Positions 1 to 64,000 of a stretch of DNA of 64,000 bases are shown here, piece after piece. This stretch comes from a virus. Location: IMG/VR virus record IMGVR_UViG_3300040801_002290, positions 1-64,000 of that record; one strand, given 5' to 3'. The position numbers and the translations under genes were made by a program. The notes beneath the pieces were generated by a model that worked only from the letters and a program-made list of their open reading frames with translations, searched no databases and was not told the DNA's origin. Within the stretch, counting starts at the first letter, position 1, and each line of letters opens with the position of its first letter.

Positions 1-6
1 AAGTTT

Positions 7-168
7 TTAGAGGGCGAAAGTCTAGACTTAAACTTTCTTTTCGTCGGGCTACTAAAAACAAACATCTTGCTAAACTAAACTTGCTTACTTACAAACGGAC
101 TTGCTTACTTACGTGCTTGTATCGTATTTCTGTAAAGTCGTGCTTTCCATTTGTCTTTCGCCCTCTAA
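7..168 (-). ncRNA. Candidate structured RNA or long-range inverted repeat
   Basis: Positions 7-20 and 155-168 are perfect 14-nt inverted copies (TTAGAGGGCGAAAG and its complement), able to close a stem around about 130 nt. No supported ORF lies inside. It sits downstream of the minus-strand tRNA-Tyr gene, so it may be the trailer of that transcript or a separate RNA. It could equally be an incidental repeat; I see no family signature. Confidence 0.25.
79..112. repeat. 14-nt direct repeat, 20-nt period
   Basis: ACTTGCTTACTTAC occurs at 79-92 and again at 99-112, inside the loop of the inverted repeat at 7-168. Its function is unknown. Confidence 0.7.
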
Positions 169-222
169 GACGAAGCGTGTATCGTACGCCAACGGAGCCT
201 TTTTACTCGTTGCTCAGGAGTC

Positions 223-309
223 TGGTGCCAGGTTAGGGATTCGAACCCTATATCCCGTAAGGGAACGGTTTTACAGACCGTCGTGCCACTCCAACTGCAC
301 CGCCCTGAC
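223..309 (-). tRNA. tRNA-Tyr (GUA)
   Basis: The minus strand folds as a class II tRNA with a long variable arm. The anticodon loop CTGTAAA gives GTA, the T-arm is canonical and CCA is encoded at 223-225. The acceptor has one G-A mismatch at its base. It is the most 3' tRNA of the array in this window. Confidence 0.95.
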
Positions 310-375
310 ATAAAGTGAGCCTTTTTAGAACATGCTCAGGTTTCCTTACCATGGAATGTTTGCTCGCCTTTCGGC

Positions 376-451
376 TGGTACGCCCACTAGGATTCGAACC
401 TAGAACCGCCAAGATATAAGCTTGATGCTCTGACCGTTGAGCTATGGGCGC
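376..451 (-). tRNA. tRNA-Ile (UAU)
   Basis: A full cloverleaf on the minus strand with anticodon loop CTTATAT (TAT), 7-bp acceptor and encoded CCA. It reads AUA, which bacteria usually read with a lysidine-modified CAU tRNA, so a genomic UAU anticodon avoids the need for TilS. Confidence 0.93.
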
Positions 452-584
452 TCATTTAGCGTGAGTAGGGTCGGCGTGTACCGGACGCCGCGTTTTACTT
501 CTAACCTTTTGGTTCTTCACACTACCCTTACGTAATGTGTTCCCCTACTCCTGATTACCGACCGCTCTTCGTCGGATTGAGTAC

Positions 585-616
585 AGTATAGCCTACGAGA
601 CTATGAGAGTTATGAG
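585..616 (-). promoter_or_regulatory. CTCAT-class promoter for the tRNA-Ile/Tyr end
   Basis: The minus strand reads CTCATAACTCTCAT, 12 nt, then TATACT. The leader to tRNA-Ile is about 130 nt without an ORF. See the consensus finding for this promoter class. Confidence 0.75.
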
Positions 617-634
617 AGGCTTTCTGTAATACAC

Positions 635-663
635 ATAATACACTATTATTTACTGGGTGTCAA
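635..663 (-). promoter_or_regulatory. Sigma-70-like promoter upstream of tRNA-Ile/Tyr
   Basis: TTGACA (658-663), a 17-nt spacer and TATTAT (635-640) on the minus strand. It lies upstream of the CTCAT promoter at 585-616,, so the tRNA end of the cluster has two stacked promoters. Confidence 0.8.
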
Positions 664-679
664 GTATATTCGTTTCCAA

Positions 680-1171
680 CTAAATCCTCCCAGTTGTGAC
701 TAGGTTATTTACAACGGTGATAACACCAGTGTCGTCTTCGTCATCACCTTCCCAAGTTACCGACCCACTAAGAGTATACCCCCACGGAATGAGAAAGTGA
801 TGAATGATGTAATTAAGCCATTCTACGTATTCGTAAAACTTCTCTCCACCATCCCACTCAATATACTTACCGTCAAGACTGGGAATCCATTGACACCACA
901 GACCGGGTTGAGAGGGGGGAGGGTCATTGTATTCAATAATACTTGGGTCATGGTCTTGACCCCGAAAACCCAGACCACCAACGAAATACTCCCCAAACCT
1001 ACCTACAGGAAGGCCGACAACGTGTCGAACGTCGTCTTCAAGCAGCCTAGCCTTATTCTCGTCCCGCTTCATGCGGCGGGTTTCAGAAAACTGGGTCAGG
1101 TAATGAGAATGCTCAGCGGTAAGTGGACGGTTAAGTTCAAATTGTCCGTAAAATTCAGTGCTATATCCCAC
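680..1171 (-). CDS. Conserved phage hypothetical protein
   Basis: This 163-residue protein begins with GTG at 1169-1171, preceded by GAGGAG at a suitable distance. It is rich in Trp, Tyr and Gly, with a phrase around GLWCQWIPS and an acidic C-terminal part (WEGDDEDD). It has no signal peptide or membrane segment. It resembles a widespread phage hypothetical family, but I cannot name a function. It overlaps the upstream 56-residue gene by 11 nt, so the two are probably translationally coupled. Confidence 0.85.
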   Translation of the reverse strand: MGYSTEFYGQFELNRPLTAEHSHYLTQFSETRRMKRDENKARLLEDDVRHVVGLPVGRFGEYFVGGLGFRGQDHDPSIIEYNDPPPSQPGLWCQWIPSLDGKYIEWDGGEKFYEYVEWLNYIIHHFLIPWGYTLSGSVTWEGDDEDDTGVITVVNNLVTTGRI

Positions 1172-1331
1172 TTTTAATCAACTCCTCAATAACATCAATA
1201 AGACCTTCAAGCGCATGTAATGGGCTACAGTCTAGCCAGGAAAGGTATTTATAATCCTCGGAATTAGTGACGATAGCGACCCACTCTTTATCTTCCGGGC
1301 TATAGAAAACCTTAAACTCAAGACCCCTCAT
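1161..1331 (-). CDS. Small hypothetical protein, 56 residues
   Basis: ATG at 1329-1331 opens a 57-codon frame ending in TAG at 1161-1163. The protein starts MRGLEFKVFYSPEDKEW and ends with an amphipathic helix (LIDVIEELIKSGI). A short beta-strand region followed by a helix loosely recalls HicB-like folds, but this is weak. It fills the gap between its neighbours exactly and overlaps both, which supports it as a real gene. Confidence 0.8.
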   Translation of the reverse strand: MRGLEFKVFYSPEDKEWVAIVTNSEDYKYLSWLDCSPLHALEGLIDVIEELIKSGI

Positions 1332-1544
1332 TTATAGCCTTCCGACTGCCATCTCTCCTAGGGCATGGGCGAAGTCCCTAAAATCTCTGCCTGATAGAGT
1401 GATAACACATGCTGGATTGAACGGGTCAAAAAATTCTACCTTCTCAGGTCTACCTTCTCTATCAAACCCGCGAACACGAATCACAAGAACAGGCTTGTCA
1501 GGAAAGTCCTTGTTGACAATAACAACCTCACTGGCCCTGTGCAT
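1332..1544 (-). CDS. Small hypothetical protein, 70 residues
   Basis: The start at 1542-1544 (MHRASEVVIVNKDF) is chosen because AAGGAG lies seven bases upstream; a longer frame to 1577 lacks this. The sequence alternates beta-like segments with charged turns and has no recognised domain. It overlaps the upstream gene's stop and ends immediately before the ATG of the 56-residue gene, so it is part of a tight operon. Confidence 0.8.
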   Translation of the reverse strand: MHRASEVVIVNKDFPDKPVLVIRVRGFDREGRPEKVEFFDPFNPACVITLSGRDFRDFAHALGEMAVGRL

Positions 1545-1764
1545 TAGCCTTCTCCTTTTTGTGGGCCACGAATTCATTCACGGCCTGAGCAAAAAGCTCA
1601 AACATGTCATCCCCGATGGTAACAAAGGAAACCTTTTTCGTTTCACTATCCCAGTAGGAAATCTCCATCATACTTAGGGAATCCACGTCGTCAGCTACCT
1701 GAATGAAAAATCCAAGGTTATCATCCCAGATTCGATAAACACGCTCAAGTGACACTTTGCCCAT
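1528..1764 (-). CDS. Small hypothetical protein, 78 residues
   Basis: The start at 1762-1764 (MGKVSLERVYRIWDDN) is preceded by GGAGGAACAATA, a strong ribosome binding site. Residues look like a small beta-sheet protein with a C-terminal helix. No family is recognised. Its start overlaps the stop of the upstream gene. Confidence 0.8.
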   Translation of the reverse strand: MGKVSLERVYRIWDDNLGFFIQVADDVDSLSMMEISYWDSETKKVSFVTIGDDMFELFAQAVNEFVAHKKEKANAQGQ

Positions 1765-2045
1765 TATTGTTCCTCCGTAAGAAGCTGGTAAAACCACTCT
1801 GGAATTCCCTTGTAATCATAGTAAGGAATATCCTCGTACTGATGAACGGTGCTGGTTCCTGCGTAGGTATAGCTTGAGAAACGGACCACCTGAGAACCAA
1901 CGTGAAAACCTTCGTCTGGCTCTTCAAAGGAGATACGCAAATCCCTACCACCTACTACCTGACCATAGTCTTCATCCAACCAGTAGATTTTCTCCGGGTT
2001 TGGAAACTCAGACAGGATTTTTGAAATAAGCATCGTGGTGTTCAT
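1764..2045 (-). CDS. Hypothetical protein, probably leaderless
   Basis: The frame encodes about 93 residues (MNTTMLISKIL... to LLTEEQ), acidic and aromatic-rich. The -10 box TAGTAT of a CTCAT promoter (2052-2057) ends 6 nt before ATG 2043-2045, so transcription should begin at or next to the start codon. No Shine-Dalgarno is present. A second ATG at 2031-2033 is possible. No function is recognised. Confidence 0.7.
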   Translation of the reverse strand: MNTTMLISKILSEFPNPEKIYWLDEDYGQVVGGRDLRISFEEPDEGFHVGSQVVRFSSYTYAGTSTVHQYEDIPYYDYKGIPEWFYQLLTEEQ

Positions 2046-2051
2046 AAGCAC

Positions 2052-2083
2052 ATACTACAGGAGCAGTTAGTGAGAAGTGTGAG
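2052..2083 (-). promoter_or_regulatory. CTCAT-class promoter
   Basis: The minus strand reads CTCACACTTCTCAC, 12 nt, TAGTAT. It begins directly after the TAA stop of the upstream gene (2084-2086) and yields a leaderless mRNA for the gene ending at 1764. Confidence 0.75.
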
Positions 2084-2377
2084 TTACTCCTGGTCAACTA
2101 TAGGAGCAACAACGATTCTCTTATCGGGACCAATAAATACTCCCGTCTCACCTAAATCTATGAAAACAGGTAGGGGCTGTTTTATAGCGGCTAAAAGGTC
2201 TTCTTCGCAACCCTTAAGTCCTTCTAGAGAGGCGTGTAAGTTACTCTTAGCCCGGTAATATTCTTTGACTACTTCTGAGTTTCGATATTCCTGCTCAGCT
2301 TTCCAATACTTTTCCTCTACCTCTTCGTGATTCTTATGGTAGATAGCGTAATCTTCTGCCAATCTAGCGAGATTCAT
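2084..2377 (-). CDS. Coiled-coil hypothetical protein
   Basis: The frame encodes about 97 residues, with a long Glu/Lys/Tyr-rich helical N-terminal half (HEEVEEKYWKAEQEY) and a short beta-like C-terminus (VFIGPDKRIVVAPIV). GAGG lies just upstream of two consecutive ATGs (2380 and 2377); the second has better spacing. The N-terminus overlaps the upstream 48-residue gene. No family is recognised. Confidence 0.75.
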   Translation of the reverse strand: MNLARLAEDYAIYHKNHEEVEEKYWKAEQEYRNSEVVKEYYRAKSNLHASLEGLKGCEEDLLAAIKQPLPVFIDLGETGVFIGPDKRIVVAPIVDQE

Positions 2378-2510
2378 CATATACCTCACATTCGTGTTCT
2401 ATATACTCCCCGTTAATAAAGGTGAGACACCTTGGTGGAGTAGAGCTAAATCGGGGTTGTTCAAAAAGCCCGTCAATAGTGATTAGAAGTAGTATCAAAA
2501 AGATAATCAT
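2364..2510 (-). CDS. Small membrane-anchored protein, 48 residues
   Basis: ATG at 2508-2510 overlaps the TGA of the upstream gene (ATGA junction). The first 12 residues (MIIFLILLLITI) form a hydrophobic segment, followed by a polar tail ending near EHECEVYDESR. It is probably a single-pass membrane or exported peptide of unknown role. Confidence 0.75.
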   Translation of the reverse strand: MIIFLILLLITIDGLFEQPRFSSTPPRCLTFINGEYIEHECEVYDESR

Positions 2511-2788
2511 AGATAACCAGCTAACTCAGCTTCTCTAACGGCCTTCAAAACTTCTTGAGTACTGGTATAGACTCCCCGCTTCTCCCCGTCTACATAAACA
2601 TCGTAAACATCATCAAACGGGTCGTGACGAGAGCGGTACCTTACTTCAACCCCTAAACGGTGCAAATAGTCCTTCTCTACCTTAGAAACATGCTGCTCGG
2701 CAGAACTAAAAAGAGCTTTTGCTCTTTTATACTCAGAGTACAATTCATCTTTTCTCTCTCTAGCTCTCTTAACGTCTTCCCAAGTCAT
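2507..2788 (-). CDS. Hypothetical protein, helical N-terminus
   Basis: It has 93 residues starting MTWEDVKRARERKDEL, with a ribosome binding site AAGG a few bases upstream. The first half is a charged helix; the second half contains YDVYVDGEKRGVYTS, typical of a small beta-hairpin. No known domain is recognised. It overlaps the upstream 59-residue gene by 20 nt. Confidence 0.8.
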   Translation of the reverse strand: MTWEDVKRARERKDELYSEYKRAKALFSSAEQHVSKVEKDYLHRLGVEVRYRSRHDPFDDVYDVYVDGEKRGVYTSTQEVLKAVREAELAGYL

Positions 2789-2948
2789 TTTCAGCCTTTC
2801 TTAAGTCTTCCATGACTTTTCTCCAATCATCAGCAATTGCCTCTTTATCTCTCTCAAACCCACCGTCATAGTACCTAGAGAATTTTCTGGGCCGGGGAAA
2901 AAGAGTTATATAGGACATGCCACGAAGAAAAGACTTTAACCAGTTCAT
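2769..2948 (-). CDS. Small basic hypothetical protein, 59 residues
   Basis: ATG at 2946-2948, preceded by CAGGAGAGCAT, opens MNWLKSFLRGMSYITLF and ends at TAA 2769-2771. The N-terminus is amphipathic and the C-terminus is a charged helix. It is the first gene after the CTCAT promoter at 2965-2996. Confidence 0.8.
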   Translation of the reverse strand: MNWLKSFLRGMSYITLFPRPRKFSRYYDGGFERDKEAIADDWRKVMEDLRKAENDLGRR

Positions 2949-2964
2949 ATGCTCTCCTGTTACA

Positions 2965-2996
2965 ACTCTATCATTGATTATTATGAGACAAATGAG
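2965..2996 (-). promoter_or_regulatory. CTCAT-class promoter
   Basis: The minus strand reads CTCATTTGTCTCAT, 12 nt, TAGAGT. It lies directly downstream of the GC-rich hairpin that ends the permease gene. Confidence 0.75.
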
Positions 2997-2999
2997 AGG

Positions 3000-3020
3000 C
3001 CCCCGGTCAATAGCCGGGGG
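3000..3020 (-). terminator. Hairpin after permease gene
   Basis: CCCCCGG and its complement form a 7-bp stem with a 7-nt loop just after the permease stop. No strong T-run follows; the downstream bases are the CTCAT promoter. Confidence 0.55.
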
Positions 3021-3042
3021 GTCACTCTATAAAAAGTAGAAC

Positions 3043-4245
3043 CTATTGTTTGTTGGGCAATAACCAGTTAAGCAAAACGCCCGCAATACCAGCTAGACCA
3101 ATGCCAGCTAGAGAGAAGTCACCGATGTTTAGAGCCATGCCACCAACCCCGAACACGAGAATCACGGCTACGATGATTAGATTTCTATTATTCGAAAAGT
3201 CTACCTGAGCTTTAACCAAAGTGCTAATTCCAACTACAATAATTGAGCCGAATAGAACTACGAGAATTCCACCCATAACTGGTACTGGAATCGTTGCCAG
3301 AATAGCTCCCAGCTTGCCTACGAAGGCTAGCACAATAGCCAGCACCGCTGCTACTACCATGATGATAGGACTAAATGCCTTGGTTAATGTAACGGCTCCT
3401 GTGACCTCAGAATACGTGGTGTTTGGTGGCCCGCCAAAAAATGCTGCTAGTACAGTAGCAAGACCGTCGCCTAGAAGGGTGCGATGCAACCCTGGCTTTT
3501 CCAGATAATCCTCGCCAGTCACACCGCGAATTGCGATAATGTCTCCAACATGTTCAATCGCCGGGGCAATCGCCACAGGCACGATAAACAGGATAGCTGC
3601 TAAAGAGAATACGGGGAAAACGAATTCAGGTGTTGCAAACCAAGCAGCCTGAGCTACAGGAGTGAAATCCACCATTCCCAATAAAAGGGCAACAACATAC
3701 CCGGCTGAAATACCTACCATGATTGGGATTAGTTTGAAGATACCCTTTGCTAATAGGGCAGTGGCAATGGTAGCTGCCAAAGAGACTGCGGCTACAAGAA
3801 TAAACGTCCAACTATAGTCCCCTACTGCTGTACCAGTCGCCATGCTGACGGCAGTGGGAGCCAGATAAAGGCCGATAGCCATAATAACGGGACCAGTTAC
3901 AATGGGTGGAAGAATTCTATGAACAGCCTCTACTCCCTTAGATTTTGCTAAGGCCGCTAAAAGAACATAAACCACACCCGCCGCCATCAAGCCTGAAAGC
4001 GTGGCGGGCAAGCCGAATAGTGCTATACCACCAATAATTGCCGGTATGAAAGCAAAAGACGAGGCTAGAAAAACCGGCACTCTAAAACCAGTAATTATGT
4101 GAAAAAGTAAGGTACCAGCGCCAGCAGTGAATAGGGCCACATTTGGGTCTAATCCTGTCAGCAGTGGTACCAAAACTAAAGCGCCAAATGCAACAAACAG
4201 CATCTGAGCGCCTAATACGAAAGTTCTCGGGCTTAAATCATTCAT
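3043..4245 (-). CDS. Uracil/xanthine (NCS2) permease
   Basis: This 400-residue protein is almost entirely transmembrane helices, as expected for the nucleobase:cation symporter-2 family (UraA/PbuX type, usually 400-450 residues and 14 helices). Diagnostic features include the N-terminal VAFGALVLVPLLTG region and GGPPNTTYSEVTGAVTLTK, matching the substrate-site segment of UraA-like transporters. It would import uracil or a purine base across the inner membrane and feed nucleotide synthesis; the window also encodes ThyX, a ribonucleotide reductase and an IMPDH-like enzyme. It is followed by a GC-rich hairpin. A transporter is rare phage cargo; the substrate cannot be fixed from sequence alone. 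Confidence 0.9.
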   Translation of the reverse strand: MNDLSPRTFVLGAQMLFVAFGALVLVPLLTGLDPNVALFTAGAGTLLFHIITGFRVPVFLASSFAFIPAIIGGIALFGLPATLSGLMAAGVVYVLLAALAKSKGVEAVHRILPPIVTGPVIMAIGLYLAPTAVSMATGTAVGDYSWTFILVAAVSLAATIATALLAKGIFKLIPIMVGISAGYVVALLLGMVDFTPVAQAAWFATPEFVFPVFSLAAILFIVPVAIAPAIEHVGDIIAIRGVTGEDYLEKPGLHRTLLGDGLATVLAAFFGGPPNTTYSEVTGAVTLTKAFSPIIMVVAAVLAIVLAFVGKLGAILATIPVPVMGGILVVLFGSIIVVGISTLVKAQVDFSNNRNLIIVAVILVFGVGGMALNIGDFSLAGIGLAGIAGVLLNWLLPNKQ

Positions 4246-4297
4246 GTGATTCTCCTTTTACCCAAAGTCTAATCATATCACTAGAACTTTGACACAA

Positions 4298-4498
4298 TCA
4301 AAACGTGGATGCTCTATTGTGTGCTTTCCAATAACCAGCGGCCCACGCCTCGTGCAACTCTGTATTTCCGCGTCCCATAGTCAGATATGGGTTTACGGTT
4401 GGCAACAAACCGCGACGATAGGCATTGGCACCGGCTTCCCAGGCTAGGCCGAATTCCTGAAACCCAGGGGTAGTATTTAGGGGCATAGGCTTACTCAT
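4298..4498 (-). CDS. Rmf/CrpP-like small protein
   Basis: It has 66 residues with the pattern AWEAGANAYRRG, then NPY, then HEAWAAGYWKAHN. This spacing of a Gly-rich helix, an NPY turn and a Trp-Gly helix resembles the ribosome modulation factor/CrpP fold. RMF dimerises ribosomes in enterobacteria. Whether this protein touches ribosomes is inference. It overlaps the upstream gene at an ATGA-type junction. Confidence 0.65.
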   Translation of the reverse strand: MSKPMPLNTTPGFQEFGLAWEAGANAYRRGLLPTVNPYLTMGRGNTELHEAWAAGYWKAHNRASTF

Positions 4499-4838
4499 CG
4501 TAATCCTCTACTAAAACCAAATCAGTGTCATAATCATCAGGAATCCCAGTTTCCCAGTCCCTATAGGCAGTAGTTACAGCCTCGTAAACTTTTCCGACTA
4601 TAAGACCTTCTTCTGGCAAATGAATCGGGGCTTCGATACCATACTCAGCTAGGTCATCGAAAATTGGGTCCCACTCTGGCAGAGGAGTAATCCTTTCAAG
4701 AGTAATACCGGTAACAAAATCAATACCATCCCCAATACCCCACCACCCTTTACACTCAACGGCTCTATATAGGTGACGAGATTTGGGTCTGAGTTCCCTC
4801 TCTGCTTGAAAGATGCTCTCTATGGAAACAAATGACAT
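4491..4838 (-). CDS. Hypothetical acidic protein
   Basis: It has 115 residues, start ATG 4836-4838 with AAGGAGATAAC upstream. It contains a Trp/Gly-rich turn (GWWGIGDGIDF) and a very acidic C-terminus (LVLVEDYDE). No recognised domain. It is the first gene after a CTCAT promoter. Confidence 0.8.
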   Translation of the reverse strand: MSFVSIESIFQAERELRPKSRHLYRAVECKGWWGIGDGIDFVTGITLERITPLPEWDPIFDDLAEYGIEAPIHLPEEGLIVGKVYEAVTTAYRDWETGIPDDYDTDLVLVEDYDE

Positions 4839-4857
4839 GTTATCTCCTTATAGGCAC

Positions 4858-4889
4858 AGTCTACACTAACTAACCATGAGAACAATGAG
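4858..4889 (-). promoter_or_regulatory. CTCAT-class promoter
   Basis: The minus strand reads CTCATTGTTCTCAT, 12 nt, TAGACT, followed by a short leader with a Shine-Dalgarno for the gene starting at 4838. Confidence 0.8.
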
Positions 4890-4983
4890 TGTATCAAACA
4901 CCGGCAAAAAACCGGCTTTGGACACATAAGTTTGAAAAGTATCAGATTTAGATACTCACACTACGCCTTTGACACTAAAGTTA

Positions 4984-5007
4984 AACCCCGGCTTTTACAC
5001 CGGGGTT
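4984..5007. terminator. Terminator at the end of the Phe/His/Pro tRNA block
   Basis: AACCCCGG and CCGGGGTT form an 8-bp stem with an 8-nt loop, 7 nt downstream of tRNA-Pro. T-rich bases lie on the plus side and TTTAACTTT on the minus side. Confidence 0.7.
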
Positions 5008-5013
5008 ATTGTT

Positions 5014-5091
5014 TGGTCGGGAATGCTGGATTCGAACCAGCGGCCCCTCGCTTCCAAAGCGAGTACTCTAGCCAGACTGAGCTAATTCCCG
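5014..5091 (-). tRNA. tRNA-Pro (UGG), copy 1
   Basis: The cloverleaf has anticodon stem CTCGC/GCGAG, loop TTTGGAA (TGG), a perfect acceptor and encoded CCA. Confidence 0.95.
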
Positions 5092-5094
5092 TTA

Positions 5095-5170
5095 TGGTCT
5101 GGGGTGTAGGAATCGAACCTACCTATATCCTGGCTCCAAACCAGGTGACACCCCTTGCGTCTGACCCCAG
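5095..5170 (-). tRNA. tRNA-Pro (UGG), divergent copy 2
   Basis: The loop TTTGGAG between CCTGG and CCAGG gives anticodon TGG; CCA is encoded. The body is unlike copy 1, with a 3-bp D-stem (GAC/GTC). The canonical T-loop TTCGATT fixes the minus strand. Confidence 0.85.
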
Positions 5171-5171
5171 A

Positions 5172-5247
5172 TGGTCGGAAGGACACGAGTCGAACGTGCG
5201 TCCCCAACGCCCCCAGCGTTGTGCTTTAGCCTCTAAGCTACCTTCCG
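5172..5247 (-). tRNA. tRNA-Pro (GGG)
   Basis: The stem CAACG/CGTTG encloses loop CTGGGGG (anticodon GGG). A 7-bp acceptor and encoded CCA are present. This is the third proline tRNA in a row. Confidence 0.93.
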
Positions 5248-5250
5248 TAA

Positions 5251-5328
5251 TGGGACCGAGTACGGGATTTGAACCCGTGATTACCAGATTCACAGTCTGG
5301 TGCCTTTGACCACTTGGCTAACTCGGAC
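5251..5328 (-). tRNA. tRNA-His (GUG)
   Basis: The loop CTGTGAA gives GTG. The extra 5' G opposite discriminator C73, the hallmark of tRNA-His, is encoded, as is CCA. Confidence 0.95.
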
Positions 5329-5331
5329 ATG

Positions 5332-5408
5332 TGGTGGAGCCTAATGGAATCGAACCATTACCTCAAGATTTTCAGTCTTGCGTGCAGCACCTTGCACACC
5401 CAGGCTCC
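5332..5408 (-). tRNA. tRNA-Phe (GAA)
   Basis: The loop CTGAAAA between CAAGA and TCTTG gives GAA; the acceptor is perfect and CCA is encoded. Confidence 0.95.
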
Positions 5409-5411
5409 ATA

Positions 5412-5597
5412 TTACTTAACTAAATCTATATACAAATCTCCAACAATGTTTTCAATTGGAATGATTAGAAACCCGTCGGAAAAATGAATTCTGATATAAG
5501 ACGGTTCCCAATCTATCGCAATAGCGTCTTTAAACCCGCTGTCAACTTTAGAACCGTCTGGCATACGCAAAGTGTACTCTGAGCTATAAGAAGCCAT
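5412..5597 (-). CDS. Small hypothetical protein, 61 residues
   Basis: It starts MASYSSEYTLRMPDGSKV with GAGG upstream. The predicted all-beta pattern (YIRIHFSDGFLIIPIENIVG) suggests a small barrel. Function is unknown. Its start codon overlaps the upstream membrane protein's stop, and it ends only a few bases before tRNA-Phe, so tRNAs and mRNA share a transcript. Confidence 0.8.
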   Translation of the reverse strand: MASYSSEYTLRMPDGSKVDSGFKDAIAIDWEPSYIRIHFSDGFLIIPIENIVGDLYIDLVK

Positions 5598-5878
5598 TAT
5601 TTCCTCATTCCAAATTTACGGCGGCGATTCATTCTATGAAGTTTCTCAAACCCGTCTAGAATCAAAGCCCCAACAAATGCAATTCCTACAACCGCTAAAG
5701 CAAACGCACCGAGGCCGAGAAAAACTCCCACGTAAATAATGAGTGGGGCAAAAAACGAGGCTACAATCCACCACCAAGAGATGTCGATAACTTCAACAAG
5801 CTTAAGCACAATAAGGACGATTGTCAAGACCCCGAAAACGGGGAAAGACGGCAGTTTGATATCAACCTCTCGGCTCAT
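5597..5878 (-). CDS. Small membrane protein, two or three helices
   Basis: It has 93 residues. Hydrophobic segments run from about residues 12 to 30, 35 to 57 and 60 to 75, and a basic tail (HRMNRRRKFGMRK) is probably cytoplasmic. A CTCAT promoter and GGGGAAAC ribosome binding site precede it. No known family; a holin-like or host-envelope role is possible but unsupported. Confidence 0.8.
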   Translation of the reverse strand: MSREVDIKLPSFPVFGVLTIVLIVLKLVEVIDISWWWIVASFFAPLIIYVGVFLGLGAFALAVVGIAFVGALILDGFEKLHRMNRRRKFGMRK

Positions 5879-5901
5879 GTGTTTCCCCTTTCACAAGTCT
5901 T

Positions 5902-5932
5902 AGCATAGCACAACTAGTATGAGAGTTATGAG
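5902..5932 (-). promoter_or_regulatory. CTCAT-class promoter
   Basis: The minus strand reads CTCATAACTCTCAT, 11 nt, TATGCT, upstream of the membrane protein gene at 5878. Confidence 0.75.
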
Positions 5933-6210
5933 TCGTTGTTTCCCGTAATGGTGAGGTTACTTGTCCAGGTGTACTGACTCGGGGAGCAGGGGCATCTACT
6001 AACGTGTGGAGCATTTACTCCCCCGCATTTAGGACAAACCCATCCGGTGGGTGCGGTAGACGGGTAATATGGAGCGGTTGGGTAATAAGGGTATGGGTAA
6101 TAGGGATTAATCCACCAGCCGTCATAATACCAGTTAGAATTCTGTGTGCCACTAGTTTGACTGTCCCAAGTCTTATAATATTGCTCTCCGGGCTCCAAGT
6201 TTATAAACAT
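5926..6210 (-). CDS. Tyr/Pro-rich protein with zinc ribbon
   Basis: It has 94 residues with a low-complexity Tyr-Pro segment (NPYYPYPYYPTAPYYP) followed by CPKCG...CPC, a likely zinc knuckle. The start at 6208-6210 follows GGGAGAAAGCC. No enzyme domain is seen. It could be a small virion or adaptor protein. Its last codons overlap the CTCAT promoter at 5902-5932. Confidence 0.75.
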   Translation of the reverse strand: MFINLEPGEQYYKTWDSQTSGTQNSNWYYDGWWINPYYPYPYYPTAPYYPSTAPTGWVCPKCGGVNAPHVSRCPCSPSQYTWTSNLTITGNNDS

Positions 6211-6382
6211 GGCTTTCTCCCAACTATAAAATAAAACTCCAGTCCAGGTCGCTCACTTTTACGATACATACTCTTGTCTTTTTGCAACACATATCTCAGG
6301 TTGCGGCAGAGTTGCCTACCAGTTATATACTGGATGCCTCGTACTACGTCTTAGTGACGAATGCCCTCGATGCTGGAGTTTT

Positions 6383-6456
6383 TGGCACGCCCACTAGGAA
6401 TCGAACCCAGGACTTCGGTTTTGGAGACCGACGTTTTCCCGCTAAACTATAGGCGT
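6383..6456 (-). tRNA. tRNA-Trp (CCA)
   Basis: The loop CTCCAAA between TCGGT and ACCGA gives anticodon CCA; the 3' CCA is encoded. The 172 nt between it and the next gene (6211-6382) contain a CCAGT/ACTGG hairpin but no supported gene. Confidence 0.94.
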
Positions 6457-6549
6457 ATGCGAAAAAGGCGGCTTCATGTTTCGTAAGCACTTTAAACGCG
6501 GAGGAATAGGTAGCTCTCCCTCACGTACCTTTTTCTTACTGCTACCACT

Positions 6550-6623
6550 TGGAGCGGAATAAGAGAATCGAACTCTTCTAATCGGTTTGGAAGACCGGAG
6601 CATTACCACTATGCTAATTCCGC
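6550..6623 (-). tRNA. tRNA-Gly (UCC)
   Basis: The loop CTTCCAA gives TCC; the anticodon stem has one outer mismatch; the acceptor GCGGAAT/ATTCCGC is perfect and CCA is encoded. Confidence 0.92.
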
Positions 6624-6633
6624 GTGTATGAGT

Positions 6634-6662
6634 AGTATAGCACTACCCAATTTGGTTGTCAA
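6634..6662 (-). promoter_or_regulatory. Consensus sigma-70 promoter
   Basis: TTGACA (6657-6662), 17 nt, TATACT (6634-6639) on the minus strand, placed between tRNA-Ser and tRNA-Gly and reading into tRNA-Gly and tRNA-Trp. Confidence 0.85.
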
Positions 6663-6676
6663 GGCTATTTATAATT

Positions 6677-6764
6677 TGGCGGAAGGTACAGGATTTGAAC
6701 CTGTGTGCCTTTTACAGCGCACCGCTTTCCAAGCGGGCCGATTTAACCACTCTCGCAACCTTCC
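6677..6764 (-). tRNA. tRNA-Ser (GGA)
   Basis: A class II tRNA with a long variable arm, loop TTGGAAA (GGA), acceptor GGAAGGT/ACCTTCC, G73 and encoded CCA. Confidence 0.93.
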
Positions 6765-6768
6765 AGGT

Positions 6769-6858
6769 TGGCGGTGGGGGTGGGATTCGAACCCACGGGG
6801 CTATGACACCCACAGTCTTAGCAGGACTGCGCTATAAACCTGACTCTGCCACCCCACC
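6769..6858 (-). tRNA. tRNA-Ser (GCU)
   Basis: A class II tRNA with loop CTGCTAA between CAGTC and GACTG (anticodon GCT), G73 and encoded CCA. Confidence 0.94.
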
Positions 6859-6909
6859 GTACTCTCGTGCATCATCCCTTTAAACGACACGGTTACCTCA
6901 TATGGACAC

Positions 6910-6941
6910 ATGATACAACTACAGCACATGAGAATTATGTG
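6910..6941 (-). promoter_or_regulatory. CTCAT-class promoter overlapping tRNA-Gln 3' end
   Basis: The minus strand reads CACATAATTCTCAT, 12 nt, TATCAT. The first half-site begins within the CCA end of tRNA-Gln (6940-6942). It reads into the serine tRNAs. Confidence 0.7.
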
Positions 6942-7016
6942 GAAAGGGAGGAGGGATTCGAACCCCCAACATTCGCGTTCAAAGCGCGATGCAACTGCCA
7001 ATTGTGCTACTCCCTC
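6940..7016 (-). tRNA. tRNA-Gln (UUG)
   Basis: The stem TCGCG/CGCGA encloses loop CTTTGAA (TTG). The acceptor has one G-U pair and CCA is encoded. Confidence 0.94.
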
Positions 7017-7021
7017 ACAAA

Positions 7022-7138
7022 TCAGTCCATCAAAAATGTCACAAGAAACAAGCCGATGAATAGTAAAAGCAAAAATGCCCACACCGGAATGTAATAAAAC
7101 AGGACTAGAATAAAGAATAGAAAGAATAATAGATTCAT
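7022..7138 (-). CDS. Very small membrane protein, 38 residues
   Basis: ATG 7136-7138 to TGA 7022-7024. The product is nearly all hydrophobic (MNLLFFLFFILVLFYYIP... to LVTFLMD), consistent with one or two membrane helices. A weak GGCGGGA precedes the start. It lies between tRNA-Thr and tRNA-Gln on the same strand and may be co-transcribed with them. Confidence 0.6.
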   Translation of the reverse strand: MNLLFFLFFILVLFYYIPVWAFLLLLFIGLFLVTFLMD

Positions 7139-7155
7139 AGTCCCGCCTTTGTAGT

Positions 7156-7230
7156 TGGAGCCCTATGTCGGAATCGAACCAACATCAACTGTTTACAAGA
7201 CAGTAGTTTTAGCCATTAAACTAATAGGGC
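7156..7230 (-). tRNA. tRNA-Thr (UGU)
   Basis: The stem ACTGT/ACAGT encloses loop CTTGTAA (TGT); the acceptor GCCCTAT/ATAGGGC is perfect; CCA is encoded. Confidence 0.95.
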
Positions 7231-7234
7231 ATTT

Positions 7235-7309
7235 TGGCTCACCCTCTAGGATTCGAACCTAGGACCATACGGTTAACAGCCGTGCGCTCTTCCGCTGAGC
7301 TAAGGGTGA
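7235..7309 (-). tRNA. tRNA-Asn (GUU), copy 1
   Basis: The loop CTGTTAA gives GTT; the acceptor TCACCCT/AGGGTGA is perfect; G73 and CCA are encoded. Confidence 0.94.
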
Positions 7310-7312
7310 ATA

Positions 7313-7385
7313 TGGAGACCCGTGGCAGAATCGAACTGCCTCTAGTAGTTTTGCAGACTACTTTCTCTCCATGAGAATACGAGTC
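7313..7385 (-). tRNA. tRNA-Cys (GCA)
   Basis: The loop CTGCAAA between GTAGT and ACTAC gives GCA; CCA is encoded. Its first two bases are shared with the TGA stop of the upstream gene. Confidence 0.94.
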
Positions 7386-7587
7386 AGAAGTCCCGAAGAA
7401 CCATTTGAAAGGATTTAGCTACCTGTAGAGGAAGGTACATTTCATCCCCTACGAGTTGATTGTACTCGTTCCTAAGACTCAGAACTACATAATCTGGATT
7501 GTCTGGGTGAGTACGGACACTTAGAGAAAAGTCTCCGTGCCCGTCGTCCCATATAATCTGGTGGTTCTTTACAATGCTCATTTCCAT
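7384..7587 (-). CDS. Small hypothetical protein, 67 residues
   Basis: It starts MEMSIVKNHQIIWDDGHGDF after AAGGAGCAGACT. It looks like a small beta-rich protein with a short C-terminal helix. Function is unknown. The TGA stop overlaps the 5' end of tRNA-Cys, which implies that the mRNA is cut by tRNA processing at the stop codon. Confidence 0.8.
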   Translation of the reverse strand: MEMSIVKNHQIIWDDGHGDFSLSVRTHPDNPDYVVLSLRNEYNQLVGDEMYLPLQVAKSFQMVLRDF

Positions 7588-7608
7588 AGTCTGCTCCTTG
7601 GTTTTAGT

Positions 7609-7684
7609 TGGTATGAGTGGTAGGAGTCGAACCTACGATGCCGCTGTATCAGAGCGGTGCCTTAAACCACTTGGCTACACTCAT
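7609..7684 (-). tRNA. tRNA-Ile (GAU)
   Basis: The stem CCGCT/AGCGG encloses loop CTGATAC (GAT); the acceptor ATGAGTG/CACTCAT is perfect; CCA is encoded. Confidence 0.94.
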
Positions 7685-7699
7685 GCGCCCACATAAAGG

Positions 7700-7730
7700 A
7701 TTATAGCATACTCTTGGTGAGAAGTGTGAG
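7700..7730 (-). promoter_or_regulatory. CTCAT-class promoter before tRNA-Ile(GAU)
   Basis: The minus strand reads CTCACACTTCTCAC, 11 nt, TATAAT. The short leader leads directly into tRNA-Ile. Confidence 0.8.
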
Positions 7731-7731
7731 T

Positions 7732-7941
7732 CTACACACCGTCAAGTTTCTCTAAAGCCCGGAGAATATTAGTCTCTACTTCGTCATCACTCAATTCACC
7801 ATTACCAGCACGGTGAGCATAAGACCAGGAGTCGATTAAGGAAACAATTTCACGAATCCTTTCGTTATTCATAGCTGTCACGCAGTAAGAGATTTTGTGA
7901 AAAACCCTCTCATAAATCCTTAGTTTCTCTTCACAGTTCAT
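7732..7941 (-). CDS. Small helical hypothetical protein, 69 residues
   Basis: MNCEEKLRIYERVFHKISY to LEKLDGV, all helical and charged. The start overlaps the upstream stop (ATGA type). The stop sits one base before the CTCAT promoter. No domain is recognised. Confidence 0.8.
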   Translation of the reverse strand: MNCEEKLRIYERVFHKISYCVTAMNNERIREIVSLIDSWSYAHRAGNGELSDDEVETNILRALEKLDGV

Positions 7942-8216
7942 GGTAGTTGGAACCTCAAATCGGAATTACCAACCAGCTTAATGGTGACTTTTGAGCCATT
8001 AACATCCTTCTCAAAAAACAACTCTTCTGTAGTAACAGAGTACACATGACCGTGGTCGTGTGCCGAAGTGTACTTTGTTTTTCCTATAAGAGTAATCTCT
8101 TCGGTCTCTCCGTTGGGCCACATGATGGTTAGTTTGTCTCCGCTAAAAACCCTTTTGTCTCCCAGATAGTACTCAAGGTGTTCCCAATTATTACGGACTT
8201 TGATGGGTTCAAACAT
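7938..8216 (-). CDS. Hypothetical beta-rich protein
   Basis: Start MFEPIKVRNNWEHLEYYLGDKRVFSGDKL at ATG 8214-8216; an in-frame TTG three codons upstream is the alternative. About 92 residues of alternating strands resemble a small barrel (VTIKLVGNSDLRFQLP at the end). No function is assigned. Confidence 0.75.
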   Translation of the reverse strand: MFEPIKVRNNWEHLEYYLGDKRVFSGDKLTIMWPNGETEEITLIGKTKYTSAHDHGHVYSVTTEELFFEKDVNGSKVTIKLVGNSDLRFQLP

Positions 8217-8231
8217 TTTATCCAACTTTCT

Positions 8232-8351
8232 TTATCTACCGCCGAAAAGTCTCCTAAAAAACTCAATGATTCTTTCCCAGAATGTCATTATTTTTTCCCC
8301 GGAAAACCGGTATCTATCTGAGAACCTAATGGTTTTATCTCCCCACTTCAT
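8232..8351 (-). CDS. Small basic amphipathic peptide, 39 residues
   Basis: ATG 8349-8351 is preceded by GGAGGTAAAAC, a near-perfect ribosome binding site, and ends at TAA 8232-8234. The C-terminus (MTFWERIIEFFRRLFGGR) is an amphipathic, arginine-rich helix, so membrane association is plausible. It lies directly before tRNA-Gln(CUG). Confidence 0.8.
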   Translation of the reverse strand: MKWGDKTIRFSDRYRFSGEKIMTFWERIIEFFRRLFGGR

Positions 8352-8370
8352 GTTTTACCTCCGGGATTTT

Positions 8371-8446
8371 TGGCAGTCCCTCCTCGGTTCGAACGAGGAC
8401 TCTTTCGGTTCAGAGCCGAATGTTTTTCCTATTAAACTAAGGGACT
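8371..8446 (-). tRNA. tRNA-Gln (CUG)
   Basis: The stem TTCGG/CCGAA encloses loop CTCTGAA (CTG); the acceptor AGTCCCT/AGGGACT is perfect; G73 and CCA are encoded. Confidence 0.95.
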
Positions 8447-8458
8447 ACGATGAGGATG

Positions 8459-8650
8459 TTATGCAGAATGACTCTGTTCAAGCAGGGCGGTCAGAGCTAG
8501 GTCCACTGAGTCAAGAATTGAATTAGGTGACTTATCACTCATTGCTCCCGACACGTTAGCCATAGTTCTCAAAAAAGCTTCACTTACAACAACCCCGTTT
8601 TCTGTAACTTCTCCAGTACTACTTAATTCGGCAATAACAAAGTGTCTCAT
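8459..8650 (-). CDS. Small hypothetical protein, 63 residues
   Basis: MRHFVIAELSSTGEVTENG to LLEQSHSA, preceded by AAAGGAGAGC. It follows a CTCAT promoter and ends just upstream of tRNA-Gln. No function is recognised. Confidence 0.8.
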   Translation of the reverse strand: MRHFVIAELSSTGEVTENGVVVSEAFLRTMANVSGAMSDKSPNSILDSVDLALTALLEQSHSA

Positions 8651-8665
8651 GCTCTCCTTTCATAC

Positions 8666-8697
8666 ACAATAAAACGACCTTAGATGAGAATTATGTG
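8666..8697 (-). promoter_or_regulatory. CTCAT-class promoter overlapping tRNA-Leu 3' end
   Basis: The minus strand reads CACATAATTCTCAT, 12 nt, TATTGT. The first half-site starts in the CCA of tRNA-Leu (8696-8698). Confidence 0.7.
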
Positions 8698-8781
8698 GTG
8701 CCTAAGGTGGGATTCGAACCCACACGCCCTTTCGGGCACTGCCCCCTCAAGACAGCGTGTCTACCATTCCACCACTTAGGC
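8696..8781 (-). tRNA. tRNA-Leu (GAG)
   Basis: A class II tRNA with loop TTGAGGG (GAG), a variable arm with a GCCC/GGGC hairpin, a perfect acceptor and encoded CCA. Confidence 0.94.
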
Positions 8782-8786
8782 TTATA

Positions 8787-9470
8787 TTAGAAGCCGAACA
8801 AAACTCCGAAGTTTATGTGAATCCCGTTAAAGGTTGCTCTGGCCGTGCCTTCGGCTATCGGAGTAAAACTCTGAGAAACTACATACTTGCCTTCAAGGGT
8901 TAAGGCAAAGCCCTCAGTTATGTAATACCTAGCCTGAGAAGAAAGCTGGGCTGCGGGTCCAGCAATATAGTATTTGCTTTCCGGAGAAAGGTGAGTTCTG
9001 GTACCGTTTTGAAGCCCGCGAATTTCTGTAGCTGGATTAGGAATAGAAAGCCCGAATCCTGCCCTAGAAACAATGTGAAATACGTCGGTAATTTCGTAAA
9101 CATGCCCTACATTAAATAGAGCAATGTTGTGACCGTCTGAAAGCTCAAAGTGCTGAACAACATTCTCCGGGTCATTACCACTGACGTAATAAGACTTATC
9201 GTGAATCCACTCAATCTCATAAACTATGTTATCGACCCTATTACCCAGTCTAACAGTGTAGTAATTCTCTGTCAACCCTGCCAGACTAGAGAAATTAGAC
9301 CACGGTCGTGTTTCATACCTGGCGTCTGTAACAGAGTAATCCTCAAAACCGGATTGAGAAATCACTAGAGTATTAGGAGCTTTGAAGCTGGTGCCAGTAG
9401 ATACCTCCAAGCTCCAAGCCAAAGAATAAGACACAAAAAGTGAAATTAATAGAACCACTAGTTTTCTCAT
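8787..9470 (-). CDS. Predicted outer-membrane beta-barrel protein
   Basis: The start at 9468-9470 (MRKLVVLLISLFVSYSLAWS) follows AGGAGAAT; a longer frame would run into tRNA-Leu. Residues 1-18 are a signal peptide. The mature part (about 209 residues) alternates polar and aromatic residues and ends NFGVLFGF, with the terminal Phe typical of outer-membrane barrels. It sits between two leucine tRNAs. A role in superinfection exclusion or lysis would fit a phage barrel, but this is inference. Confidence 0.7.
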   Translation of the reverse strand: MRKLVVLLISLFVSYSLAWSLEVSTGTSFKAPNTLVISQSGFEDYSVTDARYETRPWSNFSSLAGLTENYYTVRLGNRVDNIVYEIEWIHDKSYYVSGNDPENVVQHFELSDGHNIALFNVGHVYEITDVFHIVSRAGFGLSIPNPATEIRGLQNGTRTHLSPESKYYIAGPAAQLSSQARYYITEGFALTLEGKYVVSQSFTPIAEGTARATFNGIHINFGVLFGF

Positions 9471-9483
9471 ATATTCTCCTAAT

Positions 9484-9567
9484 TGGTGCCCAGGGTGGGA
9501 TTCGAACCCACAAGCCTTTCGGCACTGCATTTTGAGTGCAGCGTGTATACCGTTCCACCACCTGGGC
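9484..9567 (-). tRNA. tRNA-Leu (CAA)
   Basis: A class II tRNA with stem CTGCA/TGCAG and loop CTCAAAA (CAA); CCA is encoded. The 5' base is shared with the stop codon of the upstream nucleotidyltransferase gene. Confidence 0.95.
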
Positions 9568-10271
9568 TAGTGATTAAGAATAAAGTACTCTGTCAATTCA
9601 GACTTCAATAAGTCAGGAAGGTGAAGCTTATCCTTGTTGTCATTATAGCACTCTTCCAGCTTGGGCACAAAGGACTCTATTTCCTCTTCTACCTGGGGCT
9701 TTACGAAGACCCCGCTTTTAACATTCCTTAAATGTACCTTCAACTCCGGGGTTAAATAAAAGTATTCGCCGGTTTGAAGAATATTGTACAAAGTGTACAT
9801 TCCACGAAGAAGATGTGCTGCGTACTTAGGGTCATAACCCATACGGTTTACCAACTCAGTACGCTCAGGGCTACGAGGCTTATGTCCCACAAGCCTGTCC
9901 TTTTGACTCCTAACATAGCCCATATAGGAACCGGCTACGTTTTGGGTAATCACATAAGGACGAACAGCATCAATCATTCCTTTTACAAAAGACTCTTCTC
10001 TAACCGGGGAATGAAAAACTAGGTCAATAGCATTGAAGTTACCCTTTACCAGCATCACAGCCAGCTTAGCAGCAGTGTGAATAGAGTAGTCGTCTTCCTC
10101 ATGCTGGGAAACGCTCAATAGTCTGTCCTGAAATGGATTAAGGTAGGAAATCCGGTTGTGAAAAACCCCCGTGAAATCCGTGTCGGATTCGGGGGTGTCC
10201 ATACCGTACATTTTACTTCCCGTTACCCAAACCTGTGCGTTGTACTCAATGAAGAATTCTGGAATTTCCAT
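9567..10271 (-). CDS. Nucleotidyltransferase of the polymerase beta superfamily
   Basis: It has 234 residues. GSKMYGMDTPESDTDFTGVF (about residues 18-37) is the GS...DxD signature of polymerase-beta-type nucleotidyltransferases (COG3541-like). These enzymes transfer nucleotides to RNA, protein or small molecules. The rest is helical and lacks a recognisable second domain. Its stop codon touches tRNA-Leu, and it lies amid tRNA genes, so a tRNA 3'-end or repair function is attractive, though CCA ends are already encoded here. A toxin or antibiotic-modifying relative cannot be excluded. Confidence 0.75.
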   Translation of the reverse strand: MEIPEFFIEYNAQVWVTGSKMYGMDTPESDTDFTGVFHNRISYLNPFQDRLLSVSQHEEDDYSIHTAAKLAVMLVKGNFNAIDLVFHSPVREESFVKGMIDAVRPYVITQNVAGSYMGYVRSQKDRLVGHKPRSPERTELVNRMGYDPKYAAHLLRGMYTLYNILQTGEYFYLTPELKVHLRNVKSGVFVKPQVEEEIESFVPKLEECYNDNKDKLHLPDLLKSELTEYFILNH

Positions 10272-10363
10272 CTCAATCTCTTTTCTTTATAAGTTATTCA
10301 GAGTAATGTTTGAATGAGTTCTTATTGACGGCTGACTCTGCCATGTTGGTCTAGACAGGAATT

Positions 10364-10432
10364 TCCTGCCCCAGGATTCGAACCTGGACTATAGCCGTTT
10401 GACCGAAGTATCTCACTCACTGGCTGCTGAAA
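10364..10432 (-). pseudogene. tRNA-like relic
   Basis: The minus strand has a perfect T-arm (CCAGG TTCGAAT CCTGG, 10371-10387) and a variable-loop-like stretch, but I cannot fold a standard anticodon arm, and no 5' acceptor partner or CCA is present. It is probably a decayed tRNA. Confidence 0.35.
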
Positions 10433-10436
10433 ACTT

Positions 10437-10512
10437 TGGTACCGGTGGTGGGATTCGAACCCACACTTTGGCGATTTTAAGTCGCATGACTCTACCATTG
10501 GTCTACACCGGC
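10437..10512 (-). tRNA. Class I tRNA with UAA anticodon
   Basis: The stem GCGA/TCGC encloses loop CTTAAAA (anticodon TAA, leucine codon UUA). The variable loop is only 5 nt, whereas leucine tRNAs normally have a long arm. The acceptor and T-arm are good and CCA is encoded. The amino acid charged is therefore uncertain. Confidence 0.85.
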
Positions 10513-10550
10513 ACGCGCTTACTTAGATAGTATGGAATACTATGTAAAGT

Positions 10551-10635
10551 TGGTGCCGACGACAGGACTTGAACCTGCAACCCCAGAGGGGACTGCGTTC
10601 TAAGCGCAGCGCGTATACCATTCCGCCACGTCGGC
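10551..10635 (-). tRNA. tRNA-Leu (UAG)
   Basis: A class II tRNA with stem CTGCG/CGCAG and loop CTTAGAA (TAG); the acceptor GCCGACG/CGTCGGC is perfect; CCA is encoded. Confidence 0.95.
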
Positions 10636-10926
10636 ATAAATTCGGCTGCCCGTCTGACTAGGACGAAGTGTCGATAAAGCCGCTAAGCAATATCCGAGTC
10701 CAAGGAAATTTCACCAGACCGTAGGTTTAAGCTTCCCTAGAGGCTTTCGGCCTTGAGCCCACCGAAGGCTCAGATAGATAGAGCAGTTTATTCGTCATGC
10801 TCAGGACTAGCCCCAAAACGGGCCTTTTGTATAATGCGGGTTTTGCTGCGCGGCGGGTTACCCGGAAACCGCCAATATGGATACGGAGTCTTTTACTAAA
10901 CCTGGCGCTGCCGTTCCAGGAACTAC
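10636..10926 (-). ncRNA. Long structured leader or unidentified RNA
   Basis: About 290 nt between the promoter at 10927-10958 and tRNA-Leu hold no convincing gene (one 23-codon ATG frame lacks a ribosome binding site). The minus strand can form several successive hairpins, for example AGGC/GCCT around CGAAA, GAGCC/GGGCTC and GGCGG/CCGCC. It may be a processed tRNA leader or a distinct RNA. Confidence 0.4.
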
Positions 10927-10958
10927 ACTATACTGTGTCTCTCTATGAGAGTTATGAG
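10927..10958 (-). promoter_or_regulatory. CTCAT-class promoter
   Basis: The minus strand reads CTCATAACTCTCAT, 12 nt, TATAGT. The upstream gene's TAA stop lies inside the first half-site. Confidence 0.8.
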
Positions 10959-11131
10959 TTGGTGATTCGCCTCAGGTTTGCACTGTTGAGAGGAACAACA
11001 TCTACTCTGCGCCTACGGCTAGTGCGATAGCTATCGGCAATAAGGTTTGCCTGAGGACGACTATCCGCAATAAGGGTGTTAGCCCTGCCGTCACGATACG
11101 ATTCCCAAACTACTACGAGATGCTTATTCAT
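10952..11131 (-). CDS. Small Arg-rich hypothetical protein, 59 residues
   Basis: ATG 11129-11131 follows GAAAGGAAGAAAT; the frame ends at TAA 10952-10954. It begins MNKHLVVVWESYRDGRANTL and carries a run of four Arg in the middle (YRTSRRRRVDVV). Function is unknown. It has an unusually long structured 5' region (about 100 nt) after tRNA-Ala. Confidence 0.75.
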   Translation of the reverse strand: MNKHLVVVWESYRDGRANTLIADSRPQANLIADSYRTSRRRRVDVVPLNSANLRRITNS

Positions 11132-11236
11132 ATTTCTTCCTTTCTAAGGGGAGGGTTTTTGCGCGGAACCCTTAAAACCGCCACTATCCCCGCAACCCGA
11201 ACCTGTCCTCGGTCAAGCGTCTCTCCGCTTTGTCAA

Positions 11237-11311
11237 TGGTGGACAGCCGGGGAATCGAACCCCGAATTCCTGCTTGCAAAACAGGTGTGTTCCCGTTAGC
11301 ACTAGCCGCCC
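11237..11311 (-). tRNA. tRNA-Ala (UGC)
   Basis: The stem CCTGT/GCAGG encloses loop TTTGCAA (TGC); the acceptor has two G-U pairs; CCA is encoded. Confidence 0.93.
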
Positions 11312-11322
11312 GAGCTAGAGTA

Positions 11323-11354
11323 AGTATAGCTTACTCGTTTGTGAGAATGATTAG
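11323..11354 (-). promoter_or_regulatory. CTCAT-class promoter before tRNA-Ala
   Basis: The minus strand reads CTAATCATTCTCAC, 12 nt, TATACT. The TAA of the upstream gene is part of the first half-site. Confidence 0.75.
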
Positions 11355-11488
11355 AACTTGTAGAACTTATGGAAGTCTGGGTATTGACTAGCCGCGAAAT
11401 TCTTCATCCAAGCATCTACCCTGTAACGTTTAGGTAGTGAGTCAAGAATGACAGCCACTTCTGTGATATTAAACAACTTATTCATCAT
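11351..11488 (-). CDS. Small hypothetical protein, 45 residues
   Basis: ATG 11486-11488 follows GAGGAAT and overlaps the end of the upstream gene; TAA is at 11351-11353. It starts MMNKLFNITEVAVILDSLP and ends HKFYKF. No domain is recognised; size and coupling suggest a genuine phage microprotein. Confidence 0.75.
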   Translation of the reverse strand: MMNKLFNITEVAVILDSLPKRYRVDAWMKNFAASQYPDFHKFYKF

Positions 11489-11645
11489 AATTCCTCATTA
11501 ACTCCTTTAGAGCTTCGTTTGGTTCTGGTGGATTCTCTAACATTTCCATGAAGTATTTCCAGTCTACTTCTGAAACTTCCATGATTACAGGGATTAGATT
11601 CTTGAAGGCTTCGATTTCCTCTTCGGTTAGTTTACTCTTTTCCAT
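11478..11645 (-). CDS. Small acidic hypothetical protein, 55 residues
   Basis: The start MEKSKLTEEEIEAFKNLIP at 11643-11645 lies within the last codons of the upstream gene, suggesting coupled translation. The protein is helical and acidic. No function is recognised. Confidence 0.75.
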   Translation of the reverse strand: MEKSKLTEEEIEAFKNLIPVIMEVSEVDWKYFMEMLENPPEPNEALKELMRNYDE

Positions 11646-11877
11646 AGTCAAGGTACTCAAAGTACACACTCAGTGCGTAAAGTAAACTTTCTCCGTTGTC
11701 GCCATCGCCCCCAACTTCCCAACCCAGAGAGTCTCCCATTTCCTGGTAATCATAATCCATAAGAAACTCCATAAGCTTTACTGCTTTGGTGTGATGCTCC
11801 GCGCCGTCGTCATACCGTCTCTCGGCACTGAATTGACGTTCTGGAAGTGTACGCTTTACGTCATTAAACAAGGTCAT
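11632..11877 (-). CDS. Acidic hypothetical protein, 81 residues
   Basis: MTLFNDVKRTLPERQFSAERRYDDGAEHHTKAVKLMEFL to FEYLDYGKE. It is mostly helical and rich in Asp, Glu and Tyr. It begins about 20 nt after the CCA end of tRNA-Ser and is likely expressed from the same transcript. No family is recognised. Confidence 0.8.
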   Translation of the reverse strand: MTLFNDVKRTLPERQFSAERRYDDGAEHHTKAVKLMEFLMDYDYQEMGDSLGWEVGGDGDNGESLLYALSVYFEYLDYGKE

Positions 11878-11897
11878 GTTGACCCCTTTCAGTTAAT

Positions 11898-11983
11898 TGG
11901 CGGAAGGTGAGGGAATCGAACCCCCAAGGCTTTTACACCCAGCCGCTTTCAAGGCGGTGTCCTCGTCCATTCGGGCACCTTCC
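11898..11983 (-). tRNA. tRNA-Ser (UGA)
   Basis: A class II tRNA with CCGC/GCGG closing loop CTTGAAA (TGA), acceptor GGAAGGT/ACCTTCC, G73 and encoded CCA. Confidence 0.93.
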
Positions 11984-11984
11984 G

Positions 11985-12057
11985 TGCTTTGCCTGGTCCC
12001 GAATCGAACGGGACACTTTCCCCAAAATGGGTTGTGCTTCATCATTTACACCACAGG
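11985..12057 (-). pseudogene. Degenerate tRNA-like sequence
   Basis: The T-arm (TCCCG TTCGATT CGGGA) and a D-arm-like GTG/CAC are clear, and a five-pair acceptor (GCCTG/CAGGC) can form. The anticodon region (CCCATTTTGGGG) does not make a normal stem and CCA is absent. It may derive from a lysine or proline tRNA. Confidence 0.4.
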
Positions 12058-12065
12058 CTAATTGC

Positions 12066-12140
12066 TGGTGACCCCGGTAGGAATCGAACCTACATCTAGA
12101 CTTTAGGAGAGTCCTATTCTGTCCATTGAACTACGAGGTC
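12066..12140 (-). tRNA. tRNA-Arg (CCU)
   Basis: The stem GGACT/AGTCT encloses loop CTCCTAA (CCT); the acceptor GACCTCG/CGGGGTC has one wobble pair; CCA is encoded. Confidence 0.93.
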
Positions 12141-12369
12141 ATGTACGGTTTATGGGTGACCGAAAACCCCGCCAAGCCTATGACCCTCGTTGCGGTGAGG
12201 GGATGCTTTATGGTGTGGCATCTAAACCCTATGATTAACCCTATCAGTGGGACAGGGGCTCTTATGGTTAGCCCTGCGGAACCTGTGCAACCCTAGGGTT
12301 TGGGCAAACCCCGATGCCCTAATTCAGTGCCGTTGCCTCACCGAATCCGTTTTTGAAGGACGGTACCTT
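12141..12369 (-). other. 229-nt gene-free spacer inside the tRNA array
   Basis: No supported ORF. On the minus strand TAGGGTT occurs three times, and GGTTTGGGCAAACC (12297-12310) is a hairpin. A 23-codon ATG frame is present without good support. It may be a processed spacer or RNA. Confidence 0.4.
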
Positions 12370-12444
12370 TGGTCCCCCCGGCAGGAATCGAACCCGCTTT
12401 GAACCGGTTAAAAGCCGGGAGCCTATCCATTCGGCCTCAGGGGG
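12370..12444 (-). tRNA. tRNA-Lys (UUU)
   Basis: The loop CTTTTAA gives TTT; the acceptor CCCCCTG/CGGGGGG pairs fully with one wobble; CCA is encoded. Confidence 0.93.
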
Positions 12445-12447
12445 ATG

Positions 12448-12524
12448 TGGAGGCCCGTGAAGGATTCGAACCCTCGACCAGCCGGGTAGAAACCGGCGGC
12501 TCTAGTCCACTGAGCTAACGGGCC
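12448..12524 (-). tRNA. tRNA-Arg (UCU)
   Basis: The stem GCCGG/CCGGC encloses loop TTTCTAC (TCT); the acceptor GGCCCGT/ACGGGCC is perfect; CCA is encoded. Confidence 0.94.
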
Positions 12525-12541
12525 TTGCGCTTACAGGGGTA

Positions 12542-12573
12542 AGCATACTACTTGGTAACATGAGAAGAATGAG
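12542..12573 (-). promoter_or_regulatory. CTCAT-class promoter before tRNA-Arg/Lys
   Basis: The minus strand reads CTCATTCTTCTCAT, 12 nt, TATGCT, immediately after the stop of the gene at 12574. Confidence 0.8.
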
Positions 12574-13188
12574 TTACTCTAACGGTATTGAATTTCTGTG
12601 AATTCTATTAATAATAATTCCAAAGTCCCAAAAATTTGTGTCATGGCTGGGAGTGATATAAAATTCCCCACCATTAGTAACAAAAGTCTGCATTGTAAAC
12701 GCAGGAACGGTTAAACAAAAGGTGTGTTCAATGCCTTGACCCCTTACCAGTGCTGACGTGTTTTGCCAAACAATATTACTACCAGAAACTCCTGGGTCAC
12801 CAATATCTAACTCGGAGAGAATATAAGCTCCCTGTACCGCTGCGGAATCACACCTAAACTGAAATCTTATTATATAAAAATCCCCAACATTACTTGGCAT
12901 AAATTTGTTTGTTGAGGGGTTCCACCAACACCCAGACGCATCCGGAGGCAAGTACTCTGTTATATTACTAAGTAGGCTATTGTTAGTAACCTTGGTTCTC
13001 GTACCCGCAGTTACTGGTAGTTTAGATAAAGATGTATACTGATTGTCAAAGTGATTACACCAGCCGGTTCCTGTTACTCCGACAATGCTCGCTACTAGGT
13101 TTCGCATATCAGAAGCGGAAATTTCACCGGTAGTGTTATCAGAAAAATCAGAGTATAGCTGTTGTATCGTACGTTTGGTGGCTGGCAT
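12574..13188 (-). CDS. Probable virion/tail accessory protein
   Basis: It has 204 residues from ATG 13186-13188 (MPATKRTIQQLYSDF). The N-terminal TGEISASDMRNLVASI pattern is common at the start of phage tail-fibre and decoration proteins. The C-terminal 130 residues are a beta-rich domain (FYIIRFQFRCDS, HTFCLTVPAFTM, FWDFGIIINRI), similar in feel to C1q/TNF-like or jelly-roll tips. A GTG start three codons upstream is possible. It overlaps the upstream 65-residue gene closely. A virion role is inference from these patterns. Confidence 0.6.
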   Translation of the reverse strand: MPATKRTIQQLYSDFSDNTTGEISASDMRNLVASIVGVTGTGWCNHFDNQYTSLSKLPVTAGTRTKVTNNSLLSNITEYLPPDASGCWWNPSTNKFMPSNVGDFYIIRFQFRCDSAAVQGAYILSELDIGDPGVSGSNIVWQNTSALVRGQGIEHTFCLTVPAFTMQTFVTNGGEFYITPSHDTNFWDFGIIINRIHRNSIPLE

Positions 13189-13193
13189 TAGTA

Positions 13194-13391
13194 TCACCCC
13201 ACGTCAAAGGAATCATCAAAAGCAGAGCTAAAAGCGGGACCTTCCTTTTCTACGCAGCATTCCTCTATCATCTCTGCCATAGCTAAAATGGCGTGAAATA
13301 AAGTCATGTCCGAGGGTAGGCCGGGGTTGGATATCGCTCTTAGCGAAGCTTCATTGTCTCTAATAATCTTTTTCAGAGACTTGATGTCCAT
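13194..13391 (-). CDS. Small helical protein, 65 residues
   Basis: MDIKSLKKIIRDNEASLRAI to FDDSFDVG; helical with a double Cys (EECCVEKE). Directly upstream of the probable virion protein, so it may be its partner or chaperone. Function is unknown. Confidence 0.75.
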   Translation of the reverse strand: MDIKSLKKIIRDNEASLRAISNPGLPSDMTLFHAILAMAEMIEECCVEKEGPAFSSAFDDSFDVG

Positions 13392-13422
13392 AACTAGAGA
13401 CTACTACTAAAACCTTAATAAG

Positions 13423-13728
13423 TCAAGATTCCTTTATGGTGTAATCAGAGGGATTTTTCCTTCTACTAACATAGCCTTTAGCCTCTTGAAATACATCATA
13501 AACCTTAACGACTCTTCCATGCTTATTAATTACCAGATAAGTCTCCTCATCCAGAGGAAGGGAAACGACATAATACCCATCGACTAAAGACTCTTGCCTA
13601 TTCCTGGACTCAGTGTACGTAGCTGCTAATTCAGAGTCGGAAAAAACCTTTACTGGAATAGCAGCAACATCCTCTATATACCAGTCGTCCTCGTAGTGGT
13701 ACCCCTCCTTCATCACAATGTATAACAT
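13423..13728 (-). CDS. Hypothetical protein, 101 residues
   Basis: MLYIVMKEGYHYEDDWYIEDVAAIPVKVF, beta-rich with a YVSRRKNPSDYTI tail. No signal peptide or known domain. It begins about 18 nt after the CCA end of tRNA-Asn and probably lies on the tRNA transcript. Confidence 0.8.
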   Translation of the reverse strand: MLYIVMKEGYHYEDDWYIEDVAAIPVKVFSDSELAATYTESRNRQESLVDGYYVVSLPLDEETYLVINKHGRVVKVYDVFQEAKGYVSRRKNPSDYTIKES

Positions 13729-13745
13729 GTTTACTCACTTTCTAT

Positions 13746-13821
13746 TGGCTGACCCCCAGGGAATCGAACCCTGCTAGACCGCGTTAACAGCGCGGCGCAG
13801 TCACCAGATTGCGAGAGGTCA
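13746..13821 (-). tRNA. tRNA-Asn (GUU), copy 2
   Basis: The stem CCGCG/CGCGG encloses loop CTGTTAA (GTT); G73 and CCA are encoded. The body differs from copy 1 at 7235-7309. Confidence 0.94.
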
Positions 13822-13854
13822 ATACGCCTAGTTTTTAAGGTTCTAGGAAACCTG

Positions 13855-13931
13855 TGGTGCCCCCTCCAGGATTTGAACCTGGGATTTCCCGCTTAAGAGG
13901 CGGTTGCCTTAGACCGCTTGGCTAAGGAGGC
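13855..13931 (-). tRNA. tRNA-Lys (CUU)
   Basis: The stem ACCGC/GCGGG (outer mismatch) encloses loop CTCTTAA (CTT); CCA is encoded. Confidence 0.93.
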
Positions 13932-13934
13932 ATG

Positions 13935-14009
13935 TGGCGGTCCATAGGAGAATCGAACTCCTGTCCCTCGGCTGACAACCGAGCGTCTTAACCACTAAAC
14001 GAATGGACC
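13935..14009 (-). tRNA. tRNA-Asp (GUC)
   Basis: The stem CTCGG/CCGAG encloses loop TTGTCAG (GTC); the acceptor GGTCCAT/ATGGACC is perfect; G73 and CCA are encoded. Confidence 0.95.
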
Positions 14010-14027
14010 GTGCCGCTTACAGAAAAC

Positions 14028-14059
14028 ATACTACACCGTCTCTATATGAGAAGTGTGTG
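14028..14059 (-). promoter_or_regulatory. CTCAT-class promoter overlapping tRNA-Thr 3' end
   Basis: The minus strand reads CACACACTTCTCAT, 12 nt, TAGTAT, starting in the CCA of tRNA-Thr (14058-14060) and reading into tRNA-Asp. Confidence 0.7.
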
Positions 14060-14132
14060 GAGCCCCCGAGGAGAATCGAACTCCTATTATGTCCTTACCA
14101 AGGACACGTAATAGCCTTTATACTACAGGGGC
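14058..14132 (-). tRNA. tRNA-Thr (GGU)
   Basis: The stem TGTCC/GGACA encloses loop TTGGTAA (GGT); the acceptor GCCCCTG/CGGGGGC has one wobble pair; CCA is encoded. Confidence 0.94.
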
Positions 14133-14133
14133 A

Positions 14134-14210
14134 TGGAGCGCCAGGAAGGATTCGAACCCTCGATAACCGCGTTCGAAGCGCGGTGCCTTAGTCCACTAGA
14201 CGACTGGCGC
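14134..14210 (-). tRNA. tRNA-Arg (UCG)
   Basis: The stem CCGCG/CGCGG encloses loop CTTCGAA (TCG); the acceptor GCGCCAG/CTGGCGC is perfect; CCA is encoded. It is the first tRNA after the sigma-70 promoter at 14283-14311. Confidence 0.95.
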
Positions 14211-14282
14211 TAGAGAGCTAAGGCTGTTAACCTTAGCCCGAGTAATATTGTCAAGGTACGTCACCCTCAAGGGGTAACGGAC
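14211..14282 (-). other. Leader with two hairpins before tRNA-Arg
   Basis: Between the promoter and tRNA-Arg the minus strand can form GTTACCC/GGGTGAC and GCTAAGG/CCTTAGC hairpins. They may guide 5' processing of the tRNA precursor. Confidence 0.45.
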
Positions 14283-14311
14283 AGTATAGCACGAGGTTAC
14301 TTGAGTGTCAA
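14283..14311 (-). promoter_or_regulatory. Consensus sigma-70 promoter of the tRNA array
   Basis: TTGACA (14306-14311), 17 nt, TATACT (14283-14288) on the minus strand; it reads into tRNA-Arg(UCG) and the array beyond. Confidence 0.88.
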
Positions 14312-14485
14312 CCCCTTTGAAATCTCTATGCCCTTATCCTGAATCTTCTGATAGTACTCCTCGGAGACATCAACCTCATAGAATAAGTTGTTAAATAGGC
14401 TCTTAAAAAGCTCGGAGTCTTCATTTAGCCCGAGGTTTTTTAGCATCTTTGCTTTTTCCCAATCAAACGCCTGAATCTTTGGCAC
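14297..14485 (-). CDS. Small hypothetical protein, about 62 residues
   Basis: GTG at 14485 (PKIQAFDWEKAKMLKNLG...) has AGGTG at good spacing; GTG at 14494 is an alternative. The product is helical and charged. Its 3' end overlaps the array promoter. No function is recognised. Confidence 0.7.
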   Translation of the reverse strand: MPKIQAFDWEKAKMLKNLGLNEDSELFKSLFNNLFYEVDVSEEYYQKIQDKGIEISKGLTLK

Positions 14486-14490
14486 TAGAA

Positions 14491-14664
14491 TCACCTATCC
14501 AACTTTTCCTCAATCTCAGAAATTTCATCCACCAAATCTTCTATTTGCTGGTCAAGGTGTGCCATATCCTCAAAATCCTCTATAGAGTCGTACTCACTCT
14601 CAAGCTGTGTGAGTCTCTTATATAGCCTACGGAGTTTATCTTCTAGTTGTTGATTATTACTCAT
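14491..14664 (-). CDS. Small coiled-coil protein, leaderless, 57 residues
   Basis: ATG 14662-14664 opens MSNNQQLEDKLRRLYKRLTQL and continues as one acidic coiled coil to EKLDR, TGA 14491-14493. The sigma-70-like -10 (TATATT, 14671-14676) ends 6 nt before the ATG, so the mRNA should be leaderless. Its stop overlaps the GTG region of the next gene. Function is unknown. Confidence 0.8.
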   Translation of the reverse strand: MSNNQQLEDKLRRLYKRLTQLESEYDSIEDFEDMAHLDQQIEDLVDEISEIEEKLDR

Positions 14665-14670
14665 GATTTT

Positions 14671-14699
14671 AATATATCACCTTTTTGAAAAACTGTCAA
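14671..14699 (-). promoter_or_regulatory. Sigma-70 promoter giving a leaderless mRNA
   Basis: TTGACA (14694-14699), 17 nt, TATATT (14671-14676) on the minus strand; ATG follows 6 nt after the -10 box. It overlaps the end of the upstream 3D-domain gene. Confidence 0.85.
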
Positions 14700-15202
14700 T
14701 CTACGTGTAGAATTAGAATTCCGGGAGAGATTCCGAATGAGTAAGCCAGTGCTTCGTCTGTACTAGGAATTAGAATGTCTGCCGTGCTTGTATACCTAGG
14801 GTTCATAGTATCCCATATGACATAATCCTCAAACGTTTCACCCCTATCTGTGATTACAGTAACAGGAGTACCACAGAGATGCTTAATTCCGTATTCATCG
14901 AAAAACAAATCCTGGCTAACGGCTATCTGTCTTTCTAAGTTGGGGCCACAGGAAGAGATATTTGGGTCTCCGTCTGTTTGTCTTGGTACTGGGTTATAGG
15001 CTGATATTCTGGCAAGAGGTATAACAACACCGGATTTTTCCTCTTCAACTGCCTGTACCTCGATTACTGGCTCATTGACCTCAACTTGGACTTCTGGAAT
15101 GGGAATATCTACAAGTATTTCCTGCTGTGTTGGTGGTGTATAGATAGTTGAGAAAAGGAAAAGCACTGCGTAGCAGGCTAGAGAAATTGTTATTTGCCTC
15201 AT
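14696..15202 (-). CDS. Membrane-anchored 3D-domain protein
   Basis: It has 168 residues. Residues 1-20 form a signal anchor, followed by a Pro/Glu-rich linker and, from about residue 65, a 3D-type double-psi barrel: ARISAYNP, then CGTPVTVITDRG, then VIWDTMNPRYTSTADI. This fold occurs in MltA-like lytic transglycosylases and resuscitation-promoting factors, which act on peptidoglycan. No separate catalytic domain is present, so it may modify the cell wall or assist lysis. A coupled operon of small genes lies upstream. Confidence 0.75.
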   Translation of the reverse strand: MRQITISLACYAVLFLFSTIYTPPTQQEILVDIPIPEVQVEVNEPVIEVQAVEEEKSGVVIPLARISAYNPVPRQTDGDPNISSCGPNLERQIAVSQDLFFDEYGIKHLCGTPVTVITDRGETFEDYVIWDTMNPRYTSTADILIPSTDEALAYSFGISPGILILHVD

Positions 15203-15528
15203 TCATCCTCCGGTAAATTGCTCCTTTCTAAATACCATCCACCTTCGATAAAGTCATACTTCATTTTGGTCAGGTACTCTTTAAGTGATACATTTTCTAT
15301 AGAGAAGCGGTAATACTTAGTTCTGTCTGGCGAAAATCCTACAAATTTAGCATGAAATGTACGGTCTAGCTGAGGTATGTAAAGTTGTCTGTAGGATTTC
15401 TCGTCGTGCGTGTCTAGGGAAAAGACTATCTCAAAACCCTCATTGGTTTCTATCACGGCACGGAGTATAGCTCTTTGTTTTTCATCCTCTGGTGAGTCTA
15501 TGTTCCCCAAAAATCCTATATCATCCAT
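15199..15528 (-). CDS. Hypothetical protein, 109 residues
   Basis: MDDIGFLGNIDSPEDEKQRAILRAVIETNEGFEIVFSL; beta-rich centre (RTFHAKFVGFSPDRTKYYRFS) and acidic end. GGAGAGAG precedes the start. It overlaps both neighbours by a few bases. No function is recognised. Confidence 0.8.
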   Translation of the reverse strand: MDDIGFLGNIDSPEDEKQRAILRAVIETNEGFEIVFSLDTHDEKSYRQLYIPQLDRTFHAKFVGFSPDRTKYYRFSIENVSLKEYLTKMKYDFIEGGWYLERSNLPEDE

Positions 15529-15637
15529 CTCTCTCCGATAGCTTTTTGTAGGTGTCCTTTACTCCGAGGTAATACCCATACCTGTAGATTAGGTATCCCC
15601 AGACTATTGAAAGAATTGAGAAGAACAAAGGGCTCAT
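15521..15637 (-). CDS. Small membrane protein, 38 residues
   Basis: ATG 15635-15637 overlaps the TGA of the acidic gene upstream and ends at TGA 15521-15523. MSPLFFSILSIVWGYLIYRY forms one membrane helix, followed by a charged tail (KDTYKKLSERDG). Exact coupling to both neighbours supports it. Confidence 0.75.
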   Translation of the reverse strand: MSPLFFSILSIVWGYLIYRYGYYLGVKDTYKKLSERDG

Positions 15638-15831
15638 CAATAGTCGTCCGAGTCTTCCACTTCAAAATCGTCGTCGTCATCCTCTTCGTAAAGCTGTTGA
15701 ACAACTTCTTCTGGGGTCCTGCCTTGATTGTACAAGTCCTCAAAATCAGTATCCTCAAACTCGTCTAGTTGTGCGCCTAGTCTAATCCAGGCGATATTGT
15801 CTACCTCGTTAAGCCAAGAGTCGTAACTCAT
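15637..15831 (-). CDS. Very acidic small protein, 64 residues
   Basis: MSYDSWLNEVDNIAWIRLG with a C-terminus of Asp/Glu (EEDDDDDFEVEDSDDY). Such acidic tails can mimic DNA or RNA in phage inhibitors, but no target is evident. A ribosome binding site GGAGGAAT is present. Confidence 0.8.
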   Translation of the reverse strand: MSYDSWLNEVDNIAWIRLGAQLDEFEDTDFEDLYNQGRTPEEVVQQLYEEDDDDDFEVEDSDDY

Positions 15832-15839
15832 TATTCCTC

Positions 15840-16214
15840 CTATTTATAGCCATTAATCATGGGGCTATCGAATCTTATCTTTTTGAAAACCCTCTCTTCC
15901 ATCAACCTAGCGGTCAGGTTAGAAACGAAAATCGGTAATAGATATTCTACTGCGGAAGCTCTGGCAATATCTTCCTCTTCCCACCTGTCCAGGTTAAAGA
16001 ACTTATCTCCTGGGTGTGTGGAGCCATAGATTAGGGAGAACATATCCTTCTCTACCTCAGAGGACTTCTGAACGAATCCCTTTATGATGTAGTTATCCCC
16101 AATCATTAGGATATTCTGACCTTCATCGTAGAACATTTCAAGGTCTACAAGCGGTCGAATCCAATCTAGGGTTTCTTGGACAAGTCGTAGTTCCTGCTCA
16201 GTTATTTTTCTCAT
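15840..16214 (-). CDS. Hypothetical protein, 124 residues
   Basis: MRKITEQELRLVQETLDWIRPLVDLEMFYDEG, helical, with a central acidic segment (LDRWEEEDIARASAVEYL). No recognised domain. The gene begins just after the rIIB terminator, so it needs its own promoter or readthrough. Confidence 0.75.
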   Translation of the reverse strand: MRKITEQELRLVQETLDWIRPLVDLEMFYDEGQNILMIGDNYIIKGFVQKSSEVEKDMFSLIYGSTHPGDKFFNLDRWEEEDIARASAVEYLLPIFVSNLTARLMEERVFKKIRFDSPMINGYK

Positions 16215-16232
16215 AAGCCACCTTTAATAGAA

Positions 16233-16252
16233 GAGCCACCCGAAGGTGGCTC
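16233..16252 (-). terminator. Terminator after rIIB
   Basis: GAGCCACC TTCG GGTGGCTC on the minus strand, followed by TTCTATT; a textbook UUCG-capped intrinsic terminator. Confidence 0.85.
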
Positions 16253-16256
16253 ATTC

Positions 16257-17357
16257 TTACCACCCGTAGTGGCTTTCTTCTTCTTCTTCTTCCTCGTACT
16301 CCTCTTCATCAAAGAGATTCCAGAATTCGTCTTCTTCGTCTTCTTCGTCCTCAGCCTCCTGATAGGAGACAAGAACCTGTTCAATGTGGTAGCGGTAAAC
16401 ACTGTTTGCTTCATGCTCAGAATCAAGCTCGTAAGCCAGAGAGTAAAGAGCATCCGTAGCTTCTTCGGAGGGTTCAACCTCAAGTCCCTCGATAAAGCGT
16501 TCTACCAAAATCTCGTAGCTAGGCGCAACCCGACCCTTACGGGTGTATGCAGAGGCAATCGTGGAAAGCCAATTCATAAATGCCTCAGTCATATCGTATC
16601 GGGTTTCTGCAAGTACGGGACGCTCAACCTGGCGCAGGACGGTGTATTTCGCTGTGCGAATCTTCTGGAAATTAGAGTCATTAGGCACGGACACAACATC
16701 TGCCGGGTCAATCTTTACCTCTACGACAATAGGACCGAAGCTAGAGGCGTATTCCCAGGTACCGGCGTGAAGACCGAAAGAGCAGGCAACGCTAGGGTCA
16801 TCCATGACTTCACTACGGGCCATTTCGAGAATATTGCCGGGAGCATTGTGAAGCCGACCCGAAGTCTTCTCACCGTTAACGATTGCTTCTCCACCAGACG
16901 AAATCGAGAAGAAGGAAGGGTCAACACCCTTATACGCCAGGAAATGTCCGTCATCAGTAATGGCAAAGTTGTGACGGTCAAGGAACTCAAAAAGCTGAGT
17001 GCGAGAGTGTCGGCTGGGGTTCTGAAAGAGACGCTCCATGAAGTTAATGAGCTTCTGGAAATTACGCCCGCTCTTGTAAAACTCCACAACGGTTTCTGCC
17101 AAACGGTCGTAAAGTGCTTCCCCGTTGTAATACAGGGTGGAACCAGAGATGGTTACCTTTTCGCTGAGACGAGACAGAACGTCACGCTGAGCCTCTACGA
17201 GTCTAGGAAGCTCCTCAAAATCCTTGGAGAGAAGTGCATCCATAATCCTATCGAAATTCGGGTGGCTCTCTGTGACGGTGCGAGAAACACCATCAATAAC
17301 CATGAGAATTTGGGTTCCGGAGGATTCTGAGCCGGTTACGGTATAGCTAACGTTCAT
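16257..17357 (-). CDS. rIIB: rIIB-like protein
   Basis: It has 366 residues from ATG 17355-17357 (MNVSYTVTGSESSGTQ); an ATG six bases upstream is too close to AGGAG. The middle region (RTQLFEFLDRHNFAITDDGHFLAYKGVD ... HAGTWEYASSFG) is characteristic of phage rIIB proteins, including the conserved LAYKGV and HAG motifs. The C-terminus is extremely acidic. In T4, rIIA and rIIB sit at the membrane or nucleoid and counter RexAB exclusion; the mechanism is unresolved. It directly follows rIIA, with start and stop overlapping, and is closed by a terminator. Confidence 0.85.
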   Translation of the reverse strand: MNVSYTVTGSESSGTQILMVIDGVSRTVTESHPNFDRIMDALLSKDFEELPRLVEAQRDVLSRLSEKVTISGSTLYYNGEALYDRLAETVVEFYKSGRNFQKLINFMERLFQNPSRHSRTQLFEFLDRHNFAITDDGHFLAYKGVDPSFFSISSGGEAIVNGEKTSGRLHNAPGNILEMARSEVMDDPSVACSFGLHAGTWEYASSFGPIVVEVKIDPADVVSVPNDSNFQKIRTAKYTVLRQVERPVLAETRYDMTEAFMNWLSTIASAYTRKGRVAPSYEILVERFIEGLEVEPSEEATDALYSLAYELDSEHEANSVYRYHIEQVLVSYQEAEDEEDEEDEFWNLFDEEEYEEEEEEESHYGW

Positions 17358-17359
17358 TT

Positions 17360-19408
17360 TCATGCTCCTTTCGCAATCATGTTTGCGTAATCAATTAGGT
17401 GCTGGTCCCGAGAGTGCTTGGTAAGAAGCAGCGGGTACTTATCAGAGAGCTTTTCGTAGAGCCTGGTTGCCTCATCAGCCTCCTTCTTACCGACAATATC
17501 ACGCTTGTTGATGAGATTTCTGAGACGTGCAGCGGTAGCCCCAGTTGCGGTACTAATGAACGGGGAAAGAGTGTCGTAGAGCCTCTTGGCTTCTGCGTAG
17601 GCAGAGTCGTTACGCTTTTCAGAGGTGGCGATTTGAATAAACCTGGCAAGCTCGGGGTCATTAATCTTGGTGAAGTCAGCAGGAAGGCTGAGGTAAAGTA
17701 GGTTGTAGCTGAGCTTACTGCGAGCGACAGAAAGAATTTCGCTTTGGTCTGCGTACACCCGGTTGACGGCATCCTCAAACTTGTCAATAAGAACTTCCAC
17801 AAGAGGCTTGGCAGTGGGGTAAGTCTTAAGGAACTTATCCACCTGATTCTCCGCGATAGCGTAAACGGGAACATCTACCTGGGGGTTGCTAGGCGAGTAA
17901 CGAGTTCCAGTAAAAACACTCTTTAGAAGCTTCTTACCGACGTAGTAAATTTGTGTGTTTTCGTCGGGAATTTCCTTAACGTACTCAACCGAGGCGTGGC
18001 TTCGGTAGCCATAGCTATTGAAAACAACTCGGTCGTACATGACACTCTTCTTGGCGGTCTTGGCAACATGCTTTACAGAAGCCTTAATTTCCTCTAGAGT
18101 GATTTCCAACCCAAACTTAGCCACGTAATCCGGGTGAAGCTTAGAGTTACCGGGAATAACCACAGCCGTATACGTCTTGTTCTGAATCATCCAAGTGCGA
18201 ATCTTCTTAATGTCTGCATCCCTAAGGTCATCCTCTTCCGCACGAATTAGTGCGTACGTGGAAAGATGATGGCTGTCCCAAAGCTCTCCCTGAGTCGTCT
18301 TAGAAAGCCTGTTGCTACTGGGGTTATACTCAAGCTTAGTAACAAGAGTGTTAAAGGAGATGTTATCCAGGCTTCGGAGGCTAATCTTTTGGCCCTGAAA
18401 CTGGAAGTCGAACTTGCCCAAAGCATAGAGGTCCCGATTAAACTCTCGGAGAATCTTCTTATACTCAACTAGAGTCTTAGCCTTGGAAAGCTCCTCATTA
18501 ATGCGAGCTTCAATTTGAGCGTAAATAATGGACTTACGCTGCTCGATAAAGTGAAGAGTTCGCTGGGAGAGATTAAGCTCTTCACGGCTGGGAGTAAAAT
18601 CCACTGCCCCCATAGGAGCATTCATCACTACCGTTCCAGAGTGAATCATCGTGGTGTAACCCTGGTGCCGATAAGGATAGGCAACTCCACCCATTACAAC
18701 GAAATCCTTGCCCTCATCCTCCGAAACACGACGGATAATCCTGGTGTTATCATCAATCTGCATGATAACTTCGGGAACCATTTCGTGAGGGAAGGCCACA
18801 CCACCGACAAATTCTGGAAGAGTGGGGAAAAAGCGGTAGAAAAGCTTGGCCTTACGGACAAAGCTAGTGACGTTATTTACCGGAATAGAAACTTCTACAC
18901 CGTTTCCAGCCTCAGTGCGCTCCTCAAAAAGCTTAGTAATACGACCAACACCGTACTCGTCAAGGTGGACCGAGAAGATTCGCTTGAAGCCGTTCTTAAT
19001 TGCGGTAAGCGAAAACTGGTTAGTCATAGAAAAACCGGACTTGCACCCGAGACCAAGCTGACCAGTAAAGTCGTTACTCTCACGCTTCGTTGAGGCACCA
19101 TACATGCCGAAGACTTCGAAGACTTCGGTCTCATCCATACCGACGCCGAAATCCCGAACAACGAATTCAGGGGAAAACACAGTAGGCAGGGTGACCTGAA
19201 TAGGCATGTCAGCCCGACCAGCTTCTACATGCGAGTCGTATGCGTTGGTACTGTATTCACGAATAACTGCCATCTCACTATCAGAGTAGAGATTGGCAAG
19301 CACGCTCATAAGGTGAGGAAGGCTCTGGCTGTCCAGACCCATCTGTCGAGACACAGAGTCCTCGACATTCCCGCTGATGTTTACAATCTTCTCTTGGTTT
19401 GGAATCAT
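17360..19408 (-). CDS. rIIA: rIIA-like GHKL ATPase
   Basis: It has 682 residues. The N-terminal GHKL (Hsp90/MutL-like) ATP-binding fold is clear: N box EYSTNAYDSH, G1 box VRDFGVGMD and G2 box GQLGLGCKSGF, then a transducer-like region up to about residue 300. T4 RIIA is about 725 residues with the same order. It is expected to act with rIIB against host or prophage exclusion. A CTCAT promoter and a GGAGGG ribosome binding site precede it; its TGA overlaps the rIIB start region. Confidence 0.88.
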   Translation of the reverse strand: MIPNQEKIVNISGNVEDSVSRQMGLDSQSLPHLMSVLANLYSDSEMAVIREYSTNAYDSHVEAGRADMPIQVTLPTVFSPEFVVRDFGVGMDETEVFEVFGMYGASTKRESNDFTGQLGLGCKSGFSMTNQFSLTAIKNGFKRIFSVHLDEYGVGRITKLFEERTEAGNGVEVSIPVNNVTSFVRKAKLFYRFFPTLPEFVGGVAFPHEMVPEVIMQIDDNTRIIRRVSEDEGKDFVVMGGVAYPYRHQGYTTMIHSGTVVMNAPMGAVDFTPSREELNLSQRTLHFIEQRKSIIYAQIEARINEELSKAKTLVEYKKILREFNRDLYALGKFDFQFQGQKISLRSLDNISFNTLVTKLEYNPSSNRLSKTTQGELWDSHHLSTYALIRAEEDDLRDADIKKIRTWMIQNKTYTAVVIPGNSKLHPDYVAKFGLEITLEEIKASVKHVAKTAKKSVMYDRVVFNSYGYRSHASVEYVKEIPDENTQIYYVGKKLLKSVFTGTRYSPSNPQVDVPVYAIAENQVDKFLKTYPTAKPLVEVLIDKFEDAVNRVYADQSEILSVARSKLSYNLLYLSLPADFTKINDPELARFIQIATSEKRNDSAYAEAKRLYDTLSPFISTATGATAARLRNLINKRDIVGKKEADEATRLYEKLSDKYPLLLTKHSRDQHLIDYANMIAKGA

Positions 19409-19438
19409 TGTCGCAAACCCTCCTTCTTGGGATGACTC

Positions 19439-19470
19439 ATGGTACTACCTATCCTTGTGAGAGAGATGAG
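19439..19470 (-). promoter_or_regulatory. CTCAT-class promoter of rIIA-rIIB
   Basis: The minus strand reads CTCATCTCTCTCAC, 12 nt, TACCAT. The leader of about 30 nt carries GGAGGG. Confidence 0.72.
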
Positions 19471-19958
19471 AACCTTTCCCAGTAATTTACAATTTCTAAC
19501 CCTCGTCTCTCAGCACTTCTAACGCAGTGAGAAGTGCCCCCTTTGGTTCCGTTCCATAGGGCCAGAATCTTGCCACCCTTATGGTAGATGTACTCTACCA
19601 TCCAGTGATTTCTGTCAGTTAAAGCCTTTGAAATTTCCCACTTATTATCCATATCTGGTGTGTAGAGAGTCCGAATTTCTGTAGACAGGTAAAGAGCTTC
19701 CTTGTACTTATCTCGCCAGAATTTAGACCACCTTCTGTCCTGACCCTCAAAGGGAACCGCACAAAGAAGTGGAATTTCTAGACTGATTGCTGCGTGTGCA
19801 AGTGCTAAATCCCAACCGGCAGCCATGCCAGATACTACTCCTATAGGCTTCTGTTCTTCAAGTGCTTCTACGGCTACATTGACAGTTTTATAAAAAGCGG
19901 ATTGGCTATCCCACCCACCTAGCTTGTCTGGCCTGTGTCCCGTCCCTGCTACTATCAT
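19449..19958 (-). CDS. SLOG-family nucleotide-binding protein
   Basis: It has 169 residues from ATG 19956-19958 after AGGAGATAAT. MIVAGTGHRPDKLGG and GVVSGMAAGWDLALAHAA are the two glycine-rich loops of the SLOG superfamily (YspA/DprA/LOG-like Rossmann fold), which bind nucleotides or nucleotide-derived ligands. A C-terminal KILALWNG...GGTSHCV segment completes the fold. Some relatives sense signalling nucleotides in phage defence. The precise ligand is unknown. It lies just downstream of tmRNA, under a CTCAT promoter. Confidence 0.78.
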   Translation of the reverse strand: MIVAGTGHRPDKLGGWDSQSAFYKTVNVAVEALEEQKPIGVVSGMAAGWDLALAHAAISLEIPLLCAVPFEGQDRRWSKFWRDKYKEALYLSTEIRTLYTPDMDNKWEISKALTDRNHWMVEYIYHKGGKILALWNGTKGGTSHCVRSAERRGLEIVNYWERFSSLSQG

Positions 19959-19978
19959 ATTATCTCCTATGCGTCTCA

Positions 19979-20010
19979 AGGCTACTCCCTAGAAAAATGA
20001 GAAGGGTGAG
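19979..20010 (-). promoter_or_regulatory. CTCAT-class promoter fused to tmRNA terminator
   Basis: The minus strand reads CTCACCCTTCTCAT, 12 nt, TAGCCT. The first half-site is the 3' arm of the tmRNA terminator hairpin. Confidence 0.72.
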
Positions 20011-20022
20011 CGGACACCCTTC
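20001..20022 (-). terminator. tmRNA terminator
   Basis: GAAGGGTG and CACCCTTC form an 8-bp stem with a 6-nt loop, followed on the minus strand by TCATTTTTC, about 15 nt past the tmRNA 3' end. Confidence 0.8.
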
Positions 20023-20037
20023 CCTGGTTTTTATAAT

Positions 20038-20417
20038 TGGAGGCTATGGGAATCGAACCCATGTCCAGAATATCTTAAAAGTTAGCTTCTACGTGTGTAG
20101 TTTGTCTTTGTATCAACAGAGTCGGAGAACAAACAAACCTAGCCTGTGAGTTTGATAGTTTATCCTCCGGTTTACCATCAAACAATCTCAACCGGATTCC
20201 CACGCTAGTCGAAATTTAGGTTACGTGGTTAGCCTAAATTCGGCCTCACTAGCTTACGCAGCGAGGGCTTGTGGGTTGTAGCTAGCGCCTAGCATGAAGC
20301 CAGGTAGCATTTCTACGTTGTCGTCAATTAAGACTTTTAAGGCTTTTTAGAGAGGCCAGCCTTTTCCTCTACACGCAACTAATTTCTCGTATACCCTGTC
20401 GAAACCTGGTAGCCCCC
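20038..20417 (-). ncRNA. ssrA: tmRNA (SsrA)
   Basis: On the minus strand the 5' end GGGGGCT pairs with AGCCTCC at the 3' end to form a tRNA-like acceptor. The T-arm ATGGG TTCGATT CCCAT and the 5' signature ACCAGGTTTCGACAGGG are canonical. A tag reading frame (20254-20325) encodes a long peptide that includes DDNVEMLPGF and ends SYNPQALAA before TAA, with the LAA degradation signal. CCA is not encoded. Pseudoknot-rich sequence follows the tag. Length 380 nt is normal. It would rescue stalled ribosomes and tag products for proteolysis. A consensus promoter and a terminator flank it. Host SmpB is presumably used; none is seen here. Confidence 0.93.
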
Positions 20418-20427
20418 TTACAAATCA

Positions 20428-20456
20428 ATACTACAATAAAATTCTCTGCTTGTCAA
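20428..20456 (-). promoter_or_regulatory. Sigma-70 promoter of tmRNA
   Basis: TTGACA (20451-20456), 17 nt, TAGTAT (20428-20433) on the minus strand; transcription should start a few bases before the mature 5' end. Confidence 0.88.
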
Positions 20457-20458
20457 CC

Positions 20459-20605
20459 TTAAAGCATGTTTTCGCAGTAAATCTTAAAAGCTTCTCGACA
20501 CTCTTTCTCTGTTTCGAAAGGCCCATATGGTCGAGCCCAGGTCTCGTCATAAAAATACCAAAAACCGTCTTCGTCCAGAAAAACCGGGTCTGAGTATTCG
20601 CTCAT
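20459..20605 (-). CDS. Small hypothetical protein, 48 residues
   Basis: ATG 20603-20605 (MSEYSDPVFLDEDGFWYFYDETWARPYGPF) has TTAGGGAC upstream; frames to 20644 overlap the upstream lipoprotein gene. The DGFWYFYDE...GPFETEKEC pattern is common in small phage proteins of unknown role. The stop abuts the tmRNA promoter. Confidence 0.75.
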   Translation of the reverse strand: MSEYSDPVFLDEDGFWYFYDETWARPYGPFETEKECREAFKIYCENML

Positions 20606-20609
20606 GTCC

Positions 20610-20987
20610 CTAACGCCCATGTAGTGATACACTGAATCTACCACCGTCTACGATTCTTGTAGAAAATCTCCAGGTGCCTTCGATATAGTAATACGTCTTG
20701 TTAACTATGTCGAGAGAATAACCTCCAACTTCGCCTAGAATTATTCTACTCTCACTTTCAATGTAATACATATGCTGAGGGGCGCTGCCCCCTACTTGAT
20801 ATGTCATTGTCTCAAAATCAAGAACAAGCCTACGATTAAAGTCTGTAGACGTACTCCAAAGCTCTCCCTCATAAACTAGATTGTAGTGAATCGTGGGTAC
20901 TGGATGTTGAACCCAGTACGGAGACACAGTTATGGCACACGAAGAGAGTAAAGTTACCAGCGCAATAAGAGGGAAAATCTTTTTCAT
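20610..20987 (-). CDS. Predicted lipoprotein
   Basis: MKKIFPLIALVTLLSSC: a 16-residue signal with lipobox LSSC, then about 108 residues of beta-rich sequence (VYEGELWSTSTDFNRRL, YYIEGTWRFSTRIVDG). It should be anchored in the host envelope, where phage lipoproteins often block superinfection or protect against lysis. The function here is inference. Confidence 0.8.
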   Translation of the reverse strand: MKKIFPLIALVTLLSSCAITVSPYWVQHPVPTIHYNLVYEGELWSTSTDFNRRLVLDFETMTYQVGGSAPQHMYYIESESRIILGEVGGYSLDIVNKTYYYIEGTWRFSTRIVDGGRFSVSLHGR

Positions 20988-21151
20988 CGGGATGCCATAC
21001 CTTTCGGCTGCCTAAAAATTTCTCTAATTCGACGCATATACTTTTTGTTTCTTCGTGCCTGTCGATTAGACTTGATTTCGTAAAGTCTCTTGTCTGTAGT
21101 ACCGTAAAGAGACTCCATCATGTCTCGCATCATTTCCTCAGGATTCTTCAT
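20984..21151 (-). CDS. Small basic protein, 55 residues
   Basis: ATG 21149-21151 follows AGGAGTGAGAAGA; TGA at 20984-20986 overlaps the lipoprotein ATG. MKNPEEMMRDMMESLYGTT then an Arg/Lys-rich stretch (RQARRNKKYMRRIREIFR). Nucleic-acid binding is plausible. No homologue is recognised. Confidence 0.75.
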   Translation of the reverse strand: MKNPEEMMRDMMESLYGTTDKRLYEIKSNRQARRNKKYMRRIREIFRQPKGMASR

Positions 21152-21329
21152 TCTTCTCACTCCTAACTATAGTCATAGTTGATATGTAGACCAGAAATGC
21201 TCCGAATGCCATTCCAGCAACTCCCTCAACACTGGGAGTAAAAAGGCCGAACTGGGGCAATATGTATAGCTGGGAAAGCACAATAAACATTGCTAACCCA
21301 AACCCCTCTAAAAATACACGAAAAAGCAT
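21138..21329 (-). CDS. Small membrane protein, 63 residues
   Basis: The start at 21327-21329 (MLFRVFLEGFGLAMFIVLSQLY) follows AAGGGAGATAA. Two hydrophobic helices (about residues 8-25 and 35-53) and a charged C-terminus (RSEKNEES). Unknown function; holin-like size. Confidence 0.75.
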   Translation of the reverse strand: MLFRVFLEGFGLAMFIVLSQLYILPQFGLFTPSVEGVAGMAFGAFLVYISTMTIVRSEKNEES

Positions 21330-21330
21330 T

Positions 21331-21870
21331 TTATCTCCCTTCATATCCGCTCTTGTATATGGATGAACCGTAAATATTGTCCTCGGTTTCTTTTACAGCG
21401 GTGATTAATTCTCCGTTTAGACCTAGCTCCTCATCTGCAAACTGTATCATACGAGGATTAGGGGACAATGAGAACTTGGGTATCAACCACATTGACTCGT
21501 CAACAGAGTGACCACGAGAAATCGCGGCTATAATTGCTGCCGCCCCAGAACGACTAATACCGGCCCAGCAATGTAAAAGCATGGAACCGTAGGTCTCCTG
21601 AGAAAACTTTATCAGTTTCTGAACGTGGTATCGTTGTGGAAGAATTAGGGGGGCTCTCCTACCTAAACCGATTTCCCCATCGTTGTCAATGTCATCAAAG
21701 TTAAGCGGTAAAAGCTTAGGAGTTCTTTTGGACAAGCTAGTCCTAAGCCAATCCCTAGAAGAGTTTCCCATACAGTTTCTTCCCACTATACTAACTATAG
21801 AGGAAGGTTTTATCTCATCTGCAACCTTCTTAACAGCATTAGCAGAACAAACGGTAATCCAGTCTGTCAT
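21331..21870 (-). CDS. Tyrosine/dual-specificity phosphatase-like protein
   Basis: It has 179 residues. LLHCWAGISRSGAAAI contains the HCx5R signature (HCWAGISRS) of cysteine-based protein phosphatases, in the expected position after a helix, with an upstream acidic NFDDIDND that may supply the general acid. Eukaryotic-like phosphatases of this type dephosphorylate Tyr/Ser/Thr, phosphoinositides or RNA 5' ends. In a phage it could undo host kinase signalling or process RNA termini. The substrate is unknown. Confidence 0.82.
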   Translation of the reverse strand: MTDWITVCSANAVKKVADEIKPSSIVSIVGRNCMGNSSRDWLRTSLSKRTPKLLPLNFDDIDNDGEIGLGRRAPLILPQRYHVQKLIKFSQETYGSMLLHCWAGISRSGAAAIIAAISRGHSVDESMWLIPKFSLSPNPRMIQFADEELGLNGELITAVKETEDNIYGSSIYKSGYEGR

Positions 21871-22229
21871 CTGATATCATAACTCCCCAAATCTTCTGGC
21901 GAATCTATAATCTTCGCACTGTAAATAGGACCCGAAACTGGCTCGTCATTTAGTGTCCAATGGAATAATGGGTCCCTTGTGTCTACCCAGGAAAGACAGT
22001 ATACCTGACTGTCAAGAAGGTAGTATTCCCTGTCACTGGTAGTAAGAACTGGCTCCACCATGTTATTAGTGTGCCAACAATGGTATCCGTCCTCGTAAAC
22101 AGCGAACTCGTTATAACTCCCGTTATAAATTACTACCAGATTATGCTCTGGAATTGCTGACGCGGTAGTATCGCACCCGGCAAGAAGTATCGCGGAAGCT
22201 AGAAGCAAATACCTAAACATTTTCCACAT
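21867..22229 (-). CDS. Predicted lipoprotein
   Basis: MFRYLLLASAILLAGC after a short MWK extension: a signal with lipobox LAGC. The mature part is about 100 residues, beta-rich, with repeated Tyr and Trp. GAGGGACT precedes ATG 22227-22229. It is coupled to both neighbours. Envelope location is predicted; the role is unknown. Confidence 0.8.
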   Translation of the reverse strand: MWKMFRYLLLASAILLAGCDTTASAIPEHNLVVIYNGSYNEFAVYEDGYHCWHTNNMVEPVLTTSDREYYLLDSQVYCLSWVDTRDPLFHWTLNDEPVSGPIYSAKIIDSPEDLGSYDIR

Positions 22230-22683
22230 AGTCCCTCACCATCTCTACCTGTTTTCTATATTGGGGAATCATAGGCATGTGGTCCCTCTTGTTTTTCCAT
22301 ACCCAATATAGAACTCCAGCATGGCCAAATCTATGATACCAAGAGATAACATCTCCATATTCATCGGGAGTAATAAGTTCCCAATCAGCAGAGGCATAAT
22401 ACCAAGTGTCGCTTAGGAAGATAAACCAGCTATCCCCCATACGCATAAATGACCGTTCATCATCTGCTATCATTATCTTTTCTTCCGGGTGAATATCTCC
22501 TTCGGTGTCATAGATGATTTTGTTGACAACATTCATTACTTCCATTACCCCGGAATTAACACCGTGCTTGTAAGCATCACTCTTAATTAACTCTTCTGTT
22601 TTTGGTTCTGCGCCGCCCATTGGGTATATTCCTATGTCGTTAAAGGCTCCCTCAATGCGAGAGACAAGCTCATCCTTTGTCAT
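22213..22683 (-). CDS. Hypothetical protein, 156 residues
   Basis: MTKDELVSRIEGAFNDIGIYPMGGAEPKTEEL; helical N-terminus, aromatic-rich second half (DSWFIFLSDTWYYASADWEL). No recognised domain. It overlaps the helicase stop at an ATGA-type junction, so it is co-translated with it. Confidence 0.8.
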   Translation of the reverse strand: MTKDELVSRIEGAFNDIGIYPMGGAEPKTEELIKSDAYKHGVNSGVMEVMNVVNKIIYDTEGDIHPEEKIMIADDERSFMRMGDSWFIFLSDTWYYASADWELITPDEYGDVISWYHRFGHAGVLYWVWKNKRDHMPMIPQYRKQVEMVRDYVENV

Positions 22684-24596
22684 AAATCCTCCAACTGTCT
22701 ACGGTACTTGGTAACTAACTTTTCAGCCAGATACGCCTGCTTATCCGTAAGGTATTCCATACCGGCAAGAGAGTGACCAAGCTTACCATCAAAGCGGTTA
22801 AACCCAATGTCATTTCTAACCGCTGCTCTGTCGATATCATACGACGCCAGAACTCTGAGTTTGGTGAGAAACTCCTCTTTCTCGGACTTGGTGTACTTCT
22901 TAACCTCTTTTTCAATCTTTTCAAATGAGGGGAGCTTTACATTATCTTCAAAAACAGGGTAAGCAACCTCTTCGACTTCTTTATCCAAAGCCCGGTCAAT
23001 AATTTCCTGCTTATCAATCAAAGACTGAGCCATGGTAGCATCCAAAGAGCCTTCCATGACGAGATGCTGTACAAGAACACTTTCCTTCTGACCAATTCTG
23101 TGACAGCGGTCCTCGGCCTGAGACATGTTACCAGGCACCCAATCCAATTCTGCAAAAACAACGTGTGAGGCAGAGGTTAGAGTAATACCAACACCAGCAG
23201 CTTGAATAGACCCAAGGAAATAAAGGATAGAAGGGTCATTTTGGAAGGCGTCAACAGCAGCCTGCCTATCTTCCATTTTCGTATCCCCTACCAATACAAC
23301 CGCTTCGTCACCCAACTCCTTTTTCAAGGCCGAGATTACTGCTTTGTGGTGTGCAAAGATTACCACCTTATCAGAAGCGTTCTTTACATGCTCCACAATG
23401 TAGGGAACTTTTAGTAGCGCAATTTGTTGTCTAATCTTGGCCATCTCAGTAAACTTTGCAGACATTCCTTCCTGCAAAGAACGCATGGCCATTCTGTACT
23501 CTTCTACGTTATCGCTTACCTTAGCTAGGGCTAGAGAGATTCTAAGGTTTTCTACAACTTCATCCTTCTCGTCCCAAGCCTTGCTTTCTTTATTAACCAA
23601 ATCCCTAATCTCTTTGGTAGCTGGCAACTCAATAACCTGTCTACGCTTAGAGGGAAGCTCTGTAAGAACATCCATCTTCAAACGTCGAATCATAATAGTG
23701 CTGCGAAGTCTATCCTGTAACTCTTCCAGGTTTGAAGCTCCGCTGAAATCCCATCCCCAGCCGTTAGCAACAGCACCACAGTACCTACGTGCATAAGAGA
23801 AAAAGCTACTCCACCTTTCAGGGTCCAAAGCGTTGATAATAGGAAATAACTCAACGGGTCTGTTAAGAATAGGAGTCCCGGTAAGAAAAATCTTATGCTT
23901 ACTGGGGATTCCTGGATTTCTCTTACCGCTACCAAGTACTGCCTTTGTTCTGGCAGCCTTCGGGTTCTTTAGATAATGAGACTCGTCAATAATTATCAGG
24001 TCCCATTCCTTCTCATTAAGTTTTTCCCGGTGTTTTTCAACAACATCGTAATTAATAATCACGATAGAGGTATTCTCAGGGTAGTCTTTTCTGTTGACAA
24101 CCCCGATAGTGTAGTCCTTAACCAACCACTTACTCAACTCCCTCTGCCAGTTAAGCTTTAGAGAGGCTGGGCAAATAACCAGGATATTCTCGTACTCTGG
24201 GTGAAGATTCAGCACCCCAATGGCCTGAATTGTCTTACCGAGACCCATTTCGTCTGCGATAAGTGTGTTCTTATCTTTAGAGAAGTGAATACCGGCCTTC
24301 TGGAAGGGGAGGTAGTCAAGACCTTCCGGGGCCGGGATAGTAACATCTAAATCAGTTGCTCTGGAAAGCTTTCGATTCTCGTCTTTTGATTCCTCTTCGA
24401 CAGTCTGCCACCAAAGGATTTCCCAATCACCACTGGCACTCTTAGAAAGAGAAATACCCTCCTTCTTCAATTCTGCCTTTTGGTTTTCCCAGGCTTTCCA
24501 AAAAGAAGTATTGGGGGACGCACTTTGCAAAAGGCGTTCCCCATACTTTGTCATAACGAGTTTTGGCTTGCTCCAAGTGAGCCCAAAATCTTCCAT
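22680..24596 (-). CDS. SNF2-family helicase/ATPase
   Basis: It has 638 residues from ATG 24594-24596. Motif I DEMGLGKTIQ, Ia (ICPASLKLNW), II DESHYLKNP, III LTGTPILN, V (AAGVGITLTSASHVV) and VI (QAEDRCHRIGQ) are all present in order, as in SMARCAL1/RapA-type translocases. It should move on dsDNA or remodel protein-DNA complexes during replication, repair or transcription. A CTCAT promoter's -10 box ends 6 nt before the ATG, so the mRNA is probably leaderless. Confidence 0.93.
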   Translation of the reverse strand: MEDFGLTWSKPKLVMTKYGERLLQSASPNTSFWKAWENQKAELKKEGISLSKSASGDWEILWWQTVEEESKDENRKLSRATDLDVTIPAPEGLDYLPFQKAGIHFSKDKNTLIADEMGLGKTIQAIGVLNLHPEYENILVICPASLKLNWQRELSKWLVKDYTIGVVNRKDYPENTSIVIINYDVVEKHREKLNEKEWDLIIIDESHYLKNPKAARTKAVLGSGKRNPGIPSKHKIFLTGTPILNRPVELFPIINALDPERWSSFFSYARRYCGAVANGWGWDFSGASNLEELQDRLRSTIMIRRLKMDVLTELPSKRRQVIELPATKEIRDLVNKESKAWDEKDEVVENLRISLALAKVSDNVEEYRMAMRSLQEGMSAKFTEMAKIRQQIALLKVPYIVEHVKNASDKVVIFAHHKAVISALKKELGDEAVVLVGDTKMEDRQAAVDAFQNDPSILYFLGSIQAAGVGITLTSASHVVFAELDWVPGNMSQAEDRCHRIGQKESVLVQHLVMEGSLDATMAQSLIDKQEIIDRALDKEVEEVAYPVFEDNVKLPSFEKIEKEVKKYTKSEKEEFLTKLRVLASYDIDRAAVRNDIGFNRFDGKLGHSLAGMEYLTDKQAYLAEKLVTKYRRQLEDL

Positions 24597-24602
24597 ACAC
24601 AC

Positions 24603-24634
24603 ATTCTACTTTCTCAGTTTGTGAGAAGGATTAG
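24603..24634 (-). promoter_or_regulatory. CTCAT-class promoter of the SNF2 operon
   Basis: The minus strand reads CTAATCCTTCTCAC, 12 nt, TAGAAT; ATG follows 6 nt after the -10 box. Confidence 0.78.
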
Positions 24635-24638
24635 AGCC

Positions 24639-25379
24639 TCAATCCATGTGGGCTTTCTGGTACTTATCCCTCTCCTGCTTAGTCATTTCTCTGCCCTCAG
24701 CCGTAGCCTTGTCACTAATAGCTCTCTTTTCTGATTCCATCTTCTTATCATAGGCAGTTAGCTCGGGGGAGGGAGGGGACGGGTCCCACTTCTTGCCGTA
24801 CTTGTCTGTAGACTTTTCAGTCTTCTTCGCATCTTCCTCTTTATTAAGGTCTACACGAAGCTTTTCCATCTCTTCATGCTTATCGGCTTCCATATCAAGC
24901 TTGTCAGTCTTGTGGTCTGACGGGTTGAAGCTCTTAATAATAGACTTAATTGCTAATACGGTCTCGATAATTCCAGCGGCGTCTTCTGAGGAAATAGACT
25001 TTTTGGTTCTCCATCCTTTTTCAGGAGTTTCCCCTCTTTCTTCTCTTTCCTTTCTACTCTGCCTCTGCCTATCCCACGCACCCTCTTCTGCGCCTACAGC
25101 GTTGGGGTCTGCCTTAGTACCCTGATGCTTGGGCTCCACCATCTGACGAGAGTATCCATCGTCACTTTCTTCTGCTACTCCATGACCGTACTTTTTACTG
25201 TCTGAAACTAGCTTGGAGCTAGAACCGGGAGTAACAGACTTTAGAACCTCCCTGACATCTTCCATAGCATCAGCAATAAATGATTTTAGAGCATCGACTG
25301 ACACAGGTTTATCAATAACGATTAGACTACCTTCTTCATAGTCTCTGTACATACTTTCTACGTTTTTTAGTGTTTTCAT
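24639..25379 (-). CDS. Charged low-complexity protein
   Basis: It has 246 residues. The N-terminal 50 (MYRDYEEGSLIVIDKPVSVDALKSF) look folded, then a long Lys/Glu/Asp-rich, disordered region with helical stretches to KYQKAHMD. It could be a scaffold-like or core protein, but no homology supports this. It stands between the RNA ligase and the SNF2 operon with its own promoter. Confidence 0.75.
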   Translation of the reverse strand: MKTLKNVESMYRDYEEGSLIVIDKPVSVDALKSFIADAMEDVREVLKSVTPGSSSKLVSDSKKYGHGVAEESDDGYSRQMVEPKHQGTKADPNAVGAEEGAWDRQRQSRKEREERGETPEKGWRTKKSISSEDAAGIIETVLAIKSIIKSFNPSDHKTDKLDMEADKHEEMEKLRVDLNKEEDAKKTEKSTDKYGKKWDPSPPSPELTAYDKKMESEKRAISDKATAEGREMTKQERDKYQKAHMD

Positions 25380-25413
25380 TCAATCATCTCCAAAGAAAAC
25401 TAGCCTTTTCAAC

Positions 25414-25442
25414 ATTATACCCAATAGATGGGGGAAGTTCAA
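25414..25442 (-). promoter_or_regulatory. Sigma-70-like promoter
   Basis: TTGAAC (25437-25442), 17 nt, TATAAT (25414-25419) on the minus strand, overlapping the stop of the RNA ligase gene and serving the gene at 25379. Confidence 0.75.
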
Positions 25443-26083
25443 ACCTTAAGATTATTCTTTATCAGCCTTGAGTCAAACCAGTGAGAAGTGATTCCAGCAG
25501 TAAAGCCTGGATTAACGAACTTATACGCCTCGGAATAATTCTTCACGTTGCGAAAAATGAACCCCTCATACTCCTCGGAGTAAAAGGGTGTGTGATTGTA
25601 GGAGAGCAGAAAATTCTCGACATTGCTGGTCGAAGTTACTAGAGGAGTGAAACACAAACCTACCTCGGTAGCTCTCAGTTTAGCCTCAAAATAGGGAAGA
25701 AACGTCTCATGGCCAACATATATATCATACACTACAAAAAGACTTTCCAACTTAGTATAGTGAATGGAGTGTTTAGCGTATAGCCACTCCCCAAATATGA
25801 CGGAGTTCTTAGGGAGGTTTGTGAAAAGCGCCGAAAAAACTTCGTGCATCGAGTACGCCCAGTTTTTAGCCGCATCCCACTGAGGGTGTGGCCTTTTATT
25901 TTCGAGATAAGAGCCTCTGTTTTGTAGTTTAAGGACACCAGAGTCAGGCATGGAAATTCCCAGGTTGGCTCCGTCCAACTTCTCAAAGACATAGAAGTCC
26001 CCTTCCGGAAAACCCATCGCAGAGATGTCGTCTTCCGAAAAGTTACTTCCTGGTAAATGAGGTACTCTAGGATACTTTTTCAT
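25439..26083 (-). CDS. Rnl2-type RNA ligase
   Basis: It has 214 residues. Nucleotidyltransferase motif I is FEKLDGANLGI (lysine AMP site at about residue 34); motif III is LFVVYDIYVG; motif IV is EGFIFR; motif V is YKFVN near the C-terminus. This order matches T4 Rnl2-like ligases without the C-terminal domain. It seals nicks in RNA duplexes or joins broken RNAs. It overlaps the phosphoesterase gene upstream and lies in a region with RNase P RNA and RtcB, which supports an RNA-repair role. Confidence 0.85.
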   Translation of the reverse strand: MKKYPRVPHLPGSNFSEDDISAMGFPEGDFYVFEKLDGANLGISMPDSGVLKLQNRGSYLENKRPHPQWDAAKNWAYSMHEVFSALFTNLPKNSVIFGEWLYAKHSIHYTKLESLFVVYDIYVGHETFLPYFEAKLRATEVGLCFTPLVTSTSNVENFLLSYNHTPFYSEEYEGFIFRNVKNYSEAYKFVNPGFTAGITSHWFDSRLIKNNLKV

Positions 26084-26729
26084 AAAGTGTGTGCGTTCTG
26101 CCTACCTTGTCTGGTAAGCAAATGAAGTTGACTCCATTATACTCAAAGTTATGATACACATGATAATGACCAAACACCCAAGTCCTAACATTGGGGAGCC
26201 TGTTCATAAGTAAGTCTAGGTAAAGACTAGTACGAGTCCTAATAATTGGTTTATGAGCAGCCAAAACAAGGTGTGAGACTCTAGCTGGGGCGTCATGCGA
26301 GATAACTGTCTCTACCTGTTCGAACTTACCTTCCAGGCTTCTAAAGATATCTTCCCACTCCTGCTCATTTAGCTCCTCATTATACCACCAGTTTAACCCA
26401 GGGGTTCTCATCTGGTGGTCTATCGACCATGCTCCACCAACGTAAAGGGTATTACCCTCCAAAGTACCGTCAGGAATCCATTGAATGCTGCCGCTGGTAA
26501 ACTCTTTACAGACCTCTAGATTATCGTGGTTTCCACGAATAAATCTTATTAGCGGCTTTACATTCTCTCGCGCCAACACCCGAGCCTCATCGTCTCTATG
26601 AAAACCCAAGCCAAAATCACCCACGATGATAATCTCATCGTAGTCTGCGTGAACTTTTCTTAGGTGGGGAATTAGACTAAAATTCCCGTGTAGGTCACCG
26701 ACTAGCAGCTTCTTCATAAGTCTTTTCAT
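26067..26729 (-). CDS. Calcineurin-like metallophosphoesterase
   Basis: It has 220 residues, start after AGGAGAAAG. The metal-binding motifs GDLHGN, GDFG, GNHD, SHDAP and GHYH occur in order, as in the metallophosphoesterase superfamily. Substrates in this family include proteins, nucleic-acid ends and 2',3'-cyclic nucleotides. Overlap with the RNA ligase gene suggests end-healing (phosphate removal) before ligation, by analogy with other RNA-repair operons; this is inference. Confidence 0.85.
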   Translation of the reverse strand: MKRLMKKLLVGDLHGNFSLIPHLRKVHADYDEIIIVGDFGLGFHRDDEARVLARENVKPLIRFIRGNHDNLEVCKEFTSGSIQWIPDGTLEGNTLYVGGAWSIDHQMRTPGLNWWYNEELNEQEWEDIFRSLEGKFEQVETVISHDAPARVSHLVLAAHKPIIRTRTSLYLDLLMNRLPNVRTWVFGHYHVYHNFEYNGVNFICLPDKVGRTHTLYEKVS

Positions 26730-26850
26730 CTTTCTCCTGTTTTCGGGCTAGATAAGCTATTGTCTCATATCCCAAAAACATGGCTACGATTACTGGCCAA
26801 GGCGCTCCCAATATAAAAGCAAGCACCATTGAGAATATAAAGTATATCAC
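26695..26850 (-). CDS. Small membrane protein, 51 residues, GTG start
   Basis: GTG 26848-26850 overlaps the TGA of the upstream gene (GTGA), with CAGGTGGAA before it; the frame ends at TGA 26695-26697, inside the phosphoesterase start. IYFIFSMVLAFILGAPWPVI is a membrane helix, the remainder a charged helix (RKQEKDEKTYEEAASR). Unknown function. Confidence 0.75.
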   Translation of the reverse strand: MIYFIFSMVLAFILGAPWPVIVAMFLGYETIAYLARKQEKDEKTYEEAASR

Positions 26851-27059
26851 GATATTCCACCTGGAAAATCAAGCGGTTGGTCTAAAAACATGGGCAACAA
26901 GTCCATCCAAATTCCGAAATAATCGAACAGTATTCCTACTATTGTCATAAGACAGAAGAGTATTCCGAAAAGATACCATTCTTTTCTATTCTTTCCACTT
27001 ATGATAGACATTATAAGAACAAATATCATCATTAGAGTAAATAAGAACTCGTTTACCAT
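26847..27059 (-). CDS. Small membrane protein, 70 residues
   Basis: MVNEFLFTLMMIFVLIMSII, a basic loop (SGKNRKEW), then a second helix (LFGILFCLMTIVGILF). Two-helix membrane protein of unknown role, immediately downstream of the RNase P RNA gene. Confidence 0.78.
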   Translation of the reverse strand: MVNEFLFTLMMIFVLIMSIISGKNRKEWYLFGILFCLMTIVGILFDYFGIWMDLLPMFLDQPLDFPGGIS

Positions 27060-27075
27060 GTTTATCCTTAATTGG

Positions 27076-27396
27076 TTTAGGCAAGCTGTACGCGGGATTC
27101 TGTATTATCTTGTCATCTATCTTGGCTAGCCATTACAGTTTCGCTCTTTGCGGGAATTACTCCCTTGCTGACGGGTAAGGATTGCCTAGCCGTGGGTTAT
27201 TAGTCCCACGCTGGGGTGCTTTTATCACCCCGCTTTCACCTACCGCTAACGCGGTCACTATTCGCTGTTGCTCTTGCTCGCGGATTACTCCGGGCGGGTG
27301 TTACCCGCTACCCTTTTGCCAAAAATGGGACACATGTCTCAAGTTTGGGTCAGTCCCGACGTTCCTCACCGTAGCGCGACAAGTCACTTACCTAAA
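27076..27396 (-). ncRNA. rnpB: RNase P RNA (bacterial type)
   Basis: On the minus strand the conserved bacterial elements occur in order: GAGGAACGTCGGGAC (CR-I), GAGCAACAGCGAATAG (CR-II), AGGTGAAAGCGGGGTGATAA followed by AGCACCCC (CR-III), GGCTAGGCAATCC...CAGCAAG (CR-IV) and ACAGAATCCCGCGTACAGC (CR-V). The ends TTTAGGTAAG and CTTGCCTAAA pair as helix P1. About 321 nt, somewhat shorter than the 377-nt E. coli RNA. It is the catalytic subunit that trims tRNA 5' ends; the protein subunit would come from the host. Its 5' end overlaps the last codons of the upstream small gene. Confidence 0.95.
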
Positions 27397-27542
27397 ATTA
27401 CAGTATCGTACATCAGAAGAAAAATACCAGACGAGATTAATGTTGCTCCGATGTAACTAGAAATGATGCCAAAAGGCAGTAAGGGCGGAATTAAAAAACT
27501 GGCGGCTATCAATAAGACGCCAATAAGTCTACGTAGTTCCAT
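27384..27542 (-). CDS. Small membrane protein, 52 residues
   Basis: The start at 27540-27542 (MELRRLIGVLLIAASFLIPP) follows GGGAGGTATACAAT. Two hydrophobic helices and a short tail (YDTVILGK). Its stop lies inside the 5' end of the RNase P RNA, so both are on one transcript and RNA maturation must cut at the stop codon. Confidence 0.75.
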   Translation of the reverse strand: MELRRLIGVLLIAASFLIPPLLPFGIISSYIGATLISSGIFLLMYDTVILGK

Positions 27543-27592
27543 ATTGTATACCTCCCAGCCCAAGTATGGTAGGGAGCCTCCAACATGACCAT

Positions 27593-27620
27593 CATATAGC
27601 ATATCAGAAGGGAGTGTCAA
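27593..27620 (-). promoter_or_regulatory. Sigma-70 promoter for the membrane gene and rnpB
   Basis: TTGACA (27615-27620), 16 nt, TATATG (27593-27598) on the minus strand. It overlaps the stop of the 174-residue gene. Confidence 0.75.
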
Positions 27621-28128
27621 CTACTCTATCGTAGCCGAATTCTTCTGCTTTTTCTTCACACAGAGTCTTTAACCATCCACCCTTACCTTTTGCACGAAGT
27701 CTTCCAGGTGTTCCTGTAAACTCACACGTCTGGTAGGACTCATCTTCTGCCTTTGAGACTTCTTTAGAAAAGTTTCTCCACTTCGTAGACTCCCATTCGC
27801 CCTCCGGTGGGGTGTAATAAAACCTAAGCCCACCAAACTTCTCTTTAACCTGGTCAACCTTACCACCATTGTCAAGAACAAAATCAATTAGCGGCTTAAC
27901 TATACGGTCCCAACCAGAGTTACACTCAAAGTACACACCCCGATAACCAAACTGTTCTAAAAGCCCGTCAATTTGTTCCATGGTAACCTCTTTAGGTTCC
28001 ATAACATTCACACCCTTTCTAGCTAAGTCCCAAGCATTTTCCAAAATAAGGTTGGTTAACTCATTTTCAATACTTTCGGAAAGATATTCTCTTATTCTGA
28101 TAAGCTCTTCTTCTAGTTTCTTTTCCAT
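27604..28128 (-). CDS. Hypothetical protein, 174 residues
   Basis: The C-terminal half contains FECNSGWDRIVKPLIDF, QVKEKFGGLRFYY and TCEFTGTPGRLR..GGWLKTLCEEKAEEFG. This is a recurring phage/bacterial uncharacterised domain with conserved Trp, Phe-Gly-x-Leu-Arg-Phe and Cys, perhaps metal-binding. The N-terminus is a helical pair. It lies downstream of the homing endonuclease gene. Function is unknown. Confidence 0.8.
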   Translation of the reverse strand: MEKKLEEELIRIREYLSESIENELTNLILENAWDLARKGVNVMEPKEVTMEQIDGLLEQFGYRGVYFECNSGWDRIVKPLIDFVLDNGGKVDQVKEKFGGLRFYYTPPEGEWESTKWRNFSKEVSKAEDESYQTCEFTGTPGRLRAKGKGGWLKTLCEEKAEEFGYDRVVDTPF

Positions 28129-28172
28129 CTTATTTCATCCTTGTATTCTACTCAAGCTCAGTTTTGTAAGGT

Positions 28173-29063
28173 CTAAAGATTTCCACTGCGATGTACATCT
28201 ATCTTATAGTCCATACATTGTGGAATTGAATACTCACAGAATAGTTGTTGCCAAATCGGAAATACTTTCTTTTTATCACCGGCAGTAAATTTGACGGTTT
28301 TATTTTGTCCTTCACGGTGTTTTGAGAGATAAACGTAAAGAGACAACCCAAACCGTATATTCAAAGATTTCACCAATTCTGATAAGTCATCGAAAGCCCA
28401 CCCTTTAGCAGCAATGCTAGGCGAGTGATATTTATTTGAGGATTGATGTGAGTAACCCAAGTGCCCATCATCTAAATACCAAATTAGCAGTCCAAATAAG
28501 TCCAATTGCGAAAAGATGTCAATCGGGATATAAGTTTTATTTGACACTAAGCCATTCCCGTAAATCTGTTGTCGTAATTCAGTAAGAAACTTATAGGCAG
28601 TTGTTTGGAGAGAGGGTTTGCCCCCACTGGCAGTATTGTAGAAACGAGTACCAAGAGCAGCTAATTTCTCACATTTCCAAGCAACGTAATCTGTCTGTGC
28701 CCTATGATGCCCCTCATAAAACACGTATCGTTTTGCGTTACCGCTACTCAGCTTTATACATCCATCCCCAAGAATACTGCCTAACAAAATTTGGGTTGCG
28801 TCGTATGACAAATCATCAAGTGACGTTTTTTGGTCTCCAACACACAAATTGTCATTGTCCCGAAAACCTGCTGCGTATTTGCCAACGCGCGAGAAATAGT
28901 TATCGTCAAGTTCAATCCCAAGTCTTCTTCTCTTTGCCATAATCCCAATTTGCGAATGACGAGGGATAAAATGTTGCAATTCGTGTGGCAAACACTTACC
29001 GCCAAGAAGATGAAGTGTCTCTACCTCACTTGGAGTCCATTTTACCTGTGTTTTCTGTGTCAT
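28173..29063 (-). CDS. LAGLIDADG homing endonuclease
   Basis: It has 296 residues. Two LAGLIDADG helices are visible: ILLGSILGDGCI (about residues 92-103) and LFGLLIWYLDDGHLG (about residues 190-204), about 100 residues apart as expected for a monomeric enzyme. An N-terminal helix-turn-helix-like region (WTPSEVETLHLLGG) may bind DNA. It is freestanding, placed directly after rtcB, with no intron visible in the neighbouring genes. It probably promotes its own spread into phages lacking it. Confidence 0.9.
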   Translation of the reverse strand: MTQKTQVKWTPSEVETLHLLGGKCLPHELQHFIPRHSQIGIMAKRRRLGIELDDNYFSRVGKYAAGFRDNDNLCVGDQKTSLDDLSYDATQILLGSILGDGCIKLSSGNAKRYVFYEGHHRAQTDYVAWKCEKLAALGTRFYNTASGGKPSLQTTAYKFLTELRQQIYGNGLVSNKTYIPIDIFSQLDLFGLLIWYLDDGHLGYSHQSSNKYHSPSIAAKGWAFDDLSELVKSLNIRFGLSLYVYLSKHREGQNKTVKFTAGDKKKVFPIWQQLFCEYSIPQCMDYKIDVHRSGNL

Positions 29064-29064
29064 C

Positions 29065-30324
29065 TTACCCCTTCAACACCATTACTGGTCTAAGACGCAT
29101 TTCTACCTCAGCTACCTCTGCGTCTACTAGAGACTGAATTACCTCGTCAACGTCCTTGTAAGCCCCGTGAGACTCATCAAGTGGAACATTTTCGAAGTTG
29201 CCAATCACACCAGCGTCTTCGAATTCCATGTTTACAAGCTCCTGGTCAAGCTGCTCCTTGGCCTTTCCACGGCTCAATACCCTTCCTGCACCGTGAGAAA
29301 CAGACTCTCCAAGTTTCTCTGACTTTACTCCTGGTCGTAGAACATAAGAACCGGTAGCCATGCTGCCAGGAATAAGTAGAGGAATACCGTCGAATTCGTA
29401 GGCTGGTGTAGCCCCTTTACGGCCCACGTATTTACCGTTACGCTTTTCTATGAAGTTATGTGGTATGTGGCCAAGGTATTCTCCACCAACTTCCTCAAAA
29501 ACAATCTGGTGAATCACATGGTGGTTATAGCTAGCCCATTCAAGCATTGCTAGTTGGAACATGTAATACATTCTCCCAATGAAGGACTCCGCTGGCACAA
29601 ACAATAAACCGTTCATTGGAGTCCCATTCCACTTCTTCAATTCCTCAGCAATAGCTTCATCGAACCACTTTGCCATAGCTGCTCCAATACCCCGAGAGCC
29701 GAAGTGTGTCATTAGGTAGTTTTCCCCGTTTTCAGCTTCTTGAATTTCAACGAAGTGGTTTCCCCCTCCGATTGTCGCAACCTGATGAAGCATTGCGTCT
29801 GTCATTTTGCTTTCTAGAAGCTTAACGAGAGCTTTGTACTCTTCTGTAGAAGACTCCTGCCATAGGGCTGGATATGAGTTAATCCATGACTTAGCTGGTC
29901 TCATTTCCCCGCGAATAATCAACTTGAAGGTCTCCATGGAGATTTTCCAGTCAGACAGCCCGCGACCAACGCCAATTCTTTCCCCCATCTTTTCAAGCAA
30001 GTCGCGGCGACCACTCCACTGTGACATGTTGTCTCTACCAAGCTTAGAAAGAGCTACAGAGCAAGCTGGGTCAGGACCAACAACGTCTGGGTAAAGATGA
30101 GTTTCTGACTCCACTACGGAGCCAATTGCGAAGCCATAGCCTGTGTGAGCGTCAGGAGTAATCGTTAGAGACTTAACCCCTGGCAACTCCATGGTGTTTC
30201 GAATCTGCGCCAATGCATCATTCTCTAAAGAATAGAACAATTGGTCAGACATCAAGAATGTCGCCCACACCTTACCGTGGCGCATCTTGTACACATTTCC
30301 TGTTTTGAATGGCTCAAATATCAT
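29065..30324 (-). CDS. rtcB: RtcB-type RNA ligase
   Basis: It has 419 residues from ATG 30322-30324 after GGAGAGT. Signature segments: DAHTGYGFAIG, GPDPACSVAL (usual GVDIGCG; the metal-binding Asp and Cys are kept), GGGNHFVEI, HFGSRGIG and the guanylylated histidine loop VSHGAGRVLSR. RtcB joins 2',3'-cyclic-phosphate ends to 5'-OH ends, the termini left by anticodon nucleases. In a phage with 31 tRNAs this points to tRNA repair. It shares an operon with an upstream 148-residue gene. Confidence 0.95.
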   Translation of the reverse strand: MIFEPFKTGNVYKMRHGKVWATFLMSDQLFYSLENDALAQIRNTMELPGVKSLTITPDAHTGYGFAIGSVVESETHLYPDVVGPDPACSVALSKLGRDNMSQWSGRRDLLEKMGERIGVGRGLSDWKISMETFKLIIRGEMRPAKSWINSYPALWQESSTEEYKALVKLLESKMTDAMLHQVATIGGGNHFVEIQEAENGENYLMTHFGSRGIGAAMAKWFDEAIAEELKKWNGTPMNGLLFVPAESFIGRMYYMFQLAMLEWASYNHHVIHQIVFEEVGGEYLGHIPHNFIEKRNGKYVGRKGATPAYEFDGIPLLIPGSMATGSYVLRPGVKSEKLGESVSHGAGRVLSRGKAKEQLDQELVNMEFEDAGVIGNFENVPLDESHGAYKDVDEVIQSLVDAEVAEVEMRLRPVMVLKG

Positions 30325-30328
30325 GGTA

Positions 30329-30775
30329 TTACTCTCCAATTACTTCTATAGAGTCCTTTATGTTTGGACGGTAATAATCACGAAAAGTGGGTTCTCCAGG
30401 CTTTCTTCCGTCTCTAATTACGTGAATGTTTGTACCTTTTACGTAAGCAAACTCACAAACAAGAGGGTTGCCGAACCATCTTTTAATTATTAACCTTTTA
30501 CCCTTGTACTTCTCAAAAAAGCTCCTAGCTACTCTCATATCTCTCTTAAAGCTTTTAGAAACTCTTACCAGAGAGTTGTATTTGCGTCTGAGCAGTGCAA
30601 CCGCATCCACCTTTTCACTTTCTGGAAGACTGGACATAACATAACTAACGGCTTCCTCATGCAGGGCTTGTAGAGAACGCCCTATAACCCTAATATCTCC
30701 TCTATATTGAACTCCCATGAACCTAAATTCAGAATATCTAGACAAATATTTATGAAACCTCTTGTCACTAGTCAT
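30329..30775 (-). CDS. Basic hypothetical protein
   Basis: It has 148 residues, Arg/Lys/Tyr-rich (MTSDKRFHKYLSRYSEFRF; RRKYNSLVRVSKSFKRDMRVARSFF), with a C-terminal beta segment (KGTNIHVIRDGRKPGEP). Nucleic-acid binding is likely. It ends 4 nt before the rtcB ATG and may be its partner. No family is recognised. Confidence 0.78.
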   Translation of the reverse strand: MTSDKRFHKYLSRYSEFRFMGVQYRGDIRVIGRSLQALHEEAVSYVMSSLPESEKVDAVALLRRKYNSLVRVSKSFKRDMRVARSFFEKYKGKRLIIKRWFGNPLVCEFAYVKGTNIHVIRDGRKPGEPTFRDYYRPNIKDSIEVIGE

Positions 30776-30795
30776 AGTCTTACCTCTCTTGCGCT

Positions 30796-30827
30796 AGTGT
30801 ATCATCGGCCTAGGTGAGAACAATGAG
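30796..30827 (-). promoter_or_regulatory. CTCAT-class promoter of the rtcB operon
   Basis: The minus strand reads CTCATTGTTCTCAC, 12 nt, TACACT, with an AGAGAGG ribosome binding site downstream. It abuts the collagen-like gene's terminator. Confidence 0.78.
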
Positions 30828-30829
30828 AA

Positions 30830-30851
30830 GAGGGAGGATTTCTCCTCCCTC
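30830..30851 (-). terminator. Terminator of collagen-like gene
   Basis: GAGGGAGGA and TCCTCCCTC form a 9-bp stem with a GAAA loop on the minus strand, followed by TTCTCATT, which belongs to the next promoter. Confidence 0.8.
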
Positions 30852-30876
30852 AACCCGCTTTAAGTTGTAGCTTGTA

Positions 30877-31788
30877 TTACCTTATAACCGGCCAGAAGTA
30901 GAGAATGTCAATGTCTACTACTACACCTAGCTCTACAGAAGTTTCTTCAAGAGTAGGTTGACCATCTGCTCCGAGGTAATAAAGCTCCCCGTATTCAAGC
31001 CCTTCGATGGTAACAAAGGAACCGGCAGGAATTAATTCTTCACCATCAAAGTAAACGAGGCTACGTAGGTGGACGTACGAATCTCCGGGGCTAGCAAGCA
31101 CCCAGGCACCGGGTAGGTTAGTGCGAACAAAACCAATTTCAGCGTCAAACGGAGTCAGGGCAAATGGGGTTAGGAAAATGACTTCACCAGGAGGACCCTG
31201 TTCGCCTTGAGGACCCTGAGGGCCGGTTTCACCCTGCTCTCCGCGAGGACCACGCTCTCCCTGAGGACCCTGCGGTCCTACGGCACCGTCAACTCCATCT
31301 GCACCGGCAGGACCGGCTGGGCCAGCGGGGCCTTGCGGGCCTACTGCACCGTCTTGCCCGTCAACACCCGGCTCACCCTGTGGGCCTGCGGGTCCTACTG
31401 GACCCTGAGGACCAGTTGCTCCGTCAGCACCGTCTTGACCATCTTCGCCTGGAGGTCCCTGTTCTCCGGTATCACCCTTGGGTCCCTGTGGACCAACAGG
31501 GCCTTGGGCACCGTCTTGGCCATCTTCGCCAGGGGGACCCTGCTCACCCTGTGGGCCTTCCGGTCCCTGAGGACCAATAGGTCCTTGCTCTCCCTGAGGA
31601 CCCTGGGGACCTTCTGGTCCCTGTGGGCCTTCTGGTCCCTGAGGACCCTGCTCACCCCCGCCAGTACAGAAGTGATGGTCGGGTCGCCTTTCGCAGAAAT
31701 CCTCGTCGGAGTCTCCTCCAGCTAATACTAGAGGTCCAGCCAAAAGGCCGAATGCTAGCACGAGTGACATCAAAAGTCTTAGTCTCAT
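30877..31788 (-). CDS. Collagen-like exported or virion protein
   Basis: It has 303 residues. Residues 1-22 are a signal peptide ([18 protein letters not shown]), then about 160 residues of Gly-X-Y repeats rich in [17 protein letters not shown] and GPAG, and a C-terminal beta domain of about 100 residues ([15 protein letters not shown]...) that could trimerise the helix. Phage collagen-like proteins are usually fibre parts, but the signal peptide suggests export to the host surface instead. Confidence 0.88.
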
Positions 31789-31877
31789 ATTTTCTCCTTT
31801 TCTTTAAAAACTAACCCAGTTTCCCTGCCGGTTACTGGTAAGAGCATAGTAACTCCAAGACTCTTACAGAACTCTTA

Positions 31878-32051
31878 CTACACTTTGTAATTTCGTATTA
31901 GTTCGAACATACCCTTAACTTTTTGTAGATTCCTCAAAAGAAAGTAAAGGAAGTATATGTCCTCACGTTTAAGCGAGCTAAGAATTCTATCTATCTCCTT
32001 CAACGCGATTGAGTCTGTCTCAAGTAGAGAGTCGTCCCACCTCTTGGCCAT
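31878..32051 (-). CDS. Small helical protein, 57 residues
   Basis: ATG 32049-32051 is preceded by AGGAGGTATAAT, a near-perfect ribosome binding site; TAG is at 31878-31880. It reads MAKRWDDSLLETDSIALKE then a Leu-rich helix (YFLYFLLRNLQKVKGMF). Unknown function. Confidence 0.82.
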   Translation of the reverse strand: MAKRWDDSLLETDSIALKEIDRILSSLKREDIYFLYFLLRNLQKVKGMFELIRNYKV

Positions 32052-32081
32052 ATTATACCTCCTAAACTTGTTCCTGAGTGT

Positions 32082-32597
32082 TCAATCGTCACTGATGGAA
32101 TCCAGGAAAATTCTGTTCCAATCTGAGTGTTCGTGAATTCCGAACATGTGTTCTAAAAAGGCAAGCGCCTTCCTGTATCGGGCCATTAAACTACCATTAA
32201 AGTCATCATACGGTGTAGACAAATGGTCCTTCAAGTCTGCCATCTTTACATCCACGGCTATTCTGTTTCTATATGCGTAGATTCTTTCTATATATTGCCT
32301 ATAGGACATGTTTTTGGGCCGAGTAAGTAACCATAGAGCCTGAATCTCGTCATCTTCAAGTAAAGGAAACGTTCTCTTCATTTCTTCCGGGTCCTCTGTT
32401 GGATGAACATCCTCAAAGTAATCGTGAAGAATGGCAACTGGCATGTTTTCATTATCTACCAAACCAGCCACCCTAAAAAGATGTTGAATATAAGGTTTTC
32501 CTCTTTTATCGAACTGCCTATAATGACCACGCATAGCGAATGAGACGCATTTTTGCAACTTAACGTCAAACTCACTTAAGGTGTAAGAATCAGCCAT
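32082..32597 (-). CDS. HD-domain protein, (p)ppGpp-hydrolase-like
   Basis: It has 171 residues from ATG 32595-32597. PYIQHLFRVAG, AILHDYFEDV and VDVKMADLKDHLS give the H...HD..ED...D pattern of RelA/SpoT-type HD hydrolases (MESH1-like small alarmone hydrolases). It lacks a synthetase domain. It could remove the host's (p)ppGpp during infection; other HD substrates are possible. A strong terminator follows the neighbouring TROVE gene upstream, so it probably has its own promoter. Confidence 0.82.
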   Translation of the reverse strand: MADSYTLSEFDVKLQKCVSFAMRGHYRQFDKRGKPYIQHLFRVAGLVDNENMPVAILHDYFEDVHPTEDPEEMKRTFPLLEDDEIQALWLLTRPKNMSYRQYIERIYAYRNRIAVDVKMADLKDHLSTPYDDFNGSLMARYRKALAFLEHMFGIHEHSDWNRIFLDSISDD

Positions 32598-32650
32598 GTA
32601 CATCTCTCCAATATTAATTCACAACTCATTATTTTACCATTTCAATATGA

Positions 32651-32674
32651 AAGGCGGGTTATTAGGCCCGCCTT
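32651..32674. terminator. Terminator after the TROVE gene
   Basis: AAGGCGGG and CCCGCCTT form an 8-bp stem with an 8-nt loop, with T-rich flanks on both sides. Confidence 0.85.
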
Positions 32675-32695
32675 TATTTTAGCTCAAAGTGACTT

Positions 32696-34243
32696 TTAGT
32701 AACTTTCGATGTACTTGACTAGGCTGCCCTCGGAAAGCATGGACATAAGCTTGAGTGTGGAGTCTGACCAACCTCCGATGGAGTAAAACTTGCCCCCAAC
32801 CCTGGACATCTGAGCCTCGTAAGCCGCTAGGTTTACGGAGTAAGCAGTGCCAGTGTAGCCCTTAAGGGCATGGAAAATCTGGTCATGAATTTGCATGTCG
32901 GAGAAAACAACGATGTTGTCGAAGTCCCTAACATTAACCTTAGAGAAGGCCACACTCATGTTGGTGCCGTATCCAAGCCTGTTGCGTAGGTTGCTATCCT
33001 TTAGTCGTGCCTGGTTAGCAAGAATACTGTTATTCTTGTTAAGTTCAACACGCTCTGCGGTAGTACCGAAGCAAACAACTTCTCCGTTTTGTGAGCGGTG
33101 CATAGCAGCCCCAAAAAGAGTACCAATATCAACGTAGGAAATCTCAGACTTGTCGCTAACAGTCGCGTCCATGGACCCAGACGTGTCAACAACGATTAGA
33201 GTTCTACCTTCGAAGGTTGGTAGGTTTCCGATAGAAGCGTCAAGGGCTTCGGATAGGGCGTTAGAGATTAATGCATAGCGGTCGTGGTCTCTAAACCCAG
33301 TAGAAGCTTCGCTCCAGTAATATCTACTTTCCGAACCAGAAATAGCTCGATGAGCAGAAAGGAACCGGAAAGGTAGCTGCCTAGACTTAGCTACTGCCTC
33401 AGGGTCAGCTAGCCTGTTAGCGACTAGATTCCAAAAGTCCTTGTCGGAAGCAGGAACCTTCTCAAAAAAGTTACGTAGGTTACGAAGTAGGGCCATGTAA
33501 CCCATGTTGTCCACAACGGACTCCCAGGACGCACCAGCACTACGGCTGCGTTCCCAACTAATTTCCCCGCTATCCTCAGAACCATTTACGGCCTTTAGAA
33601 TAACTGGTAGCAGAGCCCGAGCTTCGTCGGGAAGCTTTTCCCAAGCTGCGGAAAGGCTGCCTTCGCTCTTCCAAAGAAGAACAAAATCGAACAGGGCACG
33701 CTTTTCAGCAGTAGACTCAGCCCTTGCGTGAGTAATACGAATTGCCTTGGCAAGGTTCCAGTCTCGGCTAAAGTTGTTGTAACGAAGTGCGGCACGCTCG
33801 GTTAGACGGTCCTGTAGAATAGCGCGACCGAATCTAACAGCAGAAGGAATTACCTTCTTATTGTCGGAAAAAGAAGCTACGGTGGCTAGATAGTCACCAA
33901 TTTCATCACCACGGAAGAACACGTCACGAATTACACGACCATCCTGTGGCTGGCCATGCTCTAGCGTGTAGAAGCCCATAAGAGCGGCAGGCGTAGTACG
34001 CATGTTAAACTCTTGTCGAGCCACACGAGCTAGCTGGGAAACGAAGTTCTTAGGTGCCTTGGCGACAAGCGCCTGCATACGAGAAACTGTGTCGCTAGAC
34101 CTCTCGTAAAAGCTATCACTAAGGAAGCTAGAAAGAGCAAGCATGGCAAGCTCTTCGCGGACCTCAGCCTTACGGCCTACTCCACCTTCGTGTGTAACCA
34201 TCTGAGTTACGCGCCTTGGACGTGCTGTATTTAGTACACTCAT
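32696..34243 (-). CDS. TROVE-domain Ro60/Rsr-like RNA-binding protein
   Basis: It has 515 residues. The N-terminal about 330 residues are helical repeats typical of the TROVE module (NTARPRRVTQMVTHEGG at the start; FVSQLARVARQEFNMRTTPAALMGF). The C-terminal von Willebrand A domain has a MIDAS site, VVDTSGSM, at about residue 345. Ro60 rings bind Y RNAs outside and damaged or misfolded RNA ends in the central hole. In Deinococcus and Salmonella, Ro homologues work in RNA decay and rRNA/tRNA handling, often with Rtc genes nearby. A candidate Y RNA lies directly upstream. A GGAGAAAGATT ribosome binding site is present. Confidence 0.93.
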   Translation of the reverse strand: MSVLNTARPRRVTQMVTHEGGVGRKAEVREELAMLALSSFLSDSFYERSSDTVSRMQALVAKAPKNFVSQLARVARQEFNMRTTPAALMGFYTLEHGQPQDGRVIRDVFFRGDEIGDYLATVASFSDNKKVIPSAVRFGRAILQDRLTERAALRYNNFSRDWNLAKAIRITHARAESTAEKRALFDFVLLWKSEGSLSAAWEKLPDEARALLPVILKAVNGSEDSGEISWERSRSAGASWESVVDNMGYMALLRNLRNFFEKVPASDKDFWNLVANRLADPEAVAKSRQLPFRFLSAHRAISGSESRYYWSEASTGFRDHDRYALISNALSEALDASIGNLPTFEGRTLIVVDTSGSMDATVSDKSEISYVDIGTLFGAAMHRSQNGEVVCFGTTAERVELNKNNSILANQARLKDSNLRNRLGYGTNMSVAFSKVNVRDFDNIVVFSDMQIHDQIFHALKGYTGTAYSVNLAAYEAQMSRVGGKFYSIGGWSDSTLKLMSMLSEGSLVKYIESY

Positions 34244-34326
34244 AATCTTTCTCCTTTGCTGCTACCCTAATGGGCATAGAAAAACGGTGACAAGGACTGT
34301 GTATCCTCGACACCGTTAGAGTAACA

Positions 34327-34358
34327 TATGTATCTTAGAGTAGGATGAGAGGTCGGTG
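34327..34358 (-). promoter_or_regulatory. CTCAT-class promoter (variant) of the TROVE gene
   Basis: The minus strand reads CACCGACCTCTCAT, 12 nt, TACATA. The first half-site is degenerate. The leader to the TROVE start is about 75 nt. Confidence 0.6.
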
Positions 34359-34604
34359 TTTTTCGCCAATGAAGTAACCGAAAACTCTGGCTGCTAAGAT
34401 TTTTAAAATTGGTTTACCCCGAAGGGCCGGTTTGCGGGCTGTTTACGAATGCCTGCGAGTGTAAGCATACAAGAGACTACGATGGGGTTGCAAAAAAAGT
34501 TGCAGGGCTTACTTCCAACCCTCGCCTATAGTGAGGAATCTCCTCTCCATGAGTGACAAGTTTCTGTATGAAGTAGGCAACCCCGTGGCTGCTTTGCTCT
34601 TACA
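34359..34604 (-). ncRNA. Candidate Y-like RNA gene next to TROVE
   Basis: About 245 nt without an ORF lie between a consensus promoter (34611-34639) and the TROVE leader. Within it GGGGTTGC (34577-34584, minus sense) pairs with GCAACCCC (34484-34491) to close a 101-nt domain carrying a U7 loop and a GAGGA/TCCTC hairpin, like Y RNAs (closed end-to-end stem, pyrimidine-rich loop, about 100 nt). A second module shares AGCAGCCA...TACTTCAT with the first. The position upstream of the Ro gene matches Deinococcus. Alternatives are a 6S-like or unknown RNA. Confidence 0.5.
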
Positions 34605-34610
34605 AGACGT

Positions 34611-34639
34611 ATAGTAGCATATTCTCTACTCTATGTCAA
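34611..34639 (-). promoter_or_regulatory. Consensus sigma-70 promoter of the candidate Y RNA
   Basis: TTGACA (34634-34639), 17 nt, TACTAT (34611-34616) on the minus strand. Confidence 0.85.
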
Positions 34640-34961
34640 CCCCTTCGTGCTTTTGGTTGATTTTTTCTGCCAGCCCGGACAAAAGCTCTCGCTCTCTTTT
34701 GGTAAGTTTAGGATAAAACCCCACCAAAACACTAGACTTTTTATTGGTTAGGAAGTAGACTCTCTTCTTAGGAACCTGTGGTATGACGGTTTTTAAAAAC
34801 TGGTCAACGCTTGAGAGCCCCAGTTTGTGGGTCCACTTAACCTTTTTGAAAAGCTTGTTATCTGAGTTCTCGGTTCCCTCTGGATGAATTTCGGTTATGA
34901 AGTAGGTAGTACCCTCATCAGAGTCAAGACTGTACTCGGTTATGTTTCTACTTTTACCCAC
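34626..34961 (-). CDS. Hypothetical protein, 111 residues
   Basis: GTG start at 34959-34961 with AGGGG upstream (MGKSRNITEYSLDSDEGTTYFITE). Basic centre (KLFKKVKWTHKLG; VPKKRVYFLTNKKSS). No recognised domain. Its last codons overlap the ncRNA promoter. Confidence 0.75.
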   Translation of the reverse strand: MGKSRNITEYSLDSDEGTTYFITEIHPEGTENSDNKLFKKVKWTHKLGLSSVDQFLKTVIPQVPKKRVYFLTNKKSSVLVGFYPKLTKRERELLSGLAEKINQKHEGVDIE

Positions 34962-34969
34962 AGTAGCCC

Positions 34970-35239
34970 CTAGTTTGGCTGCTTAGGTAGAAGCTCTTCT
35001 TCCGATTCCTGAGCTTCCATCTTAGCAAGCATGTCCGAGGCTTGAGAGACTATCTCATAGCCAAGAACGGTTTCTATTGATGCTATAGCGATGTTGTTGT
35101 TCAACAGCGCACTAGCACTAGCTACATCTCCGTTTGAAGCTGATACTGCAAACATTCGATTATGGCTCTTTAACATCTGCTTTACCTGTTTCAAAAGAAA
35201 CACACTACTATCTAGGTAGTCTTTAAAATCTTTTTCCAT
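34970..35239 (-). CDS. Helical protein, probably leaderless, 89 residues
   Basis: MEKDFKDYLDSSVFLLKQVKQMLKSHNRMF to LPKQPN, predicted helical bundle. The CTCAT promoter's -10 box ends 5 nt before the ATG. No function is recognised. Confidence 0.78.
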   Translation of the reverse strand: MEKDFKDYLDSSVFLLKQVKQMLKSHNRMFAVSASNGDVASASALLNNNIAIASIETVLGYEIVSQASDMLAKMEAQESEEELLPKQPN

Positions 35240-35244
35240 GAGTT

Positions 35245-35276
35245 ATTCTAACCTGACCTTTCGTGAGAATGATGTG
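35245..35276 (-). promoter_or_regulatory. CTCAT-class promoter (divergent, minus)
   Basis: The minus strand reads CACATCATTCTCAC, 12 nt, TAGAAT, abutting its plus-strand partner base-to-base at 35276/35277. Confidence 0.78.
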
Positions 35277-35307
35277 CTAACTTTTCTCATCGTCTATGTG
35301 ATATACT
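35277..35307 (+). promoter_or_regulatory. CTCAT-class promoter (divergent, plus)
   Basis: The plus strand reads CTAACTTTTCTCAT, 11 nt, TATACT. It drives the plus-strand block starting at 35334. Confidence 0.78.
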
Positions 35308-35333
35308 AACATATATTTAGATTGGGGACAACT

Positions 35334-35987
35334 ATGAAGCTAATACTGGAGTCTGACTTCTCAGACTACTACGACTACCAATTCGACGTAATAAAGACCC
35401 CAAGCGTACACCACATATATCGACGTAGCTCAAGGGACAGAACTCCTAGACTTGAGCTACTTAGTTATGTACGTGAGCAAATGGGTCTTTTGGTACCTGA
35501 ATTCGGAACTGTAAGAGAAGTGTCAGAGCGAGTAAGGTTTGATAAGTCAGGTAAACATCTAGTAGTTTACACCAACGAATTTTCTCACTTTGGAGACGGA
35601 AAAGAGAGAGTGGGTTTGAAAAGCGCGTTAAGTAGATTCCCACTCAAACCGTGTACTCTTTATATGCATCCCGACGAAAAGGCGCAGTCCTTCAAGTACG
35701 TGGCCGTGGGTCACGACATAAGATTTTTACTTCGATACACATCTAACCACGAGTGGAAATCTAACGTTGGTGACGTATCTATTGAGTTGGTTGAGTACAA
35801 GGGAGACAAACTTGTCTCTCATCATTACCCAATGTTTTCAATAGACTTTGTTGTGTCTAACGGGATTCCTTACGCCGTAGATTTTAATTCCTCTCCCAAA
35901 TTAATGGGAACACCGATTGAGGAACTTTTAGAGCCAGAAGAACTAATAGAGGAGATGAAAAGATGGATGATAGACTCGATGTCATAG
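35334..35987 (+). CDS. Hypothetical protein with ATP-grasp-like end
   Basis: It has 217 residues from ATG 35334 (MKLILESDFSDYYDYQ) after GGGGACAACT. The C-terminal YAVDFNSSPKLMGTPIEELL resembles the metal/ATP loop (x-D-x-N-x-x-P-G-L) of ATP-grasp ligases such as RimK, and the middle KYVAVGHDIRFLLRYTSN could be part of the same fold. The match is partial; call it tentative. It overlaps the macro-domain gene by 25 nt. Confidence 0.7.
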   Translation: MKLILESDFSDYYDYQFDVIKTPSVHHIYRRSSRDRTPRLELLSYVREQMGLLVPEFGTVREVSERVRFDKSGKHLVVYTNEFSHFGDGKERVGLKSALSRFPLKPCTLYMHPDEKAQSFKYVAVGHDIRFLLRYTSNHEWKSNVGDVSIELVEYKGDKLVSHHYPMFSIDFVVSNGIPYAVDFNSSPKLMGTPIEELLEPEELIEEMKRWMIDSMS

Positions 35988-36535
35988 AGAGCCACGACAG
36001 CATTTTCGATGTTGAGGCAGACATGATAGTAAACCCAGTAAACTGTAAAGGCATCTCTGGTAAGGGATTGGCCTTGGAATTTAAGCATAAGTTTCCAGTG
36101 TGTCAGGCTAAATACGAGGAAATATGCAGGAGGGAAATATACATTAATGACCCAACTGGAACAAGGCGAAAGGTTCCAGCATTTAGACCGGGAGATATAC
36201 TTCACTTCATAGAGATAAGCAGAGATAGAATACCCAAGAATATAGCTGAAATGTCCCCCGAAGAGATTGATGGGCTACTTAGCAAGAGGCAGCACATAGT
36301 GTATCTGCCAACCAAAAATCACTGGAAGAACCCCTCTAAGTACGAATATGTGAGGGCCGGTCTAAAGTCCCTAAGGCAACTTTTGGATAAGGAAGGTCTA
36401 GAGGGAGTTCAGACCATAGCCATTCCAGCTTTGGGATGTGGTCTCGGTGGACTTAACTGGGAAGAGGTAAAGACTATTATTTTGGAGGAGTTGGGAAATA
36501 GCGGAAAAACTTTGATTCTATTTCCTCCAAAGTGA
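35963..36535 (+). CDS. Macro-domain protein, DarG-like
   Basis: It has 190 residues. DMIVNPVNCKGISGKGLALEFKHKFP matches the ligand loop of DarG/TARG1-type macro domains (NxVNxxGxMGKGIALxFK), and IAIPALGCGLGGLNWEEV matches the second phosphate loop. DarG removes ADP-ribose that DarT toxins place on DNA. A phage copy would neutralise DarTG defence, which targets phage replication. Sir2/other ADP-ribose targets are alternatives. No DarT-like gene is seen here. Confidence 0.88.
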   Translation: MDDRLDVIESHDSIFDVEADMIVNPVNCKGISGKGLALEFKHKFPVCQAKYEEICRREIYINDPTGTRRKVPAFRPGDILHFIEISRDRIPKNIAEMSPEEIDGLLSKRQHIVYLPTKNHWKNPSKYEYVRAGLKSLRQLLDKEGLEGVQTIAIPALGCGLGGLNWEEVKTIILEELGNSGKTLILFPPK

Positions 36536-36561
36536 CTTCGTTTTGTTCTGGTGGCCTTTGG

Positions 36562-36567
36562 TATAAT
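36562..36567 (+). promoter_or_regulatory. Extended -10 promoter, leaderless start
   Basis: TGGTATAAT (extended -10) is followed after 5 nt by ATG 36573. The -35 region is weak. Confidence 0.6.
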
Positions 36568-36572
36568 GTGAC

Positions 36573-36764
36573 ATGCCAAAGCAACCAGAAGACCTAGCTC
36601 TCATCATGCAGAACTTAATCAACGACGAAGACCTAGACCATCTCTCTCTAAAGGATTTAAGAAATATTCTCTTAAACATACAGCCTGTAATAAACTCCGA
36701 AGACGAAGAGTCGGAAGAGGATGAGGCACTAGAGGAAGAAGAAATAAGAAGATACGTACTTTAG
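36573..36764 (+). CDS. Small acidic protein, leaderless, 63 residues
   Basis: MPKQPEDLALIMQNLINDEDLDHLSLKDL followed by an acidic tail (SEEDEALEEEEIRRYVL). Its ATG lies 5 nt after the -10 box. It ends 9 nt before the next gene. Function is unknown. Confidence 0.75.
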   Translation: MPKQPEDLALIMQNLINDEDLDHLSLKDLRNILLNIQPVINSEDEESEEDEALEEEEIRRYVL

Positions 36765-36773
36765 GAGCCTATA

Positions 36774-37679
36774 ATGGCTGACAGATTTGTAAGAGCAATA
36801 CCAAAAACTGTAGACACATTACTTTTGGGTGAAAGATACCCGAAATTAATTCTATCTCCCGAGGGAGACCTGGTTATAACTGATGTTTCGGAAGAAAGCT
36901 TTCTTTCCGGGCTAGACGGGTCAACTCCCGCTATAGAACCCTCTGACGACCTACCTGTTACTTTGGGAGTAGACTTTGACACCTGTATCTTTCTTTCATA
37001 TGCAAACAAGAACACGATAGTTAAAAGAAAGATTCCCGCCCCTGAATTAACGGACGGGGGGCTGTCTGGTGGGAGTCCAATTTTGTCGTGGACTAATGCT
37101 TTTGATATCCCCACCCTTATTTATAGAACAGATATTTACTTAACCGGCGCTCCAGCAACAGAATTCACGCTCATTGCTCAAATTCCAGGAACATCCACCC
37201 CAGGAGGAACAGTAGAGTACACAGATTCTTCTATCACACTCGCAGATGAGAATGATTCCGTATCCTATCTTGTAAAGAACAGGAATGGGTCTTCCAATAT
37301 AATAGAATTTACTGGTGAAATTATAGCTGAACTTACAGTTGTGTCTACAAACCCACTAGCGGGAGGTAACATTAACTTCGACTTCTTTGGTGGAACACAG
37401 AGTACTCCCATAGTAGTTACTTTCAGTGAAAATATTTCTGCTGTCAATACAAACCTTATAACCTTAGACACTAATACCACACCAGCGGATTTATCGGGTG
37501 CGGATTTTGACGTGGTTGGAAACACCCTTACCATTGACAACGCATCTTCGATTCCTGGAGCAACAGATGAATTTACTCTTACTATACCGCCAGGAGCAAT
37601 TGAAGGAGACCCAAGTGGAGCATTACTAAATTCGGATTTTGTTGTTGTTTTTGTTGGAGTAGGAACCAGCCCATTTTAA
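36774..37679 (+). CDS. Probable virion protein with Ig-like (Big_5/SbsA) domain
   Basis: It has 301 residues. The N-terminal about 190 are beta-rich and resemble phage structural proteins. The C-terminal about 105 (VVSTNPLAGGNINFDFFGG...VVTFSENISAVNTNLI...FDVVGNTLTID) match the Ig-like fold of SbsA/Big_5, common on phage surfaces for weak carbohydrate or cell contact. Its place among non-structural genes is unusual, so assignment to the virion is inferred. Confidence 0.72.
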   Translation: MADRFVRAIPKTVDTLLLGERYPKLILSPEGDLVITDVSEESFLSGLDGSTPAIEPSDDLPVTLGVDFDTCIFLSYANKNTIVKRKIPAPELTDGGLSGGSPILSWTNAFDIPTLIYRTDIYLTGAPATEFTLIAQIPGTSTPGGTVEYTDSSITLADENDSVSYLVKNRNGSSNIIEFTGEIIAELTVVSTNPLAGGNINFDFFGGTQSTPIVVTFSENISAVNTNLITLDTNTTPADLSGADFDVVGNTLTIDNASSIPGATDEFTLTIPPGAIEGDPSGALLNSDFVVVFVGVGTSPF

Positions 37680-37730
37680 TGTGGTAAAAAGAATTAATGT
37701 CCCAGACCCCCAAAACCCAAGCCCACCTAC

Positions 37731-37767
37731 CTCTCTCGGCATTCATCTGAATGCTCGGGAGAGTTTT
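37731..37767 (+). terminator. Terminator before phoH
   Basis: CTCTCTCGGCATTCA pairs with TGAATGCTCGGGAGAG (one bulge), followed by TTTT. It closes the transcript of the Ig-domain gene. Confidence 0.82.
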
Positions 37768-37784
37768 GCTATATTGGAGACCCA

Positions 37785-38447
37785 ATGAAGAAAGGAATTA
37801 GCATTCTAACCGTTTTGAAAAAGTACGAGCTTAACGAAAAGCAAATGCTTGCAGTCGAAGCAATCAGAAACAACAAAATAGTTGTTCTGAGGGGCAGAGC
37901 AGGAGTAGCCAAAAGCTTCACTTCTGTCTATGCTGCCATGAAGTTGCTATCGGATAAAACGGTTGAAAGGATTGCTATCACAAGGCCCCAGATTGCAACA
38001 GAGAAAATGGGCTTTCTTCCAGGGGAGATAGAGGACAAGTTTGACCCCTACCTCTCCCCACTAATCAGTTTCTTCAATAAATTCGGAGATGCGGGAAATA
38101 ATACCTTTAACTCTTTGGTAGTAGCGGAAAAAATTAGAAGGGCTCCCATTGCCTTCATGCGTGGAAGCACAATCGAAGACGAGATTATGATTGTGGACGA
38201 AGCCCAAAATATCTCCCCAGAGCAGATGCTTATGATTCTAACCAGAATTGGAAGGGGAGGGAAAATAGTTATTAATGGTGACGAGATGCAGGACGATTTG
38301 AACGCTGGATTCACGGGACTGGATTACGTAATTGCTCTTTCCAAGAGACTCCCTTACATCCAATGCGTCGAGTTGACTGAAAATATGAGAGACGATATCA
38401 TTAACGATATTGTAGAAAATTGGCTGCCACCGTCTGCAAACGCTTGA
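37785..38447 (+). CDS. phoH: PhoH-like ATPase
   Basis: It has 220 residues. GRAGVAKSFTS is Walker A (AGxGKS with Ala in place of Gly), TRPQIATEKMGFLPGE and KFDPYLSPLISFF are PhoH hallmarks, and IMIVDEAQN is Walker B. PhoH is an RNA helicase-like ATPase common in phages; its role may be in RNA metabolism. GGAG precedes the ATG. The P-loop substitution is noted but the fold is clear. Confidence 0.92.
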   Translation: MKKGISILTVLKKYELNEKQMLAVEAIRNNKIVVLRGRAGVAKSFTSVYAAMKLLSDKTVERIAITRPQIATEKMGFLPGEIEDKFDPYLSPLISFFNKFGDAGNNTFNSLVVAEKIRRAPIAFMRGSTIEDEIMIVDEAQNISPEQMLMILTRIGRGGKIVINGDEMQDDLNAGFTGLDYVIALSKRLPYIQCVELTENMRDDIINDIVENWLPPSANA

Positions 38448-38472
38448 TTTTAGTTCTTTAAAGGGGTATAAT
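38444..38472 (+). promoter_or_regulatory. Sigma-70-like promoter, plus strand
   Basis: TTGATT (38444-38449), 17 nt, TATAAT (38467-38472). It overlaps the phoH stop and drives the small genes from 38558. Confidence 0.8.
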
Positions 38473-38511
38473 GTGAGGGAAGTCCTACAAAAGGGCTTCT
38501 CTCATGTTTTT
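38473..38511 (+). terminator. Hairpin/attenuator after phoH
   Basis: GTGAGGGAAGTCC can pair with GGGCTTCTCTCAT, followed by GTTTTTC. It begins right after the -10 box, so it ends phoH transcripts and may attenuate or protect the new one. Confidence 0.65.
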
Positions 38512-38557
38512 CATATGTGCTGAGAGTACAATGGGCACACAGTAAGAGGAGAGCAAA

Positions 38558-38920
38558 ATGATTCAATTTAAACTATCTAAGAGAACCGAGTCTCTAAAGC
38601 CCTATCTACAGGAGTTGCTACTATACAGCGGTATTAGCAACGTAACCGTGGAAGTCGGGTCCGAAAAAACTAGAGAAGACACCTTATTCATCAACGAGAA
38701 TGAGTGCGACAGTCTTGAGGATGTACTAGCTAAGTTTGCACTGGCTATATACGACGAAAGAGTACACAATAAGTGCCTAAAATCTTCTGTCGTGTCATTG
38801 TCTGCTAAGCACGGTAAGTCGGCTGAGAAAATAGCCTCCGTAATAGAACGGGCTATAGAGCCGACCTCTTTCTTTACGCTGGAAAGGTACCCAATCAATG
38901 CTACACATCAAAACGGATGA
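38558..38920 (+). CDS. Hypothetical protein, 120 residues
   Basis: MIQFKLSKRTESLKPYLQELLLYSGISNVTVEVGS, mixed alpha/beta, AGGAGAGCAAA upstream. Its 3' end overlaps the next gene. No recognised domain. Confidence 0.8.
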   Translation: MIQFKLSKRTESLKPYLQELLLYSGISNVTVEVGSEKTREDTLFINENECDSLEDVLAKFALAIYDERVHNKCLKSSVVSLSAKHGKSAEKIASVIERAIEPTSFFTLERYPINATHQNG

Positions 38921-39341
38921 ATCAATCTGGGAATATTCTGGCAAAGAAAACTTCATAGTACTCCCAATAACAAAACATGTAAGAAAAGATGGCGGTTTGG
39001 TGTTTGTAAACGACGAGACCAAAGAGGCATCAGAGAAGTTCCCTGACTTGCAAAAGGTCTGGGGGTACTTCGTTGAGAATGGTATTCATGTACCCACCTA
39101 CAGGAGAAGTAACCTTAACCTCATTGGAGCAGTAGACAGAAACCATTACGCTTCAAATCCAGATGAGGAAACCGTAGAGCAGTCTCTATACTTACTGAAA
39201 GAGACCTCTGATAATAACCCCAATTACCTGTTTTATCTACAAGGCCCGTTGGGTGGAGACAAGTTCTCGGAGTTAAATTACAAAATACTGAACAGCGATA
39301 GGTTCATTCTTTTGGAAAGGGTAGAAAATGTTGAAGTGTGA
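38898..39341 (+). CDS. Hypothetical protein, 147 residues
   Basis: MLHIKTDESIWEYSGKENFIVLPITKHVRKDGGLVF. The C-terminal half (LNLIGAVDRNHYASNPDEE ... FYLQGPLGGDKFSELNYKIL) looks like a Rossmann-type edge but is not assignable. It overlaps both neighbours. Function is unknown. Confidence 0.8.
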   Translation: MLHIKTDESIWEYSGKENFIVLPITKHVRKDGGLVFVNDETKEASEKFPDLQKVWGYFVENGIHVPTYRRSNLNLIGAVDRNHYASNPDEETVEQSLYLLKETSDNNPNYLFYLQGPLGGDKFSELNYKILNSDRFILLERVENVEV

Positions 39342-39774
39342 GGTTTGCGGAAAAGAGTTTGAGAAGAAAAACACCAGGGGCAGGCCACCGAAAATTTGTT
39401 ACTCCTGTAAAGGCAAGGTAGAGGAGCGGCATAAGCAGAACCGTGAAGCCAGAGAAAAGGCTGGGGATAACGGGCTGACTGTGGTACCAGTGTTCGAAAA
39501 GATTTCTTCCCCGGAAAACCTATCCCGTGGAGACTTGGTTTATGCTCTTCCGACATTCACGGAGAAGGATATCATTCGTAGAAGGTTTGCTATGGAGTAC
39601 AAGGTACTATCCATAGACGGACTTATGGTAGAGGTAGTGAGAAACATAAAGTCTAGCTACAAGCAGTACCCGGTAGAAGTAGATTTTTCTCGTCTGTATC
39701 AGAAGTCTGGGGTCGAGTATCTAGACATTGGCTCAGATAATGTTATAATGGAAACCGAAGGGATTGATGAATAG
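39328..39774 (+). CDS. Zinc-finger protein, 148 residues
   Basis: MLKCEVCGKEFEKKNTRGRPPKICYSCKG gives a CxxC...CxxC zinc finger at the N-terminus, with a basic RGRPPK AT-hook-like patch between the pairs. The remainder is beta-rich (GDLVYALPTF, YKVLSIDGLMVEVV). Probably DNA- or RNA-binding. Confidence 0.82.
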   Translation: MLKCEVCGKEFEKKNTRGRPPKICYSCKGKVEERHKQNREAREKAGDNGLTVVPVFEKISSPENLSRGDLVYALPTFTEKDIIRRRFAMEYKVLSIDGLMVEVVRNIKSSYKQYPVEVDFSRLYQKSGVEYLDIGSDNVIMETEGIDE

Positions 39775-40079
39775 TGGAAAATAATCAACCAGATTTTGTA
39801 TTTAACCTAGCCATTCCGGTCTTTAAGCCGTCAGAGCAAGAAGTCGAAGTAATGTCAGACCCAAGAAACGTGGAGCCATTCTTTAGTAAGCTCCTGGAAG
39901 AGGGTTACCTTACTCCGGAAGAATTGGCTGCTTTTATCAGGTTTGCTCTACAGGTATCGGGTGTAACGCCATTCCTGTTGGACGAGTTCCTAAAAACCTA
40001 CAGACAGCATGGAGTGGAGGCGACCAAAAAGGTAGACATTCTAAAGCCTACCGGACCCAAAATAATTGTACCAGGATAA
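39774..40079 (+). CDS. Hypothetical protein, 101 residues
   Basis: GTG start at 39774 overlapping the upstream stop; MENNQPDFVFNLAIPVFKPSEQEVEV, helical middle (SKLLEEGYLTPEELAAFIRFALQVSG). No domain recognised. Confidence 0.78.
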   Translation: MENNQPDFVFNLAIPVFKPSEQEVEVMSDPRNVEPFFSKLLEEGYLTPEELAAFIRFALQVSGVTPFLLDEFLKTYRQHGVEATKKVDILKPTGPKIIVPG

Positions 40080-40089
40080 GGAGGTAGAC

Positions 40090-40410
40090 ATGCTTAGGAC
40101 CCAGGACTATTATAGACATCATGTATCCAGGGTTACTAGAAACCGAAACCACCTTTGGAATGATTCCAAAAGAGAAGAGTACTTTAACTCAGTCTCTAAG
40201 GGAAAAGAATTCTACATAATAGGGTATCCTGAATCTACCACTAGATTCTCTAAAACCAAACCGTTTGATTGTGGTGTGCCTGGATGCCCGTGCTGCCACG
40301 AAGATAAACTAAAGAAGCGCCGCTTTTGTATAAACGACGCTGCTGTTAGTAAATTTTTAGATGAATGGGGCGTTGAGACTCCGGAAGAATTCCTTACAAA
40401 TCAATTTTAA
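40090..40410 (+). CDS. Small Cys-rich protein, 106 residues
   Basis: ATG 40090 follows AAGGAGGTAGAC, a strong site. The protein (MLRTQDYYRHHVSRVTRN...) contains CGVPGCPCCH followed by CINDAAV, suggesting zinc binding. It overlaps the convergent HD gene by 17 nt. Confidence 0.8.
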   Translation: MLRTQDYYRHHVSRVTRNRNHLWNDSKREEYFNSVSKGKEFYIIGYPESTTRFSKTKPFDCGVPGCPCCHEDKLKKRRFCINDAAVSKFLDEWGVETPEEFLTNQF

Positions 40411-40942
40411 CACTTTCTCTACTGCCGATGTAATCAATGAGTTGAAAAATCATCGGCAGTTTTTTATTGCTTTGTAAAAGTTTATTCGGGCTAAACCTAC
40501 CTAAATGAGAGGAAACGCATTCCATAATCTCATCGTATACCCTCTTCTCTATAAACCTATCAGCATCTGCGTTGAACGGAAACATATATTCTACATATAC
40601 AGGGTGCAGAGGGTCGGTGTAATTTAGAGTTCTGGGTGGTATACCCCTAGAAAAGGAATCGTGCAATATACACGCGGAAATTAGAACATCCCTCTCCCAA
40701 GCATTGAGATTATAAAATCTAACCATATGCTCTGTAAGACGAATTAATCTTCTTACATGCAGGACCAACCCACCAGGCTGTCTTTCATCTTTGGGATGAT
40801 ATTTGCTGTTACTGGCAGGGACCTCCCAAAAGTAGTCTGGGAATCTGTCTATTGAGGAGATTAGAAACTTCTTTATGTTTCCATCTGTCAGCTTTTCAAG
40901 CTCTCCCTCTATGTGGAGCTTGCTTATCTCTCTTAGTTCCAT
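40394..40942 (-). CDS. HD-domain hydrolase
   Basis: It has 182 residues from ATG 40940-40942 after AAAGGTTAAC. GGLVLHVRRLIRLTEHM then ACILHDSFSRG give the H...HD motif, with a downstream VSSHLGRF as an extra metal ligand. HD hydrolases cleave nucleotides or cyclic nucleotides. The substrate is unknown. It is downstream of terminase. Confidence 0.82.
   Translation of the reverse strand: MELREISKLHIEGELEKLTDGNIKKFLISSIDRFPDYFWEVPASNSKYHPKDERQPGGLVLHVRRLIRLTEHMVRFYNLNAWERDVLISACILHDSFSRGIPPRTLNYTDPLHPVYVEYMFPFNADADRFIEKRVYDEIMECVSSHLGRFSPNKLLQSNKKLPMIFQLIDYIGSRESVKIDL
40421..40465 (+). terminator. Plus-strand terminator inside the HD gene
   Basis: ACTGCCGATG and CATCGGCAGT form a perfect 10-bp stem with a 20-nt loop, followed by TTTTT. 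It stops the plus-strand block and is embedded in the coding region of the convergent gene. Confidence 0.85.
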
Positions 40943-40952
40943 GTTAACCTTT

Positions 40953-42884
40953 CTATAAGTCATTGAATGGAAGAACGTCAGAAAGGCGCAGTGTTTTTCC
41001 GGACTCTTTTAGTGTTCTCCAGGAGCCTAAGCCTGTGGTCATAGAATTTAGAGACTCCTGATAGGCTGCCTTATCGTCTTCTGTGGCAACTTTATTCTTT
41101 ATTCTTTGTTCTACATTGTTAGTTGCAGAAGTTCCAGCACCCAAAACATCTCTGTAGGGCCACTCATACTTCAAGATTCTAACCATTCTAGCTAGAGCAT
41201 CGCTAATATCTTTTGTCTGCCCCTCTATGTGGTCTATCTTAGGGGGATTTTTCGTTCTATCTTCTCTAAGGTTTCTTAGCTCCTCATAAACAATAGGATG
41301 CCATGGGAAGTCTATTCCACCGTTAGATTCTTTGGTACCTTTTCCGTTAGAGGGAGGAGCTTCACCAAAAATAGCATCCCTAAGAGCGGTATAGTCTTTG
41401 TAGTCTACAATACTTCTGTCATAGACTATCACGTTCTTATACGTTTTTGAAATCCACTGTGTTAGAGAAATGCTATTCCAACCATCGAAGGAAAAGATTC
41501 TTATATTATAACCCATTCTTTCCTTAAGTTTCTTTATTAGATTCTCAACCGCAACCATCTGCACTTGTCCCTCTTCGAACATTCTGCCCGTAAATCTAAA
41601 GGCAAAGTCGATAACGGGTCTTACGTACTTTCTTCCATCCTCGTCGGTTATCATCTCTCGGTGACCAAGACATATTCCATAACCGTCTCCACCATTGGCT
41701 TCGCTTCCAAGGGCTGGGTCTCCGGTTAGAACGTAATAGAAGTTTGGGTTACCGTACTCTTTAATGGGAATGTCATAAGGGTCTAAAACCTGTAGGACAT
41801 CGTTGGAGTCTTTATATTGAGATTCAGACATGGGGGCGGCTCTCCACTCATCGTGGGATTCCTTATTCCACCATAATTCGCTTCCCACCGGCTGGGGGTC
41901 ATAGGGAAGTGGCCAGTCAATAATCCACGGCCTAGTCACATTCATGGCATTCTTTATTCTTCTCTGGTCTTTTAGCCAAGAGTCAACGAAGGAGCCAGAA
42001 TCCTCAGAGCCATACATACAGGCAGCCTTCTCTGGGTTTTCGTTGTAGTAGGTTTGGAAGTCGTCTTTGGACAGAATTGGGTGAAATTCCCAAGACGCAT
42101 AACGTTTTGCGTAAACGTGGTCAAGCCCTCTAGCTTTACTGTAATACTCCATAATCTTACCTGAGGAACCTACATACCTCCGGTAAGAGATTACCATAAT
42201 CTTTTCTTTACCACGAAATCTGGACTGGGAGGAAGTACGAAGAGTGTTTACAATCTTCTCTACTCCGTGGAATTCAACATCATCAACCTCGTCTGCAAGA
42301 GCCATTAAAACGTCGTATCCTTCGATACCACCGGCCCTACTGTTTGCAGAGATAATATGAATATTCTGAGGGAAAGTGATGCTGCTTGCCTGAATGTCAT
42401 TAACTGGGTCAAAGCCAAAGTTCTTAAAAGCTTTGTTACCAGAGGCTCGGATAATATTCTTTAGTGGTTCGAAGAAGTTATCCTGAGCCTGCTTAGCGTT
42501 AATAGCAACGTTGATGAATGTTAAAGCCTTAGCCCGGTTATGGTTAAGGTATTTGTGAGCATCATACATGCATAGAAGCTTATATGCTGCGTAAAGGAAA
42601 AGAATACCGGAAGACCAGTTCTTTCCCCCACCCTTACCTACGAAAAGGACAAAGAAGTTTATTCCATTTTCGAAGTCAGAAGCTTTCTCAATGAATTCCT
42701 TCTGAGCCTCAGACATTCCCCACATCCCCTGATTTAGATAATCCGGGCTGTATACAAATGTCTCAAGGTCAACTGGCTCTATTCTATAAACCTCACCAGA
42801 GGCTTCCTTTACGGCGTGTTCTCCACGACGCATAAGATTACCCCACTCGGAAGTCGCCTTAAAAGCCTCCTTCTTCTTAGGCAT
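40953..42884 (-). CDS. terL: Terminase large subunit
   Basis: It has 643 residues. Walker A is FVGKGGGKNWSSG, Walker B is ALADEVDD, and the C-terminal RNase H-like nuclease shows TGDPALG and FDGWNS acidic residues. Length and order fit TerL, the motor that packages DNA and cuts concatemers. Its ATG overlaps the stop of the upstream small helix-turn-helix gene. Confidence 0.92.
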   Translation of the reverse strand: MPKKKEAFKATSEWGNLMRRGEHAVKEASGEVYRIEPVDLETFVYSPDYLNQGMWGMSEAQKEFIEKASDFENGINFFVLFVGKGGGKNWSSGILFLYAAYKLLCMYDAHKYLNHNRAKALTFINVAINAKQAQDNFFEPLKNIIRASGNKAFKNFGFDPVNDIQASSITFPQNIHIISANSRAGGIEGYDVLMALADEVDDVEFHGVEKIVNTLRTSSQSRFRGKEKIMVISYRRYVGSSGKIMEYYSKARGLDHVYAKRYASWEFHPILSKDDFQTYYNENPEKAACMYGSEDSGSFVDSWLKDQRRIKNAMNVTRPWIIDWPLPYDPQPVGSELWWNKESHDEWRAAPMSESQYKDSNDVLQVLDPYDIPIKEYGNPNFYYVLTGDPALGSEANGGDGYGICLGHREMITDEDGRKYVRPVIDFAFRFTGRMFEEGQVQMVAVENLIKKLKERMGYNIRIFSFDGWNSISLTQWISKTYKNVIVYDRSIVDYKDYTALRDAIFGEAPPSNGKGTKESNGGIDFPWHPIVYEELRNLREDRTKNPPKIDHIEGQTKDISDALARMVRILKYEWPYRDVLGAGTSATNNVEQRIKNKVATEDDKAAYQESLNSMTTGLGSWRTLKESGKTLRLSDVLPFNDL

Positions 42885-43555
42885 TAGTTAACCTCTTCTA
42901 AAGTCCTGCTTGCTATCTTGCCACCATCTGAGTCCCAGTAAAACATAACGTCTTGACTAGATAGAGACTCAAGGACTCTCTTGGCTTCTGGGTCCGCGTC
43001 TAAAGCCCTCTGAATTTTTCTATAAAGGGTTGGGTCCTCTTGCCTTAGTATGTCTGTTACTACCTTAACGTAGGACACCTCACGCTGCACATCAAGCACT
43101 TGAGAGAATAGGCTAATGTACCCCTCAAGGTGTTTCTGAGCCCCGGCGACAAGACTGGCCATCTTCTGTGCGTTGGAGTACCACTGAGACAGAAGAGCGG
43201 CGTTTTCTCCCTTGTTTAGTGCTTCGATTCCCTCTTCCGAGATTACCTTAGCAATTTTTTCCCTAAGCATCTCTGAGACAATACCAGTAAAAGCCAACTC
43301 CTTAGCAGAATGGTGAACACTCTGAAAGTAGTAGCTTATGACATTTAGGGGGTTAAAGTCATCAGACATGGCAAGAGCTTCAAGCTTCTCGTCATTAAAG
43401 TTTTTTAGTTTGTGGTCTCTTAAAAACCTATATACCTGGGTATAGGGTACCTGTAAGTCTTCTGAAATCTGCTTTTGATTATAACCTTTTATATAAAACA
43501 ACTCTAAAACTTTGTCTGTTAAGTTTCTTTCTACTAATTCTTTGTGACGCATCAT
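42884..43555 (-). CDS. Helix-turn-helix protein, candidate small terminase
   Basis: It has 223 residues. The N-terminus has a helix-turn-helix (KGYNQKQISEDLQVPYTQVYRFLRDH), the rest is helical with a coiled oligomerisation region. Direct coupling to terL and this build suit a small terminase subunit, which recognises DNA and stimulates TerL. No sequence match is claimed. Confidence 0.68.
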   Translation of the reverse strand: MMRHKELVERNLTDKVLELFYIKGYNQKQISEDLQVPYTQVYRFLRDHKLKNFNDEKLEALAMSDDFNPLNVISYYFQSVHHSAKELAFTGIVSEMLREKIAKVISEEGIEALNKGENAALLSQWYSNAQKMASLVAGAQKHLEGYISLFSQVLDVQREVSYVKVVTDILRQEDPTLYRKIQRALDADPEAKRVLESLSSQDVMFYWDSDGGKIASRTLEEVN

Positions 43556-43920
43556 CTATCTCCTGGGGTGTTGACTCCACAAACCCAATGTCTTTTTCCC
43601 TCGTTAGATGACGGCACCAGTTCAAATACTAACTCATTCTCCTTCTCAACAATCTTGTTAACTCTCCAAGTGGTAAGCCACTCGGCAAAAGAAAAGGTGT
43701 CACCTATATCTAACCATCTGAAATCTTCTACATTCAAGTATTGAACATTGAAGTTCTCTTCCAACCCTCTTTCTTTGATTTCGTATTTTATGAATCTTCT
43801 GAGGTTTGAGTAATGTACGTTATATTTTTCAGCTATCTCGCTCATGTTCATCTCACGCTCAAGATAGTCTTTCATTATTAACTCTGAAAATGGCCTAAGC
43901 TTCTTAAATCTTCCGTTCAC
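43552..43920 (-). CDS. Helix-turn-helix protein, 122 residues
   Basis: MNGRFKKLRPFSELIMKDYLEREMNMSEIAEKYNVHYSNLRRFI has a helix-turn-helix; the C-terminal part is beta-rich (WLTTWRVNKIVEKENELVFELV). Likely DNA-binding, perhaps part of packaging or transcription control. Confidence 0.78.
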   Translation of the reverse strand: MNGRFKKLRPFSELIMKDYLEREMNMSEIAEKYNVHYSNLRRFIKYEIKERGLEENFNVQYLNVEDFRWLDIGDTFSFAEWLTTWRVNKIVEKENELVFELVPSSNEGKRHWVCGVNTPGDR

Positions 43921-44731
43921 CTATAATCACGCTCCCTGGTGGGAGTTTCGCGCCTTTGGACAGGGTTACATTCTCGACTGTAGCCTCCAAAGCAATGGTG
44001 TCCTCAATAGATATTCCATCTAGATAGGCATCCATAACAAAGGAACTGGTCACTCTGGAATTTATTACTTCCGTTGTTCCAAGAATGACAGTCCCCGGAG
44101 AGATATAAGAGTTCTCTACTCTAACATTTTTCCCAATGAAGCAAGGTCCACACACTGTAGAATCTCTAGACACATTTTCCGAAAGTATTATCGGATTTCC
44201 GTAAGTCCTGGCAGTAACTCCGACAGATTGTATAGACAGGTTCTCTACTAAATCCTGATTGAGCCTTAAGTAGTTCTCCTCTGTTAAATTGACAAAGTTT
44301 TTAAACCCGTCAAATTCCTCTGGCGCGGCTAGTTCCTGCCCCCTCTTTAGGTATCCACCAATTACTCCCCGATTTGTGAATAGTTTTTCGGGGTTCTGCT
44401 TTAAGTGGGAGATGTCCTGGTCAAAAAAATCTCCCAACATCAAAGAAAAGAGTCCGGTTATAAAAACCAGTTCATAATCTCTTTTCTGAGAAGTCGAGAG
44501 TTGATTTATTACATCGCCAGAATAAAAGCTGAAATTGGAAGAGTTCTCTATATGCGGTTCCCAGGAGGAGGGAAGAAAAATAGTATAATCCTCATCCAGA
44601 ATTATACTATTCCTCACCACGCCTGTGCCTAGAAAAGACAATAGATTAGAGGACAAGAACGGAATCTCAAATTCCGGTCTCTGAAAGAAATTTATTAAAG
44701 CACTGTCTGATTCGTAAATAAAAACCTTCAT
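43904..44731 (-). CDS. Left-handed beta-helix protein, leaderless
   Basis: It has 275 residues. The C-terminal about 100 show hexapeptide-like turns (STVCGPCFIGKNVRVENSYISPGTVILG) typical of left-handed beta-helix acyltransferases or the GlmU C-terminus. The N-terminal part is unassigned (MKVFIYESDSALINFFQ). A sigma-70-like -10 box ends 7 nt before the ATG. Its ligand or enzyme activity is unknown. Confidence 0.75.
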   Translation of the reverse strand: MKVFIYESDSALINFFQRPEFEIPFLSSNLLSFLGTGVVRNSIILDEDYTIFLPSSWEPHIENSSNFSFYSGDVINQLSTSQKRDYELVFITGLFSLMLGDFFDQDISHLKQNPEKLFTNRGVIGGYLKRGQELAAPEEFDGFKNFVNLTEENYLRLNQDLVENLSIQSVGVTARTYGNPIILSENVSRDSTVCGPCFIGKNVRVENSYISPGTVILGTTEVINSRVTSSFVMDAYLDGISIEDTIALEATVENVTLSKGAKLPPGSVIIGERKI

Positions 44732-44738
44732 ACTTGTA

Positions 44739-44767
44739 ATTATAACCTATACAAGTCTGGGAGTCAA
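44739..44767 (-). promoter_or_regulatory. Sigma-70-like promoter, leaderless start
   Basis: TTGACT (44762-44767), 17 nt, TATAAT (44739-44744) on the minus strand; ATG begins 7 nt further on. Confidence 0.78.
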
Positions 44768-45306
44768 TCTATTGAATCATATATTTCCTTTACGTGGCGA
44801 GAAAAGCGACGTTTCTTTAGTGTTTCTCTGTCGTCTTCTTCGAAACCACGAAAGTCATGTATACCGTCCTTCATACCTGACAAGTACTTCTCATTGTTTA
44901 CTAGGTACTTCTCAGGAAGTTTCCTTTCTTCCCCCATTCCAAATTCCCTTAGCAACACAGCTAGAGGTTTGGAATAAATAATTGTTTCGTACCTCTCCGG
45001 AGACAGCACCCTAAACCGGGCTGCCAGATTAAACGCATCTTCCACGGACTCGTATAGCTTGGTCGCATCTTCATCGTCATACATTCGAAAAACAACTTGT
45101 CCTCTGTAATTGGAGAGGTTGGCAATTCCCCGCGAAAGAAAACACCCGAAGAAATAGCCCAGGCTATAGTCGGAGTTTACATATATTCTTAGCCAGGAGT
45201 TTCCATTAATAATAAACCCATCCCTGACTTCCTTGGCCCGCTTAACATAGTGAGCCATGTTTATAGTGAAGCCTTTCTTATCAGAAGTGATAAAGTCTAG
45301 CGCCAT
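44764..45306 (-). CDS. Possible degenerate LAGLIDADG-fold protein
   Basis: It has 180 residues. YSLGYFFGCFLSRGIANL and YLSGMKDGIHDFRGFE are spaced like the first helix and second region of LAGLIDADG endonucleases or intein nucleases, but the acidic catalytic residues are not in the normal place. It may be a domesticated or decaying nuclease. It overlaps the IMPDH-like gene by 26 nt; an internal start at 45258 is possible. Confidence 0.55.
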   Translation of the reverse strand: MALDFITSDKKGFTINMAHYVKRAKEVRDGFIINGNSWLRIYVNSDYSLGYFFGCFLSRGIANLSNYRGQVVFRMYDDEDATKLYESVEDAFNLAARFRVLSPERYETIIYSKPLAVLLREFGMGEERKLPEKYLVNNEKYLSGMKDGIHDFRGFEEDDRETLKKRRFSRHVKEIYDSID

Positions 45307-46300
45307 TCTCTATCACCGTATGGGGAGTAACTTTCAAAAATTCCTTCTTCTGCCAAAACTCTTCAAGGTCGTGAGAGTCGGAATAAGACATCGCGCTGGT
45401 TAATCCGTCTTTCAACTCGGTCATAATATCAGCTATAGTCTTTCCCTCATAAGGTATGAACCCAGAGTCTCCCTCAATGTAGCTTTGTACTCCTTTTTCC
45501 TCAGGGGAAGCCATACCACGGTAGGGCTTATACCACTTACCATCGTGCTTAACTTCTCTCCAAGGTGTTTCTTTAGCGGAGGCAAAAATCTTACCCATCA
45601 TAACTAGGTCAGAGCCGAGAGCTACGGCTTTAACAAAATCAGCTACACTTTTTACTCCACCGTCAGAAATGACAGGTTTTCTAGATAGATTTTTGGTCTC
45701 ATCAATCAACCAAGCCTGTGGCGCACCCACACCGGTAGTGACTCTGGTAGTACACCCAGTTCCGCTGCCAATACCAATCTTAAAAGCTATTTGACCAAGT
45801 AAGTCTCTTCTGAGAACTGCACCCGGATTACCAAAATTTCCCACAATAAGTGTAGGGAGAGGGGTAATATAGTCCCCTCCCCACTGAATATCCCTGATTA
45901 TAGCTCCGTTTGCTATATCAATAGAAACGACAGCCTTCTCTGGAAGAGACATAAGCTCTTCCTTATAGAGTTCAAATTCTGTTAGGCTCACAGCTATTCC
46001 ACACTGAATTCCTAAAGTAGAAAGAGACTGAACTGCCTTTAGCCTATCAGAAAAAGAAGTTGACCTACTAAAAATGTGCAACGAGCCAGCCTCAGCCATC
46101 GCGTTAGCAAAGCTATATACGATTGACCTAGAATTTTCACTCTCGGTGTCAAACAAAGACATGCTAGCGGAAATAGCTGGAAGAGAGAAGTTTAGATAGT
46201 TGTAAAGTTTAGAGGACACATCTACCTCAGTCCTAGACTTAACCGAAGAATAAGCTTTGGGCTTAATAAGAATATCGTCAAAGGTGTAAGTTTCGGTCAT
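45281..46300 (-). CDS. IMP dehydrogenase / GMP reductase family enzyme
   Basis: It has 339 residues with FDDILIKP at the start, the catalytic loop IGIGSGTGCTTRVTTGVGAPQ (Cys in CTTR), the phosphate loop SDGGVKSVADF and LVMMGKIFASA, and the flap-like YRGMAS. The family adjusts the guanine/adenine balance; length and the absence of a CBS domain favour GMP reductase-like or short IMPDH. It suits the nucleotide-scavenging theme of this phage. Confidence 0.88.
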   Translation of the reverse strand: MTETYTFDDILIKPKAYSSVKSRTEVDVSSKLYNYLNFSLPAISASMSLFDTESENSRSIVYSFANAMAEAGSLHIFSRSTSFSDRLKAVQSLSTLGIQCGIAVSLTEFELYKEELMSLPEKAVVSIDIANGAIIRDIQWGGDYITPLPTLIVGNFGNPGAVLRRDLLGQIAFKIGIGSGTGCTTRVTTGVGAPQAWLIDETKNLSRKPVISDGGVKSVADFVKAVALGSDLVMMGKIFASAKETPWREVKHDGKWYKPYRGMASPEEKGVQSYIEGDSGFIPYEGKTIADIMTELKDGLTSAMSYSDSHDLEEFWQKKEFLKVTPHTVIENGARLYHF

Positions 46301-47376
46301 TAGTTTATTTCCTCCCCGGTTTCTCTCTTTGCGTACGCAGGGTTAATGACCTTAAGAAATAGGCGTCTGCCGTCTTTGGTGAACCTCATAGTTTCTGGCC
46401 TGACGACAATACCCTCCTTTATGTGAAGCTCTTTACCGGAAATTTGCTCATTGCCCCTGCACATCTCTTCAAGAATGACATCCTTCAACTTTCCCAGGTG
46501 AAGAATTGGAACCCAAAGCTCCATTAGGTAAGCCGGTATGCTGGGACCTTCTCCTGAGAAGTCAAGACTGTTTCCGCTGTACCTAGCGTCAAATACAATA
46601 AGCTCGGGCTCCTTGAACCCATATGTCCAGTTTCCGCCCTGGACTGGAACTACTTCACCGAAAACCTGTACAGTTTCTACTTCCCCGGTGTAAGACTTTA
46701 TTTCCCTCTGAAAAGCCTTCATTCTCTCTCTAATATCAATCTTATTACCGGCACGCCAGTAAGCGTTTGTATCAGACTCCTTAATCATGAGGTGCTTGTC
46801 GAAAAGACCCTTAGAGGTTACAAAGAAGTCCCCCTGAGAAGTAAGAGTGTACGCCGCCTGAGAGCCGTGAATCTTTTCCGTAATCACTACCCTGTCCTCA
46901 GGTACAAACTCGTCTCTATAAACCGAGAATTGCTCTACATCATGCTTAGAGTAGCTTCCACCAGGAATCGGAGCAACCTGTCCCGCCAACTCAATGGGAA
47001 CAGGAGGCTCGTACTTTGTAACACCAAAAATACCTGAGTAGTCAACGTTTGACTGAACAACCATAGCTGGAGACTTTGGGTTTAACACTGCAAAAGCATC
47101 TCGTGGGTGCATGAGAATACCCATGGACAATTCGCCACGAAGCCTAACGGACTTTACCCTGTTACCTTCTGAACCAGCTAGATAAGCCTGATACTTTTCC
47201 TTTAAAGCCCCGGAAAGAAGGGACTTCTCTGGGATAACAAAAGCTCCTTCTCCTGGTCTGTATTCTCCCTTTCTTACAACAAATTGGTAGTTCCCTGCGC
47301 GAGCAATTTCCAACGAATCCGCGTTTGGGTGTGGAAAAAGCTCAACTTGCCTATAAAATACTCCCCATTCAGCCAT
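46300..47376 (-). CDS. RNA ligase, DraRnl/Rnl5-like
   Basis: It has 358 residues. The N-terminal OB-like module (MAEWGVFYRQVELFPHPNADSLEI) precedes the ligase core, as in Deinococcus DraRnl. Motif I is ITEKIHGSQ (AMP-accepting lysine at about residue 150), then VFGEVVPVQGG (III), EGIVVRPE (IV) and FLKVINPAY (V). DraRnl-type ligases seal nicks with a 3'-OH RNA strand. It overlaps the IMPDH-like gene's start by one base. Confidence 0.85.
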   Translation of the reverse strand: MAEWGVFYRQVELFPHPNADSLEIARAGNYQFVVRKGEYRPGEGAFVIPEKSLLSGALKEKYQAYLAGSEGNRVKSVRLRGELSMGILMHPRDAFAVLNPKSPAMVVQSNVDYSGIFGVTKYEPPVPIELAGQVAPIPGGSYSKHDVEQFSVYRDEFVPEDRVVITEKIHGSQAAYTLTSQGDFFVTSKGLFDKHLMIKESDTNAYWRAGNKIDIRERMKAFQREIKSYTGEVETVQVFGEVVPVQGGNWTYGFKEPELIVFDARYSGNSLDFSGEGPSIPAYLMELWVPILHLGKLKDVILEEMCRGNEQISGKELHIKEGIVVRPETMRFTKDGRRLFLKVINPAYAKRETGEEIN

Positions 47377-47389
47377 AATCAGTTACCTT

Positions 47390-48307
47390 TCATAGATGCT
47401 TCCAAACTAGCCACTCAAGATGTTCCCATTCAATCTGTTTGTGAGATAGAAGGTGTGACAAGTCTGCTAGTAATTCTTTGTTTCCTTTTCCTGACCTAAT
47501 GTAAACGGACTTAAGGTAGTTATATACACCAATCGTGGTTCCCACTACGTTGGCTTCCTTCTTGACAGATGAGATTGTCTCCAAAGCTGCTTTAATGTCT
47601 CTGTCAAGGAATGCCTTTGGAAGATTCTCATCAACCTCATCGGTAGCTACAGACTTAAGAACGGATTTAAAGATTTCTGAGGAGATAAATCCATCCTCAT
47701 CTGCGGAGGCAACAAGCTTTTCCATAAGAGAATAAACCTGTCTAAGAGAGCCCTCACTCTGGTAGACAACGGACCAAAAGTCAGCCATATTCTCAACTGT
47801 TAGATTGAACTTGGTCATTACCCGCTTTACCGCGATACCAATATCTTCTTTAGTTGCGGCGTCGGTTTCGTAAACAACACACCTACTACGGATGGTTGGA
47901 AGAATTTTCTTGGCTTCCGTAGTAAGAAGAATGAAATAGGTGTTTTCCTTAGCGTCTTCCAGAGTCTTTAGAAGAGCAGACTGAGCCTGCTTACTAAGAC
48001 CATGTACCTCATCAAGAATAAACACTTTATTCTGAGAGAATAGAGAAGACATGTACGCAGAGTCAACGATTTCTCTCATGCGGTCAACCCCGCCGTCGGA
48101 ACCGCAGTCTATCTCGTATACCTCCGCGTCAAGCTCAGAGGCAATAATTTTTGCGATAGTTGTTTTACCTGAGCCGAACTGCCCAGTAATCATAATAGAT
48201 TGACTGAGAGTACCAGACTCAAGTTGCTTCCTTAAAGGACGAACAATGTGTAGGTTTCCTATCACTTCGTCCAGCTTTGTTGGTCTCATAGCTTCTGCTA
48301 GGTTCAT
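47390..48307 (-). CDS. Clamp-loader ATPase (DnaX/RFC-like)
   Basis: It has 305 residues from ATG 48305-48307 (SD AGGAG). Walker A ITGQFGSGKTTIAK, Walker B VFILDEVHGLS and the sensor/SRC region TIRSRCVVYE are canonical AAA+ clamp-loader features. It loads the sliding clamp for DNA polymerase. A CTCAT promoter lies directly upstream. No clamp or polymerase gene is in this window. Confidence 0.9.
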   Translation of the reverse strand: MNLAEAMRPTKLDEVIGNLHIVRPLRKQLESGTLSQSIMITGQFGSGKTTIAKIIASELDAEVYEIDCGSDGGVDRMREIVDSAYMSSLFSQNKVFILDEVHGLSKQAQSALLKTLEDAKENTYFILLTTEAKKILPTIRSRCVVYETDAATKEDIGIAVKRVMTKFNLTVENMADFWSVVYQSEGSLRQVYSLMEKLVASADEDGFISSEIFKSVLKSVATDEVDENLPKAFLDRDIKAALETISSVKKEANVVGTTIGVYNYLKSVYIRSGKGNKELLADLSHLLSHKQIEWEHLEWLVWKHL

Positions 48308-48325
48308 AGACACTCCTATGGAGAT

Positions 48326-48357
48326 ATTCTACGACCTATTCATGTGAGAAGTGTGAG
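48326..48357 (-). promoter_or_regulatory. CTCAT-class promoter of the clamp-loader gene
   Basis: The minus strand reads CTCACACTTCTCAC, 12 nt, TAGAAT. It directly follows the TAA of the upstream gene. Confidence 0.8.
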
Positions 48358-48744
48358 TTACTTACTGTAGGCGTCTGCCTCGTACCCCTTGGAGTACCAG
48401 TCGTCCCCTGGGTCTGGGATAGTATATTCTCCCAAATCTGGGACTGTAAAGGACCCGGTTTCTCTTTGCTCTGGGGACGGAACGAAGAATGCTCTCACAA
48501 ACTCGCTATTCTCTTTATAAAACTCAAGCCACCACTCTGCTTCTTCTTTGTTGTCAACAGGGTGATACAACCTACCAGGTATGGAAGGGTACCAAAAAAT
48601 AGTGGTCAAATCTATCATTCCGTAGGTTCCAAACTTTCTCTCCCCATCTAATTTTGGGGCTAGAAGTTGTTCCTTGTTCCCATAACGGTATTCTATTCTC
48701 TGTAAAACACCTAGGATAAATGGTCTAGTTTGAGTTTGACTCAC
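48358..48744 (-). CDS. Hypothetical protein, paralogue A
   Basis: It has 128 residues. LLAPKLDGERKFGTYG and GRLYHPVDNKEEAEWWLEFYKE are repeated in the next gene upstream, so the two arose by duplication. The C-terminus is Pro/Asp-rich. Function is unknown. Confidence 0.8.
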   Translation of the reverse strand: MSQTQTRPFILGVLQRIEYRYGNKEQLLAPKLDGERKFGTYGMIDLTTIFWYPSIPGRLYHPVDNKEEAEWWLEFYKENSEFVRAFFVPSPEQRETGSFTVPDLGEYTIPDPGDDWYSKGYEADAYSK

Positions 48745-49040
48745 AATTCACCTACCGGAACAAACCACGCGGAGTCGTAAAGGGCTTTGGGTTCGTAGTG
48801 CCTTGCGACTGTTTTGCTGCGATAAAACTCTAGCCAGTAAGTTGCCTCTTCCGGACTATCTACTGGGTGGTAAAGTCTACCCTGATTTCTTGGTTTTAGA
48901 TTGCTTTGATGCTGAGACTCAAGAGCAAGGCGGTAGGTATAAACGATGGTTCCAAACTCCCCCATTTTTACTTCGCCATCTCTTTTGGGAGCTACTCTAT
49001 GGTCTCTGTCTAAATTGCCAGCAGGGTACTTTCTTATCAT
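48741..49040 (-). CDS. Hypothetical protein, paralogue B
   Basis: It has 99 residues. RVAPKRDGEVKMGEFG and GRLYHPVDSPEEATYWLEFYRS mirror paralogue A. The shared GRLYHPVD...EEA-x-x-WLEFY core is probably a small alpha/beta domain. Start and stop overlap both neighbours. Confidence 0.8.
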   Translation of the reverse strand: MIRKYPAGNLDRDHRVAPKRDGEVKMGEFGTIVYTYRLALESQHQSNLKPRNQGRLYHPVDSPEEATYWLEFYRSKTVARHYEPKALYDSAWFVPVGEL

Positions 49041-49234
49041 TTTTTCTTGTACTCTCTATAGATGCCGACTAGTATTGCTACACCGCCGCTTAAGAAAATG
49101 GAAAGGAAGATTGAGGAGATGTAACTGTTGATGAAGCAGTGGAAAACTCCTACGAAAAGTAAAAGGGTACCGAGTACCCAGAAATATATGCTTTGACGAG
49201 TTGACCACCCATATAAGTATTTTAAGAAGCCCAT
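49037..49234 (-). CDS. Small membrane protein, 65 residues
   Basis: MGFLKYLYGWSTRQSIYFWVLGTLLLFVGVFHCF, then a second helix (SIFLSIFLSGGVAILVGIY) and a basic end (REYKKK). Two-helix membrane protein of unknown role. Confidence 0.78.
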   Translation of the reverse strand: MGFLKYLYGWSTRQSIYFWVLGTLLLFVGVFHCFINSYISSIFLSIFLSGGVAILVGIYREYKKK

Positions 49235-49257
49235 TGTCTTACCTCCCCAAAAGAAAT

Positions 49258-49279
49258 AGAGCGCCCTCTCGGACGCTCT
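49258..49279 (-). terminator. Terminator after the exported protein
   Basis: AGAGCG and CGCTCT form a stem on the minus strand, followed by ATTTCTTTT. Confidence 0.75.
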
Positions 49280-49314
49280 AATTATAGCATAATTCCTAGG
49301 AATTACTCAGGTGC

Positions 49315-49794
49315 TTACCACCAACCGAAAGGTAGTAGGGGGGCCTGCTGATAGCGAAGACCGATTCCAAAAACAACATCCGGTAGGGTAGTGAATCCAG
49401 CGTAAGTAAGGGGAGCCCTAACTCCTGCGGAGGCTACTAGAGAGAAGTCGTTCTGCTCCTGGGGCACAACTAGGTCGAGCATAAGGCTTCCAGCCATCTG
49501 TCCAAGTACGAAGAATTCGCCGTCATAAACGGGGACGTGAACACGTAGAGAGGTGGTCAAATCGGCTCCGTCCATTTCAAGAACAAGTGCGCGGGCACCA
49601 ACAGAGACTTCTGTATCCCAAGCGAACGGAACAACAGAAACCCCTAGAAGCAACTCGCCTACGGACTCGACGGGAAGACCGTACTCGGCGGTAACTGCAA
49701 CGTCACCCTGGTAAATCCCCCCTACAGTAAAGCTCTGAGCCATACCGAAGGATACTGCTGCAAGAACTAGCAAACTAACAAAAACCTTCTTCAT
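49315..49794 (-). CDS. Exported beta-rich protein
   Basis: MKKVFVSLLVLAAVSFGMAQ is a signal peptide (cleavage near AQ-S). The mature part alternates strands (GGIYQGDVAVTAEYGLPV, VGARALVLEMDG) and ends PLLPFGWW. It resembles a small outer-membrane barrel, the second in this phage. A short hairpin (GGCGCAC/GTGTGCC) lies in its leader. Confidence 0.7.
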   Translation of the reverse strand: MKKVFVSLLVLAAVSFGMAQSFTVGGIYQGDVAVTAEYGLPVESVGELLLGVSVVPFAWDTEVSVGARALVLEMDGADLTTSLRVHVPVYDGEFFVLGQMAGSLMLDLVVPQEQNDFSLVASAGVRAPLTYAGFTTLPDVVFGIGLRYQQAPLLPFGWW

Positions 49795-49840
49795 ATTTTT
49801 CTCCTATTCTCTTTCGGCACACGGTTTTTGTGCGCCATAA

Positions 49841-50212
49841 TTAGCGAACTTCTATTTCCAATTCTTCTGGGGTGTTCAACTCTACCCCGATTGTAAGTAT
49901 ACCGTCTTCAAGGCTGGCTGTCAAGGTGTTTGGGTTAGAGTTTCTTGGAAGTGAGTACCTGTAGTTAAAGTCTCTACTGTCCTTCTTACCGAAGACTGAG
50001 ACAACCCTATTTACAAGCTTAACAGAGATTTCATCCTTCTTAAACCCAGGAATTTCTAAAGGTAAGGTTGCCTTATCCCCGCTAATTTCCCAGTAGTTCG
50101 TTACTCTGCTATTGCGAGAGTAAGAAGGGATGTCCCAATTAAATAGACTATCAAAGTAGCGGTCGAAGTTGTTTAGGGCATAATTTCTTGGTGAGTATCT
50201 AACTAGTGACAT
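49841..50212 (-). CDS. Hsp20-type small heat-shock protein
   Basis: It has 123 residues. The alpha-crystallin domain (TNYWEISGDKATLPLEIPGFKKDEISVKL ... LEDGILTIGV) with the AxLxxGxLxI motif is clear; the N-terminus has the MSLVRYSPRNY region and the C-terminus is short. It should bind unfolding proteins, perhaps capsid intermediates. A sigma-70 promoter and a leader hairpin precede it. Confidence 0.9.
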   Translation of the reverse strand: MSLVRYSPRNYALNNFDRYFDSLFNWDIPSYSRNSRVTNYWEISGDKATLPLEIPGFKKDEISVKLVNRVVSVFGKKDSRDFNYRYSLPRNSNPNTLTASLEDGILTIGVELNTPEELEIEVR

Positions 50213-50241
50213 ATTTCCTCCTTAGTGGTTATGACTTGAGT

Positions 50242-50266
50242 GCCTTAGACTAAGATTTTCTAAGGC
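50242..50266 (-). promoter_or_regulatory. Hairpin in the hsp20 leader
   Basis: GCCTTAGA and TCTAAGGC form a perfect 8-bp stem with a 9-nt loop in the hsp20 5' leader, about 30 nt before the AAGGAGG site. It could be an RNA thermometer or a transcript stabiliser. Confidence 0.5.
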
Positions 50267-50272
50267 GAGTAC

Positions 50273-50302
50273 ATTATACTAAAGAGGGAGTTTTCATGTC
50301 AA
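50273..50302 (-). promoter_or_regulatory. Sigma-70 promoter of hsp20
   Basis: TTGACA (50297-50302), 18 nt, TATAAT (50273-50278) on the minus strand. Confidence 0.85.
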
Positions 50303-50306
50303 TACC

Positions 50307-50609
50307 CTACTCATCAGAGAAGCCAGACCAACCAACATCCCTTGCCTGAAAAGGCTCTCTGTGAACCAGTATAGGAATTCCATTACGCTCTACTGACTCT
50401 ACAAGGAAATGCCTATTGGAGACAAACCAAACCTCCCCATTGTCATTGACAACAGAAAAATAAGCTTCTGAATTCATCTCCCCATTATCATGGACATCCA
50501 AAACCAGGTAAAGTATGTCTGGGTTTAAAAATGCTTCCTGAGGAGTCGGACCTTCAACTATATCGCTTCCTTTATATGTATTAGGTCTAACCCACAAATC
50601 ATAGTTCAT
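50307..50609 (-). CDS. Hypothetical protein, about 100 residues
   Basis: ATG 50607-50609 (MNYDLWVRPNTYKGSDIV) after AAGAAAGAG. Contains VVNDNGEVWFVSNRHFL, beta-rich. It overlaps the protease gene at an ATGA-type junction, so it could be its substrate or inhibitor. No homology is recognised. Confidence 0.75.
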   Translation of the reverse strand: MNYDLWVRPNTYKGSDIVEGPTPQEAFLNPDILYLVLDVHDNGEMNSEAYFSVVNDNGEVWFVSNRHFLVESVERNGIPILVHREPFQARDVGWSGFSDE

Positions 50610-51298
50610 ACAAGACTCTTTCTTTGCTGAATAGGAACGCAAGCCTCCCCGTAGTCCTTAATAAGAGCGTCCATATCGCTTATGGAGATAAAGGCATGTC
50701 CCTTCTTTCCCCAGTGCCTACCCCAACTGTTCTTGATTCTGAAAAGCCCCTTTTCCAGGTCAACACCGTTGATTACGTAAGCGTGTCCACCAGTGTTGGA
50801 GCCAGTTGCACGAATCAAGCCTTCTGCATCAGGATAGAACATGTCCTGCTTCCACCAAGTACCAACGATAACTGGACCTAGGGTTAGAATGGTTTGCGCT
50901 ACTTCGTCAGCGTTACTAGCCCACCTGTACTCTTTAATATGTCCCCACTCCTGCAAGACCTTCGCACCAGCACGTACGCTGGTACCATCGTATAGAGGGG
51001 TGGTACAGTCTCCAGGCCACGGGTCTAGCTTCTGAGCTTCACAATAAAGAACAGAAGTATCTATAGACGGTCTGTTCTTCTTGAAAATACTGGTTAACTG
51101 AGGGCCATCATTTAGCCAGTGAGCCCAAGAAAAAGCAACGCAGTGAGGGGTGTGACCCTGGTCTCCCCACCAACCCTCTGACCACCAAAATCTTTTGGTA
51201 GCGGTGGAGCGTCGAGAGACCAGCATTGGAGTTATGGGGTAAAGGCTGTCTCTGTCGTCCTCAACGTAAAGCCTCCCCATTGAATATTCTCTTGACAT
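50606..51298 (-). CDS. Papain-like (C1) cysteine protease
   Basis: It has 230 residues. DQGHTPHCVAFSWAHW provides the oxyanion Gln and catalytic Cys, GGHAYVINGVD the His, and IKNSWGRHWGKKG the Asn of the papain triad in correct order. There is no signal peptide or pro-region, so it probably acts in the host cytoplasm or virion. Phage papain-like enzymes are uncommon; a prohead or host protein could be the target. Confidence 0.88.
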   Translation of the reverse strand: MSREYSMGRLYVEDDRDSLYPITPMLVSRRSTATKRFWWSEGWWGDQGHTPHCVAFSWAHWLNDGPQLTSIFKKNRPSIDTSVLYCEAQKLDPWPGDCTTPLYDGTSVRAGAKVLQEWGHIKEYRWASNADEVAQTILTLGPVIVGTWWKQDMFYPDAEGLIRATGSNTGGHAYVINGVDLEKGLFRIKNSWGRHWGKKGHAFISISDMDALIKDYGEACVPIQQRKSLV

Positions 51299-51762
51299 TA
51301 TTCACCTCCCTGAGAGGAAAATAGAAATACTCCTGCTGGAATTCCAACTTCGGAGGTTATGGTGTAATTTCCCTCAAAGCTTCCTTCTAGGACTGAGCCC
51401 GTTAAACCAAGGGCAGTAATGTCTTCGCAGAAAACAATTAGGTCTACGCTTGCAGCAGTTTGAGTTCCACCAACAGAGCATGGTGCATCGTTGGTATCAA
51501 AAATCCAGTTTCCAGAAATGCTTCCACTTTCTGTCTGTGGAGCGAGATTCATATTCACTATAATTCTCTGATTTTCTTCATTGCCCGAAGCGTCGGTAAA
51601 GGAAAAGTAAATCGCCCCTACCCAATCTCCTTCTAGGAGGGTGGTCTCAACTACTGGTGGCGGGGGAAAAACTACATCTTCCTCTTCGTCTACCACGTCA
51701 GGTGGCCAACATGCCACCAAAAGAAGTGGTAAAATCGCAATTAAAAACAGCTTTTTTATCAT
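51298..51762 (-). CDS. Predicted lipoprotein
   Basis: MIKKLFLIAILPLLLVAC is a lipoprotein signal with lipobox LVAC, followed by a Pro/Asp/Glu-rich linker and a beta-rich domain of about 110 residues (LEGDWVGAIYFSFTD...) resembling small barrel lipoproteins. Probably a host-surface protein. Confidence 0.8.
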   Translation of the reverse strand: MIKKLFLIAILPLLLVACWPPDVVDEEEDVVFPPPPVVETTLLEGDWVGAIYFSFTDASGNEENQRIIVNMNLAPQTESGSISGNWIFDTNDAPCSVGGTQTAASVDLIVFCEDITALGLTGSVLEGSFEGNYTITSEVGIPAGVFLFSSQGGE

Positions 51763-51779
51763 ATGTCTCCTTAAAATAG

Positions 51780-51805
51780 AGGGGCGAAGATATAACTACG
51801 CCCCT
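51780..51805 (-). terminator. Terminator after the Cys-rich peptide gene
   Basis: AGGGGCG and CGCCCCT form a 7-bp stem with a 12-nt loop on the minus strand, followed by CTATTTTAA. Confidence 0.8.
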
Positions 51806-51810
51806 AATGA

Positions 51811-51852
51811 TTACTTACAACCGCACTTGCAACCGCATCCACATCCACACAT
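51811..51852 (-). CDS. 13-residue Cys-rich micropeptide
   Basis: ATG 51850-51852 is preceded by AGGAGGGTAGCT, one of the best ribosome binding sites in the window. The 13-residue product MCGCGCGCKCGCK has six Cys, five in C-G-C or C-K-C spacing, ending at TAA 51811-51813. This is metallothionein-like and would bind soft metals such as Zn, Cu or Cd if made. It lies 12 nt after the ribonucleotide reductase stop, in the same operon, and a terminator follows. Confidence 0.65.
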   Translation of the reverse strand: MCGCGCGCKCGCK

Positions 51853-51863
51853 AGCTACCCTCC

Positions 51864-53741
51864 TTATGTAACTTCGCAACTGGCACCATAGCAAGCCAGA
51901 TTATCTGCCAATGATGTATTATCTTCTGGTTCAATGACCTTTGTCAAATCAACCATAGATAGAGTTTTAATCATTCTTTCGTATGTTTCAGCATCACAGT
52001 CCTCAAAAGGTGCCTGTTGATAACTGTGGTCACTGTGAGGCAGACAGGAAACAGCGGTAAAACTTTCGTTATGCTCCCAGAGGAAATCTCTAACTTCATC
52101 CCATTCGTCGTCCTTGATGTTAATAGTGCAACTAACGTTGTGGGTGTTGTCACCTAAAATATGTCCGGGCTTAATCCAATCCTCGTGCAGAAGCTGAACT
52201 CTTTCAAGAAGGCTTACGGCAGTTTCTGTGTGTCTAGTGACTGCGCCCTCTGGTGCCTTCTGTGGGACCGTAATTACCGCAGTCGTTTCTGGAGAGAAGA
52301 ATTCATCCTCGATTAGTTCTGGGTGGTAGATGGCTAGGTATGCGTAAATAGCCTCATTCTTGTTAACCCTAATCCTACGTAGGTAGTAGTCGTTGTGCCA
52401 CGCATGAACGCCTGAGGAGGAACCTAGAACTAGACTGGTGGTGCCACTAGGCTTAACCGTGGTAACTCTTCTAGCGTGGTTAATTCCTAGCATGTCAGCT
52501 ACTCTACGGTTCTCTTCTACAGAAACCTGAGCGGCTTGCTCCATGTCTAGCTTAGTTACTGTACCGCTCGCAATACCAGTCATGCTAACTCCGAGTAGAG
52601 CTTCCTTTTCCGCAGTCTCTCTCCACTCGTCCCTTAGGTAGTAGAAGTCGGTGTAAGCTGCTTGCAGAGTTCCGATAAAAGCAGCGGCCTTAGCTCTGGC
52701 GTTATAGTCGTCCTGGTCAACAATACTGGCTGCATTAATCTCTGTAAGGTTGCAAAAACCGTAAGGTTTCAATGAGATTTCCGCGCAGGGATTTGTGCCG
52801 ATTTCTTTGTCATTAGTGAAGTAAAATCCAGGCTCACCGGCACCGCTGGCACGCATGTATTCCCAAACCTCATTAAAGCTTTCTTTGTTCATGCGGTGAC
52901 GAAGCAGTACAGCGGAGTTGTTTGCCCTACCACGCTGAGGGTTCAACTCATACCAAGCACCGGACTTGGAAGAGGCCATAGCATTGTCGCCATAGCTGAA
53001 CAGTGAAATCATGGCTGCCCTACGAATACCCCCACTAAGAACCGCATCAGCAATATGGCACTGAATATCGTGAGCTTCTACAGTAGTTAGTTTTGAACCG
53101 GGTTCCTTTTCGGCTAAAATGGCTTCGATTTTCGTGAGACAGATTTTCAATGGCTCGGGACCTGGTGCCTTACCGCCACTAGTAACAAGACGAGCGCCCT
53201 TCTTACGAATGTCTCTAAAATCAAAAACTGGACGTGTGGTCTTTGAAGGGTCTAGATAAGCCCGCATAAGAACGAGGACGGCATCTGCCCATCCGGTGAT
53301 ACTATCGTCTACCAAAAACCTTCTTGTCTTCTGTGGCTTCTTAATAGGGGGAAGCTGCTCAACGTGGTGACGCTGAACAGAGTAACCAACACCGGTACCA
53401 GAAAGGAGAAGAAACATGGTCTCGGAAAAGGCTTCTATATCTTTTACGGGGAGGTAGGAACAGTTGTATAGCCTAGCATTGTTCAACTCTACTGCTCTAC
53501 CGGCAAACTGCATACTCCTCATGGAAGGCAGAACTTTCTTAGTCCTTACAAAGTTATCGTAGACTTCGGTAATCTCCTCAGCCAAAGCAGGAAACTTCTC
53601 AACATGCATTGCTAAGTTTCTGTCTACCAACTCATCCCAAGTCTCTCTTCTCTCTTCTTCTGGAAGGTACTTGGCGTACTTCATAAAGACGGTAATTTCA
53701 GAGAGAATATCTCTAGCTGTCTCATCCTGCCTTTTTGTCAT
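51864..53741 (-). CDS. nrdJ: Class II ribonucleotide reductase, monomeric
   Basis: It has 625 residues. LYNCSYLPV (first active-site Cys), the radical loop NPCAEISL followed by GFCNLTEI, and the C-terminal reducing pair CYGASCE identify the adenosylcobalamin-dependent ribonucleoside triphosphate reductase (Lactobacillus leichmannii type). It makes dNTPs without oxygen or an R2 subunit but needs vitamin B12. It is coupled to the upstream thioredoxin gene, its likely reductant. Confidence 0.92.
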   Translation of the reverse strand: MTKRQDETARDILSEITVFMKYAKYLPEEERRETWDELVDRNLAMHVEKFPALAEEITEVYDNFVRTKKVLPSMRSMQFAGRAVELNNARLYNCSYLPVKDIEAFSETMFLLLSGTGVGYSVQRHHVEQLPPIKKPQKTRRFLVDDSITGWADAVLVLMRAYLDPSKTTRPVFDFRDIRKKGARLVTSGGKAPGPEPLKICLTKIEAILAEKEPGSKLTTVEAHDIQCHIADAVLSGGIRRAAMISLFSYGDNAMASSKSGAWYELNPQRGRANNSAVLLRHRMNKESFNEVWEYMRASGAGEPGFYFTNDKEIGTNPCAEISLKPYGFCNLTEINAASIVDQDDYNARAKAAAFIGTLQAAYTDFYYLRDEWRETAEKEALLGVSMTGIASGTVTKLDMEQAAQVSVEENRRVADMLGINHARRVTTVKPSGTTSLVLGSSSGVHAWHNDYYLRRIRVNKNEAIYAYLAIYHPELIEDEFFSPETTAVITVPQKAPEGAVTRHTETAVSLLERVQLLHEDWIKPGHILGDNTHNVSCTINIKDDEWDEVRDFLWEHNESFTAVSCLPHSDHSYQQAPFEDCDAETYERMIKTLSMVDLTKVIEPEDNTSLADNLACYGASCEVT

Positions 53742-54046
53742 TCTGACACCCCGCTGTATTCAGAAAAAGCCGCTTCGTAGTCTCTCTTCGCCCTGAGACC
53801 AGTAAATGTCTTTTTCTCTACTCCGTTTACAAAAAGCATAACCGTAGGAACGGCACGAATCTGATGCTTCATAGCCAATTCCTGAGCTTCATCAACGTTG
53901 ACCTTCAAAAACCGTAGGTTAGAGTATTTCTGTGAAAGGTCTTCCATGATTGGCCCAAGCATTCTGCAAGGCTGACACCAGGGGGCGGTAAAGTAAACCA
54001 CCGAGTTGGTGTAATCCATTTGTGATAATCCCGTAACTTCCGTCAT
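53738..54046 (-). CDS. Thioredoxin
   Basis: It has 102 residues with active site APWCQPC and cis-proline loop AVPTVMLF. The central Gln-Pro in WCQPC replaces the usual Gly-Pro. ATG/TGA overlap with both the reductase and the nuclease-like gene makes it an electron donor to ribonucleotide reductase. Confidence 0.92.
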   Translation of the reverse strand: MTEVTGLSQMDYTNSVVYFTAPWCQPCRMLGPIMEDLSQKYSNLRFLKVNVDEAQELAMKHQIRAVPTVMLFVNGVEKKTFTGLRAKRDYEAAFSEYSGVSE

Positions 54047-54576
54047 TCCTTCTTCTCCTTTAGATACGTATGAACCTTCTTTAAGATTGATGTATCTGCC
54101 ACTCCCACAACTGGAAAAACTAGGTTCAATTTGTGTGAAAGGTCTTCTATGGGCACCAGAACAACTTCGCTCTCGTAACCATAATTCTTGACTACCTTTG
54201 TGTCGTAAGACTCATTAGATACTATTGTTTTAATCTCTTCCGGAGTGAAAAAGTACATCGACCACTCGGAATTTCGAAGATACATATATGAAATACAGTC
54301 TGCCTGTGAAGTGTGTGCCCAGCCCGATTTTAAAACCTCTCCGTCTTTTCTTCTGGATACTGTCTCTAAGGCAAGATTTCCTGTGGAATGGGCTTTGGTG
54401 TCGAACTTAACATCGTAATACACGTCGTCCAAGATAAAGTCGATTCCCTTCTTTTGCCACTTCCTGTCTGAAACTACTGATTTAACTTCACCTAGTTCAG
54501 AAAGCAGGCTAAAGAAGATTGCCTCACCAATACCGCCGACGCTGTTTGAAGATACGAAATTATGTGTTATAGCCAT
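54043..54576 (-). CDS. PD-(D/E)xK nuclease-like protein
   Basis: It has 177 residues. GIGEAIFFSLLSELGE (Glu of the first motif), KKGIDFILDDVYYDVKFDTKA (D...DxK core) and downstream polar residues fit the PD-(D/E)xK nuclease fold. It may cut DNA, including branched DNA or host DNA. Overlap with thioredoxin and HNH genes suggests a DNA-metabolism operon. Confidence 0.72.
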   Translation of the reverse strand: MAITHNFVSSNSVGGIGEAIFFSLLSELGEVKSVVSDRKWQKKGIDFILDDVYYDVKFDTKAHSTGNLALETVSRRKDGEVLKSGWAHTSQADCISYMYLRNSEWSMYFFTPEEIKTIVSNESYDTKVVKNYGYESEVVLVPIEDLSHKLNLVFPVVGVADTSILKKVHTYLKEKKE

Positions 54577-54910
54577 TGTCCTTTTTCACCATTTCTAAGG
54601 CATTTATGGCTAACTCAGCGTCTTCTCTGCCTTGCTCTATATACTCTTCGATTAGTTCGATAACTATTTTAACGGGGTCTCTGTCGTACTTTTCCCAAAA
54701 TTCGACCTTTCCTAAATCATGTCTTCCATACAGATGAAGCTCATGGTCTAATGGGATAGCACCAAAATCAAAGTACTTTTTAAGTCCCCCGGAATATTTT
54801 CTAGTTACCGACTCGTGATGGATGTCTGGATTTCGTCGTCCAGATACTACACACCCCTTGCCACCTAGATAGTCTAGGTAGTCTTTGCTCTTTATCTTTT
54901 TAATTCCCAT
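54560..54910 (-). CDS. HNH-type nuclease
   Basis: It has 116 residues. GCVVSGRRNPDIHHESVTRK, then PLDHELHLYGRHD has the spacing of an HNH/DUF968-type phage endonuclease (His-His, then Asp-His, then His). Phage relatives cut host or recombination DNA. SD GGAG is well placed. Two promoters lie upstream. Confidence 0.8.
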   Translation of the reverse strand: MGIKKIKSKDYLDYLGGKGCVVSGRRNPDIHHESVTRKYSGGLKKYFDFGAIPLDHELHLYGRHDLGKVEFWEKYDRDPVKIVIELIEEYIEQGREDAELAINALEMVKKDNGYNT

Positions 54911-54940
54911 GCTCGACTCCAGTTGGGTTGATGGTCTGTT

Positions 54941-54969
54941 AGTGTAGCAAAACCGGGATGAAGAATCAA
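54941..54969 (-). promoter_or_regulatory. Sigma-70-like promoter of the nuclease-RNR operon
   Basis: TTGATT (54964-54969), 17 nt, TACACT (54941-54946) on the minus strand. Confidence 0.75.
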
Positions 54970-55024
54970 AAGTTTAACTACAGAAAATCAGGCGCTATAA
55001 AACTTAAAAATTGCTCATACAGAC

Positions 55025-55056
55025 ACTATACACTAACTTTTCATGAGGAGTCTGAG
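55025..55056 (-). promoter_or_regulatory. CTCAT-class promoter of the nuclease-RNR operon
   Basis: The minus strand reads CTCAGACTCCTCAT, 12 nt, TATAGT, just after the recA stop (55059) and upstream of the sigma-70-like promoter. Confidence 0.72.
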
Positions 55057-55058
55057 AA

Positions 55059-56102
55059 TCACATAAGACAGGATTTTACGTGTGCAACCACTCTATCAAA
55101 CGCATCCAAGTCGGCCAAAGCTTCCATAATCTTAGCTTTGCCATTGAACTTAGGCTCCTCGTAATCAGGGAAAAGCTCTACGGGGAAGGTGTACCAAGCC
55201 CCAGCACGAACAATTCCAAGACGTTCAATAAGGGATGCATCGGTAAGGATTCCCGACAACTCGTCCACCATATCAATGTAACCATTTACATCCATGATGT
55301 ACTCTGCCTGACGACCGGGAGGGGCAAGCTTGTTCTTTTCCAGAGTTGCCTTGATGAGAACCTGGTCATCCTTCCTTTTACTCTTCAAATCCACGGTCAT
55401 TGAGGAATGGAAATTTAGGGCGTGGCCACCTGGTCGGACGGGTTTGGGGTTGTACATGTTGAGTGAATCCCTTAGCTGATTGGTGATTATCATCCAAAGG
55501 TGGTTTCTAGAAACCGGGCCATTAAGTTTTGGCATGAAGTCAGACATTATCTTAGCCCGCTTGCCCATGTTGGCGTCACCCAACTCCCCAGCTACAACAG
55601 CCTTAATCGGAGAGCCAGCAATAGAATCAAGAATAATCATGTCGTACACTGAGGAGTCTGCTAAGTCTACTGCTACTTCACCAGCTACCTCAAGGCTGTC
55701 AACCTTAATCCACTCAAATGTTCCGAGATTAACCCCGAGCTTTTCTGCCCAGGCAGGGTCTAGTGCGTACTCCGTGTCAATAAAAGCAACTGTACCACCC
55801 TGCTCCTGCACGTTGGCAGCGGCTTTCAAGGCGTGCGTAGTTTTACCAGAAGATTCCCACCCTGCTATTTGAGTGATTCTCCCTCTGGGGTATCCACCAA
55901 TCCCTGTAGCTATATCTAGAGCAAGGCTTCCGGTAGAAATAGTCTCTATCGGAGAAGCCTTACCTATCTGTACGGAATCGTCTCCATGCTCCTTGAGTAT
56001 CTTAGCCAATAGAGACTCACGGGCTTTCTTGTCCCCCGCATTGAGGGACAAAGAAGTTCCGTGAGTCTCAGAATACTTACTATCATCTAATTTTGTAGTC
56101 AT
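55059..56102 (-). CDS. recA: RecA recombinase
   Basis: It has 347 residues. Walker A GWESSGKTT, Walker B (YDMIILDSIAG) and the L2-like region (FMPKLNGPVSRNHLW, TNQLRDSLNMYN) identify bacterial-type RecA. It forms the presynaptic filament for strand exchange and may take part in replication restart. Coupled to the Rad52-like gene upstream. Confidence 0.93.
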   Translation of the reverse strand: MTTKLDDSKYSETHGTSLSLNAGDKKARESLLAKILKEHGDDSVQIGKASPIETISTGSLALDIATGIGGYPRGRITQIAGWESSGKTTHALKAAANVQEQGGTVAFIDTEYALDPAWAEKLGVNLGTFEWIKVDSLEVAGEVAVDLADSSVYDMIILDSIAGSPIKAVVAGELGDANMGKRAKIMSDFMPKLNGPVSRNHLWMIITNQLRDSLNMYNPKPVRPGGHALNFHSSMTVDLKSKRKDDQVLIKATLEKNKLAPPGRQAEYIMDVNGYIDMVDELSGILTDASLIERLGIVRAGAWYTFPVELFPDYEEPKFNGKAKIMEALADLDAFDRVVAHVKSCLM

Positions 56103-56866
56103 TCAGCACTGCTCGCTTCCTGAATAATACGCTGAACCTCTTCATAAACCGCACGCTTAACTATAAGCGGGGCATAAGAGTTGTAATTACCCATGACATG
56201 AATGTGTCTTAGAGTTTCGTCGGCCCTGCGAGCAAGCTCAGGGGACAGGGATAGCGTCTTGACCTGTGTAATGGCTTCCTGAATAACGGGGTCTGGACTG
56301 GGCCTTTCAGCCGGGAGAGCCCAATCGGGGAGTTCCGGTGGTACGGTTACCTTACCATAGTCAACCTTAGCAGTAAGAGTTCCCAGTCTATAGAAGTATT
56401 CGCCAATTCCAAACTTTACAGCGGCCCTCTTTAGGGCATCAGAGTATGCACCCTTCAACTGCTCTGCAAAGGAAGGAACCCCAACGTCAGACTTGGTTAC
56501 TCCCAACACCGTAAGATGGCATCTGATTCCACCATACCTAATGTCGTTGTAAAGAAAACTCTTATCCCTTTCGAACTTAGGCGTCGTCTTATACTTAGTT
56601 CTGTTCACTCTGTCGTCTGGCAGGGAGTCAACATCGGTAACGTCTCTAACTTCTGTGTGAACAATCGTAGACTCAATGTAGTCATCGTGCCAATTATCTG
56701 CTCCTACAATCTCGTTAAGCCTGTTGGTAACAGTCCTTGCGTCAACGTATGCCAACGCCCCTGTGTTACCGCTACCGAATGCTGGTAGCCATTTCACATC
56801 TTCCGGGTCGAACGGCTCTGCTAGTCTACTTAGTACCCAATTATCAAGCACAAGCTTCAAACTCAT
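56099..56866 (-). CDS. Rad52/Rad22-family single-strand annealing protein
   Basis: It has 255 residues. LAYVDARTVTNRLNEIVGADNWHDDY and GAYSDALKRAAVKFGIGEYFYRLG are the conserved blocks of the Rad52/Rad22 domain (also DdrA of Deinococcus). It binds ssDNA and promotes annealing, paired with RecA in one operon. The C-terminus is a helical tail. Confidence 0.88.
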   Translation of the reverse strand: MSLKLVLDNWVLSRLAEPFDPEDVKWLPAFGSGNTGALAYVDARTVTNRLNEIVGADNWHDDYIESTIVHTEVRDVTDVDSLPDDRVNRTKYKTTPKFERDKSFLYNDIRYGGIRCHLTVLGVTKSDVGVPSFAEQLKGAYSDALKRAAVKFGIGEYFYRLGTLTAKVDYGKVTVPPELPDWALPAERPSPDPVIQEAITQVKTLSLSPELARRADETLRHIHVMGNYNSYAPLIVKRAVYEEVQRIIQEASSAE

Positions 56867-56889
56867 TTTAAATCCTCCTAAATTTGCTT

Positions 56890-56927
56890 ACTAGTCATTA
56901 TAACACGTAGTTTACCGTCTGACTAGT
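56890..56927. promoter_or_regulatory. Operator-like inverted repeat and promoter of the rad52-recA operon
   Basis: ACTAGTCA (56890-56897) and TGACTAGT (56920-56927) are perfect inverted copies flanking the interval between the -10 box (TATAAT, 56897-56902, minus strand, extended by TG) and the -35 position. A dimeric repressor or activator could bind here. The -35 element itself is poor. Confidence 0.65.
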
Positions 56928-58263
56928 AGGTCTTATTGAACTCCGAAGCGAGAGTAAATACACCATACGGCTTCTCCAACACAACCGACTCCGAGAAGAC
57001 AGCACCGTTTCTTTGCTTACCAACCTCCACTCTAAGGTATAGCTCGTCGTTGTCTTTGATGTAGTCGTCTACGTCACCATCACTTAATCCGCTAAGGACA
57101 AACTTATTCATGTCTACGTAAACAAATAGTACAATAGAAGCATCCTGCTCTAGGGAGCCACTATCCCGCAAGTCAGCAAGTGTGGGTTTACCAGTTGTGC
57201 GCTTTGTCACATCTCGATTAAGCTGAGAAGCTGCGACTACAGGAATGTTCAACTCACTAGCCAAACCCTTTAAATCCGCTGAGATTTGAGTTAGCTGTTG
57301 ATTTCTAGGGGCAGATACCAAATGGCCTGTAGCATTGATAAGACCAATATAGTCAACATAAACGACCTCACACCCATGCTCATAAACCATTTTACGCACC
57401 TTCTGAGGCACTGTAGCGTTGGTAAAAGGCCCACTATCGTCTATGAAAAGGGGCTTATTCTTGTACCAGTCTAACGCAGCCATGAGCTTTCTGTCTGTGC
57501 GAAACTCGTCAGGCTTCATCTTAAGAAGTTGAGAGCCATCAAAACGGGCTTTGGCAGAGATAAGTCGGTTAAGAATCTTTGAGGAATCCATTTCCATCGA
57601 AATGAACCCAACTCGCCTTTCGCTCTCTAGATTGGAACGAACGGACTGTAGCATCAGTGCTGTCTTACCAGTACCAGGCCGAGCAGCAATGTAGGTGACT
57701 TCCTTGGCATCGAAATCTACCAATCTATCATCCACGTCCTTGAGCCCCGTAAGCCTCAACAAACTCCTATCCTTGGAAAGCATGTTGATATAGGACTCAA
57801 CCAAGGCGGCACCAGTAACAAACTCCTGCTTAACACCTTTCTCGTTAATTCGGTGAGAAATTGTTGATATTTGAGAAACTATCTCGCTGAGGGATAAGTC
57901 TCGGTCCTTTACATGACCCTTAAGCTTCTCAAGCTCAAAGTCGAGAATTCTATACCCGGAAAACTCAGAAACCTGAGTTGCAAACGAGATAACCGAATCT
58001 GCTGGCACCCTGTAATCCAAGTACTCTTTCAACTCGGACTCTGTAATGCCCTCGTAGTTTCTCTTGGACAGGTGGTTAAGAAGGGTCTGTATGTTGACCT
58101 CAATCTTATTCTGGGCCAAATCCACAATCGAACGGAAAAGATATCTGGCCACGGGATTATAAAAGTCCTCAGGCTTAACAATCCCGTACACCTTAGGAAA
58201 AATCGTCGGGTCATACAACAAACTTCCAATGATTGAGATTTCGGTTTCTTTAGAGTTAACCAT
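56923..58263 (-). CDS. dnaB: Replicative DnaB-type helicase
   Basis: It has 446 residues from ATG 58261-58263 after GAGGAATACGA. N-terminal helical domain, then the RecA fold: Walker A ARPGTGKTALM, Walker B VVYVDYIGLI and ASQLNRDV plus LADLRDSGSLEQDA. It unwinds DNA at the fork. It overlaps the upstream initiator gene. Confidence 0.93.
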   Translation of the reverse strand: MVNSKETEISIIGSLLYDPTIFPKVYGIVKPEDFYNPVARYLFRSIVDLAQNKIEVNIQTLLNHLSKRNYEGITESELKEYLDYRVPADSVISFATQVSEFSGYRILDFELEKLKGHVKDRDLSLSEIVSQISTISHRINEKGVKQEFVTGAALVESYINMLSKDRSLLRLTGLKDVDDRLVDFDAKEVTYIAARPGTGKTALMLQSVRSNLESERRVGFISMEMDSSKILNRLISAKARFDGSQLLKMKPDEFRTDRKLMAALDWYKNKPLFIDDSGPFTNATVPQKVRKMVYEHGCEVVYVDYIGLINATGHLVSAPRNQQLTQISADLKGLASELNIPVVAASQLNRDVTKRTTGKPTLADLRDSGSLEQDASIVLFVYVDMNKFVLSGLSDGDVDDYIKDNDELYLRVEVGKQRNGAVFSESVVLEKPYGVFTLASEFNKTY

Positions 58264-59545
58264 TCGTATTCCTCTCAAACAGGCTATCCAACAAATCAAA
58301 CCCCTCTACCGGAGTAGCATCCTTGTCTATCTCTACCACCTTAACCTCTTTTCTGGGCTTCTCTTCACGCATCGCCTCTTGGCGTAATTCATGGTATTCC
58401 TTGGAATGTTGCTGAACCAGAGTAATTAGGTTTCTTCCACCCTGCACTAAAAAGTTTAGAGTTCTTTCGATACCAACGGCTTTCTTTAACGTCCACAAAC
58501 ACTGTTCGTACGAGTATTTGCTCGTCAGATGCTTCTTGTACGCGCCACGGACCTCGGTGTAAAATTTAGCATTTTCTCCGTAGTTGGCACCCGTGACATC
58601 TTCGTTTAGAGCCTTCCAGAGCATAGAAAGTTTAACATAGTCCGATTTTGATGCCTCGGATTCGGAATGGTCAAACGCATAGAGTCGAAACGCGAATCTT
58701 GGGAATCTCCTGAACCTGTCGTATTTCTCAGGAACCCTATCCGACAGAAGACTGTTTACCTTAGCCAGGGTAGCTCCTGCCTGAATAGCCTCCCTAGCAA
58801 CCTTCTCTGCATCTATCCAGTTTGGCTCACTTCTTATCCTAGCATAGAGAGCGTTCAAAGGATTGTCAGACGCGGTAGCGTCTTCTTGTAATAAATCTAT
58901 ACTTACTCTATCTATTCTAGGGGCATCATTGACACCCGAGTTTTCGCGTTCAGGACGCTCTTCTCTCACGGAAACTTCTGCGTCAGTTTCGGAAAAATTT
59001 TTCCCTAGCTTTGGAAGAATTTTTCCAAGAAGCTTCTCGCGGGCCTTAGGCGGAACCAGGTTTTCTATGATGAACATGCGAAAAGAGTACTTGTCTCTCT
59101 GAGCCCATGTCTCCCACGAGTCGATAAAGAAGCCTTCGTGGTCCTCACCTACACTATAACCATCATTAGCCTCTAGCTTTAGTCTTCTGCCAACAACAAA
59201 GATATAGCCAGAGCCGAACTCCTCGACCTGAACTAGCTTAAGCTCCTCTAACTTCTTAATGAAGTCACGAATATGACGTTGTGTAAAACCAGTAGCTTCC
59301 TCTATTCCCTCCAGCGTGAAGTAGGCTGACAATTCACCGTTATCATAACGCTTTGCTAATTCAGTTACCCATCCACCCTCCTTATAGTACCTGAGTCCGT
59401 CAGTGTACTGTCTCCGAACCCCCGTCATAAGTAGACGGTGAATGAACCCTATAGGAGCCCCATCGAAGTACCTACCATACTCAGGTATCCTCAACAAGGC
59501 ATAGGGAATCATTAAAAACGGTTCATTAAAAACCCTTTTCGCCAT
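58256..59545 (-). CDS. Replication initiator / helicase-loader-like protein
   Basis: It has 429 residues. The N-terminal winged helix (LEGIEEATGFTQRHIRDFIKKLEELKLVQVE) is typical of phage replication initiators or DnaD-like loaders. The C-terminal half is helical with a basic end. Position directly upstream of dnaB suggests helicase loading. Start after GGGAAGGTGAAGT. Confidence 0.78.
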   Translation of the reverse strand: MAKRVFNEPFLMIPYALLRIPEYGRYFDGAPIGFIHRLLMTGVRRQYTDGLRYYKEGGWVTELAKRYDNGELSAYFTLEGIEEATGFTQRHIRDFIKKLEELKLVQVEEFGSGYIFVVGRRLKLEANDGYSVGEDHEGFFIDSWETWAQRDKYSFRMFIIENLVPPKAREKLLGKILPKLGKNFSETDAEVSVREERPERENSGVNDAPRIDRVSIDLLQEDATASDNPLNALYARIRSEPNWIDAEKVAREAIQAGATLAKVNSLLSDRVPEKYDRFRRFPRFAFRLYAFDHSESEASKSDYVKLSMLWKALNEDVTGANYGENAKFYTEVRGAYKKHLTSKYSYEQCLWTLKKAVGIERTLNFLVQGGRNLITLVQQHSKEYHELRQEAMREEKPRKEVKVVEIDKDATPVEGFDLLDSLFERNTNG

Positions 59546-59560
59546 ACTTCACCTTCCCAA

Positions 59561-59581
59561 CACACGGCATTTGTGTGTTAT
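59561..59581. promoter_or_regulatory. Divergent control region with 7-bp hairpin
   Basis: AACACAC and GTGTGTT form a perfect 7-bp stem with a 6-nt loop between the divergent initiator gene and the RuvC-like gene. TATAAT for the plus strand follows immediately, with an extended TG. It may be an operator or a bidirectional leader. Confidence 0.5.
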
Positions 59582-59638
59582 AATTATCTAAGACTATCAT
59601 ACTCCCCAATCAAAAAGCCGTCAAGGAGTTGCATAAAT

Positions 59639-60172
59639 GTGAATTTTCTTAAAAACGAAGATATTATTATAGGCGTTGACCTGGCTCTTAACAAAACAGG
59701 TCTGGCCATATTGAATCGACAAAACAAGGTCCTCCATACAGAGTTAATTAAGGTAAAAACAGGCTGGGAGTATTATAGAAAGATAGGTTATTTATACGAG
59801 ACCTACCTGTCCCTGTTCGACTCCATATTGACAGCCAAGCCAGCCTCCTCTATACTGGTTCTAGAAGGACGGCTTAGGGCTGGTTGGAGCGGAACTACCC
59901 TGGCCTCCATAGAAGGAGCTAGGGTGGCTTGCTACCTGGCCTACAAGACTACATGCAATCTGCATGAGAAAGATGTGATTCATGTTTCTTACGACCCGGC
60001 TGAGGTCAAACACTTCATAGCGGGCAAGAGGAACGCCAAAAAGGAGGAGTTACTAGAAAAATCGGTCTCACGTTTCTCATGGCTTTCTGACATAGAGTAT
60101 CAGGAAGATATTTACGACGCAATATACATCGCGCTTAGGCACATAAAAGGAGTAGAAGATGAGCGTTCTTAA
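59639..60172 (+). CDS. RuvC-like Holliday junction resolvase
   Basis: It has 177 residues from GTG 59639-59641 after AAGGAG. IIIGVDLALNKTGLA (first Asp), LVLEGRLRAG (Glu) and DIYDAIYIALRHI (Asp pair) match the RNase H-fold resolvases of the RuvC family. It would resolve recombination intermediates before packaging. The N-terminal 22 codons of a longer frame upstream are not needed. Confidence 0.82.
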   Translation: MNFLKNEDIIIGVDLALNKTGLAILNRQNKVLHTELIKVKTGWEYYRKIGYLYETYLSLFDSILTAKPASSILVLEGRLRAGWSGTTLASIEGARVACYLAYKTTCNLHEKDVIHVSYDPAEVKHFIAGKRNAKKEELLEKSVSRFSWLSDIEYQEDIYDAIYIALRHIKGVEDERS

Positions 60173-60626
60173 TGAGCTTCTAAAGGTAGAAAAGTTTAAG
60201 TCAATCTGGATAGATAGAAACAAACTCATGGACAGTCTAGGAATCAACCTCGATAGACGAGAGTTCCTAGACCTTTCTAGTATAGGAATAGATGAGTTGT
60301 ATGAGCTTATGATGAAATCCCTGATGTGGATGGAGTACATCAGCGATGTTCTTAGCCGCGCCAAAAAGTTGAAGATGGACGAGGAGTTAGAAAAAGACGC
60401 CGTTCTTAACCGAGTTTTAGCTATGGGTACACCAGATAAGAAGGTAACAGAAGCAAAGGCCGAGGCAAAGTCTCACCCTGACTACCTAGAGGCACACAAA
60501 AGATATAACACCTTGGTAGCATATGTGGACTATTTGGACAGGCTTTTGGTGAACTTAGATAAATACCACTACGTTATGAAGGCGAAGATGGAGTCTAGTA
60601 GAAATATCGAAAGAAAGTATCAATGA
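60159..60626 (+). CDS. Helical protein, possible recombination mediator
   Basis: It has 155 residues, nearly all helix (MSVLNELLKVEKFKSIWIDRN). The arrangement of an aromatic-rich middle and C-terminal HYVMKAKMESSRNIE recalls UvsY-type ssDNA-binding mediators and it follows a RuvC-like gene, but sequence identity to UvsY is not claimed. Confidence 0.65.
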   Translation: MSVLNELLKVEKFKSIWIDRNKLMDSLGINLDRREFLDLSSIGIDELYELMMKSLMWMEYISDVLSRAKKLKMDEELEKDAVLNRVLAMGTPDKKVTEAKAEAKSHPDYLEAHKRYNTLVAYVDYLDRLLVNLDKYHYVMKAKMESSRNIERKYQ

Positions 60627-60955
60627 TTTCTCTACAGATTCACACCTATAAAGGGCAGTGGACGGTATCGTACTTAGATAGTATAAATTGGGACAACATC
60701 TGTAGCTTAATGGACTTTGGAGATGTTGACGCAATGTCCTCGTGCGTGCGAGATAACCTTACGGAGGAGATGGGAATAGCCATGAACAAGAAAGACGCCA
60801 CTAGATTAGTAGTTGAGGCAGCAGGAAGATATGCAGACCACCTAAGACAGCAGTCAATCTCTTGGACATATGCAAACCCAGACCCGATGGAACGAGTTTA
60901 CAGAAAAGCAATTGAAGTCTTCGAAGAGGCTGAAAATGTTCACCAGACTAAGTAA
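60623..60955 (+). CDS. Hypothetical protein, 110 residues
   Basis: MISLQIHTYKGQWTVSYLDSINWDNI. Helical second half (MNKKDATRLVVEAAGRYADHLRQQS). It overlaps both neighbours. Function unknown. Confidence 0.78.
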   Translation: MISLQIHTYKGQWTVSYLDSINWDNICSLMDFGDVDAMSSCVRDNLTEEMGIAMNKKDATRLVVEAAGRYADHLRQQSISWTYANPDPMERVYRKAIEVFEEAENVHQTK

Positions 60956-61193
60956 CGGATGGCAAGCTGTACTTTGGGACGGTGAATACGAGCTTTACTC
61001 TAAACTCCGGTATGAGCCCATGTTCGTAGGGGTTTTACATAATCCGGACAAAAGAAAAGAGGTTCTAAAGCTCTGGGACGATACCTCAAACGAGTGGGTA
61101 GACTGCGAGCCAGGAACTTACATTGCCCGAGATGAACACGGGGTTTTTCATTCGGTTACCAAAGAATTCGTTGACGAAAGAAGATTGAGATGA
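60936..61193 (+). CDS. Hypothetical protein, 85 residues
   Basis: ATG 60936 (MFTRLSNGWQAVLWDGEYELYSKL) lies inside the end of the upstream gene; GAAGAGG is near. The W...DCEPGTYIARDEHGVFHSVTKEF segment resembles PGDYG-like phage proteins. Probably paralogous in fold to the next gene. Confidence 0.75.
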   Translation: MFTRLSNGWQAVLWDGEYELYSKLRYEPMFVGVLHNPDKRKEVLKLWDDTSNEWVDCEPGTYIARDEHGVFHSVTKEFVDERRLR

Positions 61194-61468
61194 TTAAGAA
61201 TTATAGAAAAAGGCCGGTAGTAATTCAGGCCATACAGTACACAAAAGAGACTTGTGAAGAAATACACAGTTGGGCTGGACTAGAACCACATGAGTACCGA
61301 GACTACGTGTGTGGTGTTGAACCCATTCTAATACCTACCCTAGAAGGAGTTATGGAGGCTTCTCCGGGGGACTTTATCATTCGTGGTGTAAATGGAGAAT
61401 TTTATCCGTGCAAACCAGATATTTTTTATAAAACCTATGAGGATGTGCAAGAGGGAGTAGAGGAATGA
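61190..61468 (+). CDS. PGDYG-family phage protein
   Basis: It has 92 residues with YRKRPVVIQAIQY at the start and ASPGDFIIRGVNGEFYPCKPDIFYKTYE at the end, the conserved block of the PGDYG/PGDFI family of small phage proteins. Function is not established. Coupled by ATGA-type overlap. Confidence 0.88.
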   Translation: MIKNYRKRPVVIQAIQYTKETCEEIHSWAGLEPHEYRDYVCGVEPILIPTLEGVMEASPGDFIIRGVNGEFYPCKPDIFYKTYEDVQEGVEE

Positions 61469-61686
61469 TTAAACGTGCTGTGATTTTAATAACGGACCAA
61501 AGTAGCATCAAGTGGAGAGGGTGGAACGACCCTGTATTTCAGACACAAGGTGTTGAAGCCTCCGAAAAACTTCTGGCAGACCTACATACACTCGCTTCTG
61601 AGTGCGGAGCGTCAGATATACCTCACCTTCGCAACGCTGCCGCTCACGTTAGGGAGTGGCTGCCCAAGGAGGACGAAGATGAATGA
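61465..61686 (+). CDS. Small hypothetical protein, 73 residues
   Basis: MIKRAVILITDQSSIKWRGWND, then a helical region (LLADLHTLASECGASDIPHLR) and an acidic end. Overlaps the next gene at its start. Unknown. Confidence 0.75.
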   Translation: MIKRAVILITDQSSIKWRGWNDPVFQTQGVEASEKLLADLHTLASECGASDIPHLRNAAAHVREWLPKEDEDE

Positions 61687-61930
61687 CTTTGTAAAGAAAC
61701 TGCGCTCTGGTGCAGAAATGGTGGGGCGTGACCCGGAGCAGTACATGACTTTCCTCACCGTGGCTCAGGCAGACGCCGCCGCTGACCGCATCGAGGCTTT
61801 GGAGGCCGAGGTCAAGCGACTGCGGGAGATGCTGACCGGAGCATCAGCCGAGTTAGCCGCCGCCATCGACCACCTAGAGCGCGTCCGCTTGGAAGCCTCC
61901 CTGGCGGGGGGAGGAGACGAAGATGAGTGA
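61679..61930 (+). CDS. Coiled-coil protein, GC-rich module
   Basis: ATG 61679 follows GGAGGACGAAG (MNDFVKKLRSGAEMVG). Contains AADRIEALEAEVKRLREML, a coiled coil shared with the two following genes. The coding sequence is markedly more GC-rich than its surroundings. Confidence 0.78.
   Translation: MNDFVKKLRSGAEMVGRDPEQYMTFLTVAQADAAADRIEALEAEVKRLREMLTGASAELAAAIDHLERVRLEASLAGGGDEDE
61899..61928 (+). repeat. 30-nt direct repeat, copy 1
   Basis: CCCTGGCGGGGGGAGGAGAC... to ATGAGT recurs at 62197-62226 with two mismatches. Each copy contains the end of one coiled-coil gene and the ribosome binding site and start of the next. Confidence 0.85.
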
Positions 61931-62240
61931 CCTGAAAGAACGCCTTAGTTCCCCGATGGCCGTGTTCTATGGTTACGACGTAGACGACGGTGCGCTGCTG
62001 CGAGAAGCCGCCGACCGCATCGACGCCCTGGAGGCCGAGGTCGAGCGGCTGGAAGACCTAGCCGACACCTACCTCGTCACGCTAATGCGGTGCGCGAAGG
62101 ACGCCGAGCGGCTGCGGGTGCTTCTAGCCGATGCGAAGAACACCCTCTGGGATGCGGTGGACAGCGGGTACGCGGCACCCAAGAGCGTGCTAGCTGCCCT
62201 GGCGGGGGAAGGAGACGAGGATGAGTCAATCACCGTATGA
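61923..62240 (+). CDS. Coiled-coil protein, GC-rich module, 105 residues
   Basis: MSDLKERLSSPMAVFYGYDVDDGA with AADRIDALEAEVERLEDLAD, clearly a paralogue of the upstream gene. Start follows GGAGGAGACGA. It ends LAGEGDEDESITV, overlapping the next start. Confidence 0.78.
   Translation: MSDLKERLSSPMAVFYGYDVDDGALLREAADRIDALEAEVERLEDLADTYLVTLMRCAKDAERLRVLLADAKNTLWDAVDSGYAAPKSVLAALAGEGDEDESITV
62197..62226 (+). repeat. 30-nt direct repeat, copy 2
   Basis: Second copy of the repeat described at 61899-61928, again spanning a gene junction with a ribosome binding site and ATGAGT. Confidence 0.85.
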
Positions 62241-62640
62241 CGCTAGTCAGTTGCCCAACAGAACCGAAACACAAATTGAAGTTCTTGAACGAAGGCGAAG
62301 ACAGCTTATGTCTCGTAATGCAGCCCTGGAATCCGATATTAAGAGACTAAGAGAGCATCTTCGGGATTATGTTGAGACGGAAGATACCCTTACTGAGAAT
62401 CTTGACGAGTCCAGAGGAGAGATTGAAAAACTGAAAAATAAAGTTGCTGAATTAGAAAACATAATAGGGGCACAAAACCATGTTAAGGAGTTAGAAAGGG
62501 AAGTTAGAAGGCTCAGGGTAGCCTCAACTAATCTTCTCGCTCTACACCTACGAGCTTTAGAGGGTGACGTGGCAGAGCAAATCACTTGGGACGATGCTAT
62601 TTTTCGGTTGCACACTTCCCTGGTTGGGCTGCCAGAATGA
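62221..62640 (+). CDS. Long coiled-coil protein, 139 residues
   Basis: MSQSPYDASQLPNRTETQIEVLERRRRQLM, then continuous heptads (ESDIKRLREHLRDYVE..., EIEKLKNKVAELENII). No domain beyond the coiled coil; perhaps a scaffold or spanin-like rod without a signal. Confidence 0.78.
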   Translation: MSQSPYDASQLPNRTETQIEVLERRRRQLMSRNAALESDIKRLREHLRDYVETEDTLTENLDESRGEIEKLKNKVAELENIIGAQNHVKELEREVRRLRVASTNLLALHLRALEGDVAEQITWDDAIFRLHTSLVGLPE

Positions 62641-62831
62641 CAAGAGCAGAGTGGCACGACCATTTAGAGGGCTCTATTCTTCTTGTAGACAGTGAGATTG
62701 TTGCTGTAATAAGGTTAGTAGACCTTGATTTTGGATATAAAGCTTGGGATATTGATGGACATCTTTTTGGCGAGTTGCCCGCAGCTAAGAAATACGCCCA
62801 GCAAAGATATGCCTGGGCGCAACATCCGTAA
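62637..62831 (+). CDS. Small hypothetical protein, 64 residues
   Basis: ATG 62637 overlaps the TGA of the upstream gene (ATGA). MTRAEWHDHLEGSILLVDSEIV to YAWAQHP. Beta-rich centre. Unknown. Confidence 0.75.
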   Translation: MTRAEWHDHLEGSILLVDSEIVAVIRLVDLDFGYKAWDIDGHLFGELPAAKKYAQQRYAWAQHP

Positions 62832-62842
62832 GGAGCTAGAAT

Positions 62843-63196
62843 ATGAAAGATGAGATAGTAGCGGGATTAAGATGGATTAGCAAATACGCTACTCCCCAAC
62901 AAGAGTACGAGATGGTAGTTTGCAGAGATGCCGCAGATAAAATTGAAAAATTAGAGGCAGAACATGAAAGCCTCACGCTTTTACTGGAGAGGTTTAATAG
63001 CGCCGGGGAAAGAATTATTAGGATTGTCGGGGGAGACCCAGATAGACCTGATTACGTTGACACACTCAACGACCTTACGCTTGCCGTAATTGATGCCAGA
63101 AAAACCTTACACTCGTCTCCAAACTGTAGACTTTTGACAGAGAAAGTAAATGACAACTACTGTAGAAAATGTAGAGAGAGGCTTTTTAATGATTGA
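62843..63196 (+). CDS. Coiled-coil protein with C-terminal zinc knuckle
   Basis: It has 117 residues. DAADKIEKLEAEHESL links it to the coiled-coil family, and NCRLL...NDNYCRKCRERL suggests a zinc-binding end. It overlaps thyX by 8 nt. Confidence 0.75.
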   Translation: MKDEIVAGLRWISKYATPQQEYEMVVCRDAADKIEKLEAEHESLTLLLERFNSAGERIIRIVGGDPDRPDYVDTLNDLTLAVIDARKTLHSSPNCRLLTEKVNDNYCRKCRERLFND

Positions 63197-64000
63197 AGAC
63201 CTAAGAGAAAAACTAGAGTTTGCGGAAAACAACCCGGTAATATTCAACCAGAGGAACGTTTTAAATAAGGGGTTCGTACGACTGGTTGATTGGATTGGTA
63301 GCGACTCAAGGGTGGTTCAAGCAGCTAGGGTGTCTTATGGCAAAGGAACTAAGACCATAAGAGAAGACTCTGGTCTCATCGACTATCTTATGAGACATCG
63401 ACACACCTCACCTTTTGAGATGGTGTCGTTTACCTTTCATATTAAGCTGCCTCTGTTTGTCTTTGCCCAGCTAGTCAGACACAGGACCGCCAGCCTTAAT
63501 GCTAAGTCTGCAAGGTACTCTGTCATGGAAGATGAGTTTTATATTCCCGAGGAATTTAGACTGCAAAGCATGGAGAATAAGCAAGGAAGCGATAGCGTCC
63601 TCTCTGAGGAAACAAACCAATTTGCTATCAATAGCCTGATAAACTTCTGTGACGAGACTTATGGGGATTATGAATACCTTATTCAAATGGGTGTAGCTAG
63701 AGAACAGGCTCGTATGATTCTTCCTCAAAACCTTTACACGGAGGTCTATTGGACCCAGAATCTGCACAATCTTCTGCACCTTCTAAAGTTACGTCTTGAC
63801 CCTCACGCCCAGCAGGAGATTCGTGAATACGCAGAGGCGATTCATGAAATCATCACACCTATAGTGCCAATGTCCTTAGACTCCTGGGAAAAGCACGTTC
63901 TAGACAGCGTTTCTCTCTCAAAAGATGAAGTAGATATACTTATCAGAGCCGCCAAGGGGGACTCCCTAGAGGATGCTATGGTCTCTCATGCAGAACACAT
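63189..64000 (+). CDS. thyX: Flavin-dependent thymidylate synthase, 3' end outside window
   Basis: ATG 63189 opens MIEDLREKLEFAENNPV and stays open to the last base; at least 270 residues are visible. RHRHTSPFEMV and the ThyX signature RHRTASLNAKS (RHRx7S) followed by ARYSVMEDEFY are clear, as are the later ARMILPQN and WTQNLHNLLHLLKLR. It converts dUMP to dTMP with FAD and folate. It overlaps the upstream gene by 8 nt. Confidence 0.93.
   Translation, partial: MIEDLREKLEFAENNPVIFNQRNVLNKGFVRLVDWIGSDSRVVQAARVSYGKGTKTIREDSGLIDYLMRHRHTSPFEMVSFTFHIKLPLFVFAQLVRHRTASLNAKSARYSVMEDEFYIPEEFRLQSMENKQGSDSVLSEETNQFAINSLINFCDETYGDYEYLIQMGVAREQARMILPQNLYTEVYWTQNLHNLLHLLKLRLDPHAQQEIREYAEAIHEIITPIVPMSLDSWEKHVLDSVSLSKDEVDILIRAAKGDSLEDAMVSHAEH

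Follow-up and report, generated by a model that had tools for sequence, protein, structure and literature searches.

The 194,021-bp virus record analysed here contains a gene for a class A RNase P RNA. The window, the 64,000-nt stretch of DNA that was analysed, comprises bases 1-64000 of this record, and the rnpB-like gene of 323 nt is located on its minus strand at 27073..27395. The Rfam model of bacterial class A RNase P RNA (RF00010, release 15) aligns to 27395..27073(-) over its whole length (1-367), with 126 bits (gathering score 100) and an E-value of 3.5e-38; it has no other match in the window. The record is a tailed phage, with phage-family matches for terminase, RIIA, RIIB, UvsX, a DnaB-type helicase, the clamp loader and ribonucleotide reductase. 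A mere host fragment is excluded by RIIA/RIIB, UvsX and ribonucleotide reductase. The gene belongs to a true tailed phage and specifies a class A RNase P RNA.

RNase P, a textbook ribozyme, is regarded as a cellular housekeeping enzyme. The original prediction had placed a phage-encoded RNase P RNA at 27076-27396, and the full-model match bears it out. The locus is correct, while the ends are displaced by 1-3 bases. The prediction also called such an RNA very unusual in a phage. This does not hold: related RNAs are common in uncultured large phages, although they are absent from the isolated phages searched.

The RNA and its catalytic helix

Helices P1, P2, P3, P4 and P5, further model helices and the conserved regions CR-I to CR-V are all present and in order. 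As predicted, the five regions are accompanied on the minus strand by a P1 helix of 10 bp, a count that includes two G-U pairs. In the model alignment P1 is formed by the strands UUAGGUAAGU (27386..27395, minus) and GCUUGCCUAA (27077..27086, minus); its pairing is kept in a related phage, G056, with several pairs changed. The CR-I strand of the catalytic helix P4, ACG[U]CGGGA (27354..27362, minus), pairs fully with the CR-V strand UCCCGCGU (27090..27097, minus). All eight P4 pairs form around the bulged U69 (27359, minus). CR-IV, AGAUAGAUG (27114..27122, minus), has the same letters in G056. Two conserved regions are off-consensus, with CR-I reading GAGGAACGUCGGGAC and CR-V reading ACAGAAUCCCGCGUA. 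Three of the eight P4 pairs differ from both the consensus and G056, and all three changes are compensated.

The window RNA resembles the bacterial class A form (rnpB, M1 RNA; RF00010) in its full-length match, CR-I to CR-V, P1-P4 and the bulged U69. Major differences can also be observed: it is a phage gene without rnpA, three P4 pairs are replaced, P12 is short, and the short P15 hairpin (GGGA-GUAAU-UCCC) does not contain the GGU motif of L15. In class A RNAs this motif is common, though not universal, and pairs with the tRNA 3' RCCA. Since it is also missing in cyanobacteria and some CPR bacteria (PMC8172020), it does not strictly define the class. Its loss as a reflection of CCA-less tRNA genes is ruled out, as all 31 tRNA genes of the window encode CCA. 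Substrate recognition must therefore differ from that in E. coli.

Reduced RNase P RNAs of CPR bacteria offer a second comparison: they too are divergent and missed at normal cut-offs, and lack helices such as P12 as well as the UGG motif (PMC8172020). However, those are essential cellular genes (PMC8172020), whereas the viral RNAs are viral genes that covary in P4 itself.

Genomic neighbourhood and a related phage

The predicted phage-typical surroundings are confirmed by phage genes on both sides of the RNA. A small ORF upstream (27384-27620, minus) overlaps the RNA by 12 nt, as had been noted. A site resembling the predicted sigma-70-like promoter is also present (TTGACA-18-TATGAT, 27591..27620, minus), a consensus match only, at 11 of 12 positions. 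However, it lies before or at the start of the ORF and ~196 nt upstream of the RNA, so that a transcript starting there would have to be processed to give the RNA 5' end, unless a second promoter is used. Downstream, the neighbour of the RNA is an RNA ligase gene (PF09414, 25439..26083, minus, E 1.3e-20), overlapped by a gene for a calcineurin-like phosphoesterase with a homologue in G056 (26067..26729, minus, E 3.1e-10). RtcB RNA ligase (29065..30339, minus; PF01139, E 3.4e-66) is syntenic in G056, and the Ro60/TROVE RNA-binding protein (32696..34243, minus; PF05731, E 3.9e-17) has a 48% identical homologue there. Together the RNA ligase, the overlapping phosphoesterase, RtcB and Ro60 make up an RNA-maintenance neighbourhood at 25439-34243. 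The window also contains a second RNA ligase (46300-47376) and a macro-domain protein (35963-36535).

Between Ro60 and its upstream gene, at ~34300-34400(-), a stretch is kept in G056 (TTAGCAGCCAG.GTTTTCGGTTACTTC). It is a candidate Y RNA partner of Ro60; in Rfam, window positions 25000-36000 give no match other than the RNase P RNA. A collagen-like repeat protein is encoded at 30877-31788, and a similar gene is found just upstream of the RNA in G056 (L242 ~3720-4200). A LAGLIDADG gene adjoins the uninterrupted rtcB of the window, and the rtcB of G056 is split by a group I intron (RF00028; L241 16087-16290, L242 87-290).

The terminase large subunit (40953..42884, minus; phrog_9, E 3.8e-5) is 42% identical to that of Thermus phage phiYS40. 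By terminase, phiYS40 and TMA are the closest isolated relatives (42% identity); in phiYS40, unlike in the window phage, neither RF00010 nor R1, a covariance model built from the short viral class described below, detects an RNase P RNA. A terminase scan of IMG/VR found one relative, G056, with 201,951 bp and 70% identity over the best segment. G056 carries an RNase P RNA (173 bits with RF00010), a tmRNA and more than 20 tRNA genes. The two phages share one neighbourhood, consisting of RIIB, RIIA, tmRNA, SNF2 helicase, RtcB, RNase P RNA and Ro60. The arrangement differs in that G056 has the RNA on the opposite side of RtcB and an inverted Ro60 gene.

The RNA is conserved in this relative and has evolved in a structure-preserving manner. 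The two RNAs agree in 198 of 281 consensus columns. Sixty-five model pairs form in both, of which 42 are identical, 1 shows a one-sided change and 22 show double changes. P4 was counted separately, as the RF00010 model does not pair it: 8/8 pairs form in both RNAs and 3 are doubly changed, bringing the compensated double changes to 25. The covariation in relatives that had been proposed as a check is thus found for both P1 and P4, and the covariance score, the other proposed check, exceeds the Rfam class A threshold. The comparison of the two sequences is strong evidence that selection acts on the structure of the RNA. The excess of double over one-sided changes (22 vs 1), together with 3/8 in P4, indicates that the RNA is maintained as an RNase P RNA. 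Because G056 keeps the canonical P4, an origin of the three changed pairs within the phage lineage is most likely.

RNase P RNAs in other large phages

We searched IMG/VR with a pattern of CR-IV/CR-V letters in which the P4 partner positions were left free; this pattern sees only RNAs that keep those letters. It matched at least 118 stretches. RF00010 detected an RNase P RNA at E <= 0.001 in 51 of 80 records among the matches listed, with 13 above the cut-off. Host DNA or the edge of a prophage may explain some high-scoring records (e.g. G038, G043). A recognisable terminase was present in 8 of the 50 records checked, all of one family, while the window phage and G056 have a different one. A looser pattern gave mostly chance matches and was rejected; its records served as the non-carrier comparison set. 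A CR-V pattern specific to the window RNA had no match in IMG/VR.

P4 is re-spelled in the viral RNAs. Among the matches listed, 85 non-redundant viral RNAs with CR-I have A-U (39), G-C (41) or C-G (5) at pair 67-359 and G-C (36), U-G (28), C-G (19) or U-A (2) at pair 68-358. In these RNAs 336 of 340 cells are paired, against a mean of 209 after shuffling, and none of 5000 shuffles reaches 336. In contrast, all 102 cellular genes that this pattern retrieved have A-U at 67-359 and G-C at 68-358 (Fisher p 2e-26), a near-invariance that holds for the sampled genomes. The catalytic bulge is invariant: base 69, left free in the pattern, is U in 102/102 viral RNAs among the matches listed and in 101/101 cellular RNAs. 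The viral RNAs are also shorter, with a median CR-I to CR-V span of 194 vs 296 in the cellular ones.

A short viral class (~190-230 nt) was analysed separately. For 16 aligned RNAs, RNAalifold recovered P1, P3, P4 with the bulge, P5 and other helices unaided. Compensatory changes occur in 30 of 42 pairs. Pairing holds in 95% of the cells, compared with 71% after shuffling, and is lost when the partners are shifted by one base. We applied R1 to six accessions that we take to be huge phages of Al-Shayeb et al. 2020. Five are positive (LR756511, LR745206, LR756501, LR756502 and LR756508; E 1e-22 to 1e-30), and R1 has no match in LR756504. LR756503, equal in length to LR756501, was searched with RF00010 only, and LR756500 was outside the search. 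In LR745206, RF00010 is blank even at E <= 1, although P4 pairs along its whole length; most of its pairs are replaced. Divergent RNAs of ~220 nt with a rebuilt P4 are found at L375 1561-1779 and in LR756511, LR756501, LR756502 and LR756508. The huge phages (PMC7162821) resemble the window phage in being large, tRNA-rich and positive for RNase P RNA by R1, but their form is ~220 nt and missed by RF00010, whereas the window form is full-length. The main text of the huge-phage paper has no mention of RNase P (PMC7162821).

R1 has no match in eight isolated phages, and no such RNA was found in the tRNA-rich isolated phage KVP40. A blastn search of annotated phages with the window RNA and five other viral RNAs found no annotated phage RNase P RNA, a result that leaves out matches in 'Acinetobacter phage MD-2021a'. 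Three further candidates were rejected: MT835553 contains an ordinary, bacterial-like RNA of 288 bits on an unverified scaffold, the match in Agrobacterium phage Atu_ph04 is due to chance, and a Salmonella chromosome-like record is bacterial. There is no earlier report of a phage RNase P RNA in the literature searched, with preprints and most subscription papers outside it. The RNA is a common, recurrent trait of uncultured large phages that is apparently unreported.

tRNA arrays, likely protein partner and proposed function

ARAGORN detects 31 tRNA genes in the window (223..14210, minus), all of them encoding CCA. The predicted number is correct, but the genes are not nearby: although part of the same genome, they lie away from the RNA, the closest at a distance of ~12.9 kb, unlike in most viral copies. 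Neighbouring tRNA genes are separated by 10 nt or less in 10 of 30 gaps, many of them 1-4 nt. With gaps this tight and CCA encoded, these tRNAs would be expected to mature through 5' trimming by RNase P. The phage tmRNA (20035..20417, minus; RF00023, 149 bits), conserved in G056, is a likely RNase P substrate as well. Its tag is predicted by ARAGORN as DDNVEMLPGFMLGASYNPQALAA.

Viral RNase P RNAs co-occur with tRNA arrays. Among the matches listed, the nearest tRNA gene lies at a median gap of 3 nt (ends approximate), and 71 of 72 share the strand of the RNA. A tRNA gene is within 500 nt of 64/85 viral RNAs but only 2/102 cellular genes, with ~41/85 expected from chance placement since the viral loci are tRNA-rich. 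Ten or more tRNAs are present in 34 of 35 carriers vs 1 of 14 non-carriers (p 7e-10, among the matches listed), an association partly confounded because carriers are also the larger contigs. Nine of the 35 carrier records also have a tmRNA above the cut-off, while the 14 non-carriers have none, again among the matches listed. RtcB was rejected as a general companion (6/35 carriers). The protein subunit RnpA (PF00825) is detectable in none of 42 viral records, window phage and G056 included, in a search that recovered it in 10 of 14 control genomes. As no RnpA is found in the phage record, the host protein is the likely partner, and the window RNA probably needs it.

Our best inference is that the RNA processes the phage's own tRNA precursors. 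We consider it likely that phage RNA and host RnpA form a hybrid RNase P that matures the phage tRNAs and tmRNA. The transcript would fold into the class A ribozyme core and bind host RnpA, and the resulting enzyme would cut the 5' leaders off tRNA and tmRNA precursors. Maturation could then continue even if the host rnpB RNA were outnumbered, in decay or under attack. Theta ribozymes adjoining phage tRNAs provide a parallel, being phage-encoded catalytic RNAs with a proposed role in tRNA maturation (PMC10879173). They are self-cleaving and act in cis on the 3' trailer (PMC10879173), whereas RNase P cuts 5' leaders in trans. The tRNA-rich isolated phages in which the RNA was not found, such as KVP40, count against the proposal, as host RNase P evidently suffices there. 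The ~13 kb between the window RNA and the nearest tRNA gene and the missing GGU motif count against it as well.

The RNA could instead cut phage-specific substrates that host RNase P handles poorly, such as mRNAs, unusual leaders or tRNA-like RNAs. An L15 without GGU next to 31/31 CCA-encoding tRNAs is consistent with this, as is the presence of RtcB, two RNA ligases, a phosphoesterase and Ro60 in the region. Yet no candidate substrate was identified, and what carriers generally share is tRNA arrays and not RNA-repair genes, making altered specificity unlikely. It is rather improbable that the RNA is a decoy that sequesters host RnpA or tRNA precursors and blocks host tRNA maturation rather than catalysing it. 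RnpA would be limiting, and the RNA does come without a gene for its protein partner. A decoy, however, need not keep P4, the bulged U69 and CR-IV/V, all of which are kept with compensation; the RNA genes sit inside the phages' own tRNA clusters, and a block of RnpA would hurt the 31 phage tRNAs too. That the class A form is full-length and close to the bacterial type might be explained by a host rnpB that was captured recently and does not function, or by a chimeric assembly. We regard this as very improbable given the phage genes flanking the RNA on both sides and the same neighbourhood in a phage with a 70% identical terminase, and it is contradicted by the 25 compensated double changes between the two RNAs.

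Beyond the hybrid RNase P proposed here, we tentatively raise a broader scenario that we think has a modest chance of being right. The viral RNAs may constitute a separate, long-evolving lineage in large phages, freed from the cellular constraint on P4 letters, that replaces host RNase P or runs beside it during infection. For the ~200-nt forms in tRNA arrays, host RnpA may matter little or not at all, or an unrecognised phage protein may take its place.

As a recurrent phage gene, the RNA would add tRNA 5' maturation to the functions that large phages bring along. The small forms may represent minimal natural RNase P ribozymes. The letters of the catalytic helix P4 hardly vary in the bacteria sampled, but viruses have rewritten them; the viral RNAs constitute a natural mutagenesis of this helix, with three pair types at 67-359, four at 68-358 and a constant U69. 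Since the pairs vary while U69 never changes, the catalytic need for a helix with a bulge can be separated from what cells merely conserve.
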